Position numbers and translations under genes: made by a program. From Bacillota bacterium (lineage in GTDB: Bacteria > Bacillota > Dethiobacteria > Dethiobacterales > Dethiobacteraceae): a stretch of DNA of 43,050 nucleotides. Within the stretch, counting starts at the first letter, position 1; each line of letters begins with the position of its first letter. The notes under the pieces are model-generated. The model was given only the letters and a program-made list of their open reading frames with translations, made no database searches and was not told the origin of the DNA. Of this stretch, positions 1 to 43,050 are shown piece by piece. The stretch is taken from the NCBI GenBank assembly GCA_018725565.1, contig QLUR01000023.1:1-43050 (forward strand), in the 5' to 3' direction.

Positions 1-704
1 GTGGCTGTCTCTGGCACACCCGGGCTAGCCGTCACCCGCCCGATGAACTGGTCTTGCGCCAAATTTGCTTGCTTTGCCAGCGTCACCGCTCCATCTAGCA
101 ATCCTGTCGTCGACAATCCCGTGGCATTCGTCAACACAACCGCCGACGGCGTGCCCAGGTTGGGTGTGGTTAGCGTCGGCGACGTCGCTCTCGCCAGCCC
201 GCCCGTGCCTGTGGCCGCCGCCTCGCCCAACGTATTCACCATTGCGCTAACAGTTGTATCATCCAGAACAGTCCGCGCTGCCGCCGTAATGGTGGCTGTC
301 TCTGGTACACCCGGGCTAGCCGTCACCCGCCCGATAAACTGGTCTTGCGCCAAATTTGCTTGCTTGGCCAGCGTCACCGCCGCATCCAACAGGCCCGTCG
401 TCGGCAGTCCGGTGGCATTTGTGAGAACAAGTGCAGAGGGCGTACCCAGTGCGGGCGTCGTCAAAACCGGCGCTGTCAAAGTTTTATTTGTTAGCGTTTG
501 TGCGCCGGTTAGTGTAACAAGTGTGTCTGCTGTCGGAATCGTAACTGTGCCGCCCCCAGTGGGGAATATCAATATATGCGTTGAACCGGTATCGCCATCG
601 ACCAATCGGATTCGGTCGGCGGCAGTCGGAAAACTCAGCGCCTTTTGGTTTGTGGCTGGCGCTACTGGACTATCTGTTTCATTGAATATCACAGTTGCAG
701 TCAT
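1..704 (-). CDS. Tail fibre protein, N-terminal part (runs off the window)
   Basis: Open reading frame on the minus strand from ATG at 704 to the window edge, 234 codons without a stop, so it is the 5' part of a longer gene. The protein begins [14 protein letters not shown] and contains the classic phage fibre repeat words [17 protein letters not shown] and [15 protein letters not shown], each present twice; the second copy of the block differs by a few residues. Such repeats are typical of trimeric tail fibre shafts. The start overlaps the stop of the upstream gene (ATGA), so it belongs to the tail operon. A plus-strand frame of 241 codons across the same bases is only its mirror. Receptor-binding role is inferred from position and repeats. 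Confidence 0.8.
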
Positions 705-1270
705 GATATGTATAAATCTCCAATGACAACCAAATTTCCGGCAATTGTATATGGGCCATAGACAATCATTTGATAGCCATTCGGTATCGTAAGCGTCGCT
801 CCACTTTGTACCGTCGTCTTGACAAACATGCCGTAACTATCTAGCCGGTCAAGCGCCGCTTGTAGTGTAGCGGTTACGGAAAGAAGTAGAAACTTCCAAT
901 TAGTCGTCACCGCCGTCAGGGTAGAACCGCCGCTATCCGTTCCGGCATGTGTATGTACAGTCAAATTGCTTGTTGTTGTAGTGGCGCTACTGCCACCACT
1001 AACGGCCAGTCCAGCCGGTAAGTCTGTCGGCGCATAGATAGCCGCTGCCTTACGTCCAATGTTCTGCACGGCTATCGAAGCGCCTGCCTTTATCGTCTGC
1101 CCGCCTGTGTTGGAAAACTGATATTCTTGACGGCCAACCAGAATCCGATTGTTGCCCAAGTAGACACCATTCTCTACTCGCACGTTACGTCTGAACGTGC
1201 TGCTCAGAGTAGCGGCAAGCCCCTGAGTAGCTAAGTTGCTTTGGGTCGAATAGAACAAGTTGGAAGGCAT
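701..1270 (-). CDS. Tail-tip or fibre-associated structural protein
   Basis: 189-aa protein lying between the large tail protein and the fibre gene, with overlaps on both sides, so translated from the same late mRNA. It is rich in Thr, Ser and Gly and contains the word [12 protein letters not shown] followed by an LDRLDSYG segment. The C-terminal part (about residues 150-189) has a regular pattern ending in [21 protein letters not shown], resembling a short beta-solenoid ending common in virion proteins. No enzyme motif is seen. A minor tail or fibre-connector role is inferred from context only. Confidence 0.55.
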
Positions 1271-4200
1271 TAGAGTTCGTCCGTCCGTGTCAATTGCAGC
1301 AGCGTCAGCACGCTATTCCAACCGAAGTTCTTGATAGTATGTGCCGACTGAATACACATATACGTCCGGTCTTGCGCCAGTTGGCTATCGTGCAGTATCC
1401 AATTCAAGCCTCGCACTGTTCCCGCTCGAATGGTATCCCCCTGCGTTGCTAATTCTACTACAGCGTCATAGGGACGGCGCATTTGATAATAACGCTTGGT
1501 TGCTCCTGCCAAAGCCGCTGTAACGTCGGCATAGATATACGGGCCCACCTTGACTTTGCGCCCTGTCGTATAGGTAGTCGGGAAAATAGCAATATCTCTT
1601 GCTTCGCTGGTTGGCGGTCGCCACGTTAGTTCTATCTGGCCCACCGTAGGCACGGGCATTTTGTTTATCTCAACGTGCGCTGCGCTGGTACGAGTCAATT
1701 CACTGTCCTCCAACGGCGTGCCACTGATGCTCCAGAAAGGGTCAGCCTGAAAGGTAATTTTGCTGTCACGGCCAACGGTGACACGGGTATTTGTGAACTC
1801 AGCCAGGTCAACCAACACAGGCCAAAGCAGGTCTGTCTGTGTCGTATATTCCGTCACGGTTTGTGTGCCCCCGTTGTCCGTGATAGCTCCGGCTGGTATG
1901 CCTGCTGCTTGCGTCAGTATACTCATTGCCGTCGCTACTGAACCGGAAGCCAGATACTTGCTGCTGTCCAGTACGTTGCCGTTAATCAACACCCGCAACT
2001 CGTTTATTTTCATCCGGCTGGGACTGGCGCTCATCGCCGTTACTTCCACTAACAGATATCGAATACGTGGCGCTGTGGCCGACAAATCTAGGGAATATGT
2101 CTCTACCGTATTGCCCGTTACATTAACTCGCAAGGTGTAGTCGTCGGTAAAGTAGTCATCTCCCGGTTTGCGGGCTGTTGCCAATTCGGAAGTCCAAATG
2201 AGAAAATCTTTTGGCACACTGAACCCAGCAGGGCGCACTATTTGTACAGTGTCTATCGGATAGCCTTCTGTTGCTACCCCACCGGTCACAAAATAAACAG
2301 TATCTCCGGCCAAATGCGCTACAGCCGTTGTGCTATTCGCTCCTCTTGCCCCGCCACTAACAGTACCCGTTGTGCGGTTGATAGCCGTGTAGGTTATCTG
2401 TTCAATGCCTATTTGAATTGTGCTAGAAGCTGGCAAACCGTCTACATTGGCTTGTCCCTTTTTGCCTATTACGATAGAGGTAACAGAATTATTTATATTG
2501 GCTACCAGCGATAGTCCCATTGTAGGCAAAGAAAAGTAGACCCACTCTCGCATACTTGTAATGACATTGTAACCAGGCGTGGCTATCTTGCTCACTTCCC
2601 AGTAGTCTCTTGAGGCAGTAGGCGAAGTTGGGAAGAACTTCATACGCATTGTCTGTCCAGCTCTGGGCGCTGTCAATGCTGCCCCTGTCCAGACCGTCGT
2701 CGTGAATGTGGCGTCGGCTGTGTATGTGCCCCAGATAACGTAGGACTTTGAATCTTCCAGTGCTCCACTAAGTCGTATCAAGCCACCAGCAGGGGGGATA
2801 TAATCAAAAATAAATGTGCCATCGACGCCATAGTAATAAGGATTGGTGAAATTTTCCGTTTGAGTAACAGCGAACGAACCGCCTGTCAAGCCAGCCCCGC
2901 TGCCAGACAGGTTCGCCCCTGCCCCTGTGTGGAACCTTCTGACAAACGTAGCTGTCCAGATACCACCTGCCGCCCCTGTCACGGTCACATCACCCACTTC
3001 TACAATTGCCAACGCCACCAGAGCCGCTAGTACAGTGTCCGCCGTTGCGTTGTGGGCAATGGCGCTCGTCGTCTGCGCTTCACAGGTCAGCGTGAAAGTA
3101 CCAGCCGTTGCCCCCCCCGTGCTAATCGTGAAGCGCACATAGCCGGTACGCCAAAGTTGATAGTTGCGCAGGTCATAGACGGCTGTGGCTTTACTATCCG
3201 GGTTCTCCTCGGCAAAGAGAGTAGGGTTTTCAGCGAAGATGATTCTGTCGCCCCCTGTCTGCGTAATCGCTGCTGCTAAGTTGACAAAATAATTGTAGCC
3301 GCCAAAAAGCCATAAATTACCGCCCGCTATGTTCAGAAAATGGGAGATTTCAATCCAGCGATAGCCGTTACTTTGGCCAGGATATTTGCTTATGTGAAAT
3401 TGAGTAACACCCTCCGATCCAGCCATTGCGTCCAGTGTGGCCGTGATGACCTGATGATTGGTTGGATAAACATTGTTCTCGCCTACAAAGCCGCCGCTTA
3501 TCCAGGCCGTTGCCGTGTCATTATCTACCATTGCACCCGAACCAATGTTCGGGTTACTTCCCACAAACTCGCCCGTATTGGCCTCTTTGTAGGCTGGGGA
3601 TAGTGTACTGCTGACGGTAATATTGGCATTGTCAGCAATGTCCGGCGGCCCAACACGCAAGCCCGTTACTTCCACTTGCGATAGTATCCCGTTCAAACCC
3701 GCAACTTGTAGCGTCCAGGGACGTTCTCTGTCAGCGTTGTCCTGTACAGTGCTGCCCAACGTCCAACCTATCAGCCAGTTCGTCCAGTTGCCCCACGTTC
3801 CGACGCTCAATTCTCGGTTCTGCATCAAAAATAAATGGTTGGCTCGCATGGCGGGAACGGGCGCTACAATACCGCCTACCGTGCCTTCCCATCCAACGGC
3901 GCTGTAGGTGTTGTCCATTGTTTCCCGTAGCACAGGTTCGGCTGTAGCTGTGTCCAGCGGCCACCAGAAGCGTGCTATAGCCCCAGACGTATGCACACCT
4001 GTATATTCGGCGTCAACAGTGTCCCGCACCAGCCCTGTCAATTGGTTCGTGGCTTTGCTTGTGTAAGTAGCATAGCCCCAACTTTCACCCGGGGCATTTG
4101 GCCCTAACCATAAGCCACCCCTTGTGGGAAAAGAAGCTGCGTTGGTCAAGTTAGCTACTGTTGCACCTGAAGCTACGCCGCTAGACAGCGTAGTGTCAGA

Positions 4201-4671
4201 CGGTGAAGGGGTATAGACTGCCAAAATGAGTGCAGACCAGTCGTAGAAGTCGCTGGCCGTTGAAGCACGGAAGGGAGGGCCAATGTAGGCACGCCATTGC
4301 ACGTAGCCTGCTGTGCCGTCCATTGCGTCTAGGATAGACGTAGGATTGAATCTTGGCGTTGCCAATGTACGACTTTGCTCACCGCCACTGCCAGAGCGTG
4401 ATGAAGAACCGGTATTGGCCGCCCGTGTGCCCGCCACAGTCCCTTGCGACTGACTACTGTTGGCTGCTCGTGTGCCGGGAACGGACTGGCCGCCGCCTGC
4501 GGGGGAGACAGGTGGTATGGCAAGTTCAAGCAGTACGCCAAAGGCAGCAACGTTGACGCCGGATGTAACACTTCCTTCTGTGAGTACGCCAAAGGCAGCA
4601 ACGTTGACGCCGGATGTAACACTTCCTTCTGTGAGTACGCCAAAAGCCGCGACGCGGACATTTTCGGCCAT
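1270..4671 (-). CDS. Large tail-tip/baseplate structural protein
   Basis: About 1,133 aa from the ATG at 4671, chosen because it follows GGGGA and the upstream stop (TAACATG); a TTG 30 nt upstream is possible. The N-terminus carries two and a half copies of a 17-residue repeat starting VAAFGVLTEGS, then a Gly/Ser linker. Near the middle an Ig-like module (GTFTLTCEAQTTSAIAHNA ... GGIWTATF) matches one in the tail tube. The C-terminal 200 residues (GDTIRAGTVRGLNW, near the end) resemble the hub/Tal-type domains of siphovirus tail tips. It lies downstream of the tape measure, where tail-tip proteins are normally encoded. The exact role is unproven; host-recognition baseplate component is the best guess. 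Confidence 0.65.
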   Translation of the reverse strand: MAENVRVAAFGVLTEGSVTSGVNVAAFGVLTEGSVTSGVNVAAFGVLLELAIPPVSPAGGGQSVPGTRAANSSQSQGTVAGTRAANTGSSSRSGSGGEQSRTLATPRFNPTSILDAMDGTAGYVQWRAYIGPPFRASTASDFYDWSALILAVYTPSPSDTTLSSGVASGATVANLTNAASFPTRGGLWLGPNAPGESWGYATYTSKATNQLTGLVRDTVDAEYTGVHTSGAIARFWWPLDTATAEPVLRETMDNTYSAVGWEGTVGGIVAPVPAMRANHLFLMQNRELSVGTWGNWTNWLIGWTLGSTVQDNADRERPWTLQVAGLNGILSQVEVTGLRVGPPDIADNANITVSSTLSPAYKEANTGEFVGSNPNIGSGAMVDNDTATAWISGGFVGENNVYPTNHQVITATLDAMAGSEGVTQFHISKYPGQSNGYRWIEISHFLNIAGGNLWLFGGYNYFVNLAAAITQTGGDRIIFAENPTLFAEENPDSKATAVYDLRNYQLWRTGYVRFTISTGGATAGTFTLTCEAQTTSAIAHNATADTVLAALVALAIVEVGDVTVTGAAGGIWTATFVRRFHTGAGANLSGSGAGLTGGSFAVTQTENFTNPYYYGVDGTFIFDYIPPAGGLIRLSGALEDSKSYVIWGTYTADATFTTTVWTGAALTAPRAGQTMRMKFFPTSPTASRDYWEVSKIATPGYNVITSMREWVYFSLPTMGLSLVANINNSVTSIVIGKKGQANVDGLPASSTIQIGIEQITYTAINRTTGTVSGGARGANSTTAVAHLAGDTVYFVTGGVATEGYPIDTVQIVRPAGFSVPKDFLIWTSELATARKPGDDYFTDDYTLRVNVTGNTVETYSLDLSATAPRIRYLLVEVTAMSASPSRMKINELRVLINGNVLDSSKYLASGSVATAMSILTQAAGIPAGAITDNGGTQTVTEYTTQTDLLWPVLVDLAEFTNTRVTVGRDSKITFQADPFWSISGTPLEDSELTRTSAAHVEINKMPVPTVGQIELTWRPPTSEARDIAIFPTTYTTGRKVKVGPYIYADVTAALAGATKRYYQMRRPYDAVVELATQGDTIRAGTVRGLNWILHDSQLAQDRTYMCIQSAHTIKNFGWNSVLTLLQLTRTDEL
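4532..4655 (-). repeat. 51-bp tandem repeat inside the tail-tip gene
   Basis: About 2.4 copies of a 51-bp unit begin at 4532, 4583 and 4634 with exact 51-nt period. The first two copies are identical over nearly the full unit and encode a 17-residue repeat at the N-terminus of the large tail protein. In-frame period and near identity suggest recent expansion or contraction by recombination or slippage. Confidence 0.9.
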
Positions 4672-4672
4672 G

Positions 4673-5671
4673 TTAGAATGTCCCCGCCGATCTAACGCCA
4701 AATTTATGCGTCAAATTTGTTTCGGCAAAGCGTTGCACTCTCATTGCCAATGACGTGCCCAATGCCTGATCACTACCTACAGTTGTCTGTGTTCGTAGCG
4801 CCACTCTTGTATCTACAGCACCGTTGCTTTTATCCGCCAATGCTTGTAGCCAAATGGCCTGCGTGACATAGCCGATGGGCAGCGTGGGGGACGTTACTGT
4901 AAATACATCTTCCTGAGCCAATACGCTGCTGCTTATGAAAGTTGATGTTACAATTGGTACGTTGTTGACTAAATTGAAACGAGTCGTACCCGTGCTTGGT
5001 GTCCAGTTGTTGGGCACCGCATCGGCATTGGGCAGTGCAAGCAAGAAGCGCCTGTCCGGTGGCAGAGCAGGCGCAACCACACCAGTTGTATCGTCAATGT
5101 ACAGGTCATCAACCAGATATTCGGAGCCAGAAGTAATAATAAAAGCTCTGCTTGTACCAAAAGCACCCAAACGAAATAGTCCAATATCACTGTTACCAGT
5201 ATTTCCATCAAATGATAAGGTAAGAACATTATCTACCCACAGGCGCAGCCAGCCCGTCGTAGCGTGGATTCTCAAATCCACTCCCCATTGTTGCCATGTT
5301 CCAAAAGTGACAGCCTTAGTATCGACAATCGTTGTATTTGCAACAATAAATTGAACTGTATTATCTACTATTCGTACGGAAATTAGTTCCGTTGCATCAG
5401 ACGTCAAAACTGAATATACTTGTGCGGACGTACCGGATACCGAATTTGCACCAGGACGATTATGCGCGCCAAAACGAAGCTGGCGCGTAGCTGGCAGGAT
5501 ATATTGTGCATGTCTTCCCGCCGTAGTTGACGTGTTGAGAACAAAACAATAGTTGCCGGTTTTTCTACTCGCCGTATAGGTGTTGACCTGCCCCGAGCCT
5601 GGCGCAGGCACAGTCCATTCGTCCATCGTTCCCCACTCGGCGCTAAAGGCTACTCTAGGTGTAATTGCCAA
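4673..5671 (-). CDS. Tail protein with concanavalin/LamG-like fold (putative)
   Basis: 332-aa protein in the tail operon, one base upstream of the next gene's ATG. The middle part (about residues 60-205) has the features of a jelly-roll, LamG-like beta-sandwich: alternating beta strands, WGVDLRIHATTGWLRLWVDN, and YLVDDLYIDDTTG near its end. Phage structural proteins with this pattern usually decorate tails and may bind sugars. No signal peptide or catalytic motif was seen. The fold assignment is from sequence pattern only. Confidence 0.55.
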   Translation of the reverse strand: MAITPRVAFSAEWGTMDEWTVPAPGSGQVNTYTASRKTGNYCFVLNTSTTAGRHAQYILPATRQLRFGAHNRPGANSVSGTSAQVYSVLTSDATELISVRIVDNTVQFIVANTTIVDTKAVTFGTWQQWGVDLRIHATTGWLRLWVDNVLTLSFDGNTGNSDIGLFRLGAFGTSRAFIITSGSEYLVDDLYIDDTTGVVAPALPPDRRFLLALPNADAVPNNWTPSTGTTRFNLVNNVPIVTSTFISSSVLAQEDVFTVTSPTLPIGYVTQAIWLQALADKSNGAVDTRVALRTQTTVGSDQALGTSLAMRVQRFAETNLTHKFGVRSAGTF

Positions 5672-5681
5672 AGTCGTTCTC

Positions 5682-6050
5682 CTAACTTAAAAGTAACGGT
5701 AACAAATGCTGAATCTCAATAGTTACATTACGAAATAATCCTGCACTGTAACTTTCGTATGTCGGACGAAAAAGTTGTCCGCTGGTAAAAGTCTGATTAT
5801 TCATCCTATCGTCCCTGAGTTGGGCGGCTGTAAGTGTAATGGACAACGCCCCGGCAAGAATGGTCGTATTCCAGAACGCTAATTCTGTAGAAGTTAAATG
5901 GCTCCAAGTCCAAATAAAAGACTGCGGGCCAGCCGCTACAGCCACGCCTGCTCCTGTAACGCCACCGACTCGTTGCCTGTTAAATTTCATTTGTCCCCTG
6001 GTTGCCATACTTGTTAGTACCGCATTGCCATTAATACTCGGAACCGCCAT
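5682..6050 (-). CDS. Small tail protein, unknown
   Basis: 122-aa protein directly downstream of the tape measure gene, with a good ribosome binding site (GGAAGG) ten bases before ATG. Begins MAVPSINGNAVLTSMATRG; beta-rich with no Cys. The position after tape measure is where distal tail proteins are encoded, but the protein is smaller than a usual Dit. No family recognised with confidence. Confidence 0.55.
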   Translation of the reverse strand: MAVPSINGNAVLTSMATRGQMKFNRQRVGGVTGAGVAVAAGPQSFIWTWSHLTSTELAFWNTTILAGALSITLTAAQLRDDRMNNQTFTSGQLFRPTYESYSAGLFRNVTIEIQHLLPLLLS

Positions 6051-6062
6051 CTCTACACCTTC

Positions 6063-8645
6063 CTAGTTCGCTACTGCCGCTGCAGTCAGCTTTGCGTTGA
6101 GGCTATTCATAATCGCCGTGACGATGGCGGTGCCCCATTTGCTTTCTGTAACGCCATCCGTGAACCCGCCAAAGAAGTTGAGTGCCGCCGACTTGCCCAC
6201 CGATTTTAGTCCCTTGACTATTGCTTCTGTGCCAAATTGGGTATTCCAGGCAGACAAAGTAGGGCCAGCCACGTCAATATAATTTTCGCTGCCAGGGTCA
6301 AAAGCACTGGAAAGTCCACCGCCGATGTTCTGAGCAAAAGCCTTTGTGTTCATCTCCCCTGACACTAAACTCATTACGCTAGACAGTGTACTGCCTAACT
6401 GACTGCTAATTTCTTCTTCACTCTGTCCACCCGTCAACATTTGTACGATAGGCGCTTGCTGTCCAGTGATAAGTGCAGCGTCGGCTTGCGACACGCCAAG
6501 CTGTTCCATAATGTACTGCTGCTGGTTGGCCCGTCCAGTTGCGCCCGCTTTCATCTCCTCATATTGTCCCCGAATGGCGTCCATATTCATAAGGCCCAAA
6601 TTGGCGGGGTCTGCAAACAGGCTACCGCTTTCCCATTTTTGTTCCAGACGATTAATCAACACTTCTGACGGCAATTCGGCTGATAACCCTGTCAGCCCCG
6701 CAACCTGTTCTCGACTAACATCCGGCCAATCTACTTTGTTGATAAGTTCGTCGCGTACTTGTCGTACCCATTCATCGGGTTGGTTCTGATAAACGCCATA
6801 CTTCGCATTTAGCATTTCTTGTTCTGTAACGGGTGTCAAACTGGTTACACCAGGAATACCCATAATTTTATCAGCCGCCGACTTGAATAACTGTTCAACC
6901 TCTTTGGCTGTTCGCATCCATTCTTGTTGTGCCGCTTTACCCAAACGGGCGTTCTCTTGGGCGATAGACTGCTCTAAGTTGGCTATTTGAAGTTCATTTT
7001 TACGTCCTTCGGGTGTCGTATCAGACAGTCCACGTTCTCGTAAAATAGCAAGCCGTTCTGTATCGTTTGCTGCTGCACCTAAGCGCATGTCCAACTGATA
7101 TTGTGCAATGTCAGTTTGCAAGTCCAGAAATTTGCCTTTTACAGCGTCAATATCACCGGCTAGAGACAATTGCGCTCCGGTTAGAGCGAACATTGCCGCT
7201 ATCCATTCATCTGTCCCTATTGCTGCAGCATCTACCGCCGCTTGTAGTATACGTACTTTTTCAGCACTATCACCTACTGCCATTCGATATTCACGTTCGG
7301 CTTCGGTTAGGTCACTTGGTGCAATATCACCAGCCAAAACAAACTGCATCCGTTGGGAAGCTGTGCCCTGGGCCAATAGGTCAGCCATAAAATTAGCGGG
7401 CGCACTGGCAAGAATATCTGCCAGCTTTGCAGCCTCCATCGCTGCCTGCCTTGCCGCTTCCTCCATATCATGATAAGCGTCAACGACATACCTGATATTT
7501 GTCGTATATTCGGGCAGTGTTATTGTTCCCCTGAGAAGTGCGTTGTTGAGAACATCTACCGTGTCTCGCACCATATCAAGGGCTGGACTTGTTTCTATTT
7601 GGCTTTTTTTGTAGAGTTCTTCTATTTCTTTGGTAGCCGAAATACCCTCAACAATTGCTCCAACTCTGGTAAGTTGGTTTGCAATAACTTCGACAAAAAT
7701 TGTAATTGGTTCTGCCGCTGCTTGCCGTAGTTTGTCCATTTCTGTTGTTATACGGCCAAACGCTTGTTCCATCCGGTCGGCCACACTATCCACCGGTTCG
7801 CCCAGCCGAATCAACTCCTCATTCATAATTTGAATCATACCCCGCCAGCGGTGGGCAGCTCCTCCCGACCCGGCCAAACCTGCAAGGGGTATGTTCAACG
7901 TTTCGGCAATCAGTTGGTTGCTTATGCCAAACTGGTCAACCAACTCTTTATTGCCTTCACGGGCGAACTTAATCAGACGAGAGAACACCTGTTCCGTCGT
8001 CATTAGCTGGCCGCTTTCGTCCATGTAAATTTGGGCCAAACGGCGAGAAGCCTTCGCTAGTACAGCCGTATCGGCAGAAATGTCGTCAACGTTGGTCGCA
8101 AAGCGTTGCGCCAGAACGTTGGCGCTGAACTGCATTGCCTGCATATCAGAGATAGAGGAGTTGGTCGCCTTCTTGACGGCCGCTGCCATTTTCTCTGTGT
8201 CGACGCCTACCTGGTCACCAAGATGCTGAATCGTCTCTTGTGTGCGAAGTTGTTGTGCGCCTATCCGCCCGAATTCAACAGTACCCCTTATTGCCATTTC
8301 AGCAGCAAGGAAAGCGCCAAGGGACAGGAAACCGGTCTTAAGAACGCCTTGTAATCGGCTACTCTCGAGAGCAGCACCTCTGACCTGTCGTTGCCCCCTT
8401 GCCATTGCTTGTGCTGCTTCTGCTTTTTCGACCGCCCAAATCCGTTTTATTTCGTGAATACGCGCATTAGCAACTCGGCGGGCTTCGCTAATTTCAAAAT
8501 TAGCTATTTTTCTTATTTGTGTATCGCCACCCTGTCCGCCTACTCCGCTAATACTTTTGGCAAACAAAACACGCACGGCGTCCGCCGCTTTTTTGGCAGA
8601 AGCTATGTCTATGTCAACTTTGTAGGTAAACTGTCGGTCGGCCAC
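6063..8645 (-). CDS. Tail tape measure protein
   Basis: 860-aa, largely helical protein, the second longest gene of the window. A coiled-coil N-terminal region (residues 1-100, alternating Ala and charged residues) is followed by LSLGAFLAAEMAIRG, a hydrophobic helix typical of tape measures, then long Ala/Glu/Gln-rich helices, and a Gly-rich C-terminus with SAALNFFGGFTDG. GTG start overlaps the stop of the upstream gene (TAGTG) behind GAGGGG. Tape measures set tail length and are carried inside the tube; 860 residues would match a tail of roughly 130 nm if the usual 0.15 nm per residue holds. No lysozyme-like or peptidase motif is evident. Confidence 0.85.
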   Translation of the reverse strand: MADRQFTYKVDIDIASAKKAADAVRVLFAKSISGVGGQGGDTQIRKIANFEISEARRVANARIHEIKRIWAVEKAEAAQAMARGQRQVRGAALESSRLQGVLKTGFLSLGAFLAAEMAIRGTVEFGRIGAQQLRTQETIQHLGDQVGVDTEKMAAAVKKATNSSISDMQAMQFSANVLAQRFATNVDDISADTAVLAKASRRLAQIYMDESGQLMTTEQVFSRLIKFAREGNKELVDQFGISNQLIAETLNIPLAGLAGSGGAAHRWRGMIQIMNEELIRLGEPVDSVADRMEQAFGRITTEMDKLRQAAAEPITIFVEVIANQLTRVGAIVEGISATKEIEELYKKSQIETSPALDMVRDTVDVLNNALLRGTITLPEYTTNIRYVVDAYHDMEEAARQAAMEAAKLADILASAPANFMADLLAQGTASQRMQFVLAGDIAPSDLTEAEREYRMAVGDSAEKVRILQAAVDAAAIGTDEWIAAMFALTGAQLSLAGDIDAVKGKFLDLQTDIAQYQLDMRLGAAANDTERLAILRERGLSDTTPEGRKNELQIANLEQSIAQENARLGKAAQQEWMRTAKEVEQLFKSAADKIMGIPGVTSLTPVTEQEMLNAKYGVYQNQPDEWVRQVRDELINKVDWPDVSREQVAGLTGLSAELPSEVLINRLEQKWESGSLFADPANLGLMNMDAIRGQYEEMKAGATGRANQQQYIMEQLGVSQADAALITGQQAPIVQMLTGGQSEEEISSQLGSTLSSVMSLVSGEMNTKAFAQNIGGGLSSAFDPGSENYIDVAGPTLSAWNTQFGTEAIVKGLKSVGKSAALNFFGGFTDGVTESKWGTAIVTAIMNSLNAKLTAAAVAN

Positions 8646-9148
8646 TACGCCCCTCGCGCCATTCCCAAGTCGTCAGCAGCTTGCTGGAACAATCTGTCCA
8701 ACGCATCGCCTATGTCATCTTCTTCGCTATTTTCCAGCAAGGTAACAGGACGTGCCTCCATATCAGACCGTCCGCCTTCCAACTCACTTACCCGCCAGTC
8801 ACTGCTGCCAAATTTCATTGTCCAACCGTCGGGCCGTAGAATTGTCATCTCGTAGTTATCTGCATTGGCAAGGTCTGTAAAACTACGCCGGTAGTCACTC
8901 GAACGCTCCAGGATAGGATGCGCTGCACCATAGCCTTCTCGTATGCGTTCTATGCGTGTCCTATCTTTCAACGAAGCCCATTGTCCAGACGGTGAACCCT
9001 CATTGATAAAACGAAAGGCAAATAGTCCACGCACTACGTCACCCAATCTTTTACGCATTCCTGGTGTTGGAGTATTGAGACTTTGCAAGAAAGCCGCCAG
9101 TTCGTTAATGTCCTGGCGGCTTTTAGGTGTAGCTGTAAGTTTTATCAC
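8645..9148 (-). CDS. Virion morphogenesis / tail completion protein (Mu gpG / P2 gpS-like)
   Basis: 167-aa protein with the pattern GQWASLKDRTRIERIREGYGAAHPILERSSDYRRSF (split here as GQWASLKDRTRIERIREG then AAHPILERSSDYRRSF), the hallmark of the phage virion morphogenesis family that finishes the tail-to-head joining end. It lies between the tail chaperone and the tape measure, which is an unusual place since such proteins normally lie with the neck genes. ATG overlaps the end of the frameshifted chaperone extension. Ends with a charged, acidic C-terminus. Family call is fairly safe; exact step is inferred. Confidence 0.7.
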   Translation of the reverse strand: MIKLTATPKSRQDINELAAFLQSLNTPTPGMRKRLGDVVRGLFAFRFINEGSPSGQWASLKDRTRIERIREGYGAAHPILERSSDYRRSFTDLANADNYEMTILRPDGWTMKFGSSDWRVSELEGGRSDMEARPVTLLENSEEDDIGDALDRLFQQAADDLGMARGA

Positions 9149-9501
9149 TTGCGCTTTCCTTTCAGGAAGTCTCTCCGTCTTTCCAGCCGCTTCTTTCTGG
9201 CGCTCAGTACAGCAAAGTCCTTGAACAATGCTGCGCTACCCGGTTTCTCGGCCAACTCCCATAGGTCGTTTAGGCTTTCACCGCCCATCCCTGCCATATT
9301 GCTCCACAATACGAACAAATGGGCGTGCATCTCGTCTAGGACGCACCAGCGGTTACGCTCTCGTTCTCTGCCTTCGGGGGAATTGAGCCAATCGTTATCG
9401 TCGTCGTCATCGTCAGTGAGCAAAGCAGAAAGAATGTTGTCTATACGCTCACGCTGGGCGTCTAGTTGTCGATAACGAGTTTCGTCGTCAAGGGCTGTGC
9501 T
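9145..9501 (-). CDS. Tail assembly chaperone, frameshift (GT-type) extension
   Basis: Frame open from the slippery site at 9501 to the stop at 9145 (118 codons). It has no good start of its own; a TTG at 9423 lacks a ribosome site. After a -1 slip the reading continues STALDDETRYRQLD..., then an acidic run (TDDDDDDNDW), and ends with a basic tail (SARKKRLERRRDFLKGKRK). Joined to the first 151 residues of the upstream gene this yields a 269-aa long form. Known siphovirus pattern: the short form (G) and long form (GT) coat the tape measure during assembly. Position immediately before the tape-measure block agrees. Confidence 0.75.
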   Translation of the reverse strand, partial: STALDDETRYRQLDAQRERIDNILSALLTDDDDDDNDWLNSPEGRERERNRWCVLDEMHAHLFVLWSNMAGMGGESLNDLWELAEKPGSAALFKDFAVLSARKKRLERRRDFLKGKRK

Positions 9502-9953
9502 AAAAAACGTTCAGGAACCGTGGGAAGCACCCCCGCATTTAGTTCCCGTGTAGCCGCCAACCACTCATCAAACAAACCTGTTGGAAGTAAATCAGCCATT
9601 CCATCCAGCGACACCCAATCAGCGGGTAGACTTTTACGCTGCCATTTTGCATCTAGCGTTCCATTACGATAATTGCATTGATAGACAATACCATTACTTG
9701 TACGTTCTCTATCAATGACGCATAACATTTCTGCACGAAAAAAGCAAAGATTTCGTAATGCTATAAATTCAGCCTCGTCCGTCTCATCTTCCAATTGCAG
9801 ACCTGTACGCTGAACGTACCAGTCTCCGGCCTCCCTTGCCAGCGCAAAGTAGTGGGCTCTATCTACATAAGATGCAGAACGGACAGTTATCCTATAAGTT
9901 TCATTTTTTCCTGAAACAGAACCGGCAACGGTATGTTCGATTTGTATTTTCAC
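9462..9953 (-). CDS. Tail assembly chaperone, short (G-type) form
   Basis: 163-aa protein encoded after the tail tube gene, where lambda-like phages keep gpG. GTG start at 9953 preceded by GGAGAG. Thirteen codons before its stop lies the heptamer T TTT TTA in the correct frame for -1 slipping. Family members are highly divergent, so the call rests on gene order, the slippery heptamer and the open downstream frame rather than on residues. It would bind the tape measure and tube protein in the cytoplasm and is not expected in mature virions. Confidence 0.7.
   Translation of the reverse strand: MKIQIEHTVAGSVSGKNETYRITVRSASYVDRAHYFALAREAGDWYVQRTGLQLEDETDEAEFIALRNLCFFRAEMLCVIDRERTSNGIVYQCNYRNGTLDAKWQRKSLPADWVSLDGMADLLPTGLFDEWLAATRELNAGVLPTVPERFLAQPLTTKLVIDN
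9501..9507 (-). promoter_or_regulatory. -1 ribosomal frameshift site, T TTT TTA
   Basis: On the minus strand the codons run CGT TTT TTA GCA, giving the canonical X XXY YYZ heptamer U UUU UUA in zero frame. The -1 frame is open for the next 118 codons to the start of the next gene. The same heptamer is used by HIV-1 gag-pol. A downstream stimulatory structure was not established by eye. Confidence 0.75.
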
Positions 9954-9997
9954 GAGTCTCTCCGCAGAAAAAAACGGTTTTTAGTCGTTGGACAAAA

Positions 9998-10125
9998 GTT
10001 GTGATACATTGAATAGGCGTTAGAGCAGCAGAGTTAGCCATTCTTGCTCGTGGATTAGCGAGCATCAGCGCCGGTTCGCCGGATGTAGCTGTAGAAGCCC
10101 ACGTCTTTAGTCGTGGGCGTAATCA
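9998..10125 (+). ncRNA. TnpB omega-RNA-like / IS605 right-end-like element, no tnpB
   Basis: The gap between the chaperone and tube genes holds a structured plus-strand element, antisense to the late operon. It has hairpins at GCTCGTGGATTAGCGAGC, at CGCCGGTTCGCCGG-like bases, and a terminal hairpin CCCACG TCTTTAGT CGTGGG directly after GTAGAAGC, a word common before the last hairpin of TnpB right ends. Its first 45 bases align with the minus-strand element at 18056-18011, sharing AGGCGTT, CAGCAGAGTT and flanks. The 3' end abuts the tube gene stop codon. No transposase is attached. It may be a relic insertion or a free guide RNA. Confidence 0.5.
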
Positions 10126-11448
10126 CGTTCCGGCGTAACTCGGAATTGCATTAACAAGCGTGACGGTTATAGGTGCTGCCGACAAAGCATCAGTAACACG
10201 ATACGCACAGTCATACAGTACATTCCCCCCAGCGGTCAAATCGAACGGCTGCATATCCCATTGTGCTACCGGAATACTGAATGTCATCCTGTATGGGACG
10301 GCAGCGGCAGTCGAGATGTTACCCGCTGAGGCAAAATTCCATGTGAAGCCCGTGCTGGCAGGATAAGGAATTGTGACGGCAGTTCCGCTGGCACTCCCCC
10401 AATACCATTCCTTCCATGCGTTCTCACTGAAATCAAGCCCCGCAATAGTGCCTGTGATAGTTTTACCAGTAGGACTAAGAGTTGCACGATTCATTGTATG
10501 CAACTCTTGCTCATCTTCTGCAAGCGGGTTATCGAAGCTGATTGTATGAGAGCGTGGCGTTCCGATAGTCGCTGGCGTGAAGTCAGTGGCAGATAACGTG
10601 AATGCCCCATTCGCTTGACTAAGTACAGCATCAATCTCAGCCGTGAACGTCTCCGTTCCGGCGGCATTTGCAAGAACCAAGCCCAAACCTGTGCCAGCTA
10701 CCACTATCCCGGTGTTATCCGCCGTGAAAGTTAGCTGACTCAGGCGCACATCCCGTACAATACGGTCGAAGCCACCGGTCTCCCCAATAAAATCGTAGGC
10801 AGTTAGCCAGCCTTCACTATCAGCGGAAGGCAGGGTAAAGACGTGGGTGTAGTAAAAACCGCTGAATACGGCTGTGCTTGAGCCACCTGTCAGTCCGGCG
10901 GCATTGGCGGTAAGAGTAGAGGCCGTAAGTCCAATGCTATTTGTAGCCGTCGTCAAAATTGTAATGGTATAGGGTCCACCCGCCGACCCCGTAACGATAG
11001 CAGAAGAAACATTGGAAAGCGCCGCTAAGTTCGTTTGTAAGGTAGCAGCCGTAGCGTTGAAAGCGGTAGCTGCTGTAGTTTGAGTTGTTCCAGAAATGAC
11101 GGATACGGTGAATGTGCCGCCAGTGGCGCTGATAGTCAGAATGACAACAGTAGACGTGCTGACCGTAAAGCCAAGCCCAAGTAGTTCTAATCCCACCATA
11201 CTCGGATAGAGACGGTGACGGAAAGACACGTCAATGATGCTGCCCGCCCGGATGGGCGTAGACTGCAATGCGGTGGAACGAGAATGTACGCCCGTGTGTT
11301 CGCCACTGGTGTCTATCATCTCGTAACGAAGGTTCAGCCCGTGTTGTTGCACACGGCCACGAATATAAGGGGGGGTAATGCCTGCCGCCGCTGTGCCCCT
11401 TACATTCTGTCGGGCAAGTCCGAATCTGGTTGTTTGATGTAACGCCAT
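10123..11448 (-). CDS. Major tail tube protein with inserted Ig-like domain
   Basis: 441-aa protein. Both ends look like a siphovirus tube protein (N-terminal RFGLARQNVRGTA; C-terminal beta strands with IAGLDFSENAWKEWYWGS). Between about residues 100 and 195 sits an Ig-like module (GGTFTVSVISGTTQTTAATAF, then GSAGGPYTITIL, ending NAAGLTGGSS), similar to the one in the large tail-tip protein. Such inserts usually protrude from the tube surface. Located just upstream of the tail chaperone, as expected for the tube gene, with AGGAG before ATG. The tube polymerises around the tape measure. Confidence 0.75.
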   Translation of the reverse strand: MALHQTTRFGLARQNVRGTAAAGITPPYIRGRVQQHGLNLRYEMIDTSGEHTGVHSRSTALQSTPIRAGSIIDVSFRHRLYPSMVGLELLGLGFTVSTSTVVILTISATGGTFTVSVISGTTQTTAATAFNATAATLQTNLAALSNVSSAIVTGSAGGPYTITILTTATNSIGLTASTLTANAAGLTGGSSTAVFSGFYYTHVFTLPSADSEGWLTAYDFIGETGGFDRIVRDVRLSQLTFTADNTGIVVAGTGLGLVLANAAGTETFTAEIDAVLSQANGAFTLSATDFTPATIGTPRSHTISFDNPLAEDEQELHTMNRATLSPTGKTITGTIAGLDFSENAWKEWYWGSASGTAVTIPYPASTGFTWNFASAGNISTAAAVPYRMTFSIPVAQWDMQPFDLTAGGNVLYDCAYRVTDALSAAPITVTLVNAIPSYAGT

Positions 11449-11458
11449 AGTAATACTC

Positions 11459-11944
11459 CTATGTCTCTGTTCTCACAATCAGGCGTAATGCGCCCACGCC
11501 CTTATAATTGCCGCCTACATTGCCGCCCAATACTTCAACTCCCCAATCCAGTATTTCTGTCTCGTAGACTGTTTCAACAAAGGTACTGGTAAGACCGCCT
11601 AGCGCAAAACGAGTCAACACAAAGTTACGTAGTCGTTGCACAAGTATCTGAGCGTTGGCTTTGGCAGTGGCGTATGTCATCTGTTCGTTATCTACACAAG
11701 CCAGCCAATAAGGATACTCGCTGTAAATATGGACTTTCCCGTCCCCGTGCGGCCCTTGACTGATAGGCCGTACAATGTTAGAGAGAATAGCAACGGCTGG
11801 CGGGTTATATTTTTCTGGCTTAAATGAATCAGATAGTAGCACTTCCTTGACAAGTAACGTGCTGTACAGCCCTCCGCTACCCATATCGGCTAGGATGTTG
11901 GTCTTGAAATAATTGTCTATATTAACCCACAACACCGCACTCAT
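11459..11944 (-). CDS. Tail terminator / neck protein (putative)
   Basis: 161-aa protein between the connector and the tail tube genes, the usual place of a tail terminator (lambda gpU-like). Mixed alpha/beta, with no motif recognisable by eye: LRNFVLTRFALGG in the middle and a C-terminal strand VGALRLIVRTET. ATG overlaps the preceding stop (ATGA). Role inferred from order. Confidence 0.5.
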   Translation of the reverse strand: MSAVLWVNIDNYFKTNILADMGSGGLYSTLLVKEVLLSDSFKPEKYNPPAVAILSNIVRPISQGPHGDGKVHIYSEYPYWLACVDNEQMTYATAKANAQILVQRLRNFVLTRFALGGLTSTFVETVYETEILDWGVEVLGGNVGGNYKGVGALRLIVRTET

Positions 11945-12384
11945 ACATTGTCCTCAGTGTTGAGATATTGGTGCAATGTGCGTGTAAAAGCAGGTTTTAC
12001 CCGGTCGTCGTCGCCCTCGTATGTCTCTTTGTTGGTTATGTTAATACCGCCTGCCCAGGACGAGACAAGATAAGACGCTGCGCTGTCAGGTGAAATACCG
12101 TCTACGCTGGCCGCCTGTTCTTCTAGCCAAGCCGCCAGTTGGACGGCCATACTTGCCGCTGCATCAACGGCTACCTTCGCTTCCGCCCAACGGCCCATTC
12201 TGGCCGTGTCAAACGCTAGTGTTCGTAGCGCCCACGCCGCCGCTCGCCGTAAATTATTCGACGGACTACCGTCAATGAAAACCTGTAACTCCCCATCAGA
12301 AAAAGCGGCATTGCTGACGTTGGTATCGTTAGCATAGAGGCGTACTTTGCCTATATTGGTCGAAAGAACGTAAGTGATTGTCAT
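11941..12384 (-). CDS. Head-tail connector (gp6-like adaptor)
   Basis: 147-aa, helical protein. The N-terminal part TNIGKVRLYANDTNVSNAAFSDGELQVFID followed by NNLRRAAAWALRTLA (given here in two pieces: FSDGELQVFID and RRAAAWALRTLA) matches the general pattern of HK97 gp6-like adaptor proteins that bind under the portal. Start and stop overlap both neighbours through ATGA, so the three connector genes are translationally coupled. Confidence 0.65.
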   Translation of the reverse strand: MTITYVLSTNIGKVRLYANDTNVSNAAFSDGELQVFIDGSPSNNLRRAAAWALRTLAFDTARMGRWAEAKVAVDAAASMAVQLAAWLEEQAASVDGISPDSAASYLVSSWAGGINITNKETYEGDDDRVKPAFTRTLHQYLNTEDNV

Positions 12385-12770
12385 TTGCCAAACACAGAAG
12401 AAATGGTCAGGGTTGTACTGCCTGCGTATGTACCGGTTGTCGTATACTTGACCCGAAACTTGTCACCCAATATACCGCTTCTGCTAGTATTGGCCGTCAA
12501 AGTGCCCTCAGTGGGTGTGTACTGTGTAGTAACGGCGGTGATATCCAGGCTATAGACCCGTGTAGCCGTAGCGGTTGTGAAGGTAAATTCGGCAATATCT
12601 ATCCAGGTTGTACCATCGTCCAAACTGGTTTGTACCCAAGCCTTTGCATTTGTGCCGCCAGACCCATAGACAAATGCGGCTTGCAAAGCCAGATAGCGAA
12701 CATTACGAACTGAGTATGTTCCGCTGACTGCTCCTGTCACCGCTGTTGTAATCGTAGTCGTTGCAAGCAT
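12381..12770 (-). CDS. Small virion protein, unknown (connector region)
   Basis: 129 aa from the ATG at 12770, preferred because AGGAAA precedes it by a normal gap; an in-frame extension upstream has no ribosome site. Thr-rich, beta-sandwich-like (SLDDGTTWIDIAEFTF, RVYSLDITAVTTQY, DKFRVKYTTTGTY). Patterns of this kind occur in minor head or collar proteins. No function can be given. Confidence 0.6.
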   Translation of the reverse strand: MLATTTITTAVTGAVSGTYSVRNVRYLALQAAFVYGSGGTNAKAWVQTSLDDGTTWIDIAEFTFTTATATRVYSLDITAVTTQYTPTEGTLTANTSRSGILGDKFRVKYTTTGTYAGSTTLTISSVFGK

Positions 12771-12777
12771 AGCTTTC

Positions 12778-13275
12778 CTATTCCGCTTCTCGCTGCGCCC
12801 GTGTAAACAATGCCCGTATGCGACTCCTACCAATGGTAGGCACATCTTGACCTATTTTGATAATACCCGCTTGCAAAATGTCTTCCCATGTAGAATATCC
12901 GGCAACCTGCAAGGCAATGGTATTATTCTTACCAATACCAACCACGTCAGAAAAGTTGACTTTTGGTTCATTCGTCAACGTTATTGGCGTGTTCGCATTT
13001 ACCACCGTTCCCGTCAAATAGGGAGAAACGTAACTCGTAACCGGTTCGTTGGCCTTTGTTTCTCGTTCGTCGTCATCGGCTATTCGTGCCGAAGCCTCGC
13101 CCGCTTTCTCGACTTTCGCCAAGAAAATAGACAAGGCTTTAGCTGCACGCCAAAACTCAATTTCGGAGTCACTGTGTGGCAAATAGAAATGGGGGTCATC
13201 CCATCCGTGCCTCTTGGCAATAGCCGCTGCCGACTTTTCGCACGCTTGAATAGCCGTTAACTGTCGTTCGTTCAT
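12778..13275 (-). CDS. Head protein with C-terminal helix-hairpin-helix motif
   Basis: 165-aa protein encoded between head-fibre and connector genes. N-terminal half is helical (WRAAKALSIFLAKVEKAGEASARIADDDE). C-terminal 50 residues carry a helix-hairpin-helix pair: VVGIGKNNTIALQVAGYSTW, then IGQDVPTIGRSRIRALF. Such HhH modules bind DNA backbone nonspecifically; a head-completion or DNA end-holding role is possible but only inferred. Confidence 0.55.
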   Translation of the reverse strand: MNERQLTAIQACEKSAAAIAKRHGWDDPHFYLPHSDSEIEFWRAAKALSIFLAKVEKAGEASARIADDDERETKANEPVTSYVSPYLTGTVVNANTPITLTNEPKVNFSDVVGIGKNNTIALQVAGYSTWEDILQAGIIKIGQDVPTIGRSRIRALFTRAQREAE

Positions 13276-13287
13276 TTTCGGCCTTCC

Positions 13288-14112
13288 TTAGACGGTAGCA
13301 GAGAATGGCGTTACCTTAGTGCCGCTGGCTGTAGTCATACCGTGTACAGCCCAGACGTTGAGTCTTATATCTTGAAACTCTACCCAATCGCCAATCGTAA
13401 AGCCGCCTGTCGTTGTACCGTTCAGCGTTACCGTATCGCTTGTTCCTGTCGTCAACCAGACCAGCGGAGCCATGCCGGTGTCCGCCGATTGCAGGATGCT
13501 GCCCTGCACAATGTCCGAAACGTTAGCAACCCTCATAATATAGGAGTTGGACGTGTTGACGATACCAACAATGAAGCGGTAAATAGCGCCGCCGCCTGTT
13601 GATGCTGGCAGAGTAGACACAAAGCCAGTAAGCAAGTTCAGAGTGTTGAGTCTATTTTCATGCGTAGCCTCTGTAACGGTGGTAGTCGTCACCAAAGTAT
13701 TGACACGGGTTGATACTCTCGCCGCCCGATTTAGTTCGGCAGCGGTCGCCACCACCTGCGTTTCAGAGCCAGAAGCGCCAATATGTAGAGCCGTAATTCT
13801 GCTGATACCGGTGTTGACGTTAGCATCGGCCACCACTGCTTTACCCGCCGCTTGTGTGCCGTTGGTAATAGCATCAATTTTCACCAGGTCTGCTTCGCTG
13901 AGTATCGTTGTACCGGTAACGATATTTCCAGAAACAGTCATATGGCGAAATATCCCAATATCTCTATTGGCGTCCACTACCACCGCTTTACTGGCCTCCA
14001 CTATGCCAGCGGTGATGCCATCTATCATTGCCAGTTCTGTGCCTGTCAGGTCAGTGCCACCGACACTGATAGCGCCAACTAGCACTTGGCCCTTACTGAG
14101 TGTATTCGGCAT
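13288..14112 (-). CDS. Head fibre / decoration protein with repeats
   Basis: 274-aa protein with degenerate repeats of about 50 residues: TELAMIDGITAGIVEASKAVVVDANRDIG-like words recur as ADLVKIDAITNGTQAAGKAVVADANVN and ETQVVATAAELNRAARV (quoted in short parts: IDGITAG, KAVVVDAN, IDAITNG, KAVVADAN). This repeat is common in phage head fibres and decoration proteins. The C-terminal third is a beta domain. ATG follows GGAGG and overlaps the upstream gene by 20 bases. Encoded just after the capsid genes, suggesting a position on the head. Confidence 0.6.
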   Translation of the reverse strand: MPNTLSKGQVLVGAISVGGTDLTGTELAMIDGITAGIVEASKAVVVDANRDIGIFRHMTVSGNIVTGTTILSEADLVKIDAITNGTQAAGKAVVADANVNTGISRITALHIGASGSETQVVATAAELNRAARVSTRVNTLVTTTTVTEATHENRLNTLNLLTGFVSTLPASTGGGAIYRFIVGIVNTSNSYIMRVANVSDIVQGSILQSADTGMAPLVWLTTGTSDTVTLNGTTTGGFTIGDWVEFQDIRLNVWAVHGMTTASGTKVTPFSATV

Positions 14113-14422
14113 TGGTTCCCTCCAGTTCTTTCAATCGTTTCTCAAGAATGCTTCTTGCTACTTGCCGTTCTTCTGTTTTCAGAGCCGTATGCAGCAGACA
14201 AGCATCCTTGACTTCGCTAATTAACAAACGCAATTCTCGAATCGAAGATGCCAGCAGGAGGGAGACAGAAGGTTGATAATCTGACCCTCCTACTAATGGC
14301 AGAATGTATCGTTGTTCCGTCAATTGCTGCGCCCGTCTTGCCGTCATCGTATCGCCCGGCAAGACTGTACCTATGTCTAGTCCAGAAAAAGGTCGCACTA
14401 CCTGGTAGCGTGTTTCATTCAT
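14093..14422 (-). CDS. Small head-region protein, unknown
   Basis: 109 aa; N-terminal half FSGLDIGTVLPGDTMTARRAQQL looks like a small SH3-like beta unit seen in short phage proteins near the capsid gene; C-terminal half is an amphipathic helix (ARSILEKRLKELEG). It was presumably adjacent to the capsid gene before the EDxHD gene entered. Function unknown. Confidence 0.55.
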   Translation of the reverse strand: MNETRYQVVRPFSGLDIGTVLPGDTMTARRAQQLTEQRYILPLVGGSDYQPSVSLLLASSIRELRLLISEVKDACLLHTALKTEERQVARSILEKRLKELEGTNAEYTQ

Positions 14423-14441
14423 AAGTTCTTTCTTTCCGTAG

Positions 14442-14470
14442 TTGCGTAAATCAACTACTTATGTTACAAT
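14442..14470 (+). promoter_or_regulatory. Promoter of the EDxHD endonuclease gene
   Basis: TTGCGT (14442-14447), 17-base spacer, TACAAT (14465-14470) on the plus strand, inside the minus-strand late operon. It gives the inserted gene its own transcription. Confidence 0.55.
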
Positions 14471-14512
14471 GTATAGTATCGAACCGTGTTCGCCATTGAA
14501 AGAAAACATACC

Positions 14513-15232
14513 GTGATTCCTACCAAAGAATGTCCCGTTTGCGGCAAAACCTTTGAAAAACCATCGTCCTGTAGTATGCGAGATTGGAATACTGGTCGCA
14601 AATTCTGTTCAAAGAAATGTGCGTACAGTGATTTCAAAGGAAGGTCATCACCTCGCAAAGGGACAAAATCAGGGTTGCCTAGCAAAATGCAACATTATCC
14701 TTGTCGTATCTGTGGAAAACCCACAAAGTATCACGGCATTCTCAAAGAGTCTCAATACAATATGTATCGTTGTGAAAGACCAAAGTGTATTGAGGCTTCT
14801 CGTAAGTTGAAGAATGATAACATCAGGGCAAAAGCTATTGAGATGTACGCCAATGGCGAAAGAGTTGCGCCAAAGACGGCATGGCAAAATGTCAAAGAAA
14901 TCAGCACTGAGGAAGAACTTATTTCTCCGTGGCTTGAATCTTTGGGTTTTGTCACTCAACACAAACTTTTGACTGGTGTTCATACCAACAAACTTCCGAG
15001 AATGTTTTGGCTTGACTTTGCTTTGCCAGAACACAAGCTGTACATTGAGATTGATGGCAGTGTTCATCGGCTTCGCAAGGAACGAGATGCTAGACGTGAT
15101 TCTATGATGGATGGACTAGGCTGGATTGGATTACGCATCCAAGCCAAATCCGTCCGTTCTGATATAGATTCTGTTAAGCAACAAATCCTCACTTGGCTAT
15201 ATGAATATATCTCGTTCGCTATAAGCCAATAA
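14513..15232 (+). CDS. Free-standing endonuclease, EDxHD / Vsr-DUF559-like
   Basis: About 239 aa from GTG at 14513; a GTG at 14486 would add nine residues but leaves almost no leader. The N-terminus has CPVCGKTF and FCSKKCAY, a second pair CRICG and later a Cys, i.e. zinc fingers. The C-terminal 90 residues form a Vsr-like nuclease: SPWLESLGF, FWLDFALPEHKLYIEIDG, then H six residues after the Glu and RRDSMMDGLGW. Glu-x-Asp-Gly-x-x-His fits the EDxHD homing nucleases. It lies opposite to the late genes, its stop directly touching the capsid gene's stop, the usual way such genes invade phage structural operons. Confidence 0.7.
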   Translation: MIPTKECPVCGKTFEKPSSCSMRDWNTGRKFCSKKCAYSDFKGRSSPRKGTKSGLPSKMQHYPCRICGKPTKYHGILKESQYNMYRCERPKCIEASRKLKNDNIRAKAIEMYANGERVAPKTAWQNVKEISTEEELISPWLESLGFVTQHKLLTGVHTNKLPRMFWLDFALPEHKLYIEIDGSVHRLRKERDARRDSMMDGLGWIGLRIQAKSVRSDIDSVKQQILTWLYEYISFAISQ

Positions 15233-16198
15233 TCAACTTACAGCCAAATTAAAAAAGTAGCCTAAATCTGAACCAACTACTCTGTTGTCAAAGGCAATTT
15301 CACCTTCAATACGGTCGGCTTTTTCCTTTTCCATGTAGAAACGGGTCATCCCGATTTCAGCACCGGCAATACCGCCGGCCACACCACGCCAGGAAAAGGT
15401 ATAGCCAGCCGAAGGGGTTAGCAGACCAGGATTGGGCGCAACGTGGCAGAGAAGGGCGTGATTGCCGTGCGTCATTGCCATCGCCGGCGTTTCCCCTTCT
15501 ATGTTGGTCGCCCTGACTCCCATTGCCACATGGACATTCGCCAGGTCGAAAAGGCGAGCCATCAGACTAGCGCCAGGACTAACCGACTCGGTATTATTGG
15601 TGTACTTTACCCGGTCGATGATGTCAGGATGATTCTTCAAGTGACGGAATGTGTTATACCCCAACACCATGGTATTGGGCAGATACCCCGTTGTCGCCAG
15701 AATCATCGCTTTGCCCGCTTCAATGTCGCTGATAGGGTCAGACGTGGCGTAGGCGCTCCACTTGGCAGTAGGCGTGATATCTGTTGCCCACACGGAAGTT
15801 TTGAAGAAGTCAGCTACCCATTGAATTTCTCGGCGTAAGAGAAGACGCTGCGTCACAAATTCAGTAGCATCCCTGTCCAGATTGATACCGGCGTCAGCAT
15901 TGTTGCGAGCTTGATAGCCAATGTCTTTGTGTATCGCCCACAAATTACATGAATAGGTAGATGTACTCAGGCCATAGCCGCTGCCAGCCGATTCTTGCCC
16001 ATCAGCCCGAATAACCGCCTCATCCAGAAACCAGGCATTCTTTGGATAGGTATAAAACCTGTCAGTCTGTTTTTGCACAGGGACAATGGGGAACACCCTA
16101 CCCGCAATGAAATGGGCCTGATTTTGAATATAAGCAATAGAGATATTAGTCAGGGGTACATCAACTGCATGTACCTCCTGCGCTGTTGGTTGAGCCAT
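15233..16198 (-). CDS. Major capsid protein
   Basis: 321-aa protein with the features of a phage MCP: N-terminal arm with IAGRVFPIVPVQKQTDRFYTYPK, long spine helix region (DATEFVTQRLLLRREIQW), TMVLGYNTFRHLKNHPDIIDRVKY, and C-terminal axial domain ending FFNLAVS. The order protease-decoration-MCP confirms it. ATG follows AAAGGAA. Forms the icosahedral shell in HK97 fold (inferred). Immediately downstream the operon is interrupted by the plus-strand endonuclease gene. Confidence 0.85.
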   Translation of the reverse strand: MAQPTAQEVHAVDVPLTNISIAYIQNQAHFIAGRVFPIVPVQKQTDRFYTYPKNAWFLDEAVIRADGQESAGSGYGLSTSTYSCNLWAIHKDIGYQARNNADAGINLDRDATEFVTQRLLLRREIQWVADFFKTSVWATDITPTAKWSAYATSDPISDIEAGKAMILATTGYLPNTMVLGYNTFRHLKNHPDIIDRVKYTNNTESVSPGASLMARLFDLANVHVAMGVRATNIEGETPAMAMTHGNHALLCHVAPNPGLLTPSAGYTFSWRGVAGGIAGAEIGMTRFYMEKEKADRIEGEIAFDNRVVGSDLGYFFNLAVS

Positions 16199-16221
16199 TG
16201 AAGTTTCCTTTCTGCTGAAAA

Positions 16222-16262
16222 GTTCGTAAATCCCACGTGTTTTAACCGTGGGAGTACGTCAA
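16222..16262 (+). repeat. Solo IS605-type right-end hairpin
   Basis: Plus-strand bases read ATCCCACG, loop TGTTTTAA, CCGTGGGAGTACGTCAA. The minus-strand right end of the complete IS element near 24.3 kb reads ATCCCACCGGCTTTAGCCGTGGGAGTATGTCAA, the same layout with base-paired changes. It fills the gap between decoration and capsid genes, antisense to them. No transposase gene is attached. Confidence 0.6.
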
Positions 16263-16265
16263 AAG

Positions 16266-16667
16266 CTAGTTACTAGTGACGGCACGCGGCGGATTGATAC
16301 AGTTGACGACAACAGTGGCAATACCCCCTACCGCTGTAGTAGCCACAATGACCTGTCCAGCAATGTATTCCGTCACATCTGTTCCTATAATTTTGCGGTC
16401 TGCTTGTCCATCGATAGACGTGCCGATAAACCAACCGGCAGTCAGAGCTTCGTCACTGGAGACTTTCGTTACACCCAAAGTGCAGACTTCGGCCCCAGCG
16501 CCGCTTCGCGGATTATTTTGCAGCACACCAATCGGAATATCGGTAGGCGCAGTGCACGTGGTCACAGTAGCTGCACCGGACAATCTGACGAAGTAGAATT
16601 GTCTGTTTGACAAGTCAGTGGAAGCAGTCAGTCCTGGAATTATGATTTGCGGTCCTTCCCAAGCCAT
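16266..16667 (-). CDS. Capsid decoration (cement) protein, putative
   Basis: 133-aa beta-rich protein between protease and capsid genes. FYFVRLSGAATVTTCTAPTD and PIGVLQNNPRSGAGAEVCTLGVTKV match the general form of small head decoration proteins that carry one beta-tulip domain (DUF2190-like). Good ribosome site GGGAGA. Would bind capsid hexamers on the surface. Confidence 0.65.
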   Translation of the reverse strand: MAWEGPQIIIPGLTASTDLSNRQFYFVRLSGAATVTTCTAPTDIPIGVLQNNPRSGAGAEVCTLGVTKVSSDEALTAGWFIGTSIDGQADRKIIGTDVTEYIAGQVIVATTAVGGIATVVVNCINPPRAVTSN

Positions 16668-16671
16668 AGTG

Positions 16672-17877
16672 TCATTCTCCCTTCACGTGCCGGTTGTAGA
16701 GACCGGGATTCTGGGTCAGTACTTCGGTGTACGCCTGGGCATAAGAAAGCCCCGTGCGTTCCGCTTGCAACTGACGTGCCTTGACATCCAATTCTTCAGC
16801 AGCCGTGCGCTTTTGGCTCTGGCGACTATGCCCATACTCCTTGAACAGTTCGCTGGTGTGTAGCTGCTCAGCCAACGCCTGCTGTTGCTGGACATACTCA
16901 GCGAACTCCTCGCTCTCCTCACCAAATGTTTCAGCAAAGGAACGCAGGACCTTCAGGTGACTGGCCGTTTCGCCGTACCAACGCTTGTCGCTTTCCACCA
17001 GGTCAGTGAAACGCCGCACTTGGGCTGTCTGTTCCATCTTGGCAATGCGAGCGTTGGAAGCATCCAACGCTTCAGTCAACTTGACACTGCGGGCTTCGCT
17101 TTCTGCACGGGCGGCTTCGGCTGCCGTAAAGCGGTCTTGCAGGTCGACAAAAGCCTGTGTCTGTTCTTCTACCTTCATTTCCAATTCCATATACTTGTCT
17201 CCATTCGTAGTCTTTACCACTGCCGGTAAAGTATCTGTCAAATCTTCAAAACCACGTTCTGTCGCAATCAAGGAACGTAAATAACTTTCCTTGATATAAG
17301 GGCGTGTGGTAATGGCCGCCCCCACTGCTACATCCTTATGTACTTCTTCGGTAAAAGGGTCTATCCACAATGGATAAAATTCAGGAGACATATAGCGAAA
17401 ACGCTTATTGGCAAGCAACTTTATGCCCCGGTCAGTCCATTCAGTCAACGCATCCACAGAACCATTGTCATTGACCCGCATATCAGTTATCCAACCCACT
17501 GCTCCACTGAGTTTGGTTTGGTGTTCAGCGTCAATCGGGATACGAGATTGGTAAATGCCCTGCTTGAAGCCATCTACCAGACGATTTGCTTTTTCCAACG
17601 TAAAGGAAACGTCACCGTACTTCTTATGCTTTAGTTCACCCGGCAAAGGCAGATAGGGTATCCATTGTTCTGGTTCGACAAACTCATGTTCAATAAAAAG
17701 ACGCCAGTTAGCGCCATATTCCTTTTTTTCCATTGCGGCATAGAGAGCCTTCATGTGATTTTCTGCTTCGGCGTGCGTCGTATGACATTTTTCAACACTA
17801 TTGTCACTGTCATTGATAACACAGTGACGAACAGAAGAATCACTATCATTAACTTCCTCGACAATTTTCCAGGGCAT
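16672..17877 (-). CDS. Capsid maturation protease fused to scaffold (Mu I-like)
   Basis: About 401 aa from ATG at 17877 (AGAGGA just upstream; in-frame codons further up lack a site). Residues 1-60 have a duplicated unit around RHCVINDSD and VEKCHTTHAEAENHMKALY. The central domain has IPIDAEHQ, GAVGWITDMRV, LTEWTDRG and RYMSPEFYP, the exact pattern of phage Mu I-like proteases. From about residue 230 on there is a long coiled coil (VEEQTQAFVDLQDRF ... RIAKMEQ), i.e. an internal scaffold. It would guide prohead assembly and be cleaved. First gene after the structured leader, so likely the head of the capsid-tail operon. Confidence 0.8.
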   Translation of the reverse strand: MPWKIVEEVNDSDSSVRHCVINDSDNSVEKCHTTHAEAENHMKALYAAMEKKEYGANWRLFIEHEFVEPEQWIPYLPLPGELKHKKYGDVSFTLEKANRLVDGFKQGIYQSRIPIDAEHQTKLSGAVGWITDMRVNDNGSVDALTEWTDRGIKLLANKRFRYMSPEFYPLWIDPFTEEVHKDVAVGAAITTRPYIKESYLRSLIATERGFEDLTDTLPAVVKTTNGDKYMELEMKVEEQTQAFVDLQDRFTAAEAARAESEARSVKLTEALDASNARIAKMEQTAQVRRFTDLVESDKRWYGETASHLKVLRSFAETFGEESEEFAEYVQQQQALAEQLHTSELFKEYGHSRQSQKRTAAEELDVKARQLQAERTGLSYAQAYTEVLTQNPGLYNRHVKGE

Positions 17878-17897
17878 GACTTCCTCTTTTTGGATAA

Positions 17898-18056
17898 GTG
17901 ACGATTCCAACGAGTGAACTCGTTAGCTTCTACGGGAGTACCGAAGCACTATCGTCCTAGTGCTTTTTAGAAAAAACGTGTTTATGTTGCACTTGTCTCT
18001 ACGACTTTCAGGAAAGCCAACTCTGCTGTTCCAACGCCTGTTCGTTATACCACAAC
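17898..18056 (-). ncRNA. Structured leader / omega-RNA-like element before capsid operon
   Basis: On the minus strand this runs from GTTGTGGTATAAC through AGGCGTT and CAGCAGAGTT (shared with 9998-10040) to a hairpin AGCACTA/TAGTGCT, the words TCCCGTAGAAGC, a hairpin AACGAG TTCA CTCGTT and GAATCGTCAC. The last 72 bases (17969-17898) recur at 35246-35317 with one mismatch. It ends 21 bases before the protease start, so it is part of the late 5' leader. TGGTATAAC near its start resembles an extended -10. On the opposite strand AGCACTA/TAGTGCT followed by TTTTTA would act as a terminator. Confidence 0.5.
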
Positions 18057-18101
18057 ATTCATCTAACGATTCAAATCGCTAGTTTTCTGTTGGAAGAATC
18101 A

Positions 18102-18154
18102 CAAAAAGGCGGCTGTCGTGGTCAGGCTACTACAGCCCGACATGACAGCCGCCA
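18102..18154 (-). terminator. Intrinsic terminator after the terminase-portal transcript
   Basis: Perfect 10-bp stem GGCGGCTGTC / GACAGCCGCC with an inner GTCGGGCT...AGCCTGAC hairpin, followed on the minus strand by TTTTTGTG. It separates terminase/portal transcription from the capsid operon. Confidence 0.8.
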
Positions 18155-18194
18155 AGAATTCGGTGGCACTTGTTCAGTTTTGTACGCTACTGTG

Positions 18195-18314
18195 TTATTT
18201 TCCGTTGCGTTTTTGCGTTCGCTCTACGCCCAATATATCTTCCAACTTGCCCAACTGCAAAAACTGAGCCGCTCGTTTGTCGTGATAATACCGTTCCTCA
18301 GCGGCAATTTGCAT
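18195..18314 (-). CDS. Possible small protein after portal (39 aa)
   Basis: Open frame MQIAAEERYYHDKRAAQFLQ... ending KRNGK, between a minus-strand promoter and terminator. No ribosome binding site precedes the ATG; a TTG 24 bases upstream (after GAGAG) would give 47 aa. The amphipathic, charged composition looks protein-like. The transcript of about 200 nt could also be a small RNA. Confidence 0.3.
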   Translation of the reverse strand: MQIAAEERYYHDKRAAQFLQLGKLEDILGVERTQKRNGK

Positions 18315-18357
18315 AAGAAGTGACTGACGAAAAGCCAAAAATAACTCTCGTATGCTT

Positions 18358-18386
18358 ACGGTAACACAGTTGTTTGCGCTTGTCAA
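18358..18386 (-). promoter_or_regulatory. Promoter downstream of portal
   Basis: Minus strand TTGACA (18386-18381), 17-base spacer, TACCGT (18363-18358). Perfect -35, moderate -10. Directs a short transcript ending at the terminator 18154-18102. Confidence 0.5.
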
Positions 18387-18409
18387 GGGGGAAAATGCCG
18401 TTTCACCTA

Positions 18410-19792
18410 TCAATTGCCCTCTCCCTGTGTATTTTGTTGTTTTGTAGCCTCTCTGGAAGAACGGCCAGCGTCGGCCATAGAACTTTCAGCCTGTGTTGGC
18501 TGTGTGCGCTGTGACACTTTACCCGCCTCCAAAGCCGCCGAGATAGGCATATTGGCTTGTCGCAGTAGATACTTTTGCAAGTCGGGATCGTCGAGAACAA
18601 TGCCGCTGCCCGCCATCCGCACAAGGTATTGTCCCAACTGGTCGAGATCTACTCGCTCTACGCTGCCTGGTACGGCTGTCGGCCACAGACGGACAGGCAC
18701 TTTGTTTAGCTTCATCAATTTTCTGATAGCGTGCCCGTTGATAACGTCAGCAATGCCAGCCACCAAAGCGTTTACGCCTGTCCAAAACATATCCATTTTG
18801 GTCACAGACAAAGCGTTACTACCTGTACTATCGTGACCAAGCATTATCACGTCGGCCAACAGGGACATAAGAATCTCCTGGTGGTTGCGAATGATAGTAG
18901 CCTCAATGTCATAGCCTGCGCTTGCATCCGCTCGCAACAGTGTGACTTCATAGTAGGGGTTGCCGTGTTCGTCTCTGTCTGAAGGGGTAATCAACGCCGC
19001 TTGTTCATCAATACGCAGGTTGGCGAGAATCTCTTGCATATTCGTTAGAATCGCCTTCTGCGCCGTCGTAGCGGTAGCGGAAAGAAGCTGCGACGGCACT
19101 TTCCCGTGCGGTACGCCATTCAGCCGTTCGTAGAAAATGGCCTGTACGTTGGCCAGGTGTTTAGCGAAATAATAAGACCGGTAAGCGGTACGTAAGAAGC
19201 TGCGACCGTTTGGATTATTGCGTGTACTGCTGGTGCGAAAGAGGAGGAGTTTTTCAATGGGAATAGGGACATTCTGAATAGAAGGCGTAGCGTAGGGGTC
19301 ACTTTGTACAATGCCTTGCACGCCGCCGTGCGCATCAAATTGCCATTCAAAGGTATCTTGCGCCCTGATAGTCCATTTGCGCCAACCTATCAGTCCATCG
19401 TCATAACGGCTGTCTGTTTCTGGCTTGCTTGTTTCGCCGCCCCGCAATTTGTAGACTAACTCCAGAACGGCATGTCCGTAGCTGAACATAGAAACAACTT
19501 CACTCATTGTGTCAGCCCAGGTGAAACTCATATCATGAAAACAGTCGTTCGTGAAGGTTGCCCATTTGCGGGCCGTCTTGGACTCGTCGGCTGGTTTGAC
19601 CGTCCACGTCACTTGCCGTATCTGCATTTCTAGCAGATAGAGCATAGCGCCCACGATAGGGTGGTCTTGCATCTCCCGCACGACTTTGAACCAACGAGAA
19701 CCGGATAATTCTGTCAGGTACTCCTCGTAGACAACGCCGCCCTGTTTTCTTAACCCGCTACTGCCCAATTCTCGCATATCAGCTATAGCCAT
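18410..19792 (-). CDS. Portal protein (DUF935 / Mu gp29-like)
   Basis: About 460 aa. The ATG at 19792 overlaps the terminase stop (TAATG) with GGAGG eight bases upstream, so it is preferred to the in-frame ATG at 19807. Pattern: HPIVGAMLYLLEMQIRQVTWTV, FTWADTMSEVVSMFSYGHAVLELVYK, WTIRAQDTFEWQFDAHGGVQG, PIEKLLLFRTSSTRNNPNGRSFLR and a C-terminal half of helices, as in DUF935 portals. Forms the dodecameric DNA gate at one capsid vertex and binds terminase. Confidence 0.85.
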   Translation of the reverse strand: MAIADMRELGSSGLRKQGGVVYEEYLTELSGSRWFKVVREMQDHPIVGAMLYLLEMQIRQVTWTVKPADESKTARKWATFTNDCFHDMSFTWADTMSEVVSMFSYGHAVLELVYKLRGGETSKPETDSRYDDGLIGWRKWTIRAQDTFEWQFDAHGGVQGIVQSDPYATPSIQNVPIPIEKLLLFRTSSTRNNPNGRSFLRTAYRSYYFAKHLANVQAIFYERLNGVPHGKVPSQLLSATATTAQKAILTNMQEILANLRIDEQAALITPSDRDEHGNPYYEVTLLRADASAGYDIEATIIRNHQEILMSLLADVIMLGHDSTGSNALSVTKMDMFWTGVNALVAGIADVINGHAIRKLMKLNKVPVRLWPTAVPGSVERVDLDQLGQYLVRMAGSGIVLDDPDLQKYLLRQANMPISAALEAGKVSQRTQPTQAESSMADAGRSSREATKQQNTQGEGN

Positions 19793-21123
19793 TATCTCAC
19801 CCTCCACACACTTTCCTGCTTTATACTGACCGGACTCCAGTCAAAGTTCAACGGCTTGTTGCCAATTGTGCCGTAACGAGCCAGAGCGATACTCATTACA
19901 CAGTCGTCATTCTCGCCTTCGGGAGCGCCGTACTTCCAGCCGCCATTTGCCATTTGTGCCATAGTATATGCTTGCAACTCGCCAATGGCAATCATTCCTA
20001 CAGGGTCATCAGGTGGTAGCAACTTCAGTGTCATTTGCTGTATGTCAACCGACAAGCCTTGTACTATCACGTCCTTACTCTTGTTGCTTGTGCTGAAAGG
20101 CGTTACCCGCATTCCTCTTTTGCCCAACCGTTCGGCCATTTGCATTGACAGTCCAGTTTCCTCTATCGTCCAGTTGTAGACGCCGAACAGGTCACTTACC
20201 GCTTGCACTCTCACTTCTTGGAAATCAAAATCCAGTTGAGAAAACCTGTCCATATAACATACTTCCATCAGCGTTACATCTATAATAGTGACAACGGTGA
20301 AATCGTGCAAACGAGCTACGTCCAGTCCACCAACGTAAGTATGACCAGGTATGGCCCGCTCTTGTCGTACTGCTGTTGCCGTCGCCAGAACGCCACGAAA
20401 AACTTGTCCAATGTCGTCTATGACTTCTGCGAGGTATTCTTGCCTAAAAATTAAGTCAGGCGCATTGCGACGTACTTCATCAATGTCTGCCGGATTGATA
20501 CGAGGGTTTTGATAACTGGTGACGTGCCACGCTTTCCAATTCGGCCCCATTCCACCGCTGTTCGTCTTGCGCCAGAGACGAGAAGCCCAGTTCTCGCCTT
20601 TTGGTACGCCCATCATCAGCACCCACCCTCTGTAATCAAGCAGAGTGCCTTGCAAATATTCGGTCCAGACATTTTCCGGCATAAGTGTCATTTCGTCCAT
20701 CACCGCGCCCATAATACCAGCGCCAGCCAAACTCTCTGGTCGCTCTGCGGTTCTGGCCCATATCTGAGACCCATCCATTAGGCGTATTTCGTAGTTGGTA
20801 TGGTTGATAATCGTGCCGGGCGCTTGGCTTGTATATTGACATAACAAGTCCCAAGCCACCTTCATTGACGCCGACTTCCAGGAGATGCCCAGCCACCAAT
20901 AATTTCCCGGTCTTTTGCCGATACAGCGCAGTATTCGCTGTACCCCTGCATTGCTTTTACCCCACCTACGGCCACCCAAAATTACTCCGCTTCCGGGCCA
21001 TTCAATCACTTCCTGCTGTGTAGGACTATGCGGCGCTGGCAATTCAATGATAACATTGCCCGCACGGGCAACGGGGCTACGGTTGCCTAGTTTGTATATT
21101 TTATTGTTCACACTCGTCGGCAT
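19792..21123 (-). CDS. terL: Terminase large subunit
   Basis: 443-aa packaging motor. ATPase domain: adenine/Q motif region PHSPTQQEVI, Walker A LGGRRWGKS (about residues 49-57), Walker B GAVMDE (139-144). Nuclease (RNase H-like) domain: GGLDVARLHDFT with Asp268, IEETG near 322, and ENDDCVMS near 405-411 supply the metal-binding acids. Start ATG follows AGAGGAA. It cuts and pumps concatemeric DNA into the prohead with the portal encoded next. All key residues present. Confidence 0.92.
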   Translation of the reverse strand: MPTSVNNKIYKLGNRSPVARAGNVIIELPAPHSPTQQEVIEWPGSGVILGGRRWGKSNAGVQRILRCIGKRPGNYWWLGISWKSASMKVAWDLLCQYTSQAPGTIINHTNYEIRLMDGSQIWARTAERPESLAGAGIMGAVMDEMTLMPENVWTEYLQGTLLDYRGWVLMMGVPKGENWASRLWRKTNSGGMGPNWKAWHVTSYQNPRINPADIDEVRRNAPDLIFRQEYLAEVIDDIGQVFRGVLATATAVRQERAIPGHTYVGGLDVARLHDFTVVTIIDVTLMEVCYMDRFSQLDFDFQEVRVQAVSDLFGVYNWTIEETGLSMQMAERLGKRGMRVTPFSTSNKSKDVIVQGLSVDIQQMTLKLLPPDDPVGMIAIGELQAYTMAQMANGGWKYGAPEGENDDCVMSIALARYGTIGNKPLNFDWSPVSIKQESVWRVR

Positions 21124-21145
21124 ACTCTATTCCTCTATGGCGCAT

Positions 21146-21174
21146 AGTATACCCCCAAACTATTCGTTTGTCTA
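21146..21174 (-). promoter_or_regulatory. Terminase-portal promoter
   Basis: Minus strand TAGACA (21174-21169), 17-base spacer, TATACT (21151-21146), 23 bases before the terminase ATG. Confidence 0.7.
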
Positions 21175-21198
21175 TAGCCCGTCACAAATATCGAACAT

Positions 21199-21227
21199 TT
21201 GACTTTTCAAGCGTAAAATGTTATACT
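21199..21227 (+). promoter_or_regulatory. HNH gene promoter
   Basis: TTGACT (21199-21204), 17-base spacer, TATACT (21222-21227); near-consensus sigma70 type. Starts a leader of about 140 nt. Confidence 0.7.
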
Positions 21228-21245
21228 TAGCACAGCGAACAAAGT

Positions 21246-21332
21246 CGGTCAGGCGGAAATTCGCAATCATATTCTCCACCGTGAACAACGGCTGGAATCC
21301 GAATTCACCCACAAAGTGAACCCGCCTGACCG
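21246..21332 (+). promoter_or_regulatory. Structured 5' leader of the HNH gene
   Basis: An 11-bp perfect closing stem, CGGTCAGGCGG (21246-21256) with CCGCCTGACCG (21322-21332), encloses about 65 nt with inner GTGAA/TTCAC pairings. It lies between promoter and ORF and could control expression. Confidence 0.5.
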
Positions 21333-21372
21333 CTTCGGATTTCAGTCGTTTTCTTTTTGAGGAGAATTTTCA

Positions 21373-21969
21373 ATGTCAAACCCGAACGAGACACCTTATG
21401 GCTACTGCGAATGCGGATGTGGACGAAAGACAGATATTTCTGAACGGAATAATACGAGATACGGATACTTAAAGGGGGAGCCTTTTCGATTTTGCCGGGG
21501 GCACCAAAAGTACATTCCCATAGAAGAACGTTTCTGGGCAAAAGTACAAAAGACTTCTACCTGTTGGTTGTGGACAGGCGCAATAAACAGTGGTGGATAC
21601 GGTAATATAAAAATAGAAAGGGGGAATACTCACGCCCATCGCTATTCCTACGAATTACATTTCGGCCCTATCCATCCCCACCTTCATGTGTGCCACCATT
21701 GCGACGTGAGAAATTGCGTCCGACCCTCACATTTATTCCTCGGCACAGATGCCGACAACGCCGCAGATAAAGAGAAAAAGGGCAGAGGCAATCAAGCACG
21801 GGGAGAAAAGGCTGGACGAGCTAAACTCACAGAAGCCAAAGTACGGGCCATCTTCAAAGACCGTGAAAAAGGCATGACATTACAAGCAATTGGCGATAAA
21901 TACGGTATATCAAATCAGTCAGTAGATGGTGTACTCAAAAAGAGAAAGTGGGCGCACCTCTGGAAGTAG
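21373..21969 (+). CDS. HNH homing-type endonuclease
   Basis: 198 aa. N-terminal CECGCG zinc knuckle (residues 12-17), central HNH_3-like domain with WLWTGAINSGGYG, AHRYSYELHFGPI, HVCHHCDVRNCVRPSHLFLG (catalytic His pairs and Cys), and a C-terminal DNA-binding HTH: KLTEAKVRAIF ... TLQAIGDKYGISNQSVDGVLKKRKW. ATG follows GAGGAGA. Free-standing HNH genes next to terminase are frequent in phages; it may cut competing phage DNA or a cos-like site. Own promoter and long leader; opposite strand to terminase. Confidence 0.85.
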   Translation: MSNPNETPYGYCECGCGRKTDISERNNTRYGYLKGEPFRFCRGHQKYIPIEERFWAKVQKTSTCWLWTGAINSGGYGNIKIERGNTHAHRYSYELHFGPIHPHLHVCHHCDVRNCVRPSHLFLGTDADNAADKEKKGRGNQARGEKAGRAKLTEAKVRAIFKDREKGMTLQAIGDKYGISNQSVDGVLKKRKWAHLWK

Positions 21970-22034
21970 CCTACGCATTTCATCCTTTCCCCATACGACA
22001 CCTCTACGTAGGCCAACCGTATCCAGCAAAACGC

Positions 22035-22064
22035 TTGACCGCAAGTAGAAAAAGGTGGTATACT
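22035..22064 (+). promoter_or_regulatory. Promoter of the Dam-type methylase gene
   Basis: TTGACC (22035-22040), 18-base spacer, TATACT (22059-22064) on the plus strand, 45 bases before the methylase start. Confidence 0.65.
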
Positions 22065-22084
22065 ACTTGCTATATTGATGGGGA

Positions 22085-22108
22085 GTTGACATACTCTCAC
22101 GGCTAAAA
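22085..22108 (-). repeat. Truncated IS605-type right end
   Basis: Plus-strand TTGACATACTCTCACGGCTAAA differs at one base from TTGACATACTCCCACGGCTAAA at the right end of the IS near 24.3 kb. The second half of the hairpin is missing, so it is an end remnant in front of the methylase ORF. It could have contributed a TTGACA. Confidence 0.55.
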
Positions 22109-23383
22109 ATGGAAAAATTCATGTTAAAAGCCCCGTTCCCGTGGTTCGGAGGAAAATCAAGAGTTGCTAGTCAGGTGTGGCAAGCCCTGGGCGATTGCCA
22201 GCATTATTGCGAACCCTTTTTTGGATCAGGTGCTGTGTTGTTAGGACGCCCCCATTGGCATAAAAATAACACAGAAACAATCAATGATGCCGATTCGTAT
22301 GTCTGCAATTTCTGGCGTGCGCTATCCGCCGACCCCGACACCGTTGCCTATTATGCTGACCAACCAGTAAACGAAACAGACCTTATCGCTATTCATTACT
22401 GGTTGATTACAGAGGGAAAACAAAAAATGATAGCGGGTTTGGAGAGCGACCCCGACTATTTTGATGCACAAATAGCCGGTAGATGGGTATATGGTTTATG
22501 CGCTTGGATAGGCAGCGGGTGGTGTAGCGGCAATGGCCCCTGGCAAAACGTCAATGGTAAACTGGAAAAGGTGTCCAATGCTACCGGCCTAAACGCCCAA
22601 CCACACCATCCAGACAATGCCGGACAGGGTGTCAACCGTCAGCGCCCACACCTGGGCAACGCCGGACAGGGTGTTAGCCGTAAACTCCCCCATCTGGGCG
22701 ACGCCGGACAGGGTATTAACCGTCAACTCCCACACCTCAGCAACGCCGGACAGGGTGTTAACCGTAAACTCCCACACCTGGGCGACGCCGGAAAGGGTAT
22801 TAACCGTAAACGCCCACACCTCGGCGACGCCGGAAAGGGTGTTAACCGCACCCTCTACTCTCAAGCGTCCCTACAAAATAACAATAGCGACAGCGACTCT
22901 TTTCTACCCGTCAATTCCGCCCTCTACTCTTACATGCGCCAACTCGCTGCACGGCTCCGTAACGTCCGTGTTTGCAATGGCGACTGGTCTCGTGTCGTCA
23001 CTACCGGCGCATTGACCTATGGTAGCACTGTCGGTTTATTGCTCGACCCGCCCTACTCTTTCGACGCCAACCGTGATATGTCTCTCTACACCCACGACTC
23101 CGGCACTGTTGCTCACGATGTTCGTGAATGGGCCATCGCCAATGGCGATAACCCTAGATACCACATTGTGCTTTGCGGCTATTCCAATGAACACGCCAAT
23201 AAAATGCCCGATAGCTGGCGAGTACATTCTTATTCCGCCGGTAAAGCATACGGTACTAGCAACGGGGGGGGACGCAATACCGAAAACCGTCATCATGAGA
23301 CGCTTTGGTTCTCCCCACATTGTATGAAACCCACACCTGACCTTTTCTCTTTGGCAGAGGAAGAAGTAGAAGTAGACATCTGA
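22109..23383 (+). CDS. DNA adenine methyltransferase (D12 class) with 14-residue repeats
   Basis: 424 aa. N-terminal PFPWFGGKSR (motif X) and EPFFGSGAV (motif I), and LLLDPPYSF (motif IV, DPPY at about 313-316) identify a Dam-family N6-adenine methylase. Between them, residues 164-247 form six tandem 14-residue units of the type KLPHLGDAGQGINR, placed where the target recognition region is expected. Both ATGs at 22109 and 22121 are possible starts. It would modify phage DNA, possibly against host restriction. The gene is 10 bases upstream of a PP-loop gene cluster and on the same transcript. Specificity not predictable. Confidence 0.85.
   Translation: MEKFMLKAPFPWFGGKSRVASQVWQALGDCQHYCEPFFGSGAVLLGRPHWHKNNTETINDADSYVCNFWRALSADPDTVAYYADQPVNETDLIAIHYWLITEGKQKMIAGLESDPDYFDAQIAGRWVYGLCAWIGSGWCSGNGPWQNVNGKLEKVSNATGLNAQPHHPDNAGQGVNRQRPHLGNAGQGVSRKLPHLGDAGQGINRQLPHLSNAGQGVNRKLPHLGDAGKGINRKRPHLGDAGKGVNRTLYSQASLQNNNSDSDSFLPVNSALYSYMRQLAARLRNVRVCNGDWSRVVTTGALTYGSTVGLLLDPPYSFDANRDMSLYTHDSGTVAHDVREWAIANGDNPRYHIVLCGYSNEHANKMPDSWRVHSYSAGKAYGTSNGGGRNTENRHHETLWFSPHCMKPTPDLFSLAEEEVEVDI
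22598..22849 (+). repeat. Six 42-bp tandem repeats in the methylase gene
   Basis: Exact 42-nt period, six units, encoding xxPHLGxAGxGxNR. Adjacent units differ at a few positions, mainly Q/K and D/N/S. In-frame copy number change would lengthen or shorten the protein without breaking it. Confidence 0.92.
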
Positions 23384-23404
23384 CCACTCCATAAAGGAAT
23401 TTCT

Positions 23405-24175
23405 ATGCACCACCTTGTCTCTCTTTCTGGCGGTGTCTCCTCCGCTGTTGCCGCCGACCGTGTTATCTCCCGCTATGGCCGCTCCAACGTCACTCTCTGG
23501 TTCGCTGATACTCTTTGGGAAGACGAAGACCTCTATCGCTTTCTCGACGACTGTCTCTCCCGTTGGGGGGGCGAACTCATTACCTTCACCGACGGTCATA
23601 CTCCTCTCCAAGTAGCTGAACAACAAAAAATTATTCCCAATAACTTTCTTGCCCCCTGTACCTTCCGTCTAAAAATTGAACCGTTTACTGCTTTTCTCAA
23701 AAAACATTCCAAACCCGTCACCGTTCACCTCGGCCTGAACTGGGATGAACAACACCGTATGGCAGCTCCTAAAGCCAACTACGAAGCTATCGAAGACGTC
23801 ACCCTTGACTTCCCCCTCCTCTGGCAACCTCTCTGTTGGGATACCCGTCAGGAAGTACGCTCCTGGGGTATCCCCATTCCCCACCTCTATGAACTAGGAT
23901 TTCCCCACAATAACTGCGGCGGCCGCTGCGTCAAACAAGGCATTGGCGAATGGAATCGTCTCCGTATCCATTTCCCCGAACGCTTCGCCGAAGTCCGTGA
24001 CTGGGAACTCTCCCGCCGTGCCCTCGGCGGTAAACTCGCCAACCGCTCCATTGCCAGCCGTACTGTCGGCGATGTCAAAGGCCCTATCACTCTCCAAAAA
24101 ATTGAACTAGAAAATTCTCCCCTTGACGGCGAAACAACTCAGGGCGATATGTTCGTTTGCTTTTGTTCCTACTAA
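23405..24175 (+). CDS. PAPS reductase-like PP-loop protein
   Basis: 256 aa. N-terminal LVSLSGGVSSAVAA is the PP-loop (SGGxxS at about 8-13) that binds and activates ATP; VTLWFADTLWEDEDLYRFL follows as in the adenosine-phosphosulfate reductase superfamily. C-terminal NNCGGRCVKQG near residue 180 gives a Cys pair, and HLGLNWDEQHRM lies mid-protein. Phages often carry such proteins beside methylases. Possible roles are sulfur or nucleotide modification of DNA or tRNA; the substrate is unknown. ATG follows AAGGAA. Confidence 0.75.
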   Translation: MHHLVSLSGGVSSAVAADRVISRYGRSNVTLWFADTLWEDEDLYRFLDDCLSRWGGELITFTDGHTPLQVAEQQKIIPNNFLAPCTFRLKIEPFTAFLKKHSKPVTVHLGLNWDEQHRMAAPKANYEAIEDVTLDFPLLWQPLCWDTRQEVRSWGIPIPHLYELGFPHNNCGGRCVKQGIGEWNRLRIHFPERFAEVRDWELSRRALGGKLANRSIASRTVGDVKGPITLQKIELENSPLDGETTQGDMFVCFCSY

Positions 24176-24215
24176 TATGCTTTTCTACTACTTAGTTTAC
24201 GCAAAGGGGGGATGA

Positions 24216-24335
24216 ATGACAAACAGAAAGGAGGTAGGGGGTCGGTATCACTTGCTCATTGGCGATTGTTTAGAAGTTATGAAAACACTTCCAGACAATC
24301 ACTTTGAAGCTGTGTTGACATACTCCCACGGCTAA
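24216..24335 (+). pseudogene. DNA methyltransferase fragment cut by the IS
   Basis: ATG at 24216 with AAGGGGGGA before it; the product reads MTNRKEVGGRYHLLIGDCLE then VMKTLPDNHFEAVLT, matching the start of N4/N6-class methyltransferases up to the point where (D/S)PPY would follow. It then runs into the IS right end and stops at TAA 24333. The catalytic half is absent here and was not found convincingly beyond the other IS end, so it is a broken gene. Confidence 0.7.
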
Positions 24336-24350
24336 AGCCGGTGGGATTCT
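24313..24350 (-). ncRNA. omega-RNA 3' end / IS right end
   Basis: In this IS class the TnpB guide RNA covers the tnpB 3' end and the right-end hairpin; sequence past the element is the guide. Here the scaffold would end ...GGGAGTATGTCAA and the guide would begin near CACAGCTTCAAAG (minus strand into the broken methylase). Confidence 0.5.
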
Positions 24351-24354
24351 GGGG

Positions 24355-25494
24355 TCAAACAGCGAATGCCGGGATACCCGGTCTTACAGCGCCTAACCCA
24401 AGAGAAGATGCCCCTTCTCTTTCGATATTTACCGAAGCGTTGAAGTCTCTGTCGTGAATGACACCGCAGCCGGTGCAGACCCAACGGCGGTCTGAGAGAG
24501 TCAACGAATGATTAACTTGTCCACAGTCAGAACAAGTCTTGCTGGAAGGAAAGAAGCGGTCTATCAGATGAACAATTTTGCCCTTCACCAAAGCAACGTA
24601 CTGAAGGATGTTGACGAAAGCGGCAAAACCCAAATCGGACACTTTGCGTCCCCATCGTCGCTGCATAGCCTTGATGTTCAGGTCTTCCAGCACAATCACG
24701 TCAAACTTGTCAGTTAGATCGTGGGCCAGCTTGAAAAACCAATCACGGCGCAAGTTGGCAATCCGTTCATGGGCTTTGGCAAGGACAAGTTTGGCTTTCT
24801 TCCGATTGTGACTGCCCTTCTGTTTTCGAGACAATTCTCGATTCAGACGACGTATCTCGTTCAGCGCAATTTTGTAGAAAAGCGGGCTTTCAACAGTTGT
24901 ACCGTCGCTCAGGGTAAGAAATGTTTTCAGCCCAAAGTCCACGCCCACGATATTACTCGGTGTGACCGGATCGGGATACATTCCCCCTGCTACTGCGAAA
25001 CACAACCAGATATGGCCCAACTCATCTCGCTTGATGGTGACTGTTTTGATTGTTCCGTCTATTTCACGGCTCTTGCTGAATTTATACGTTTGTCCCTGAA
25101 TGCGGATACGATTGCCGCCCAGACGTTTCCAGCCTGCTTGTTTCAGCGTGAAAGATTTGTACAGCTTCACTTTCTTGAAGGATGGTCGTCCGCTATGTTG
25201 CGTTGTTTTTCCTGCTTTGTATTTGAAAAATCGCTGATAGGCTGCATCGAGTCGTTCAATGATACCTTGCATAGCTTGACTGCCTACCAGTTGCCAATGC
25301 GAATACTTTTGACGATTGCGAAGTTTGGCAATATGTTTCATCAAATCGTACTTGCTGATGTATTTTCCAGTGAGCTTGTAGTACCGGCGTTGCAAAGCAA
25401 CACAGTGGTTCCAAATTAGACCAGATACATTGATAGCCTGATGCAGATGCTTATTTTTATCGTTGTCGTACAATCGGTATTTGTAGGTGATCAC
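24355..25494 (-). CDS. tnpB: TnpB, RNA-guided RuvC nuclease
   Basis: 379 aa. RuvC motifs complete: GVDFGLKTFLTL with Asp186, VIVLEDLNIKAM with Glu270, HDRDFNASVNI with Asp350. Zinc ribbon CSDCG (321/324) and CTGCG (340/343). N-terminal YKYRLYDNDKNK and bridging helix region are present. GTG start shares a base with the tnpA stop (TAGTG). Cuts DNA next to a transposon-adjacent motif using omega-RNA and so favours retention of the IS. All catalytic residues intact, so probably active. Confidence 0.92.
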   Translation of the reverse strand: MITYKYRLYDNDKNKHLHQAINVSGLIWNHCVALQRRYYKLTGKYISKYDLMKHIAKLRNRQKYSHWQLVGSQAMQGIIERLDAAYQRFFKYKAGKTTQHSGRPSFKKVKLYKSFTLKQAGWKRLGGNRIRIQGQTYKFSKSREIDGTIKTVTIKRDELGHIWLCFAVAGGMYPDPVTPSNIVGVDFGLKTFLTLSDGTTVESPLFYKIALNEIRRLNRELSRKQKGSHNRKKAKLVLAKAHERIANLRRDWFFKLAHDLTDKFDVIVLEDLNIKAMQRRWGRKVSDLGFAAFVNILQYVALVKGKIVHLIDRFFPSSKTCSDCGQVNHSLTLSDRRWVCTGCGVIHDRDFNASVNIEREGASSLGLGAVRPGIPAFAV

Positions 25495-25895
25495 TATCTG
25501 CTCTTTTGGTCATCAATGTATTTTTTGACGGTTTCTTGTGAAATGTGGCCGACTGATTCAATATAATAGCTACGTGTCCAAAGGGTAGGAAGCCTGGATT
25601 TGAGTTTAGGGAATTCATTGCGAAGTATTCTTGATGAATATCCCTTTAACTGTCCTACGATGAAGTGCGGGGCATGAATGGGGGGTGACTTCACAAATAG
25701 ATGGACATGCTCAGGCATAACTTCCATATTTTCGATGGTCAGACCCATACCGTTGGCTTTTTCACGCAGAAGTTCTTTCAATCGTGCATCAATTCCAGAG
25801 ACAAGAACACGCCGCCGATATTTGACGCACCAAATGATGTGATAACCAAGATTATGTATTGCCGTGTTGCTTGCTGTCCAACGATTGGTTTCCAT
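25494..25895 (-). CDS. tnpA: TnpA, Y1 HUH transposase (IS200/IS605)
   Basis: 133 aa, normal family length. Contains HNLGYHIIWCVKYRRRV, the HUH motif HVH in MPEHVHLFVKS (63-65), and the catalytic tyrosine in VKKYIDDQ (Tyr126). Single-strand transposase acting on hairpin ends. Start ATG lies only six bases after the -10, so the mRNA may be leaderless. Confidence 0.93.
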   Translation of the reverse strand: METNRWTASNTAIHNLGYHIIWCVKYRRRVLVSGIDARLKELLREKANGMGLTIENMEVMPEHVHLFVKSPPIHAPHFIVGQLKGYSSRILRNEFPKLKSRLPTLWTRSYYIESVGHISQETVKKYIDDQKSR

Positions 25896-25901
25896 ACAAC
25901 A

Positions 25902-25930
25902 ATTATGCCAAAAAGATATACGGTTGTCAA
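25902..25930 (-). promoter_or_regulatory. tnpA promoter
   Basis: Minus strand TTGACA (25930-25925), 17-base spacer, CATAAT (25907-25902), inside the left end. Confidence 0.6.
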
Positions 25931-26059
25931 ATTCGTAGCATAACGATTGAATGTATGGTTGAGATAAAGGATTCCCTTCACCAATTCCAAAAATAATGCT
26001 ATTTCTCTCCCCCTAACCCAATGTATCCCCCCATACTTCTCAAATGAAGAAAGTTCTAT

Positions 26060-26190
26060 TGAAACTTTCTAAAAAAAGAAAAATAGGCAGAGACCCCCTG
26101 CAGCCAACCGCAGCAAGCCTACCCATTCACCTTTGCAGGCTTCCAGTCTGGGCCGGGCGCACCAGGCGGACGGTAGGTTGCAGGGGGCAA
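26060..26190 (-). terminator. Probable terminator after the Ala-rich operon
   Basis: Minus strand CCCCCTGCA ... TGCAGGGGG arms with an inner AAGCCT/AGGCTT pair, followed by a T-rich tail (ATTTTTCTTTTTTTAG). The large loop makes this a moderate call. Otherwise 25990-26190 holds no gene I can support. Confidence 0.4.
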
Positions 26191-26194
26191 GCGG

Positions 26195-26490
26195 CCGCAT
26201 AGGCGGCGGTGGCGACGGCGTCCTAGCCGCAGGGGAAAGCGAACCCGGCAGGTCAGGGATACTGCCGGGTCGGGGCGGTATTCGGAACTCAGTCAGTTGG
26301 TCGGAACGGCGGCTTCGGCGGCGTGGGCGGTGACGGCGGCGGCAACCGCAGCATAGGCGGCGACGGCGTCCTGGCCGCAGGGAAAAGCGAACCCGGCAGG
26401 TCAGGGACACTGCCGGGTCGGGGTCGGGGTCGGTATGTAGAACTCAGTCAGTTGGTCGGAACGGCGGCGGCATAGGCGTGGGCGGCTTCG
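26195..26490 (-). repeat. Tandem duplication of the Ala-rich gene 3' end
   Basis: Two imperfect copies of about 150 bp (from 26195 and from 26346) each hold the same order: an Ala-codon stretch, a GAACTCAGTCAGTTGGTC segment encoding VPTN and stop in reverse, and a CCCGGCAG...CTGCCGGG hairpin. Only the copy nearest the gene is connected to an ORF; the distal copy is a decayed partial gene. Confidence 0.7.
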
Positions 26491-26816
26491 GCGGCATAGT
26501 CGGCGGCGGCTTCGGCGGCTTCGGCGGCTTTGACGGCATGGGCGGTGGCGGCGGCGACGGCGGCGGCCGCATAGGCGGCTTCTTCGGCGCTGTCGGCGGC
26601 TTCGGCGGTGGCGACGGCATAGTCGATATAGGCCGCAAAGGCCGCATAGGCCGCGACGGCGTCGGCGGCATAGTCGCCGGCATAGTCGCCGGCGGCATAG
26701 TCGGCGGCTTCGGCGGCGGCGGCAACCGCCGCATAACGGGCATACTTGGCGGTGGTGGCGGCGGCGGCGGCGGCGGTGACGGCGGCGGCGGCGGCGGCTT
26801 TGGTCGTCATTTTCAT
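26448..26816 (-). CDS. Alanine-rich low-complexity protein 3
   Basis: 122 aa, more than half Ala with regularly spaced Tyr, Asp, Glu and Thr (AAYAAFAAYIDYAVATAEAA). Starts MKMTTKAAAAAAV at an ATG overlapping the previous stop, with AAGGAG 9 bases upstream, so it is genuinely translatable. N-terminus nearly identical to the first gene of the set, i.e. a paralogue. Expected to be one long helix. Followed by a CCCGGCAG hairpin with TTCGCTTTTC, likely terminator. The plus-strand Gly-rich frame is only its mirror. Function unknown. Confidence 0.6.
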   Translation of the reverse strand: MKMTTKAAAAAAVTAAAAAATTAKYARYAAVAAAAEAADYAAGDYAGDYAADAVAAYAAFAAYIDYAVATAEAADSAEEAAYAAAAVAAATAHAVKAAEAAEAAADYAAEAAHAYAAAVPTN

Positions 26817-27007
26817 TGTCGGTTCTCCTTGTGGTTGGCAACGTTTTCGTAGGCTGCATTATGCCTATAGCCCGCTTCATCATAAGCGAGGCGGGCTGCA
26901 TCATAAGCAGCCGATACTTGCATATATTCGTCATAAGCAGCCGATACAGCATCACTGGCTACATAAAATTCGGCTTCGGCTATCGCTAATTCTTGCTGAG
27001 TTGTCAT
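26813..27007 (-). CDS. Alanine-rich protein 2
   Basis: 64 aa: MTTQQELAIAEAEFYVASDA, continuing AAYDEYMQVSAAYDAARLAYDEAGY. AAGGGGACCACC precedes the ATG; both ends overlap neighbours through ATGA. Tyr/Asp/Ala 7-residue spacing suggests an amphipathic helix or coiled coil. Less low-complexity than its neighbours, so it may show what the family ancestor looked like. Confidence 0.6.
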   Translation of the reverse strand: MTTQQELAIAEAEFYVASDAVSAAYDEYMQVSAAYDAARLAYDEAGYRHNAAYENVANHKENRQ

Positions 27008-27228
27008 TGGTGGTCCCCTTGAAAATGGGGGGCGTCGGCATAGTCGGCGGCGGCGGTGGCATAGGCCGCATAAGCGGCGTGGGCGGCTTCGGCGGCTTCG
27101 TCGTCGTCGTCGGCATGGGCGGCGGCGACGGCATAAGCGGCGTGGGCGGCCGCATAGGCCGCATAAGCGGCGTGGGCGGCTTCGTCGGCGGTGACGGCGG
27201 CGGCGGCGGCTTTGGTCGTCATTTTCAT
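27004..27228 (-). CDS. Alanine-rich protein 1
   Basis: 74 aa from ATG 27228 behind AGGAGACCACC. MKMTTKAAAAAVTADEAAHA then AAYAAYAAAHAAYAV, an acidic patch ADDDDEAAEA, and a C-terminus YADAPHFQGDHQ. Shares N-terminus and ribosome-site sequence with protein 3, so the operon grew by duplication. A related gene sits on the plus strand at 32881. Confidence 0.6.
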   Translation of the reverse strand: MKMTTKAAAAAVTADEAAHAAYAAYAAAHAAYAVAAAHADDDDEAAEAAHAAYAAYATAAADYADAPHFQGDHQ

Positions 27229-27444
27229 TGGTGGTCTCCTGGGGTGTACGCCTTTGCGCTGAATAAAAACACTGACACCAGTAAACCACACTTTCCGGCG
27301 CTTATATCTACGTAGTTCTACTAAATTATCAAAGTACATATTTCCACGTTTCACCAAGTTGTTGCTCGACGTTGTAAGGCGAAAACGATATAGTATTTCC
27401 TTGTAATGCGGTATTTTCGCTGCCTTTTGACATTTTTACATACG

Positions 27445-27478
27445 AAAGCGTAAGAAAAGACAACAAACCTTACGCTTT
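27445..27478. terminator. Bidirectional terminator hairpin
   Basis: AAAGCGTAAG / CTTACGCTTT with a 14-base loop; TTTTT follows on the plus strand and TTT on the minus. Lies 7 bases past the stop of the small terminase gene. The rest of 27229-27484 shows no gene. Confidence 0.65.
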
Positions 27479-27484
27479 TTCAGT

Positions 27485-28120
27485 CTATTTTGGCGTATCC
27501 GGCTCGCTATCGGCCAGCCGGTAGTCGGCGTCCACCGGCTCTGGCAGTGCATTTTGTCCGGTTTGTGGCGTTTCTTTCCAGGCAAATACTACTGTCAGTT
27601 CGCCGTGTTCTTCTCTTCGTTCCGGCGCTCTGACTCCAAGAATCAAATTTCGCTCTATCTCAATATCCTTTATGACTGATAGGTACTTAGCGTCAGGCGC
27701 TGTCTTTTTAGTGCTGGTACTGGTGCGACTGCGTCCTTCATTGTCTATCGTTTCAGTCGTTGTTACCGTTGTTTGGCTGTCAATGTAAGCGTCCAGGGCC
27801 AGAGTGCGAATCATATCTAAGCGTGCAATTTGGAGCAGGCGGGCGTCTTCGGGGTCATCGGGGGCTATGTCTTTATAACGTGCTAGACCGGTTGCTATAT
27901 CCTGCCTGACTTGTGAGACGGTGATTTGATAGCGGTCGCCTGCTCTGCCGTTGATAGCGTCTGCGATGGCTTGTGGTTTGACCAAACCAGTAGAAGCAAG
28001 CACGGCGGCAAGTGTTTGGTCTGCACGTCTGTCTGCTTTGCGTCGTTTGTAGTTGGGTTTACGCAAAACGGGATTTGCAGATTGCTGTAAATTATTAGTA
28101 AGTATTTCGTTATTATCCAT
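27485..28120 (-). CDS. terS: Terminase small subunit (putative)
   Basis: 211 aa. N-terminal basic arm (KPNYKRRKADRRADQ) and a helix-turn-helix-like part (LVKPQAIADAINGRAGDRYQ, VSQVRQDIATGLARY), then helices, then IERNLILGVRAPERREEHGELTVVFAW, a C-terminal pattern usual in small terminases. It would recognise packaging sites and recruit the large subunit, which lies 6.4 kb away beyond mobile cargo. ATG sits about seven bases after a -10, without ribosome site, suggesting a leaderless mRNA. Alternative: other DNA-binding phage protein. Confidence 0.6.
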   Translation of the reverse strand: MDNNEILTNNLQQSANPVLRKPNYKRRKADRRADQTLAAVLASTGLVKPQAIADAINGRAGDRYQITVSQVRQDIATGLARYKDIAPDDPEDARLLQIARLDMIRTLALDAYIDSQTTVTTTETIDNEGRSRTSTSTKKTAPDAKYLSVIKDIEIERNLILGVRAPERREEHGELTVVFAWKETPQTGQNALPEPVDADYRLADSEPDTPK

Positions 28121-28126
28121 AATGCA

Positions 28127-28156
28127 ATTATAGGATAGTTTGGGGGGAATTGTCTA
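28127..28156 (-). promoter_or_regulatory. Leaderless promoter of the small terminase gene
   Basis: Minus strand TAGACA (28156-28151), 18-base spacer, TATAAT (28132-28127), then six bases and ATG. The predicted +1 is at or next to the start codon. Confidence 0.65.
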
Positions 28157-28195
28157 GTAGAAAGAGGAGGATCGTGGGGGAGTGGGGAAAAGAAA

Positions 28196-28224
28196 GAACC
28201 CGTCAGCGGGGGTGCTGACGGTTC
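28196..28224 (-). terminator. Terminator of the LuxR/peptide operon
   Basis: Minus strand GAACCGTCAGC, loop ACCCCC, GCTGACGGGTTC, then TTTCTTTTCC. Confidence 0.75.
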
Positions 28225-28258
28225 TGGGGGAGAGCTATGCGGTTGTATGAAGGGGGCG

Positions 28259-28396
28259 TTAACCGCTCCAAGTGAAGCCGGCTAGAGCGGGTCCGCTATT
28301 CCAATTGACGGCGTGGGCTGGGGCTGGGAATAGCAGCAAGAGCAGAAGGGCGGCGATGAACAGATACAAAGCGAGAATAAAGCTGCGAATGGGCAT
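28259..28396 (-). CDS. Small signal-peptide protein (45 aa)
   Basis: Too short for most gene callers. MPIRSFILALYLFIAALLLL, then LLFPAPAHA and a 16-residue tail VNWNSGPALAGFTWSG. A basic N-terminus, a strong hydrophobic core and an AHA cleavage site give a typical Sec signal peptide, so the mature part would be a 16-residue, Trp- and Gly-rich peptide. AAGGAGATC before ATG is the best ribosome site of the region and overlaps the stop of the upstream gene. Last gene of the LuxR operon, followed by a terminator. Could be an exported signal, a small toxin or an inner-membrane peptide. Confidence 0.65.
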   Translation of the reverse strand: MPIRSFILALYLFIAALLLLLLFPAPAHAVNWNSGPALAGFTWSG

Positions 28397-28407
28397 TGTG
28401 GATCTCC

Positions 28408-28638
28408 TTAGTAATCGGTATTGGGATTGAAAGTAGATGGATATGGATATGTCCAGATTTTCGTACCGTCTGGAAAAACAACAAAAGCGGTAAACCTACC
28501 GAACGTACCGCACCATCCCCACTCGAGAATATTTTGCACTGGTTTGTACGCATACCCATGCAAAAAGCGAATTTCAAGAGGATTAGGGAGGGGAACATTA
28601 TAAAAACTGGAATAAGACTGCATTTGTTCGATTGTCAC
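28408..28638 (-). CDS. Unknown 76-aa protein in LuxR/peptide operon
   Basis: GTG start at 28638 with AGGAG four bases upstream; longer in-frame extension lacks a site. Sequence: TIEQMQSYSSFYNVPLPNPL, then LHGYAYKPVQNILEWGWCG and FGRFTAFVVFPDGTKIW. Aromatic-rich beta protein; no family recognised. Coupled to the peptide gene 11 bases downstream. Confidence 0.6.
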   Translation of the reverse strand: MTIEQMQSYSSFYNVPLPNPLEIRFLHGYAYKPVQNILEWGWCGTFGRFTAFVVFPDGTKIWTYPYPSTFNPNTDY

Positions 28639-28729
28639 TGGAGCTCCTATGGATAGTGGAAAGTGAAGCGGACTACGAAGACAAGTATAAGCGAGAAATT
28701 GGGGGGTTGATATACGCAAAAAGGCGTAT

Positions 28730-28957
28730 TTATTGCGGGCGGTGGCGCTGCCAGTAGAGGAGCAGTTTGCAACGTCCGTTTATCTCCAACTTCTGGCTGA
28801 TATTGCAGAAGTGGGTCGTCACCGTTCGGACGCTAACGACTAACTTGGCGGCTATGTAGGCGTCCGATTCGCCGGTTTGGCAGAGAATGTCCAGGATTTT
28901 CTTTTCCTGGGTGGTAAGGACGGTGGACGGTAAGGTGGTGGTGGTACGGGCTGCCAT
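28730..28957 (-). CDS. Stand-alone LuxR-type HTH regulator
   Basis: 75 aa from ATG 28957 (AGGAGCAACCC upstream). LTTQEKKILDILCQTGESDAY, then IAAKLVVSVRTVTTHFCNISQKLEI: the four-helix LuxR/GerE DNA-binding domain with the usual LT-x2-E start and a recognition helix VRTVTTHFCNI. No receiver or ligand domain. First gene of an operon, so it probably controls itself and its neighbours; direct repeats lie upstream (29010-29080). An ATACGC/GCGTAT repeat follows its stop. Confidence 0.8.
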   Translation of the reverse strand: MAARTTTTLPSTVLTTQEKKILDILCQTGESDAYIAAKLVVSVRTVTTHFCNISQKLEINGRCKLLLYWQRHRPQ

Positions 28958-29000
28958 TGGGTTGCTCCTAGTGTGTGGACGGAAGGGAAACACTAGGAAT

Positions 29001-29029
29001 ATAATAACATACTAAATTCGGCTTGTCTC
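29001..29029 (-). promoter_or_regulatory. LuxR gene promoter
   Basis: Minus strand GAGACA (29029-29024), 17-base spacer, TATTAT (29006-29001), about 44 bases before the start codon. The word GCGTAGAGACAAGCCG also occurs at another phage promoter at 34978. TTGCGTAGA...AGCCGAA is repeated in tandem just upstream (one copy ending near 29053), a possible operator. Confidence 0.5.
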
Positions 29030-29175
29030 TACGCAATTCGGCTGATATTTCTACGCAAATCCTACGTATATTAGCGTAGGCTAACGCTGTGAGGGAAGAT
29101 TGTCCAGGCGTGCGACAATCTCCCCTCTTTGCTTAGTCGATTGTTTCGGTGGACCAGATTACGTAGGACAACTGA

Positions 29176-29676
29176 TTATGCAAGCTGGCCGACTTCTCGG
29201 TCTTGGAACTGCGTAGCGCCATACTTAGCGGCAAGACTGCCTAGACTGGCGTTGCGGTTGTAGCGGTGCGAGTGTCCGTCATTCTGCCAGTACCAGCACA
29301 AACGCTTTGAGTGCCAGATGCAACCGGCGGTTTTGAGAACGTCTTTGATTGGTTTTGTATCACCTGTGATCCAAACCCAAGTGCCGATTAAGAAAATTTC
29401 ACACGACTTCGCTACACCAGCAGAAATAAGCTGACTGATTTTGTCCATGATGGCCTGTTCAACTTTTGGGTTGTAACGGTAGGTGTGTTCTTTTCCGGTG
29501 TCAGCGTCCTGTGACGTTTGACCGTTGACCGACTTCAAAGCGGCGTGGTACTGGCTGTTAATCTCCTGCATAGTGGCGGTCTGTCCGCCGTGGTCCGGGT
29601 GATGCAGCATAGCCAGGCGGCGATATTCTGTTTTGATAGATTCAACTGTACGAAAACCTTTGAAGTATTGGAACAT
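29176..29676 (-). CDS. J-domain protein (DnaJ-like)
   Basis: 166 aa. N-terminal J domain IKTEYRRLAMLHHPDHGG with HPD at 26-28 and MQEINSQYHAAL. C-terminal domain: CEIFLIGTWVWITGDTKP, IKDVLKTAGCIWHSKRLCWYW, the form seen in plasmid and phage J-domain proteins. It may recruit host DnaK for replication or assembly. Ribosome site AAAGGA. Followed on the plus strand by a hairpin near 29094-29122. Confidence 0.75.
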   Translation of the reverse strand: MFQYFKGFRTVESIKTEYRRLAMLHHPDHGGQTATMQEINSQYHAALKSVNGQTSQDADTGKEHTYRYNPKVEQAIMDKISQLISAGVAKSCEIFLIGTWVWITGDTKPIKDVLKTAGCIWHSKRLCWYWQNDGHSHRYNRNASLGSLAAKYGATQFQDREVGQLA

Positions 29677-29719
29677 AATTGATTATCCTTTGCGTGTAGG
29701 CTGACTGAATCACTGCCAT

Positions 29720-29755
29720 CAGAATACAGACAAGCGGGGGCGAATGGAATACGCA
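29720..29755 (-). promoter_or_regulatory. Early-type promoter (J-domain gene)
   Basis: 36-nt unit: TGCGTATTCCAT at the -35, 17 bases, TATTCTG at the -10. Fourth copy of the TTYCMA/YAYACTG unit, on the minus strand, back to back with the next. Confidence 0.55.
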
Positions 29756-29759
29756 AAAC

Positions 29760-29795
29760 TACTAATTCCCATCCCCGCAACCTGGGCGCATACTG
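29760..29795 (+). promoter_or_regulatory. Early-type promoter 1
   Basis: TACTAATTCCCA ... CATACTG, 36 nt end to end; -35-like TTCCCA, 17 bases, CATACT. Drives the gene at 29853. Confidence 0.55.
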
Positions 29796-29852
29796 GTTGC
29801 AGAATAACAGGAGCGAACCGATAGTAGCGAGAACGCACACGAAGGGGAATCT

Positions 29853-30242
29853 ATGGACACACTATGGGGACACGCCGACCGCGTAACAATTTTGGCAAAG
29901 GGACTAACCGATGTAAACACGCCTTCGCACGGAGGAATTATTGCCACAAAATGTTGGGGCGAAGCCAACCTGAGCGAAGCCGCTCGCAATGCGGGCGAAA
30001 AGTTCCGGGACGGCTGGGCGTATGAAGAGGATTGCAAGTGGTCGATTGTGTACTACGAACATCCGGAACTTTTCCCGGCTGGGACAAACCGCGCTGCTGC
30101 TGAAAGTGCATTGTCCTGGGAGGTGGAGTATTGTCACGCCGTAGGATTGCCTGTCAAAGCCGACGTTATCAATCATCTACTGCGTTTTACGCACGGCGCA
30201 CGGCGCACAAATCTGCTGAACATTCTCGCTACAATTATGTAA
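29853..30242 (+). CDS. Early protein, DUF7007-like
   Basis: 129 aa: DRVTILAKGLTDVNTPSHGG, WAYEEDCKWSIVYYEHPELF and AAAESALSWEVEYCHAVGL. YEEDCxWxIVxxxxPELF is typical of a small phage and plasmid domain of unknown function. Start ATG follows GAAGGGGAATCT. First plus-strand gene, so probably expressed early. Confidence 0.7.
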   Translation: MDTLWGHADRVTILAKGLTDVNTPSHGGIIATKCWGEANLSEAARNAGEKFRDGWAYEEDCKWSIVYYEHPELFPAGTNRAAAESALSWEVEYCHAVGLPVKADVINHLLRFTHGARRTNLLNILATIM

Positions 30243-30245
30243 CTT

Positions 30246-30281
30246 TACGTATTTCAAAACCAAACACCCCGGCATATACTG
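30246..30281 (+). promoter_or_regulatory. Early-type promoter 2
   Basis: TACGTATTTCAA, 17 bases, TATACTG; 36 nt long like the other copies. Precedes the gene at 30396. Confidence 0.6.
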
Positions 30282-30395
30282 TAGGCAAGCAAGACAGCCG
30301 CCCCCACCCGGCTGAAAGGCGCAGATGCGCCGGTGGGGAGCCAACTTCACGTCGCTGGCAAACTGTTTGCCAGCCTGAATGAGAGGAGCGCAACG

Positions 30396-30668
30396 ATGAA
30401 CCATTATCAGCACTTCAAAAGTGGGCAAATGACAATGGATGAAGCCGGGGAGATTATGCGTCTGTCCGGGATGGCATACCGGAACGGACAGTACACGCCG
30501 GAAGAGTGGCAAAAAAAGACCGGCGTCAATCCTCACGTCTATCCGTCGCTGATTCGCATCACAAGGGGGGGTCAGTGCGTGTGGACAGAGCAAGCCGAAG
30601 CCATCGGAAATGCATACTTCGGTACCGTCACCCCAAACTGGAACGCCCTGGGGCTCACAAACCGGTAA
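30396..30668 (+). CDS. Early protein, unknown (90 aa)
   Basis: ATG at 30396 with GAGAGGAG upstream; an in-frame extension has no site. MNHYQHFKSGQMTMDEAGEI, then YTPEEWQKKTGVNPHVYPSLI looks like a small helical domain. The leader has GC-rich hairpins (CCACCCGGCTG...GCCGGTGG, TGGCAAACTGTTTGCCAG). Unknown function. Confidence 0.6.
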   Translation: MNHYQHFKSGQMTMDEAGEIMRLSGMAYRNGQYTPEEWQKKTGVNPHVYPSLIRITRGGQCVWTEQAEAIGNAYFGTVTPNWNALGLTNR

Positions 30669-30671
30669 AAA

Positions 30672-30707
30672 TACGTATTCCAACTCCATCTGACCCGCTG
30701 TACACTG
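30672..30707 (+). promoter_or_regulatory. Early-type promoter 3
   Basis: TACGTATTCCAA, 17 bases, TACACTG; same 36-nt length. Precedes the gene at 30766, and a CCGGGGGCAG/CTGCCCGG hairpin sits in the leader. Confidence 0.6.
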
Positions 30708-30765
30708 GTATCAGCGCAGCACAATATGCCGGGGGCAGCGGCCAATCTGCCCGGAAAGGTCGATA

Positions 30766-31086
30766 ATGAGTAACCACACACCAGGCCCGTGGCACGTCGA
30801 AAATGACCTTCAGTACGACGGCGGAACAATCCCCTACATCGTAAGCGAGACCGACGTATGGATCGCCAAGACGAACACATTTTCAACAAATGTCGAAGCC
30901 AATGCCCGGCTGATAGCCGCCGCACCAGAACTTCTGGAAGCGTTGAAAAAGCTACTAGCATTGGAGATGCGTTATACCAATGTGGGACTGAAAGAATTTG
31001 ATGCGGCGCGGGCCGCCATCAAAAAAGTGGAAAGGAAAACTATCCGTGATTACGTTAAACACGCCGCTCTACGAGAGAGCATTTAA
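30766..31086 (+). CDS. Phage HTPGPW-family protein
   Basis: 106 aa. MSNHTPGPWHVENDLQYDGG and ANARLIAAAPELLEALKKLL are the two signature blocks of a very common small phage protein family of unknown function. Ends with a charged helix. Ribosome site AAAGG. Confidence 0.75.
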   Translation: MSNHTPGPWHVENDLQYDGGTIPYIVSETDVWIAKTNTFSTNVEANARLIAAAPELLEALKKLLALEMRYTNVGLKEFDAARAAIKKVERKTIRDYVKHAALRESI

Positions 31087-31282
31087 TTGTTACGGCGTAG
31101 ACCGTCCTGCGGGGGATGTGACCGATTGGATCAAGAATAGCCAAACAAAGTATTACAGGGGTCGTTGTCCTGTTTGGTACGTTGAAATCATTTTAGCAGG
31201 ACAAAGAATCGTAGTCGGGGGCAATTATGGAACAAACGGAAAACCCGCTTTATCATTAAATGCCCCACTCAATTTTGATTAA
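31046..31282 (+). CDS. Unknown 78-aa protein
   Basis: GTG at 31046 with GAAAGGAA upstream, overlapping the previous gene by 41 bases. ITLNTPLYERAFNCYGVDRP, DWIKNSQTKYYRGRC, WYVEIILAGQRIVVGGNYG. No family recognised. Coupled to the next gene (9-base gap). Confidence 0.5.
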   Translation: MITLNTPLYERAFNCYGVDRPAGDVTDWIKNSQTKYYRGRCPVWYVEIILAGQRIVVGGNYGTNGKPALSLNAPLNFD

Positions 31283-31291
31283 GGAGACATA

Positions 31292-31585
31292 ATGAACCAA
31301 GTAGCAGCGACAATTTATCGGCAAATGGGAGGCAATCGGTTTTGTATGATGACCGGCGCAGACCGGTTCACAAAAACTGATAATTCTCTAGCCTTTCGTA
31401 TTCCAAAAGCGAGGGTGGGCATCAACAGCGTAAAAGTGACGCTAACTCAGGCTGACGAGTACGACATGGAGTTTGGCCGCATCCGAGCGGGAACATACAC
31501 AATTGTCAGCACACAAGAGGGTGTTTGCTTCGATATGTTGCAAGAACTTTTTACGGCGGAAACTGGTCTGGCTTTCCGCCTGTGA
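31292..31585 (+). CDS. Conserved phage/plasmid protein of unknown function (97 aa)
   Basis: QMGGNRFCMMTGADRFTKTD, NSLAFRIPKARVGINSVKVTL, YDMEFGRIRAGTY, VCFDMLQELFTAETGL. The order NRFxxMTGA ... INxVKVTL ... DxMEFG is found in many small mobile-element proteins without known role. Ribosome site AAGGAGAC. Confidence 0.65.
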   Translation: MNQVAATIYRQMGGNRFCMMTGADRFTKTDNSLAFRIPKARVGINSVKVTLTQADEYDMEFGRIRAGTYTIVSTQEGVCFDMLQELFTAETGLAFRL

Positions 31586-31628
31586 ACCACGAACGCCAAC
31601 CCGCCCAGACTCGCTCAGGAGGGGCACA

Positions 31629-31835
31629 ATGAACACTGCGACCGAAAAATTCCTAAAGCGGGCGTGGATACGCCGGCAGGATGTACCAGCCGGACAGCCA
31701 GCGCCTGGCCGTATCAATTGTCCATGCGGGCAAACCCCCGAAACCTGGTTGAAACCCGAAACAGGAAACGTTCCCTGTCTGTGTGGAATCACATATACCT
31801 GGGACGGGTGGATTGTGAAAGGAGAGACAATATGA
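31629..31835 (+). CDS. Small zinc-ribbon protein
   Basis: 68 aa from ATG 31629 (AGGAGGGG upstream). CPCGQTPETW and CLCGITYTWDGW give two CxCG knuckles, likely one zinc site. FLKRAWIRRQDVPAGQPAPG upstream of it is basic. Possible nucleic-acid-binding protein. Confidence 0.6.
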   Translation: MNTATEKFLKRAWIRRQDVPAGQPAPGRINCPCGQTPETWLKPETGNVPCLCGITYTWDGWIVKGETI

Positions 31836-32050
31836 TAGTCCGCCGCACGTTCGCCGCCGCCGCTTATCCGAAGGGAAACAGCGAACGTAAGCGGCTGAAC
31901 CAGAACCCAATCACGAGTGACCGTCACCCCCACCTGAGCTATGTTTTCATTTCAAAACAGTGGGGCAGCCAGCTTTATGCTACGCTGGCCGAGGCGCAGG
32001 AAAACGAAGAACTCTATGAACTCTATATCCGCTCGACGCTAGAAAAATAG
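31832..32050 (+). CDS. Unknown 72-aa protein
   Basis: ATG overlaps the previous stop (ATGA); GGAGAGACA precedes it. FISKQWGSQLYATLAEAQENEELYELY ends in an acidic helix. Unknown. Confidence 0.55.
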   Translation: MIVRRTFAAAAYPKGNSERKRLNQNPITSDRHPHLSYVFISKQWGSQLYATLAEAQENEELYELYIRSTLEK

Positions 32051-32085
32051 CGTCCACCAACAGCACGCAAAGAAGGGGCCCCCCG

Positions 32086-32478
32086 ATGGACAAATATAAC
32101 GCAGCGGCTGACCAAGCTGTATATGCATCATTGATGCAGCAAGTGGGGGTAATGACCCCCGGCGACCTGCTGGGCTATCTCAGTCCAGAGACGTTGAACG
32201 CTATGGCCGCCGACTGGGCCGCCCGCCCGCCGCAAACGGCTGAGGAACTGGCCTACTTTGACGCCGAAGCAAAACTGGAGACAGCCATCCAGAAGGCGGC
32301 TGAGGCCGCGTCAAAGGCACTGAGCAGCCAATGGGCCAGTGACCTGAATCAGGCAAGCACGACCTTTGCTGTGGCCGCTGACGCAAAAAAGGCGGCGGAC
32401 CAAGCGAAATGGCTGATGGACGCCGCTTTCCGCCTGAGCGACGAGTATCGTTCGCAACAGGCGGAAGGTAGCAAGTAG
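32086..32478 (+). CDS. Helical Ala-rich protein (130 aa)
   Basis: MDKYNAAADQAVYASLMQQV, PGDLLGYLSPETLNAMAADW, then AIQKAAEAASKALSSQWASDL. Ribosome site AAGAAGGGG. The last codons EGSK and the TAG stop come from the heptanucleotide repeat that follows. Not as low-complexity as the other Ala-rich genes. Function unknown. Confidence 0.6.
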   Translation: MDKYNAAADQAVYASLMQQVGVMTPGDLLGYLSPETLNAMAADWAARPPQTAEELAYFDAEAKLETAIQKAAEAASKALSSQWASDLNQASTTFAVAADAKKAADQAKWLMDAAFRLSDEYRSQQAEGSK

Positions 32479-32517
32479 CAAGTAGCAAGTAGCAAGTATT
32501 GCAACCTGCTACCTTCC
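32464..32517 (+). repeat. Heptanucleotide repeat array H1
   Basis: GGAAGGTAGCA followed by repeated AGTAGCA units, then an inverted segment TTGCAACCTGCTACCTTCC. The ends pair perfectly (GGAAGGTAGCA with TGCTACCTTCC), making a hairpin after the gene. Confidence 0.85.
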
Positions 32518-32518
32518 A

Positions 32519-32595
32519 CCCGAACCCGTTTGAGGGATGCCGGAACTTCCGGCGCAACACACACAGCCCGCACAGTCGGGCAGAAGGAGAAGAAA
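32519..32595 (+). promoter_or_regulatory. Repeated leader L1
   Basis: GAGGGATGCCGGAACTTCCGG palindrome (GCCGGAA/TTCCGGC), then GCCCGCACAGTCGGGC hairpin and AGAAGGAGAAGAAA before the ATG. Same order in L2, L3 and L4. Confidence 0.7.
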
Positions 32596-32808
32596 ATGAA
32601 GAACTTACTGAACGCAATAGGAAAAACAATAAGTGAAACCAATAACCTGGACTGGTTTGGTTATTGGCCGGAAGTGGGTAAGGACGACACAATTATTATT
32701 GCCATACATGAAATGGATGCAGTGCCGGAGGATGCCATCCTTTTTTGGGAGGATGGAGAGGAAACGGACGGGACGCACGGTTTTGATTTTATCCGTCTCC
32801 CATATTAG
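32596..32808 (+). CDS. Unknown acidic 70-aa protein
   Basis: MKNLLNAIGKTISETNNLDW, IIIAIHEMDAVPEDAILFW, EDGEETDGTHGFDFIRLPY. Net charge strongly negative; acidic small phage proteins sometimes mimic DNA (inference). ATG after AGAAGGAG within leader L1. Confidence 0.6.
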   Translation: MKNLLNAIGKTISETNNLDWFGYWPEVGKDDTIIIAIHEMDAVPEDAILFWEDGEETDGTHGFDFIRLPY

Positions 32809-32812
32809 CAGC

Positions 32813-32880
32813 CCAGTGCCGGAACTTCCGGCCAGCAAACACCATACACGCCCGCACAGCCGGGCAGAAAGAGAACAAAA
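32813..32880 (+). promoter_or_regulatory. Repeated leader L2
   Basis: GTGCCGGAACTTCCGG, then GCCCGCACAGCCGGGC hairpin and AGAAAGAGA before the ATG of the plus-strand Ala-rich gene. Confidence 0.65.
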
Positions 32881-33177
32881 ATGAATACCATGACCAAAAC
32901 CGCCGCCGCCGAAGCTGCCACCAAAGCTGCTTACGTTGCGGCCTACGACGCCTACGTTACTGCCGTCAGTGACGGGGTCGATGCTGCTGCTGATGCCGCA
33001 TACGTTGCGGCATACGCGGCATACGCGGCATACGCGGCCTATGCCGACTACGTTGACATCGATGCCGATGCGGCCTACATTGCTACTTCTGCTGTCCGTG
33101 CCGCTCTCGATGCCGACATTGCTGCCGATGCGGCCTACATTGCTGCCGAGACGGCCTACGCTGTCGCCGAAGCGTAA
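32881..33177 (+). CDS. Alanine/tyrosine-rich repeat protein
   Basis: 98 aa. MNTMTKTAAAEAATKAAYVA, then AAYVAAYAAYAAYAAYADYV and DADAAYIATSAVRAAL. AAYAAYAAY units repeat nearly exactly at the DNA level (GCATACGCG). N-terminus resembles the minus-strand operon at 26.4-27.2 kb (TKAAA), so one family with at least four members here. Stop TAA is four codons short of a hammerhead ribozyme. Confidence 0.6.
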   Translation: MNTMTKTAAAEAATKAAYVAAYDAYVTAVSDGVDAAADAAYVAAYAAYAAYAAYADYVDIDADAAYIATSAVRAALDADIAADAAYIAAETAYAVAEA

Positions 33178-33236
33178 GCTCGAAACTAGACTCTTACAAG
33201 TCTAGTCGCTAGCTACCTGGCTAGTCTGACGAGAGC
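33178..33236 (+). ncRNA. Hammerhead ribozyme 1 (type II)
   Basis: Starts right after the TAA stop. Stem II: GCTC 33178-33181 with GAGC 33233-33236. Core GAAA 33182-33185. Stem III: CTAGAC 33186-33191 with GTCTAG 33200-33205. Cleavage triplet GTC, predicted cut after C33207. Stem I: GCTAGC 33208-33213 with GCTAGT 33220-33225, loop TACCTG. Core CTGACGA 33226-33232. Stems I and III are closed by loops and stem II is open, so it is the type II permutation. Stem II has only four pairs. Confidence 0.8.
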
Positions 33237-33252
33237 AAATAAGGAGATTGAA

Positions 33253-33441
33253 ATGAAAGATCGGACAACGTACAAGGCGCTAATGAAAAAAATCAACAAC
33301 GGATACGTCGAGGTCGACGCTTGGGAAGACACGATCACAAACAATGAGTGTCATGCCATCGTCAGACTCTACAAGTCCAACGGAACAAGCCGAAGAATTC
33401 GGATTCTCGTCATCAAGTTACCTGCCGATTTTGCGAACTAA
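33253..33441 (+). CDS. Unknown 62-aa protein behind ribozyme 1
   Basis: MKDRTTYKALMKKINNGYVE, then VRLYKSNGTSRRIRILVIK. Basic, mixed fold. AAGGAG lies 5-10 bases upstream and directly follows the ribozyme. Stop TAA precedes ribozyme 2. Confidence 0.6.
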   Translation: MKDRTTYKALMKKINNGYVEVDAWEDTITNNECHAIVRLYKSNGTSRRIRILVIKLPADFAN

Positions 33442-33445
33442 CCGA

Positions 33446-33504
33446 GCTCGAAACTAGACTCAATTGAGTTTAGTTGCTAGCTAACTGGCTAGCCTGATGA
33501 GAGC
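33446..33504 (+). ncRNA. Hammerhead ribozyme 2 (type II)
   Basis: Stem II: GCTC 33446-33449 with GAGC 33501-33504. Core GAAA 33450-33453. Stem III: CTAGACTC 33454-33461, loop AATT, GAGTTTAG 33466-33473. Cleavage triplet GTT, cut after T33475. Stem I: GCTAGC 33476-33481, loop TAACTG, GCTAGC 33488-33493. Core CTGATGA 33494-33500. Compared with ribozyme 1, stem III is two pairs longer and the first stem I pair changes from G-U to G-C, i.e. pairing is kept while sequence changes. Confidence 0.8.
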
Positions 33505-33517
33505 AAAGGAGATGGAG

Positions 33518-33757
33518 ATGGAGATGAGCAAGCAACACGACCGAATTACAGAGAAATTGGAATCGATGGGCATGGCATGGGCTGTCTGCAGCTACAAATA
33601 CTGCGACGCTAACGACCCGATGGAGGATCAGATCGCCCATCGGAAGACCTACCACATCCATCCCAATGCCCGCTACCCCTATCAAAACGACATCTTTCGT
33701 TTTGATAGTTTGACGGAAATAGCAAAGTGGCTAAATTCCCCAGTAGAGGAATGGTAA
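33518..33757 (+). CDS. Unknown 79-aa protein behind ribozyme 2
   Basis: Start taken at the ATG 33518 (AAGGAG six bases upstream); ATGs at 33512 and 33524 are in the same frame. KQHDRITEKLESMGMAWAVC, DANDPMEDQIAHRKTYHIHP, FRFDSLTEIAKWLNSPVEEW. No family recognised. A strong CCCCGGCCA/TGGCCGGGG hairpin follows. Confidence 0.6.
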   Translation: MEMSKQHDRITEKLESMGMAWAVCSYKYCDANDPMEDQIAHRKTYHIHPNARYPYQNDIFRFDSLTEIAKWLNSPVEEW

Positions 33758-33766
33758 TCGCCCCAG

Positions 33767-33789
33767 CCCCGGCCATCCCCTGGCCGGGG
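33767..33789 (+). terminator. GC hairpin after the 79-aa gene
   Basis: CCCCGGCCA, loop TCCCC, TGGCCGGGG. No T tract, so termination is uncertain; the first half recurs at 34498 where it is interrupted by array H2. Confidence 0.4.
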
Positions 33790-33795
33790 CACCCC

Positions 33796-33875
33796 ACCCC
33801 AACCCGTCCGAGGGATGCCGGAATTTCCGGCCAGCAACCACACAAGCCCACACAGTCGGGCAAAAAAGGAGAAAA
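33796..33875 (+). promoter_or_regulatory. Repeated leader L3
   Basis: CCGAGGGATGCCGGAATTTCCGG, here split as GAGGGATGCC and GGAATTTCC, then GCCCACACAGTCGGGC hairpin and AAAAGGAGAAAA before ATG. The A-to-T change in the palindrome keeps pairing. Confidence 0.65.
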
Positions 33876-34073
33876 ATGATGAAAAAAGATGACCTCGTCA
33901 TTCTCCCCACAGGGCGCTTTATATGCGTGGGGATACACCCCCACGGGGACTCAATGGCTCTTCTTCCAGCAGAGCTGCTGGAATTCGTTGACGTTGCCTT
34001 GCCAGAAGATTTCTGCAAGGCAGACGAAGATGAATTTCGTTGGAATACAAAATTACACGCGTGGGTTTGGTGA
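33876..34073 (+). CDS. Unknown 65-aa protein
   Basis: MMKKDDLVILPTGRFICVGI, ALLPAELLEFVDVALPEDF, acidic end with EFRWNTKLHAWVW. Small beta barrel-like N-terminus. Unknown role. Confidence 0.6.
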   Translation: MMKKDDLVILPTGRFICVGIHPHGDSMALLPAELLEFVDVALPEDFCKADEDEFRWNTKLHAWVW

Positions 34074-34133
34074 AAGTGCGCTCTGCAGCGGGCGCAGGCA
34101 ACCCCCCCGACCTGGGCAAGTCGCAAACTACCC

Positions 34134-34214
34134 ACCCGAACTCGTCCGAGGGATGCCGGAACTTCCCGGCGCAACCACACAGCCCGGCAGCGCCGGGCAA
34201 AGGAGAAGAACACC
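34134..34214 (+). promoter_or_regulatory. Repeated leader L4
   Basis: GAGGGATGCCGGAACTTCCCGG, split as GAGGGATGCC and GGAACTTCCCGG, then AGCCCGGCAGCGCCGGGC hairpin and AAAGGAGAAG before the ATG. Confidence 0.65.
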
Positions 34215-34490
34215 ATGAGTATTGCAGAGGCCCGAGAGGCCCTCGCTCGCGACACCCGCAGCGCCGCTGCGGACGCCCGCATTCGGGCCGCCAGCCCCAT
34301 CCTTACGGCAGAAGAGGCCCGGGCCTACGCCGCCGTAGCGGTGGCGGCCGCCAAGGCCGCCCTTCTCACGTATCCGTATCCGCGCACTCAGGCGGAGTAC
34401 GAGGAACAGCAGGCCCCCATCCGCGCGGCGGAACGAATTTACGCCGCCGCCTACGCTCTCGCCCCCAACCGAAGAGGGCACGCGGCCTAA
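34215..34490 (+). CDS. Alanine/arginine-rich helical protein (91 aa)
   Basis: MSIAEAREALARDTRSAAAD, then AEEARAYAAVAVAAAKAALL and RIYAAAYALAPNRRGHAA. Highly helical, related in composition to the other Ala-rich proteins but with Arg and Glu. High-GC codon usage compared with neighbours. Confidence 0.6.
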   Translation: MSIAEAREALARDTRSAAADARIRAASPILTAEEARAYAAVAVAAAKAALLTYPYPRTQAEYEEQQAPIRAAERIYAAAYALAPNRRGHAA

Positions 34491-34513
34491 TCAATCCGCC
34501 CCGGCCATCCCCT

Positions 34514-34710
34514 GGTAGCAAGTGGAAGGTTGCAGGTTGCAAGTCGCAGGTTGCAGGTTGCAGGTTGCAGGTTGCAGGTTGCAGGTTGCAGGTTGCAGGT
34601 TGCAGGTAGCAGGTAGCAGGTAGCAGGTAGCAAGTAGCAGGTAGCAGGTAGCAGGTAGCAGGTAGCAGGTAGCAGGTAGCAGGTAGCAGGTAGCAGGTAG
34701 CAGGTAGCAG
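34514..34710 (+). repeat. Heptanucleotide repeat array H2
   Basis: About 27 units of 7 bp, first of type GGTTGCA and then of type GGTAGCA, between the Ala-rich and RHH genes. No inverted tail. The start cuts a CCCCGGCCATCCCCTGG hairpin half. The last unit runs into the ribosome site (AGAAGGAAGG) of the next gene. Confidence 0.92.
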
Positions 34711-34724
34711 AAGGAAGGCAGCTA

Positions 34725-34925
34725 ATGGCTAATGCAGGTCGTCCGCCCCTGGGCAACAAGAAAATGGTGCGTCGTTTTTTCACCCTGCGGCCAGACCAGG
34801 CAGAGTGGCTGGCGCAGCAGCCGAACCAGAGCGCAGTGGTCAGAAAGGCGTTGGATATTGTCATAGCTGAAAGTCCAGAACGACTGGCGGCACAGGCCGA
34901 GATAAAAGCGATGCTGGCAGAGTAA
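34725..34925 (+). CDS. Ribbon-helix-helix-like DNA-binding protein
   Basis: 66 aa: MANAGRPPLGNKKMVRRFFT, LRPDQAEWLAQQPNQSAVVRK ALDIVIAES. Basic arm, one beta strand (RRFFTL), then two helices, the RHH arrangement (CopG/Arc type). Probably a small repressor; binding site unknown. Confidence 0.65.
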   Translation: MANAGRPPLGNKKMVRRFFTLRPDQAEWLAQQPNQSAVVRKALDIVIAESPERLAAQAEIKAMLAE

Positions 34926-34977
34926 TCACAAGGCAGAAGGAATTGCGTGAAGCGTGCAAAATACGCAGAAGTGCGTA

Positions 34978-35006
34978 GAGACAAGCCGCCCTCAAAAGCA
35001 TACAAT
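34978..35006 (+). promoter_or_regulatory. Promoter before the 67-aa gene
   Basis: GAGACA (34978-34983), 17-base spacer, TACAAT (35001-35006); GCGTAGAGACAAGCCG shared with the LuxR promoter. Confidence 0.5.
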
Positions 35007-35044
35007 GTGGGCAGGCAATTTTGCCCTACACAGGAGAAAAAGCA

Positions 35045-35248
35045 ATGGCAACCAAGTTCACCGGTCTCAAATACGACTCAGATTGTGGCTATTACGCCGT
35101 CCGTAACGGACGTATTGTCTGTCCCATTGACGGTATCAGCGGGATGAAAGCTGACGCTGAACGTGCGTTGGCCTGGGCTTCAATAGACTGGCACTCTGTT
35201 GAGCTGCTGCCAGAAGCAGAACGGTGGGCCAACGAACCAGGTTATTAA
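35045..35248 (+). CDS. Unknown 67-aa protein
   Basis: ATG 35045 with AGGAGAAAAA upstream. FTGLKYDSDCGYYAVRNGRI, VCPIDGISGMKADAERALAW, VELLPEAERWANEPGY. Its stop overlaps the 72-bp element that follows. Confidence 0.55.
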   Translation: MATKFTGLKYDSDCGYYAVRNGRIVCPIDGISGMKADAERALAWASIDWHSVELLPEAERWANEPGY

Positions 35249-35317
35249 AAAGCACTAGGACAATAGTGCTTCGGTACTCCCGTAGAAGCTAACGAGTTCA
35301 CTCGTTGGAATCGTCAC
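35246..35317 (+). ncRNA. 72-bp element, inverted copy of 17898-17969
   Basis: Identical to the minus strand at 17969-17898 except one base in the first loop. Contains AGCACTA/TAGTGCT, GTAGAAGC, AACGAG/CTCGTT hairpins and ends GAATCGTCAC. Lacks the upstream 5' block of the other copy. The opposite strand would be a terminator (TTTTTA). Confidence 0.65.
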
Positions 35318-35384
35318 CCGGCCTATTTGAACATTGTATTTTAGCAGCCAATCGGAGGCATTGTATCCGGCACAGGAGAAAGTT

Positions 35385-35606
35385 ATGTACATAACGTCGG
35401 CAACCGTAACGTATGGACGCAATGTACAGTTACGACAATATCACAATTTCCATCCAGAAATTACGCTTACAGCCAACTTGGAAGATGGCGACGAATTAGA
35501 TGAAGTCTTTGCGTTGCTTTGGGAAAAAGCAAAGACAGAGGTGCAGCGTGAAATTCTATATCTGGTAGACGCCTACAAAGCAAAGGAACAGAAAGGCACA
35601 GGATAA
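35385..35606 (+). CDS. Conserved small phage protein (73 aa)
   Basis: ATG 35385 (AGGAGAAAGTT). TSATVTYGRNVQLRQYHNFH, PEITLTANLEDGDELDEVFA, then a helix. Short proteins of this form often lie beside single-strand DNA or recombination genes, but their role is unknown. Confidence 0.6.
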   Translation: MYITSATVTYGRNVQLRQYHNFHPEITLTANLEDGDELDEVFALLWEKAKTEVQREILYLVDAYKAKEQKGTG

Positions 35607-35607
35607 C

Positions 35608-36570
35608 ATGTACAAATTCACGTTAGGGAATCTTCCTGGAAATCTCGAAATTGTCGGAGAAGTGGACACGGTGAAAGAGGTGTTCCAGCAGGTACACTTC
35701 TGGCAAGGACTTCCATCCTACTGTCCGATTGATGGGACAGCCACAGTGCTGACGTTCAAAGAGCCAGACGACTTTCAGTATTACGGACTGTGCAACACTG
35801 GCCCAGTGTTGTTTGAATGGAAATTGGGCCAACACAAAACGAAGGGCACACTTTTTCCAAAGGGGCAATGGACGCACTACGACGGTCAGTCGGAAATTGT
35901 CGTTTGGGAAAATGGTCGCTTCACGCCTGTTGGCGTGAAGTTTCGGCCAGGTGAAATGATGTCACCCGTCACCGATGCATCCCATGCCCAAACGCTCCCT
36001 TCTGGTTCGTGTCCAGAGTGTCGTGCGCCGGAAGAAAGGTCACATGCCACCAATTGTTCTAAGCATGTCAAACTTATCAAAAGTTTAGCTGATGTTGACC
36101 CGTTGGATTTCAACGCCAACGCCAATACTGCTATTGTCGAGGAGTTTGCTGCTATTCCTGCTCAAATAGCCGGAATGGTCAATGGGCAGCCGGTCGGTAA
36201 GGCAAAGCAACATGCAACCGCCGTAACGCCTGCGTTCCTGGGATTTGCGGAAGAGGTTGTCGAATGGGCAAAGACGACACACCGCAGCGGCAACGAAGCG
36301 TGCAGCGAAGCGCAGTACGGGTATCTTGTCAGCGTGATTAACAAAATTACCGGCGATAAGGAGTCCCACACGGCTGTCCTGTCTGCGTTGACTGGACGAC
36401 TGACAACTCACGAGAACCGGGTTGACAGAAAACTGGCTGGTGAACTTCTGGACTACCTGCCAGAGACAAAGAGCGTCAAGAACGATGACGGCACAAAGTC
36501 GCAAGTCAAGAACGATAAGTATCGCCCGACTTATGTGGCGGTCGTCAAGTGGGTAGCAGGTAGCAGGTAG
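35608..36570 (+). CDS. Unknown 320-aa protein with zinc knuckle
   Basis: N-terminal beta domain (about 1-115, ATVLTFKEPDDFQYYGLCNT, FPKGQWTHYDG), a zinc-knuckle SCPECRAPEE ... NCSKH (134-152), and a helical C-terminal part (QYGYLVSVINKITGDKESHTAV, quoted partly: YGYLVSVINKITGD; DRKLAGELLDYL). The latter resembles a module seen in phage recombination or annealing helpers. Final residues VAGSR and the TAG stop come from array H3, so the original C-terminus may be lost. Function uncertain. Confidence 0.6.
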   Translation: MYKFTLGNLPGNLEIVGEVDTVKEVFQQVHFWQGLPSYCPIDGTATVLTFKEPDDFQYYGLCNTGPVLFEWKLGQHKTKGTLFPKGQWTHYDGQSEIVVWENGRFTPVGVKFRPGEMMSPVTDASHAQTLPSGSCPECRAPEERSHATNCSKHVKLIKSLADVDPLDFNANANTAIVEEFAAIPAQIAGMVNGQPVGKAKQHATAVTPAFLGFAEEVVEWAKTTHRSGNEACSEAQYGYLVSVINKITGDKESHTAVLSALTGRLTTHENRVDRKLAGELLDYLPETKSVKNDDGTKSQVKNDKYRPTYVAVVKWVAGSR

Positions 36571-36750
36571 CAGGTAGCAGGTAGCGGGTAGCGGGTAGCG
36601 GGTAGCGGGTAGCAGGTAGCAGGTAGCAGGTGGCAGGTAGCAGGTGGCAGGTAGCAGGTGGCAGGTAGCAGGTGGCAGGTGGCAGGTAGCAGGTGGCAGG
36701 TGGCAGGTGGCAATACTTACTACTTGCAACCTTCCACCTGCTACCTTTTT
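36551..36750 (+). repeat. Heptanucleotide repeat array H3 with terminator end
   Basis: GGTAGCA, GGTAGCG and GGTGGCA units, followed by an inverted segment TACTTGCAACCTTCCACCTGCTACC and seven T. The inverted end pairs with the array, forming a terminator-like hairpin after the 320-aa gene. Confidence 0.9.
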
Positions 36751-36771
36751 TTGTTTGCCCAAAACTCATAC

Positions 36772-36800
36772 TTGACAACGAAAAATACCGGTGCTATACT
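36772..36800 (+). promoter_or_regulatory. Consensus sigma70-like promoter
   Basis: TTGACA (36772-36777), 17-base spacer, TATACT (36795-36800). Starts the RHH, methylase, nuclease and translocase operon. Confidence 0.8.
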
Positions 36801-36833
36801 GAAAGTACATTGTTTCGATACTTAGGAGACAGT

Positions 36834-37037
36834 ATGCAAACTGTAAAAGTTGTATTGCAATTGCCGGAAGATATAGCGCAGTTTATCGAAGCAAATTCAA
36901 CGCCCAGAACAAAGGGCATGTTTGTTGCCGACTGTATTCGCAAGGCTATGCGCCGGGAACAGGACGGTGATGGTATTTTGGAGCGGTTAGCGTCAGCGGC
37001 GGAACGGGTATCGAAAGCAATGGAGAAGGCGCAATGA
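36834..37037 (+). CDS. RHH-like regulator (67 aa)
   Basis: ATG 36834 with AGGAGACAGT. QTVKVVLQLPEDIAQFIEAN, TKGMFVADCIRKAMRREQ: beta strand then two helices, CopG-like. Followed by ATGA overlap with the methylase gene. As the first gene after a strong promoter it likely represses its own operon (inference). Confidence 0.65.
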   Translation: MQTVKVVLQLPEDIAQFIEANSTPRTKGMFVADCIRKAMRREQDGDGILERLASAAERVSKAMEKAQ

Positions 37038-38185
37038 TAGAACGAACGTTTCATTCCATTGCCAAATTTTTTCCGCTTATGACGGGCGCAGAATTTGACG
37101 CATTCCGAGACGACATAGCAGAAAACGGTTTGCGAGAAGCCATTTGGTTGCACCCAGACGGCAGCATTGTAGACGGACGCAATAGATATCGGGCTTGTGT
37201 AGAATTAGGTATAGAGCCGGAATACCGGACGTGGGACGGCCAGGGGAGTTTGGTAACGTTTGTCGTTTCGTTGAATTTACACAGGCGGCATTTGGATACA
37301 GGGCAACGGGGAATGGTTGCGGCACGGCTGGCTCAACTGCAACAGGGAGCAAATCAGCATAGATCAATTGATCTACCCACCCAATCTGAGGCAGCCGAAC
37401 TTTTGAATGTCAGTGTTCCAAGTGTCAAGCGGGCGAAAGAAGTTATTGAGCAAGGCACGCCAGAATTGGTGCAAATCGTAGAGAAAGGAGACGTATCCGT
37501 GAGCGCAGCAGCAAGTGTGGCAACGTTACCTTTTATAGAGCAAAGAGAGATTGTGGCACGCGGACAAAAAGAGATTTTGGCAGCAGCCAAACAGATACGA
37601 GAAGAAAAAGAAACGAAAAACCGTGCAGTCCGTGTTGAACGAATCAACACAATTGCACGGGGAAACAAACCGCTTGAAACGGCAGGCCGTTTGTTTCCGG
37701 TGTTGTTAGTTGATCCGCCCTGGCGTTATGAACACAGCATAAGCAGCAGTCGAAAAATTGAGAATCATTATCCGACAATGCTGTTAGAAGAAATTTGTGC
37801 TTTACCGGTGTCGTCTATTGCAGCGCCAGATTCAATTCTTTTCCTGTGGACGACCAGCCCGAAATTAGAGGAATCGTTACAGGTTATCAATGCCTGGGGT
37901 TTTACTTATCGTACCTGTCTGGTGTGGGTGAAAGATAGAATTGGAATGGGATACTACGCCCGGCAAAGTCATGAACTTTTGTTGATTGCCCGGCGTGGAG
38001 AAATGGTAACACCAGAAGTAAGCAATCGTTTTCTTTCTGTTATTGAAGCTGAACCGGGTAAGCATAGTGAGAAGCCACAAATTGTTTATGAAATGATTGA
38101 AAAAATGTACCCGGAATTTGATAAGGTCGAGTTGTTTGCCAGAGAAAAGCGTGAAGGTTGGTTTTCGTGGGGCAATCAGGTATGA
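37034..38185 (+). CDS. ParB-like / MT-A70 adenine methyltransferase fusion
   Basis: 383 aa. Residues 1-100: ParB-type nuclease/CTPase-like fold words, REAIWLHPDGSIVDGRNRYRA, LNLHRRHLDTGQRG; then an HTH (TQSEAAELLNVSVPSVKRAKE, 116-136). Residues about 215-383: MT-A70 methylase with LLVDPPWRYE (DPPW 227-230), LFLWTTSPKLEE, SHELLLIARRG and a final WFSWGNQ. Known phage fusion type, N6-adenine methylation of DNA. Helps protect or mark phage DNA. Confidence 0.85.
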   Translation: MIERTFHSIAKFFPLMTGAEFDAFRDDIAENGLREAIWLHPDGSIVDGRNRYRACVELGIEPEYRTWDGQGSLVTFVVSLNLHRRHLDTGQRGMVAARLAQLQQGANQHRSIDLPTQSEAAELLNVSVPSVKRAKEVIEQGTPELVQIVEKGDVSVSAAASVATLPFIEQREIVARGQKEILAAAKQIREEKETKNRAVRVERINTIARGNKPLETAGRLFPVLLVDPPWRYEHSISSSRKIENHYPTMLLEEICALPVSSIAAPDSILFLWTTSPKLEESLQVINAWGFTYRTCLVWVKDRIGMGYYARQSHELLLIARRGEMVTPEVSNRFLSVIEAEPGKHSEKPQIVYEMIEKMYPEFDKVELFAREKREGWFSWGNQV

Positions 38186-38715
38186 GCCACGATTTCAAGC
38201 AACAACTGGCGTGGAGCGAAGCGCAGGGACATGAACCGTTTTGGGATGCTGTTTATCGAAAAGCCTTCCCAGATATAGTAAATCATTTACTTTGCAGTGG
38301 TGATACGGTAGGTCAACGTAACGGTGTAGACAGAATTGTATACCTACGTAATGACAAGATATTGCGGATAGACGAAAAGAAGCGAGTCAAGGATTATCCA
38401 GATATTTTATTGGAATACGTTTCAGTGGATACTACAGGAGCGCCGGGTTGGATCGAAAAAGATTTGACAATTGATTATCTGGCCTACGCCTTTATGCCGT
38501 CAAAGACTTGCTATTTGTTTGATTGGCTTATGCTAAAACGGGCTTGGCGAAAGTATGGGGAAGAATGGAAAGCTAAATACAAACCGCCAGTTGTCGCTAA
38601 AAACATAACTTACAATACTGTCAGCGTGGCCGTGCCCATTGTTATTTTGCGACAAGCTATTTCTACAGCAGCAGTTATCGATGTATCAAAAGAATTGAAG
38701 GGATGGAAACCGTGA
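38182..38715 (+). CDS. PD-(D/E)XK-nuclease-like phage protein
   Basis: 177 aa, ATG overlapping the methylase stop. QRNGVDRIVYLRNDKILRID, EKKRVKDYPDILLEYVSVD, then TIDYLAYAFMPSKTCYLFDW. An Asp (GVD) followed by IDEK (D-E-K) matches a PD-(D/E)XK core. Coupled to a methylase, so it may be the cutting partner or a replication nuclease. No function proven. Confidence 0.6.
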   Translation: MSHDFKQQLAWSEAQGHEPFWDAVYRKAFPDIVNHLLCSGDTVGQRNGVDRIVYLRNDKILRIDEKKRVKDYPDILLEYVSVDTTGAPGWIEKDLTIDYLAYAFMPSKTCYLFDWLMLKRAWRKYGEEWKAKYKPPVVAKNITYNTVSVAVPIVILRQAISTAAVIDVSKELKGWKP

Positions 38716-38783
38716 CAATGGCGTGGCAGGCGCAGATAATTGACACTGTACTGACGGACTACAATAACGGAGCGAGTGATTGA
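38712..38783 (+). CDS. Possible 23-aa coupling peptide
   Basis: GTG at 38712 overlaps the preceding TGA (GTGA); reads VTMAWQAQIIDTVLTDYNNG and ends ASD; its TGA overlaps the TTG of the next gene (TTGA). It fills the gap exactly and would link translation of nuclease and translocase. Confidence 0.4.
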   Translation: MTMAWQAQIIDTVLTDYNNGASD

Positions 38784-40363
38784 ACTTCCGAACAACGGTA
38801 GGCGTAGGAGTGGCGGGTTGTCTCGCATTTATCGTCTACAGTGCATTGGATATGATTATTCAGGCACTTATTGTGTTGTTCTGGATTGCTTGTGTCGCTG
38901 TAATTGTGGTGGCAGGCGTTGTTATTTTCACCTATTGGCAGCGTGAGCAGACAAAACTATATCGCTTGATTGACGGCGCTTTCCCCTTGCAGCGATTCAG
39001 ACTTCTGGACGGCACGCCGATTCTCGTCGACCCCAACAAAATGATTTCGGCAGCCGGCGCGGTGCATCCTACGCAAGGTTGGGGTGAGTTTATCCCCAAT
39101 GGTGGTTGGGATATGCAAAGCAAGCTGATCCATGAAGTACAGCGTACCCGCCATCTTGCTGCTATGTTCCCCGGCGATGCGGCGCAAGAGAAAACGCACG
39201 GCGCAATCAAAGCGCCTAAGACCAGCGCAGCCACAACCAAACTCCTAACTGGTCCAACAGAGAAAGCGCCCGTTGTCGTCAAAGAGCAGCTTGCTTTGCC
39301 TGCGCCTATTGTTGTCCCTCCGGTGATTCAACGGCAGCCTATGACTGGTCAGCAGATGATAGACAATCCGCAGCCTACTCGTCTCGCTATTGGCGAAAAT
39401 GTAGACAGTGAGGAAATCATTTATTGGGATGTGCTGAGTAACCCCTTCGTGCGCGTACACGGCGTTACGGGTGGTGGCAAGACGGCGCTATGCCGGATGC
39501 TTGTCGCCCAGGCAATTCGACATGAGTGGGAAGTAACCATCTTGGATACTCGGCAAGGTAAGGACTGGGGCCTGTTTCGCAGTCATGCCAACGTGATTGA
39601 CGCCAGAGAACCAGAAGTGGCATTGGACGCAATCAAACAAGAAGTAGCGCATTACGAGCAGCGGGATACGGTTTTGGGTCAATATCAAGCGGCGGATGTT
39701 CAGGAATTGCAGCGAATCAGCGGGGCGTCTTTCGGGCGACGTTTGTTCGTGGTGGAGGAAGTTCAATCGCATCATATAAACGCAGAATTTAGCGGAGGAA
39801 AGGAATACCGCAAGGCATTTTGGATGGCGTTGCACAAGTTGACAAAGGACGCCCGCGCTACAGGGATTCACGGACTGTACATTGACCAAATGCCGAAGAA
39901 TTGGGCGGAAGGGGTGCGTTACAACAGCGAGGCAATTTGTTTTGAGTTGTCAGACTACGGCGGGCGGATTGCCGGTTATGTGTACGCTCACAAACTGAGC
40001 AAGTATCACTGTCATTTTCGGGGAGCTATTGTCAAAGCCGGTTTCTTGACTGACAGTCAGATAATGCAGGCGCTGGCTATTGCGCCAACGCAGGTTCGCA
40101 GGGTGTCCGCTGATACTTCGCAGGGGCACGCCACTCCTGAAGCGGACACCGGACAGACACCGGACAGCGGACAAGCGGACACTACGCATGAACTAACAGA
40201 GATACAAAGAAAGGTTGCAGAGTATGTCAAGGTCAACCCCGATGCTGGTGTCCGCCCGATGGCCCGTGACTTGGGAATCGGGAAAAGTTACGCGGGGGAA
40301 TTGCGAGAGGAATACCTACGACGTCCCCCTGTTGTGGTTGACATTTCGACCGAAAAAGGGTAG
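38780..40363 (+). CDS. FtsK/HerA-like DNA translocase with membrane anchor
   Basis: 527 aa, TTG start at 38780 behind GGAG. Two membrane helices in the first 50 residues (LAFIVYSALDMIIQALIVLF, ACVAVIVVAGVVIFTYW). Walker A GVTGGGKT (228-235), VTILDTRQGKDWG, Walker B RLFVVEEVQ (321-329), IHGLYIDQMPKNW. C-terminal region has a TPEADTGQTPDSGQ linker and a winged-helix-like end (VRPMARDLGIGKSYAGELREEYL). Might move or segregate phage DNA at the membrane, or act in a plasmid-like lifestyle. Followed by a terminator. Confidence 0.75.
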   Translation: MNFRTTVGVGVAGCLAFIVYSALDMIIQALIVLFWIACVAVIVVAGVVIFTYWQREQTKLYRLIDGAFPLQRFRLLDGTPILVDPNKMISAAGAVHPTQGWGEFIPNGGWDMQSKLIHEVQRTRHLAAMFPGDAAQEKTHGAIKAPKTSAATTKLLTGPTEKAPVVVKEQLALPAPIVVPPVIQRQPMTGQQMIDNPQPTRLAIGENVDSEEIIYWDVLSNPFVRVHGVTGGGKTALCRMLVAQAIRHEWEVTILDTRQGKDWGLFRSHANVIDAREPEVALDAIKQEVAHYEQRDTVLGQYQAADVQELQRISGASFGRRLFVVEEVQSHHINAEFSGGKEYRKAFWMALHKLTKDARATGIHGLYIDQMPKNWAEGVRYNSEAICFELSDYGGRIAGYVYAHKLSKYHCHFRGAIVKAGFLTDSQIMQALAIAPTQVRRVSADTSQGHATPEADTGQTPDSGQADTTHELTEIQRKVAEYVKVNPDAGVRPMARDLGIGKSYAGELREEYLRRPPVVVDISTEKG

Positions 40364-40422
40364 AATGTGGGTAGCGAAACGAAGGCAAGCGGGACGCTAC
40401 ACATACTAACCAACTTGTGAAC

Positions 40423-40500
40423 AACAGGTTGACTTTCTGGAAAACACTTTGACAAAAGTGCCCCGCTTGCCGCACCCAGAAAGTCAACCTGTTTTCTTTT
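40423..40500 (+). terminator. Terminator after the translocase
   Basis: AACAGGTTGACTTTCTGG (40423-40440) pairs with CCAGAAAGTCAACCTGTT (40476-40493), followed by TTCTTTT. The loop includes CCCCGCTTGCC, complementary to GGCAAGCGGG at 40384, so an alternative pairing exists. Confidence 0.8.
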
Positions 40501-40518
40501 ACCCAAAGGCAAAAAAGT

Positions 40519-41028
40519 ATGATTTACATCTATGGATTGATTGACCCATCAGTGCATAAGATTGCCTATATTGGCAAGACTAATGATTTGTATGCGCGAT
40601 GGGGACGACATACAAAGACGGACGAACGGCACAAGGCGGGGGAATGGATAAAACGTCTTCGTATTGCTGGTGTTGAACCTACGGTAGTTGTGCTAGAGGA
40701 AATGGCTGATGATGCCGATTGGATAAATGCTGAACGCTGGTGGATAGCGCACGGATTGCGGATGAAATGGCCGCTTAGTAATACGGCATACGCCAGTGGG
40801 CATAATGGAGAGAAATCATTGTCAGAATGGATGCCCATAGGTGGTCAATCAGAACCGACTGATTATCAAGCTAGAGCAGCCGCTATGATTGCAGCCAATC
40901 CTGATACTAGACAGGTAGATTTGTGCCGAGAATTGAAGATTGTCAAGTCGTATGCTAACAAACTTTGGCACACTTACCACCCGAATGGAGACTTATATCA
41001 GTCTGCGGATTGGGTAGGTAAAGTTTGA
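40519..41028 (+). CDS. GIY-YIG endonuclease
   Basis: 169 aa. N-terminal YIYGLIDPSVHKIAYIGKTN, DLYARWGRH (GIY as IYG, YIG intact, Arg following), then EEMADDADWINAERWWIAHG with the Glu. C-terminal 70 residues look like a DNA-binding HTH (TRQVDLCRELKIVKSYANKLW). Third homing-type nuclease family in the window. Starts right after a terminator. Confidence 0.8.
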   Translation: MIYIYGLIDPSVHKIAYIGKTNDLYARWGRHTKTDERHKAGEWIKRLRIAGVEPTVVVLEEMADDADWINAERWWIAHGLRMKWPLSNTAYASGHNGEKSLSEWMPIGGQSEPTDYQARAAAMIAANPDTRQVDLCRELKIVKSYANKLWHTYHPNGDLYQSADWVGKV

Positions 41029-41047
41029 CAATATGGGAGGCAGACAA

Positions 41048-41491
41048 GTGAGCCTGGACGACCTATACAACAATATAGCTGGAAATCTCAATCTATTGGA
41101 TACGCTGGAGGGGGTGATTCGTGGCTTGTTTTACGGTGATATGGGCTATCGTTTTGTAATTCGACGGCGAACCAAAGATGGTGCTCATTCGCTGGAAGAT
41201 TGTCGAGCTATGCTCAAAGAGCGAGGCGTAGACACATTCTGGTTTGGCTTTGACAGTCAGAATATGTACTTTCGGGTCAAAAATCGACAAGCAAAGTGGG
41301 CCGAGTATATTCTGCTACGGGCAGGTGTAGAGTTGCTCAACCCGGTCTTTGACAACCGCAACGTAGTGTGGGCCAGCCAGCCAAAACACAATGACCGTCC
41401 TGTGCCATCGTGGACGCAACAAGCCAAAAAGCGAGAAGAACAGCGCAGCCAACGGCGGGCTTCGTCGTGGCTGGACAAGTTATTAGGATAA
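41048..41491 (+). CDS. Unknown 147-aa protein
   Basis: GTG at 41048 with GGGAGG seven bases upstream; an ATG at 41033 lies within that site. SLDDLYNNIAGNLNLLDTLE, MGYRFVIRRRTKDGAHSLED, FWFGFDSQNMYFRVKNRQAK, basic end with KKREEQRSQRRASS. No family recognised; the middle may be a small alpha/beta domain. Confidence 0.55.
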   Translation: MSLDDLYNNIAGNLNLLDTLEGVIRGLFYGDMGYRFVIRRRTKDGAHSLEDCRAMLKERGVDTFWFGFDSQNMYFRVKNRQAKWAEYILLRAGVELLNPVFDNRNVVWASQPKHNDRPVPSWTQQAKKREEQRSQRRASSWLDKLLG

Positions 41492-41501
41492 GGAGAAACG
41501 A

Positions 41502-41768
41502 ATGGACGCACTTACCAACGCCGAGCGGGAAGTCCACCTATCAATGGTGGCAGATAAACACGACACCTGGGAGGTATACGCTGATGACCCGATGTGGGTG
41601 GCCCGGCTGGACAAGATAGCTACCGCTTACAAGACAACGCCTATCGGCAAGTGGTACAAGTTGACGGCAGGACAAGTAACTATCAAAAAGGAGTCGTCGC
41701 CATTGTCGGAAGCCGAGAAACAAAGGCGGCGGGAAACAATGGCAAAAGCTCTAGGGCGTAGTATTTAG
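41502..41768 (+). CDS. Small conserved phage protein (88 aa)
   Basis: NAEREVHLSMVADKHDTWEV, YADDPMWVARLDKIATAYKT, WYKLTAGQVTIKK. This order is found in many small phage proteins of unknown role. Ribosome site AAGGAGAAACG. Confidence 0.65.
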   Translation: MDALTNAEREVHLSMVADKHDTWEVYADDPMWVARLDKIATAYKTTPIGKWYKLTAGQVTIKKESSPLSEAEKQRRRETMAKALGRSI

Positions 41769-41787
41769 CCGTTGATGGGGTTCGCTT

Positions 41788-41819
41788 CGTTACCGTCAAG
41801 CAATTGCTTGACGGTAACG
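41788..41819. repeat. 32-bp perfect palindrome
   Basis: CGTTACCGTCAAGCAA followed by its exact complement; 20 bases after one gene and just before the next. No T tract. Could be a dimer operator or transcription end. Confidence 0.75.
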
Positions 41820-41865
41820 CTCAGTAATGGCAATTCTATTGAGGCGGAGAAGCGGGGGGAGTATA

Positions 41866-42297
41866 TTGGAATTATCAATCATTGCAGAGATAGCTCAGTA
41901 TCACAATCGAGTGGGGTCGTGGGCGGTAGTAGCTAAGTTGATGCGGAAGTCTCCTGCTTATGCTATGCGCGTCGTGCGCGGCGATTTGCATTTGTCGGAG
42001 GAGGCTGCCGATGCTTGGATACGCAACTATCGCAATCAGTATGCCGGAAAAGTGCTTATTCCAATATGCCCTACTTGTGGCGATGCTCACGTTGTCGGAG
42101 ATTGCCACGGCAAGGACGGTCACCCTGTCATTCTGGCGGCCAATGAAGAAGTGCGTCTTACTTCCCTTCATCCGGCCCGTCAGCGTCCGCATCGAGTTCG
42201 TCGAGAGATGACAGCGGATCAAGCGGCTGTTTGGGATAATTTGACAAAGGTACAAAAAAATACAATTTTGGGGGTTCGGATGGCAGGTAGCAAGTAG
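41866..42297 (+). CDS. HTH-like protein with zinc motif (143 aa)
   Basis: TTG at 41866 behind GGGGGGAG is preferred; ATG 41827 would add 13 residues but lacks a site. IIAEIAQYHNRVGSWAVVAK, LMRKSPAYAMRVVRGDLHLS looks like an HTH; IPICPTCGDAHVVGDCHGK holds Cys and His pairs. The last residues MAGSK and stop derive from array H4. Confidence 0.55.
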   Translation: MELSIIAEIAQYHNRVGSWAVVAKLMRKSPAYAMRVVRGDLHLSEEAADAWIRNYRNQYAGKVLIPICPTCGDAHVVGDCHGKDGHPVILAANEEVRLTSLHPARQRPHRVRREMTADQAAVWDNLTKVQKNTILGVRMAGSK

Positions 42298-42375
42298 CAG
42301 GTTGCAGGTAGCAAGTAGCAGGTTGCAGGTAGCGACACCTGCATACTTGCTACTTGCTACTTGCTACTTGCTACT
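42281..42375. repeat. Heptanucleotide array H4 with inverted half
   Basis: GGCAGGTAGCAAGTAGCAGGTTGCA units then TACTTGCTACTTGCTACTTGC: left and right arms are complementary over about 40 bases. It lies between convergent genes and probably ends transcription from both sides. Confidence 0.85.
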
Positions 42376-42660
42376 GGATATTGAATAATAAAACCTGTCT
42401 GGATGACGGTTCTTGGAATTTTCAACATATTTTTCGCACTCGGAGAGGGTGTCGAAAACTATTTCTGCTTTGTCGCTGGTTACAAAATCGGTTGGCCAAC
42501 GGTTGAAAATAGTAACCAAAAACATAGCGCTGTCATGTAGACTGTGGGTAGCCACGATTTCAGTGGCGCTGTCGTAGAGGTTCTCGGCGTTCTGGTAGGC
42601 CACGCCGAGGGAGTTGCGGGTGACGGGTATGGCGGCGGAATTGAACAAATATCTATTCAT
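42364..42660 (-). CDS. Unknown 98-aa protein
   Basis: MNRYLFNSAAIPVTRNSLGV, YQNAENLYDSATEIVATHSL, then VFDTLSECEKYVENSKNRHP. ATG overlaps the stop of the upstream gene, with GGAGGAAATC before it. Mixed alpha/beta, no family recognised. Its end enters array H4. Confidence 0.6.
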   Translation of the reverse strand: MNRYLFNSAAIPVTRNSLGVAYQNAENLYDSATEIVATHSLHDSAMFLVTIFNRWPTDFVTSDKAEIVFDTLSECEKYVENSKNRHPDRFYYSISSSK

Positions 42661-43048
42661 TGATTTCCTCCGGATACGTGTTGGTCTGGCTGCGGCGGTC
42701 GATGGTCGCCACCTGCATCTCGACGAGAAGATAGAGCAAGTCCTGGTACTGGCGGATGAGTAGGGTGGCCTGGTCGATCCAGAGCGAGACGATTAGCGGC
42801 GTCGGACGCGTTTCGGGCCGGGCGGCGTACCACTCCAAATTAGAAGAGAGCAAGTTGGCGGTAGGCGCTGGTCGGTGGGCGAGCTGGGCGGCCTGGGCGA
42901 TCATCTCGCTGGCGGCGGACAACGTAGGGGCTGCGGCAATGTCAGCAGAGCCACTGGCTGTAGGGTATTCCGCAGACGGTGGGTATGGGTGTCCACTGGC
43001 AGCGGTCGGTGGATTTGCAGCCGGCGGACTCGCAGTGGGCGGGATGGG
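42653..43048 (-). CDS. Unknown protein, C-terminal part (runs off the window)
   Basis: Frame open to the right window edge. N-terminal visible region is Pro/Ala/Ser-rich (PPTASPPAANPPTAASG, EYPTASGSADIAAAPT), then a helical part EMIAQAAQLAHRPAPTANLL, IVSLWIDQATLLIRQYQDLL, and ends TNTYPEEINE. A TTG at 42922 could be an internal start. Linker-plus-helix form; function unknown. Confidence 0.5.
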   Translation of the reverse strand, partial: PIPPTASPPAANPPTAASGHPYPPSAEYPTASGSADIAAAPTLSAASEMIAQAAQLAHRPAPTANLLSSNLEWYAARPETRPTPLIVSLWIDQATLLIRQYQDLLYLLVEMQVATIDRRSQTNTYPEEINE

Positions 43049-43050
43049 GC

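Follow-up and report, generated by a model that had tools for sequence, protein, structure and literature searches.

The window analysed here, a 43,050-nucleotide stretch of a Bacillota contig, carries in its phage late region two short homologous elements, E1 and E2, which resemble parts of TnpB transposons. The question raised by this locus is whether they are relic ends, miniature elements, or guide RNAs that could be used by a TnpB encoded elsewhere.

Anatomy and setting of E1 and E2

A covariance model (R1), built from the 3' ends of six complete TnpB genes with E1 and E2 excluded, found both elements at E-values of about 3e-12, indicating that the homology proposed in the sequence-only reading is real. 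Their starts, however, lie about 33 bases further upstream than had been proposed, at a left-end hairpin, and therefore the elements span 9965-10126 and 18089-17898. The parts of the elements are as follows.

9965-10126, + strand: whole E1, 162 bp, left cut exact to within a few bases
9965-10007, + strand: E1 left end with hairpin (AACGG..CGTTGG), similar to left ends of complete TnpB elements
10008-10038, + strand: E1 spacer with the block common to E2, AGGCGTTrGArCAGCAGAGTTrGC (ungapped similarity to E2)
10039-10126, + strand: E1 omega-RNA 3' core and right end, terminating in GTAATCAC (R1 match)
10127-10146, + strand: presumptive 20-nt guide of E1, placed 3' of the right end as in ISDra2 (excerpts of PMC8612924)
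18089-17898, - strand: whole E2, 192 bp, left cut exact to within a few bases
18048-18089, - strand: E2 left end with hairpin, aligned to the left end of a tnpB element on C42, another contig of this assembly
18016-18047, - strand: E2 spacer carrying the shared block (ungapped similarity to E1)
17970-18015, - strand: E2 extra spacer, mostly common to a solo copy on C42
17898-17969, - strand: E2 omega-RNA 3' core and right end, terminating in TCGTCAC (R1 match)
17878-17897, - strand: presumptive 20-nt guide of E2, which is also the leader of the protease gene (ATG at 17877) and holds the ribosome-binding-like AGAGGAAG

As had been anticipated, E1 and E2 both carry GTAGAAGC plus a terminal hairpin, and no TnpB frame was found within their 162 and 192 bp; none was found upstream of E1, E2, or the third copy, E3, either. 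The proposed settings also held: E1 is antisense to the tail-region genes at 10123-11448 and 9462-9953, and E2 lies before the capsid operon, co-directional with the head maturation protease gene, 20 nt separating its right end from the conserved ATGCCCTGG start at 17877. The right end of E1 supplies the TGA stop codon of the tail-region gene at 10123-11448.

E1 and E2 share a 5' stretch of 74 ungapped bp, 55 of which are identical (BLAST E 6e-8). Of the TnpB right-end layout that had been ascribed to them, the omega-RNA-like 3' core is present, whereas most of the shared "45-base 5' block" belongs to the transposon left end, the remainder (AGGCGTT..CAGCAGAGTT) being a spacer. The left ends of E1 and E2 resembled those of TnpB elements at p < 0.05 in five of six comparisons; for E1 the values were p = 0.003 against C42, 0 of 1000 shuffles against viral contig L155, and p = 0.184 against L157. 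The left end of E2 differs from that of the C42 tnpB element by one mismatch in 42 bases, in an alignment that begins 6 bases before the 18048-18089 part. The AGGCGTT..CAGCAGAGTT part had no significant match to tnpB 3' codons, and the possibility that the block is a decayed tnpB catalytic motif (RDVNAA codons) was rejected on the basis of shuffles (p 0.15-0.99 in eight comparisons). The 5'-block pattern had no match in viral contigs and four in genome contigs, which were judged to be chance. A looser pattern matched at least 120 stretches in viral contigs and 11 of 299 genomes; the TnpB motif sought lay upstream of none of the 132 matches scanned, and those with a hairpin after GTAGAAGC were by appearance chance matches.

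Covariation of the 3' core and further copies

The R1 structure comprises 18 pairs, with 97.2% of the cells paired and both sides changed in 14 of the 18; none of 500 shuffles was as high. When 61.8 kb was searched with filters off, E1 (10034-10126) scored 55.6 bits (E 3.1e-12) and E2 scored 55.5 bits (E 3.4e-12), the printed alignment of E2 showing no marked non-standard pair. The covariance search suggested in the sequence-only reading thus revealed similarity to TnpB RNAs, the 3' core of the elements consisting of the same three covarying hairpins as that of complete TnpB genes. Furthermore, an IMG/VR contig carries a complete tnpB gene whose end shares 88.6% identity with the final 88 nt of E1. 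The elements are also more than the two first recognised.

35246-35317, + strand: E3 core and right end, third copy in the window, no recognised left end
35318-35337, + strand: presumptive guide of E3, placed after the right end
C42, 16950-17022, + strand: fourth, solo copy (R1 match), no recognised left end

E3 was matched by R1 at 35244-35317 on the plus strand (E 1e-12), is 99% identical to E2 over 72 bp, and starts where a 67-aa ORF has its stop codon. E2 is 95% identical to C42:16909-17022 over 114 bp. Palindromes near both ends, related to those of IS200/IS605, are present in E1 and E2; in E3 and the C42 solo copy, no left end was recognised. In the same 61.8-kb search, all four copies were matched at E-values from 4e-13 to 3.4e-12, and the only other clear match in the genome was C42's own complete TnpB, a member of this family. 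Across 99 genomes, R1 had matches in three, namely this genome (five matches, all on C42 and C29, the contig of the window), G004, in which the match is its own TnpB, and G096, in which it is weak. A nucleotide profile (nhmmer) missed the E2-type cores, which only the covariance model found.

No Rfam family was found in the window at the gathering threshold, and E-value searches of the E1 and E2 regions gave chance-level matches only; a match to a described RNA family such as HEARO, which would place the elements among the IscB omega-RNAs, was not seen in these searches. Like omega-RNAs, E1, E2, and E3 have a conserved 3' core that is folded and closes with the right-end hairpin; unlike them, they do not form the 3' end of a tnpB gene. 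A position for a presumptive guide follows the conserved TCAC end of the elements. The proposed comparison of the 20 nt after E1 and E2 was carried out within the assembly, where the guide of E1 (up to 3 mismatches) and that of E2 matched only themselves.

Candidate TnpB partners

The window contains one complete insertion sequence (IS) with the following parts.

24355-25494, - strand: TnpB of the complete IS (Pfam OrfB_IS605 and Cas12f1-like_TNB)
25494-25895, - strand: Y1 transposase TnpA, candidate mobiliser in trans (Pfam Y1_Tnp, E 1.6e-37)
24315-24432, - strand: right end and omega-RNA of this IS (weak R1 match)

The TnpB at 24.4 kb had been named as a possible user of the solo guides. That it is their likely partner found no support: it shares only 33% identity with the C42 TnpB, and its own right-end RNA scores weakly with R1 (22.9 bits with filters off, at 24325-24420; 32.6 bits with other filter settings); its family differs from the E1/E2 type. 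Judged from sequence, the C42 TnpB is probably the better partner for the solo cores. Its frame is open, and its GIDVG, FEDLN, and DRDVNAA motifs align with the corresponding ones of a designed TnpB-like nuclease, its best match among solved structures; it also matches the natural TnpB structures 8h1j and 8bf8. Homologues of C42 and of the window were found on one relative contig, and the two contigs probably belong to one phage.

Solo right ends in viral contigs

Such right ends also occur in IMG/VR contigs, where 14 of the 32 evaluable ones had no TnpB upstream. There were 34 pattern matches, of which L209 and the first L231 copy were not evaluated because they had too little DNA upstream; L209 lies in the L155 contig and is the right end of its own TnpB. 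L233 was counted as TnpB-linked on a weak E-value (0.0009) and would be solo under a stricter cut-off. In the DNA around the 14 solo loci, a further TnpB-like frame was found only at L234 (E 8e-20); L227 has a TnpB-like frame beside its extra copies.

Most solo right ends retain the three-hairpin core with its pairing. In a mostly-solo alignment, which was fitted to the R1 model and has one TnpB-linked row among 21, 96.6% of the cells were paired, compared with 97.6% in TnpB-linked rows, and 16 of the 18 pairs were changed on both sides. In 13 of 22 solos, of which 19 could be aligned and three could not, the homology to the tnpB 3' end begins within 7 nt on the 5' side of hairpin 1 (related copies kept in; L209, L233, and the first L231 copy excluded). 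For the majority of solos a crude script for hairpin 1 gave weak p-values, and in several it did not detect the hairpin; the conservation of the hairpins rests on the covariance alignments, which were fitted to the model. Individual good promoter sites were seen in the solos L212, L221, and L223.

Insertion sites in relatives

Both insertion sites are element-free in the two nearest relatives, L020 and L021 (the same contigs as L239 and L249), in which R1 had no match (best E 4.8). The tail-gene gap is 13 bp in these relatives and 170 in the window, and the portal-protease gap is 299 and 530, respectively. The empty site is clean for E1 and less so for E2, because the flanks of the latter diverge. 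No element-free allele of the same phage was seen, DNA searches for E1 in phages and for E2 in plasmids gave no match, and no related loci were found by portal and protease.

Comparison with known systems

Palindrome-associated transposable elements (PATEs), derived from IS200/IS605, consist like E1 of a left-end hairpin, a remnant of the tnpB 3' end, and a right end, with no genes. E1 and E2 likewise have terminal palindromes, no transposase gene, and insertion polymorphism. In excerpts of PMC7290912, PATEs are treated as DNA elements, and the word RNA does not occur in that paper; here, in contrast, the RNA core is kept with covariation, and several copies accompany a complete TnpB in a phage.

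For IscB, omega-RNAs that stand alone and act in trans were reportedly described by Altae-Tran in 2021; they too have a guide without an adjoining nuclease gene, the nuclease being IscB, not TnpB. TldR guides sit with their protein. The guides here lie apart, and the C42 TnpB, their putative partner, keeps its three catalytic motifs, so the pairing with a nuclease-dead TnpB that marks TldR was not found. TldR itself is a phage-borne, nuclease-dead TnpB that regulates host flagellin with a guide RNA, and the likeness lies in a TnpB-type guide system carried by a phage (excerpts of PMC13418256). In ISDra2 and its relatives the omega-RNA, or reRNA, like the RNA proposed here, comes from the right end, has a subterminal hairpin, and carries its guide past the transposon end (excerpts of PMC8612924, PMC10278001, and PMC10097598). 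The RNA of ISDra2, about 150 nt long, derives from the tnpB 3' end together with the right end (excerpts of PMC8612924), whereas here tnpB is absent and the core is about 75-90 nt, and therefore the solo RNA may be too short. In plasmids, TnpB acts as a gene drive by guided cutting of copies without the insertion; the outcome predicted here is alike, but the elements there are autonomous IS with their own TnpB, and "non-autonomous" and "in trans" are absent from the text of PMC11870625.

Interpretation

We propose that E1, E2, and E3 are PATE-like, non-autonomous derivatives of tnpB-only IS200/IS605 elements that keep an omega-RNA core, which a TnpB could use as a guide in trans (probability roughly 0.55). 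The presumptive insertion-site guide, the right-end hairpin, and the 3' core are kept in all three, and the left-end hairpin also in E1 and E2; the earlier idea of miniature elements without a protein gene is supported. We infer transcription, TnpB loading, cutting, and mobility as follows. Intact elements would be moved in trans by a Y1 transposase such as that at 25494-25895. Transcription from a flanking phage promoter or inside the element would yield a short omega-RNA, with the sequence 3' of the insertion as its guide. A TnpB of the same family, such as the complete one on C42, would take up this RNA and cut genome copies with an element-free site, so that element-bearing copies win.

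A weighty though less probable explanation is that the elements are relic ends, i.e., PATE deletion derivatives that are mobile or dead DNA only, in which the core persists through the adjoining right end and recent deletions. A PATE-like sequence of Halanaerobium, described as a DNA element, comes close to E1 in its structure, with 28 nt of left end followed by the terminal 58 nt of tnpB and a right end (excerpts of PMC7290912), and deletion to the ends is common in Haloquadratum (excerpts of PMC3119063). Fragments are abundant here as well, with a lone left end at C42:15685-15719 (35 bp, 100% identical to that of E1) and a lone hairpin at 16229-16262 of the window. Promoters in the 22 solos (5 sense, 8 antisense, 5.4 expected) were not enriched over shuffles or antisense. 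Transposition of known elements requires the terminal hairpins, not hairpins 1 and 2. The 5' boundary of tnpB homology close to hairpin 1 and the two-sided changes in the paired core, described above for the viral contigs, argue against mere relics.

It is improbable that the elements are domesticated cis-regulators, with E2 forming a structured leader on the mRNA of the head protease and E1 acting at the tail genes as a terminator or antisense RNA. The ribosome-binding-like sequence in the 20-nt leader after E2 and the stop codon donated by E1 would suit such roles; however, the four copies lie at unrelated sites, and R1 matched none of the 80 loci searched that carry a related capsid gene, which together with the element-free sites of the two nearest relatives argues against a conserved regulator. 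A shared promoter block or chance hairpins are very improbable, since, despite a TGTGRTA-like sequence seen by eye before the block in E1 and E2, neither region has a sigma-70-like site, and the R1 E-values already refute this for the 3' core.

Returning to guide use in trans, the several protein-less elements in one phage suggest one nuclease steerable by many scattered guides. More speculatively, and in our view unlikely in its full form, phages may carry dispersed stand-alone TnpB guides, each set by its own insertion site and sharing one TnpB in trans; placed in late-gene gaps, they would direct cutting of co-infecting relatives without the insertions, as a scattered guide array that serves homing and marker exclusion. 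Should the solo cores be true guides, one TnpB could serve many sites, the nuclease would be uncoupled from its guide, resembling the step from TnpB to CRISPR-Cas12, and phages would have gained a guided weapon against their relatives. Catalogues of omega-RNAs anchored on TnpB genes would then miss a large share, as the proportion of solo right ends in viral contigs indicates. The system is open to a direct test with three short RNAs and one TnpB.

Protein-less elements in the window

Three right-end RNA elements without TnpB were located in the window.
9965-10126 (+): E1, between tail-region genes
18089-17898 (-): E2, in the gap that separates the portal region from the head maturation protease gene
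35246-35317 (+): E3
They are IS200/IS605 elements that encode no protein and retain the TnpB omega-RNA core intact, and we put the probability of the anatomy and homology as read here at about 0.9. The sequence-only reading had claimed two solo omega-RNA-like elements, E1 and E2, and both were confirmed, more strongly than it had stated. The two were identical at 55 of 74 bp in an ungapped alignment from CAGAAAA onward and shared GTAGAAGC and a terminal hairpin. E1 is antisense to the genes that flank it (10123-11448 and 9462-9953), and the stop codon of the former derives from the conserved TCAC of the E1 right end. Between the end of E2 and the protease ATG at 17877 lie 20 nt. In Rfam, no family reached the gathering threshold, and E-value searches of both element regions gave chance-level matches only.

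Omega-RNA cores in the 3' halves

Another contig of the assembly, C42 (L014; 18.7 kb), carries a complete 396-aa TnpB (C42:1111-2301), whose relatives are found in the loci L155 (82% identical), L156 and L157 (53%), L159, and L188. The common 3' end of these genes begins with a 7-bp hairpin (six-base loop, mostly GG-initial) and a short hairpin, followed by TAGAAGC and then the right-end hairpin, and it terminates in TCAC. Six 3' ends of this family, with E1 and E2 left out, were aligned to give the covariance model R1. Standard pairs occupied 97.2% of the pair cells in this alignment, with changes on both sides in 14 of 18 pairs, and pairing as high was obtained in none of 500 shuffles. The window and C42 were then searched with filters off.

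Table. R1 matches in the window and C42
C42, 3' end of TnpB gene: E 1.4e-22
C42:16950-17022, solo core: E 4e-13
Window 35244-35317, E3: E 1e-12
Window, E1: E 3.1e-12
Window, E2: E 3.4e-12
Window, right end of its own IS: E 0.0017
C42:11029-11124, further match: E 0.2

The similarity of E1 and E2 to TnpB RNAs, for which a covariance search had been proposed, was thus recovered. Among 99 genomes, R1 matched in three: the own genome (five matches, all on the window contig C29 and C42), G004 (its TnpB), and G096 (one weak match). Furthermore, the last 88 nt of E1 were 88.6% identical to the end of the gene for the 400-aa TnpB of L216, a protein 54% identical to C42 TnpB. These R1 matches and this identity indicate that the 3' halves of E1 and E2 are TnpB omega-RNA cores.

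Left ends and shared block

The first 42-43 bases of E1 and E2 are left ends. That of E2 showed one mismatch in 42 to the left end of the C42 tnpB element. That of E1 matched those of C42 (p = 0.003) and L155 (0 of 1000 shuffles), and its match to L157 fell short of significance (p = 0.184); an exact 35-bp copy of it stands alone at C42:15685. The block AGGCGTTrGArCAGCAGAGTTrGC, 3' of the left ends, was present only in E1 and E2 in the sequences searched, four further pattern matches that look like chance being set aside. An origin of the block as decayed tnpB sequence was tested and was not demonstrable.

Absence from related phage contigs

E1 and E2 seem to be insertions rather than conserved genes. 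The related phage contigs L020 and L021 (tail-region protein, 67% identity) are syntenic with the window, and both are without E1 and E2. The tail-gene gap is 170 bp in the window versus 13 bp in these contigs, and the portal-protease gap is 530 versus 299. R1 had no match in L020 or L021, where the best E was 4.8, and none in the set of 80 loci (1.05 Mb) surrounding related capsid genes to which these two contigs belong.

Solo elements in viral loci

The right-end pattern TAGAAGCC..GGGAGTARTCAC, of which hairpins 1 and 2 are no part, matched 34 times across 33 viral loci. TnpB was upstream in 18 and absent in 16, two of which were set aside with too little DNA to judge; solos were accordingly 14 of 32 evaluable right ends, on 12 contigs. 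Two contigs (L223/L229 and L235/L236) each carried two solos with different guides, the guide being the presumptive 20 nt 3' of the right end. The covariance model detected second copies in L205 and L212 and two extra copies beside the complete TnpB of L227. At L227 7332-7410 (-), a solo core immediately precedes the start of a complete tnpB of the same family, so that left end, core, tnpB, and core follow one another.

The solos could be of recent origin instead of being under selection for the core. If they were dead relics, lost pairing and scattered ends would be expected; however, pairing was 96.6% in the mostly-solo alignment (19 distinct rows, one TnpB-linked) versus 97.6% in the TnpB-linked alignment (16 rows), figures whose comparison outweighs their absolute values because both sets were fitted to the model, and, of 22 solos (window and C42 copies among them, related copies kept; 19 could be aligned to the profile and 3 could not), 13 had homology to tnpB 3' ends that started no more than 7 nt 5' of hairpin 1. 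This favours selection for the core.

Candidate partner proteins and guide function

C29 and C42 are probably one phage, since homologues of genes from both are present on the relative contig G385, their composition is similar, and C42 carries phage replication genes. The motifs GIDVG, FEDLN, and DRDVNAA are kept in C42 TnpB and aligned to their counterparts in a TnpB-like solved structure. The TnpB at 24.4 kb, belonging to the window's own IS and earlier proposed as a user of E1 and E2, is a less likely partner, being only 33% identical to C42 TnpB and going with a different right-end RNA. A Y1 transposase also encoded in the window could act in trans on E1/E2-type elements and is a candidate mobiliser.

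Several observations speak against guide function. The core is short, and solos showed no promoter enrichment (5 of 22 sense and 8 of 22 antisense; 5.4 expected). A promoter search in E1 and E2 found none. As for the 20 nt after each element, whose comparison with phage and host genomes had been suggested, the E1 and E2 guides matched only themselves within the assembly.

Other repeats and elements

The following were also observed in the window and C42.
Window 16229-16262 (+): lone right-end-type hairpin of the window-IS type, between the scaffold and capsid genes (ORF gap 68 bp versus ~21 bp in L020)
Window 22107-22085 (-): hairpin of the same type, also in a gene gap
Window 34514-34722, 36552-36746, and 42281-42374; C42 778-858 and 17344-17540: short tandem repeats (~7-bp unit) common to both contigs
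Window 22606-22848: direct repeat of 84-bp period within an ORF having a D12 methyltransferase domain
Window 26183-27357: diverged direct repeats in a small-ORF cluster, similar also to C42 58-302
Window 41788-41819: perfect 32-bp palindrome
C42 ~11310-11012 (-): second solo class, with a left-end-like hairpin, then a promoter-like TTGTTT..TACAAT (by eye), then 115 bp 87% identical to the window IS 3' end with a long identical core
C42 11465-13091: third TnpB of the assembly (Pfam TNB domain), preceded by an ORF resembling an IS607 serine recombinase (by eye)

Relation to known elements

Stand-alone IscB omega-RNAs were reportedly described by Altae-Tran in 2021. In the literature covered, no description of such stand-alone RNAs for TnpB in phages was found, which is not taken to show that none exists. 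The known PATE class, as described in PMC3119063 and PMC7290912, covers the DNA anatomy of the E1/E2 type; retention and drive by TnpB have already been described (PMC10278001, PMC11870625). The protein-less elements of the window are of a recurrent kind in viral contigs, and they may, with chances that we consider about even, act in trans as guides.

What the first reader, a model, noticed from the sequence alone, without database searches (positions are those of the whole stretch)
33178..33504. Two type II hammerhead ribozymes in front of small phage genes
Both copies have every core element (CTGANGA, GAAA, UH cleavage nucleotide) and three stems; stem I and III are closed by loops and stem II is open. 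Stem III sequence and length differ while pairing is kept, and a G-U pair in one is G-C in the other. Each lies between a stop codon and the next ribosome binding site. They would cut the early mRNA upstream of the site, separating genes of the operon and leaving defined 5' ends.
Basis: partly seen in the sequence, partly recalled or inferred. Interest (0 to 1): 0.92.

Follow-up and report, generated by a model that had tools for sequence, protein, structure and literature searches.

The report
Paired self-cutting RNAs between phage genes
Two small self-cutting RNA motifs (type II hammerhead ribozymes) sit between tiny genes of an uncultured phage, each starting at or just after the previous gene's stop codon, so the phage's long message probably chops itself into single-gene pieces; this kind of arrangement is known from other phages, but these two copies are missed by the standard RNA-family library.

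Summary
Two complete type II hammerhead ribozymes lie at 33178-33236 and 33446-33504 (+). Predicted cuts are 33207|33208 and 33475|33476. Rfam finds neither, even at E<=10. However, a covariance model built only from 35 hammerheads of other phages finds exactly these two in the window (E about 2e-10 and 7e-10).

About 300 type II hammerheads in other phage contigs, and arrays in cultured Streptomyces phages, give the context. They lie on one strand per locus, between small genes, typically with the upstream stop codon -1 to +4 nt from stem II and a ribosome-binding site and start about 25 nt downstream. The window pair fits.

The arrangement was described in 2011 (Perreault et al.), so this is a new member of a known kind. 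The pair belongs to a compact, pseudoknot-free sub-architecture (4-bp stem II, 6-bp stem I capped by U-N3/4-G, an A just 5' of stem II in 104 of 104 cases) that Rfam's model mostly misses. Copy 2 has the rare cleavage nucleotide U and may be slow.

Best explanation: co-transcriptional self-cleavage splits a polycistronic phage mRNA, releasing a 268-nt one-gene mRNA with a hairpin at each end. Cleavage, "early" timing and role were not tested.

The parts
33178..33236 (+). Type II hammerhead ribozyme, copy 1
   Evidence: Core and stems; model R1 37.6 bits, E=1.8e-10; centroid fold
33207..33208 (+). Predicted cleavage site of copy 1 (GUC, between C33207 and G33208)
   Evidence: Position H17 from the descriptor; cleavage not tested
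33446..33504 (+). Type II hammerhead ribozyme, copy 2
   Evidence: Core and stems; model R1 36.0 bits, E=6.5e-10; centroid fold z=-4.76
33475..33476 (+). Predicted cleavage site of copy 2 (GUU, between U33475 and G33476); U17 is rare in the family
   Evidence: cleavage not tested
33177..33177 (+). A immediately 5' of stem II of copy 1; also the last base of the upstream stop codon
   Evidence: A at this place in 104/104 class-B members
33445..33445 (+). A immediately 5' of stem II of copy 2
32881..33177 (+). Upstream ORF, 98 aa, Ala/Tyr-rich; stop TAA touches copy 1
   Evidence: no family match
33241..33246 (+). Ribosome-binding site AAGGAG of the middle gene
   Evidence: Read directly from the sequence
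33253..33441 (+). ORF of 62 aa between the two ribozymes; would become a separate 268-nt mRNA (33208-33475)
   Evidence: only a very weak PHROG match, E=0.085
33514..33517 (+). Ribosome-binding site GGAG of the downstream gene
   Evidence: Read directly from the sequence
33524..33757 (+). Downstream ORF, 77 aa; start supported by homologues beginning MSKQHDRI
   Evidence: Four viral homologues at 59% identity, without a ribozyme upstream

Best explanation
Two cis-acting type II hammerhead ribozymes punctuate a polycistronic phage transcript. As the RNA is made, each folds (stems III and I as hairpins, stem II closing the junction) and cuts once, 3' of C33207 and U33475. The upstream message then ends in the stem III hairpin with a 2',3'-cyclic phosphate, about 30 nt past its stop codon. 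The downstream message begins with 5'-OH and the stem I hairpin, just ahead of its ribosome-binding site. The 62-aa gene becomes a separate 268-nt mRNA with a hairpin at each end, so stability and translation of each small gene can be set separately. Shown: motif, fold prediction, covariation in relatives, placement. Inferred: cleavage, co-transcription, and the purpose of the cut.
For: Complete core and stems in both copies, with none as strong in 150 shuffles. Copy-to-copy differences keep pairing or fall in loops, N7 and H17. A model without window sequences finds only these two. In related phage hammerheads 99.3% of pair cells are paired and 13 of 17 pairs change on both sides (sequences were selected by pairing, so part is by construction). 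Matches to core plus 3 bp of stem II in viral contigs have stems I and III in 265 of 295 cases, against 6 of 2980 with shuffled interiors. Upstream stop within 30 nt in 79-92% against 18% of random places; SD plus start within 80 nt in 73-77% against 21%. No locus has them on both strands and 47 loci carry two or more. Arrays from Clostridium, Azorhizobium and Agrobacterium cleaved in vitro, and the Agrobacterium one in E. coli (PMC3088659).
Against: No cleavage data for this pair. Copy 2 has U17, rare in the family, so it may cut slowly. Loop I is one base longer than usual and closed by C-G where 97 of 104 class-B members have G-C. No loop I-tail pseudoknot (3 bp in copy 1, overlapping the ribosome-binding site; 0 in copy 2). 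Homologues of the downstream gene do without a ribozyme. No closely related phage with the same pair was found.
Confidence: 0.8

Rival explanations
1. The ribozymes are real but at least copy 2 is weak or decayed, so the message is cut only at copy 1 or only in part; the pair is a remnant of a duplicated element rather than a working double cutter.
For: Copy 2 has the rare U17 (1 of 104 class B; 8 of 304 over all classes). The copies look like a duplicate pair with unrelated flanks.
Against: All core bases and all stems are kept in copy 2; its differences from copy 1 keep pairing; its predicted fold is the more stable of the two. U17 is also found in seven other phage hammerheads.
Confidence: 0.2
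2. The cut serves translation control more than mRNA separation: stem II and the core lie between stop codon and ribosome-binding site, so ribosomes leaving the upstream gene or landing on the downstream one decide whether the ribozyme can fold, and the cut switches off translational coupling of the two genes.
For: Stop codons sit -1 to +4 nt from stem II in most of the survey and the upstream slack is smaller than the downstream slack (50 of 65 class B, 75 of 90 class A). The A needed 5' of stem II lies inside the stop codon in 32 of 85 class-B cases with a near stop.
Against: Compact phage genomes leave little room anyway; no expression data; the downstream distance is variable.
Confidence: 0.2
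3. The two ribozymes release and then circularise the 268-nt RNA: the excised piece carries the 3' half of copy 1 and the 5' half of copy 2, which could rebuild a hybrid hammerhead (identical GCTC/GAGC stem II) and ligate, as in viroid-like RNA circles.
For: Stem II is identical in both copies. Neighbouring copies in other arrays could form a hybrid stem II in 69 of 92 cases against 59% for random pairs, a small excess that relatedness within a phage could explain.
Against: Perreault et al. looked for spliced or circular products of such arrays and detected none (PMC3088659). Hybrid pairing is not enforced in a quarter of arrays.
Confidence: 0.06
4. Not ribozymes at all: chance hairpins or terminator-like structures between genes.
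For: Rfam gives no hit; no cleavage data.
Against: Two complete cores in the right permutation, E about 1e-10 with an independent model, no comparable shuffle hit; no T-run follows either stem and no terminator-like site is reported there.
Confidence: 0.03

Closest known systems
Type II hammerhead ribozymes in bacteria and prophages (Perreault et al. 2011, PMC3088659)
   Same: Core, circular permutation (stems I and III capped, stem II open), several copies close together flanking single small genes of varying identity in phage genomes
   Different: Most of theirs have a loop I-3' tail pseudoknot of 4 or more bp; the window pair does not
Rfam RF02276 Hammerhead_II
   Same: Same permutation and core
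   Different: The window copies give no reportable score; the model searches hits in 9 loci rich in pseudoknotted forms but only 3 in 14 loci carrying the pseudoknot-free class B
Hammerhead arrays of cultured Streptomyces phages Janus, Haizum and Thestral (Arquatrovirinae), found here
   Same: Arrays between small genes on one strand, RF02276 hits over the cut-off
   Different: Mostly 3-bp stem II and a longer stem-loop I than the window pair
Class-B phage hammerheads collected here, e.g. L006, L062, L204
   Same: 4-bp stem II, 6-bp stem I plus U-G, short loop, A 5' of stem II; L006 has the same GCTC/GAGC stem II and two copies 325 nt apart
   Different: The window has a C-G pair below the U-G and a 4-nt inner loop; copy 2 has U17

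Membership tests
Type II hammerhead ribozyme | Core CUGANGA, GAA, A15.1-U16.1 pair, and H (not G) at position 17 | tested here: met
   Both copies complete
Type II hammerhead ribozyme | Stems I and III closed by loops, stem II open | tested here: met
   Stems of 7, 8-9 and 4 bp in the right permutation; centroid fold agrees
Type II hammerhead ribozyme | Similar in sequence and structure to phage type II hammerheads from elsewhere | tested here: met
   E=1.8e-10 and 6.5e-10 with model R1 built without window sequences; E-values are rough
Type II hammerhead ribozyme | Self-cleavage at H17 giving 5'-OH and 2',3'-cyclic phosphate | not testable with these tools
   Needs in vitro transcription or 5'-OH RNA sequencing
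Rfam RF02276 Hammerhead_II | Score at or above the gathering score of 37 bits | tested here: not met
   No hit at gathering or at E<=10 on the region
Pseudoknotted type II hammerheads (Perreault consensus) | 4 or more bp between loop I and the tail 3' of stem II | tested here: not met
   3 bp in copy 1, 0 in copy 2
Class B (pseudoknot-free compact type II, defined here) | 4-bp stem II, 6-bp stem I capped by U-N3/4-G, A 5' of stem II | tested here: met
   Both copies; all 104 members have the A
Class B (pseudoknot-free compact type II, defined here) | Majority features: G-C pair below the U-G of loop I, 3-nt inner loop | tested here: not met
   Window has C-G and 4 nt; 97/104 members have G-C and 100/107, counted before redundancy removal, the 17-nt stem-loop I. 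Not treated as defining

The most novel reading that the evidence does not exclude
The window pair exposes a distinct, so far uncatalogued sub-architecture of type II hammerheads widespread in phages. In place of the pseudoknot, an invariant A 5' of stem II contacts a U-N3/4-G loop on stem I. Because that A and stem II abut or overlap the upstream stop codon, a terminating ribosome would cover stem II and the GAA strand, so cleavage waits until ribosomes clear: a built-in coupling of translation termination to mRNA cutting.
Probability: 0.25. Interest if true: 0.65.

Novelty: new member of a known kind. Interest (0 to 1): 0.42.

Why it matters
Hammerhead ribozymes in phages have been known since about 2011, yet their biological role remains open (PMC3088659, PMC6155905). 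These two copies are invisible to the standard Rfam scan, so annotation undercounts such elements. The survey made here gives a compact definition (class B), a sharp placement rule (stop codon at the ribozyme's edge), and named cultured Streptomyces phages with arrays of type II hammerheads, in which the role of self-cutting mRNAs can be tested directly.

Tried and rejected
Rfam at gathering and permissive thresholds: no hit, explained by model coverage. DNA similarity to phages and plasmids: nothing meaningful over the pair. Relatives of neighbouring proteins: four homologues of the downstream gene without a ribozyme, none of the 62-aa gene, nine of an upstream gene with no hammerhead found nearby. 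Same phylum: a pattern covering stem II of the form GNTC found nothing in 397 other genomes, so the element goes with the phage as far as that pattern can tell. The genome search with model R1 missed even the window's own copies, so those empty answers were discarded. A pseudoknot with the ribosome-binding site (CCU/AGG in copy 1) was rejected because copy 2 lacks it. Circularisation was considered and rated low. A common target gene type was looked for: 109 downstream proteins scatter over many families, at most 3 per family.

Full report
WHAT IS THERE. The sequence at 33178-33236 and 33446-33504 on the + strand reads, 5' to 3': stem II strand GCTC, GAA, stem III hairpin, cleavage nucleotide, stem I hairpin, CTGANGA, stem II strand GAGC. 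This is the full hammerhead core in the type II permutation. A descriptor demanding the core and three stems finds only these two places on either strand of the window. In 150 dinucleotide-preserving shuffles it finds one hit in all, and none with stems as long. RNAfold's centroid structure is the hammerhead fold for both; copy 1 alone is not unusually stable (z=-1.75), copy 2 is (z=-4.76). The copies agree at 49 of 59 positions and their flanks do not resemble each other. The differences fall in loop III and the tip of stem III, loop I, position N7, the cleavage nucleotide, one G-U/G-C exchange in stem I and one in stem III.

RFAM SAYS NO, AND WHY THAT IS NOT DECISIVE. Rfam 15 gives no hit at gathering and no hammerhead hit up to E=10 on the region. 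A pattern of the same stem II and core in IMG/VR found real relatives; the best of them, two copies in L006, score 36.3 and 33.5 bits against RF02276, just under the cut-off of 37. They fall into a form with a loop I-3' tail pseudoknot and mostly 3-bp stem II (class A, 137), a compact form with 4-bp stem II and a 6-bp stem I capped by U-N3/4-G, mostly without pseudoknot (class B, 104, the window pair included), and 63 others. RF02276 called 34 hits in nine loci rich in class A but only three in fourteen class-B loci. The classes are defined by my own rules, and the counts are not a census.

INDEPENDENT TEST. Thirty-five class-B sequences, none from the window, were aligned and made into a covariance model. 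In the window it finds 33178-33236 (37.6 bits, E=1.8e-10) and 33446-33504 (36.0 bits, E=6.5e-10) and nothing else up to E=10. Calibration is short, so E-values are rough. In the alignment 99.3% of cells are paired and 13 of 17 pairs change on both sides; shuffles give 67% paired. Because sequences were chosen for having stems, part of this is by construction. The cleaner figure is: in viral contigs 265 of 295 matches to the core plus a 3-bp stem II also have stems I and III, against 6 of 2980 after shuffling the interior; for the GCTC pattern in cellular genomes it is 1 of 14.

ANATOMY SPECIFIC TO THE WINDOW PAIR. The base 5' of the 4-bp stem II is A in all 104 class-B members, both window copies included, although the search patterns did not fix it. 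I infer a tertiary contact between this A and loop I, in the spirit of the reverse-Hoogsteen contacts of other hammerheads (PMC6155905); this was not tested. The window departs from the majority in having C-G instead of G-C below the U-G (97 of 104 have G-C) and one extra loop base. Copy 2 has U at the cleavage position, the only case among 104 class-B members (96 C, 7 A). GUU is a permitted NUH site (PMC3138052) but, from general knowledge, a slower one, so copy 2 may be weak.

PLACEMENT. Copy 1 begins at the base after stop TAA 33175-33177; copy 2 begins 4 nt after TAA 33439-33441. In the survey a stop codon of an upstream ORF lies within 30 nt of stem II in 92% (A), 85% (B) and 79% (others), against 18% at random places, with medians of 1-2 nt. 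A ribosome-binding site with start follows within 80 nt in 73-77% against 21%, median 25-26 nt. The upstream slack is smaller than the downstream slack in 50 of 65 class-B and 75 of 90 class-A cases. No locus has hammerheads on both strands, 47 have two or more on one strand, and the gap between neighbours has a median of 458 nt. ORFs were called mechanically, so these are estimates. Downstream proteins are small (median 95 aa) and belong to many families.

SURROUNDINGS. The window is one whole 43,050-base contig (C29) of a 2.67 Mb genome assembly. It carries terminase, portal, head protease and major head protein on the - strand and small unknown genes, methyltransferases and an FtsK-like gene on the + strand, so it is a phage or prophage; no terminal repeat was found. 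Its terminase is at most about 30% identical to phages on record. Four viral contigs encode a homologue of the gene after copy 2 (59% identity) with no ribozyme but a TTGACA-17-TATAAT sequence upstream: the gene can live with its own promoter instead. A related pattern was found in no other genome of the phylum sample. Whether this is an early operon is not shown; promoter-like matches in the region are about twice the shuffled mean and prove nothing.

HOW IT MOST LIKELY WORKS. Co-transcriptional cleavage at both sites would release 33208-33475, a 268-nt mRNA for the 62-aa protein. The type II permutation has a consequence that follows from geometry: each cut leaves a hairpin at both new ends, stem III at the 3' end upstream and stem I at the 5' end downstream. 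Such ends, with 5'-OH and cyclic phosphate, are expected to slow exonucleases and 5'-monophosphate-dependent decay (general knowledge, not tested here). A ribosome standing on the stop codon should cover stem II and the GAA strand of copy 1, so folding may have to wait for it to leave; this coupling is a hypothesis.

KNOWN AND NEW. Perreault et al. 2011 reported type II hammerheads, their tight clusters flanking single genes in prophages, cleavage of three arrays in vitro and of one in E. [quoted passage not shown] They also note that many hammerheads lack pseudoknots. The window pair is therefore a new member of a known kind. I found no text on the stop-codon rule or on class B, but supplements could not be read and the library is partial. 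Cultured Streptomyces phages Janus, Haizum and Thestral carry arrays that reach the Rfam cut-off, which offers a laboratory system.

Noticed in passing
class-B loci such as L118, L122, L129, L144, L058, L097, L064, L105: After stem II many class-B hammerheads carry GTCAG or ATCAG, complementary to the catalytic CTGAC or CTGAT; in 22 of 24 NTCAG tails the base matches N7 (permutation mean 9.3, maximum 18 in 2000). The 3' product could fold CUGANGAnnnnNUCAG and lock the core away, for example to prevent re-ligation. Several cases look like one lineage; the window copies lack it.
   Followed up: partly
L291 1483-4361, L292 1567-3669, L293 1167-4699, L294 289-2562: Streptomyces phages Janus, Haizum and Thestral and Dulem virus 39 carry 2 to 6 Rfam-positive type II hammerheads each in 4-5 kb; the features printed with the records are all CDS, none a ribozyme.
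   Followed up: partly
window 34514-34710, 36552-36712, 32468-32498, 42283-42375: Tandem arrays of a 7-base unit (GGTAGCA and similar, up to 28 copies) on the small-gene side of the phage contig; function unknown.
   Followed up: no
window 32881-33177: Small gene encoding an Ala/Tyr-rich repeat protein (AAYVAAYAAYAAY...), with 9- and 21-base DNA repeats inside.
   Followed up: no
window 27485-28120 (-): Predicted 211-aa protein with a weak match (E=2.6e-5) to a PHROG labelled RNase E; no Pfam match.
   Followed up: no
window 24355-25494 (-): Transposase gene (PHROG 506, E=6e-104) within the phage contig.
   Followed up: no
window 23405-24175 (+): Phosphoadenosine phosphosulfate reductase-like gene (PHROG 424), an auxiliary metabolic gene candidate.
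   Followed up: no
L006 2450-2920 against Rfam RF02276: In the printed alignment both L006 copies carry a mismatch mark in the model's two-pair stem II and a gap inside GA-GAGC; the model's register may not suit members with a 4-bp stem II, one possible reason for their low scores.
   Followed up: no
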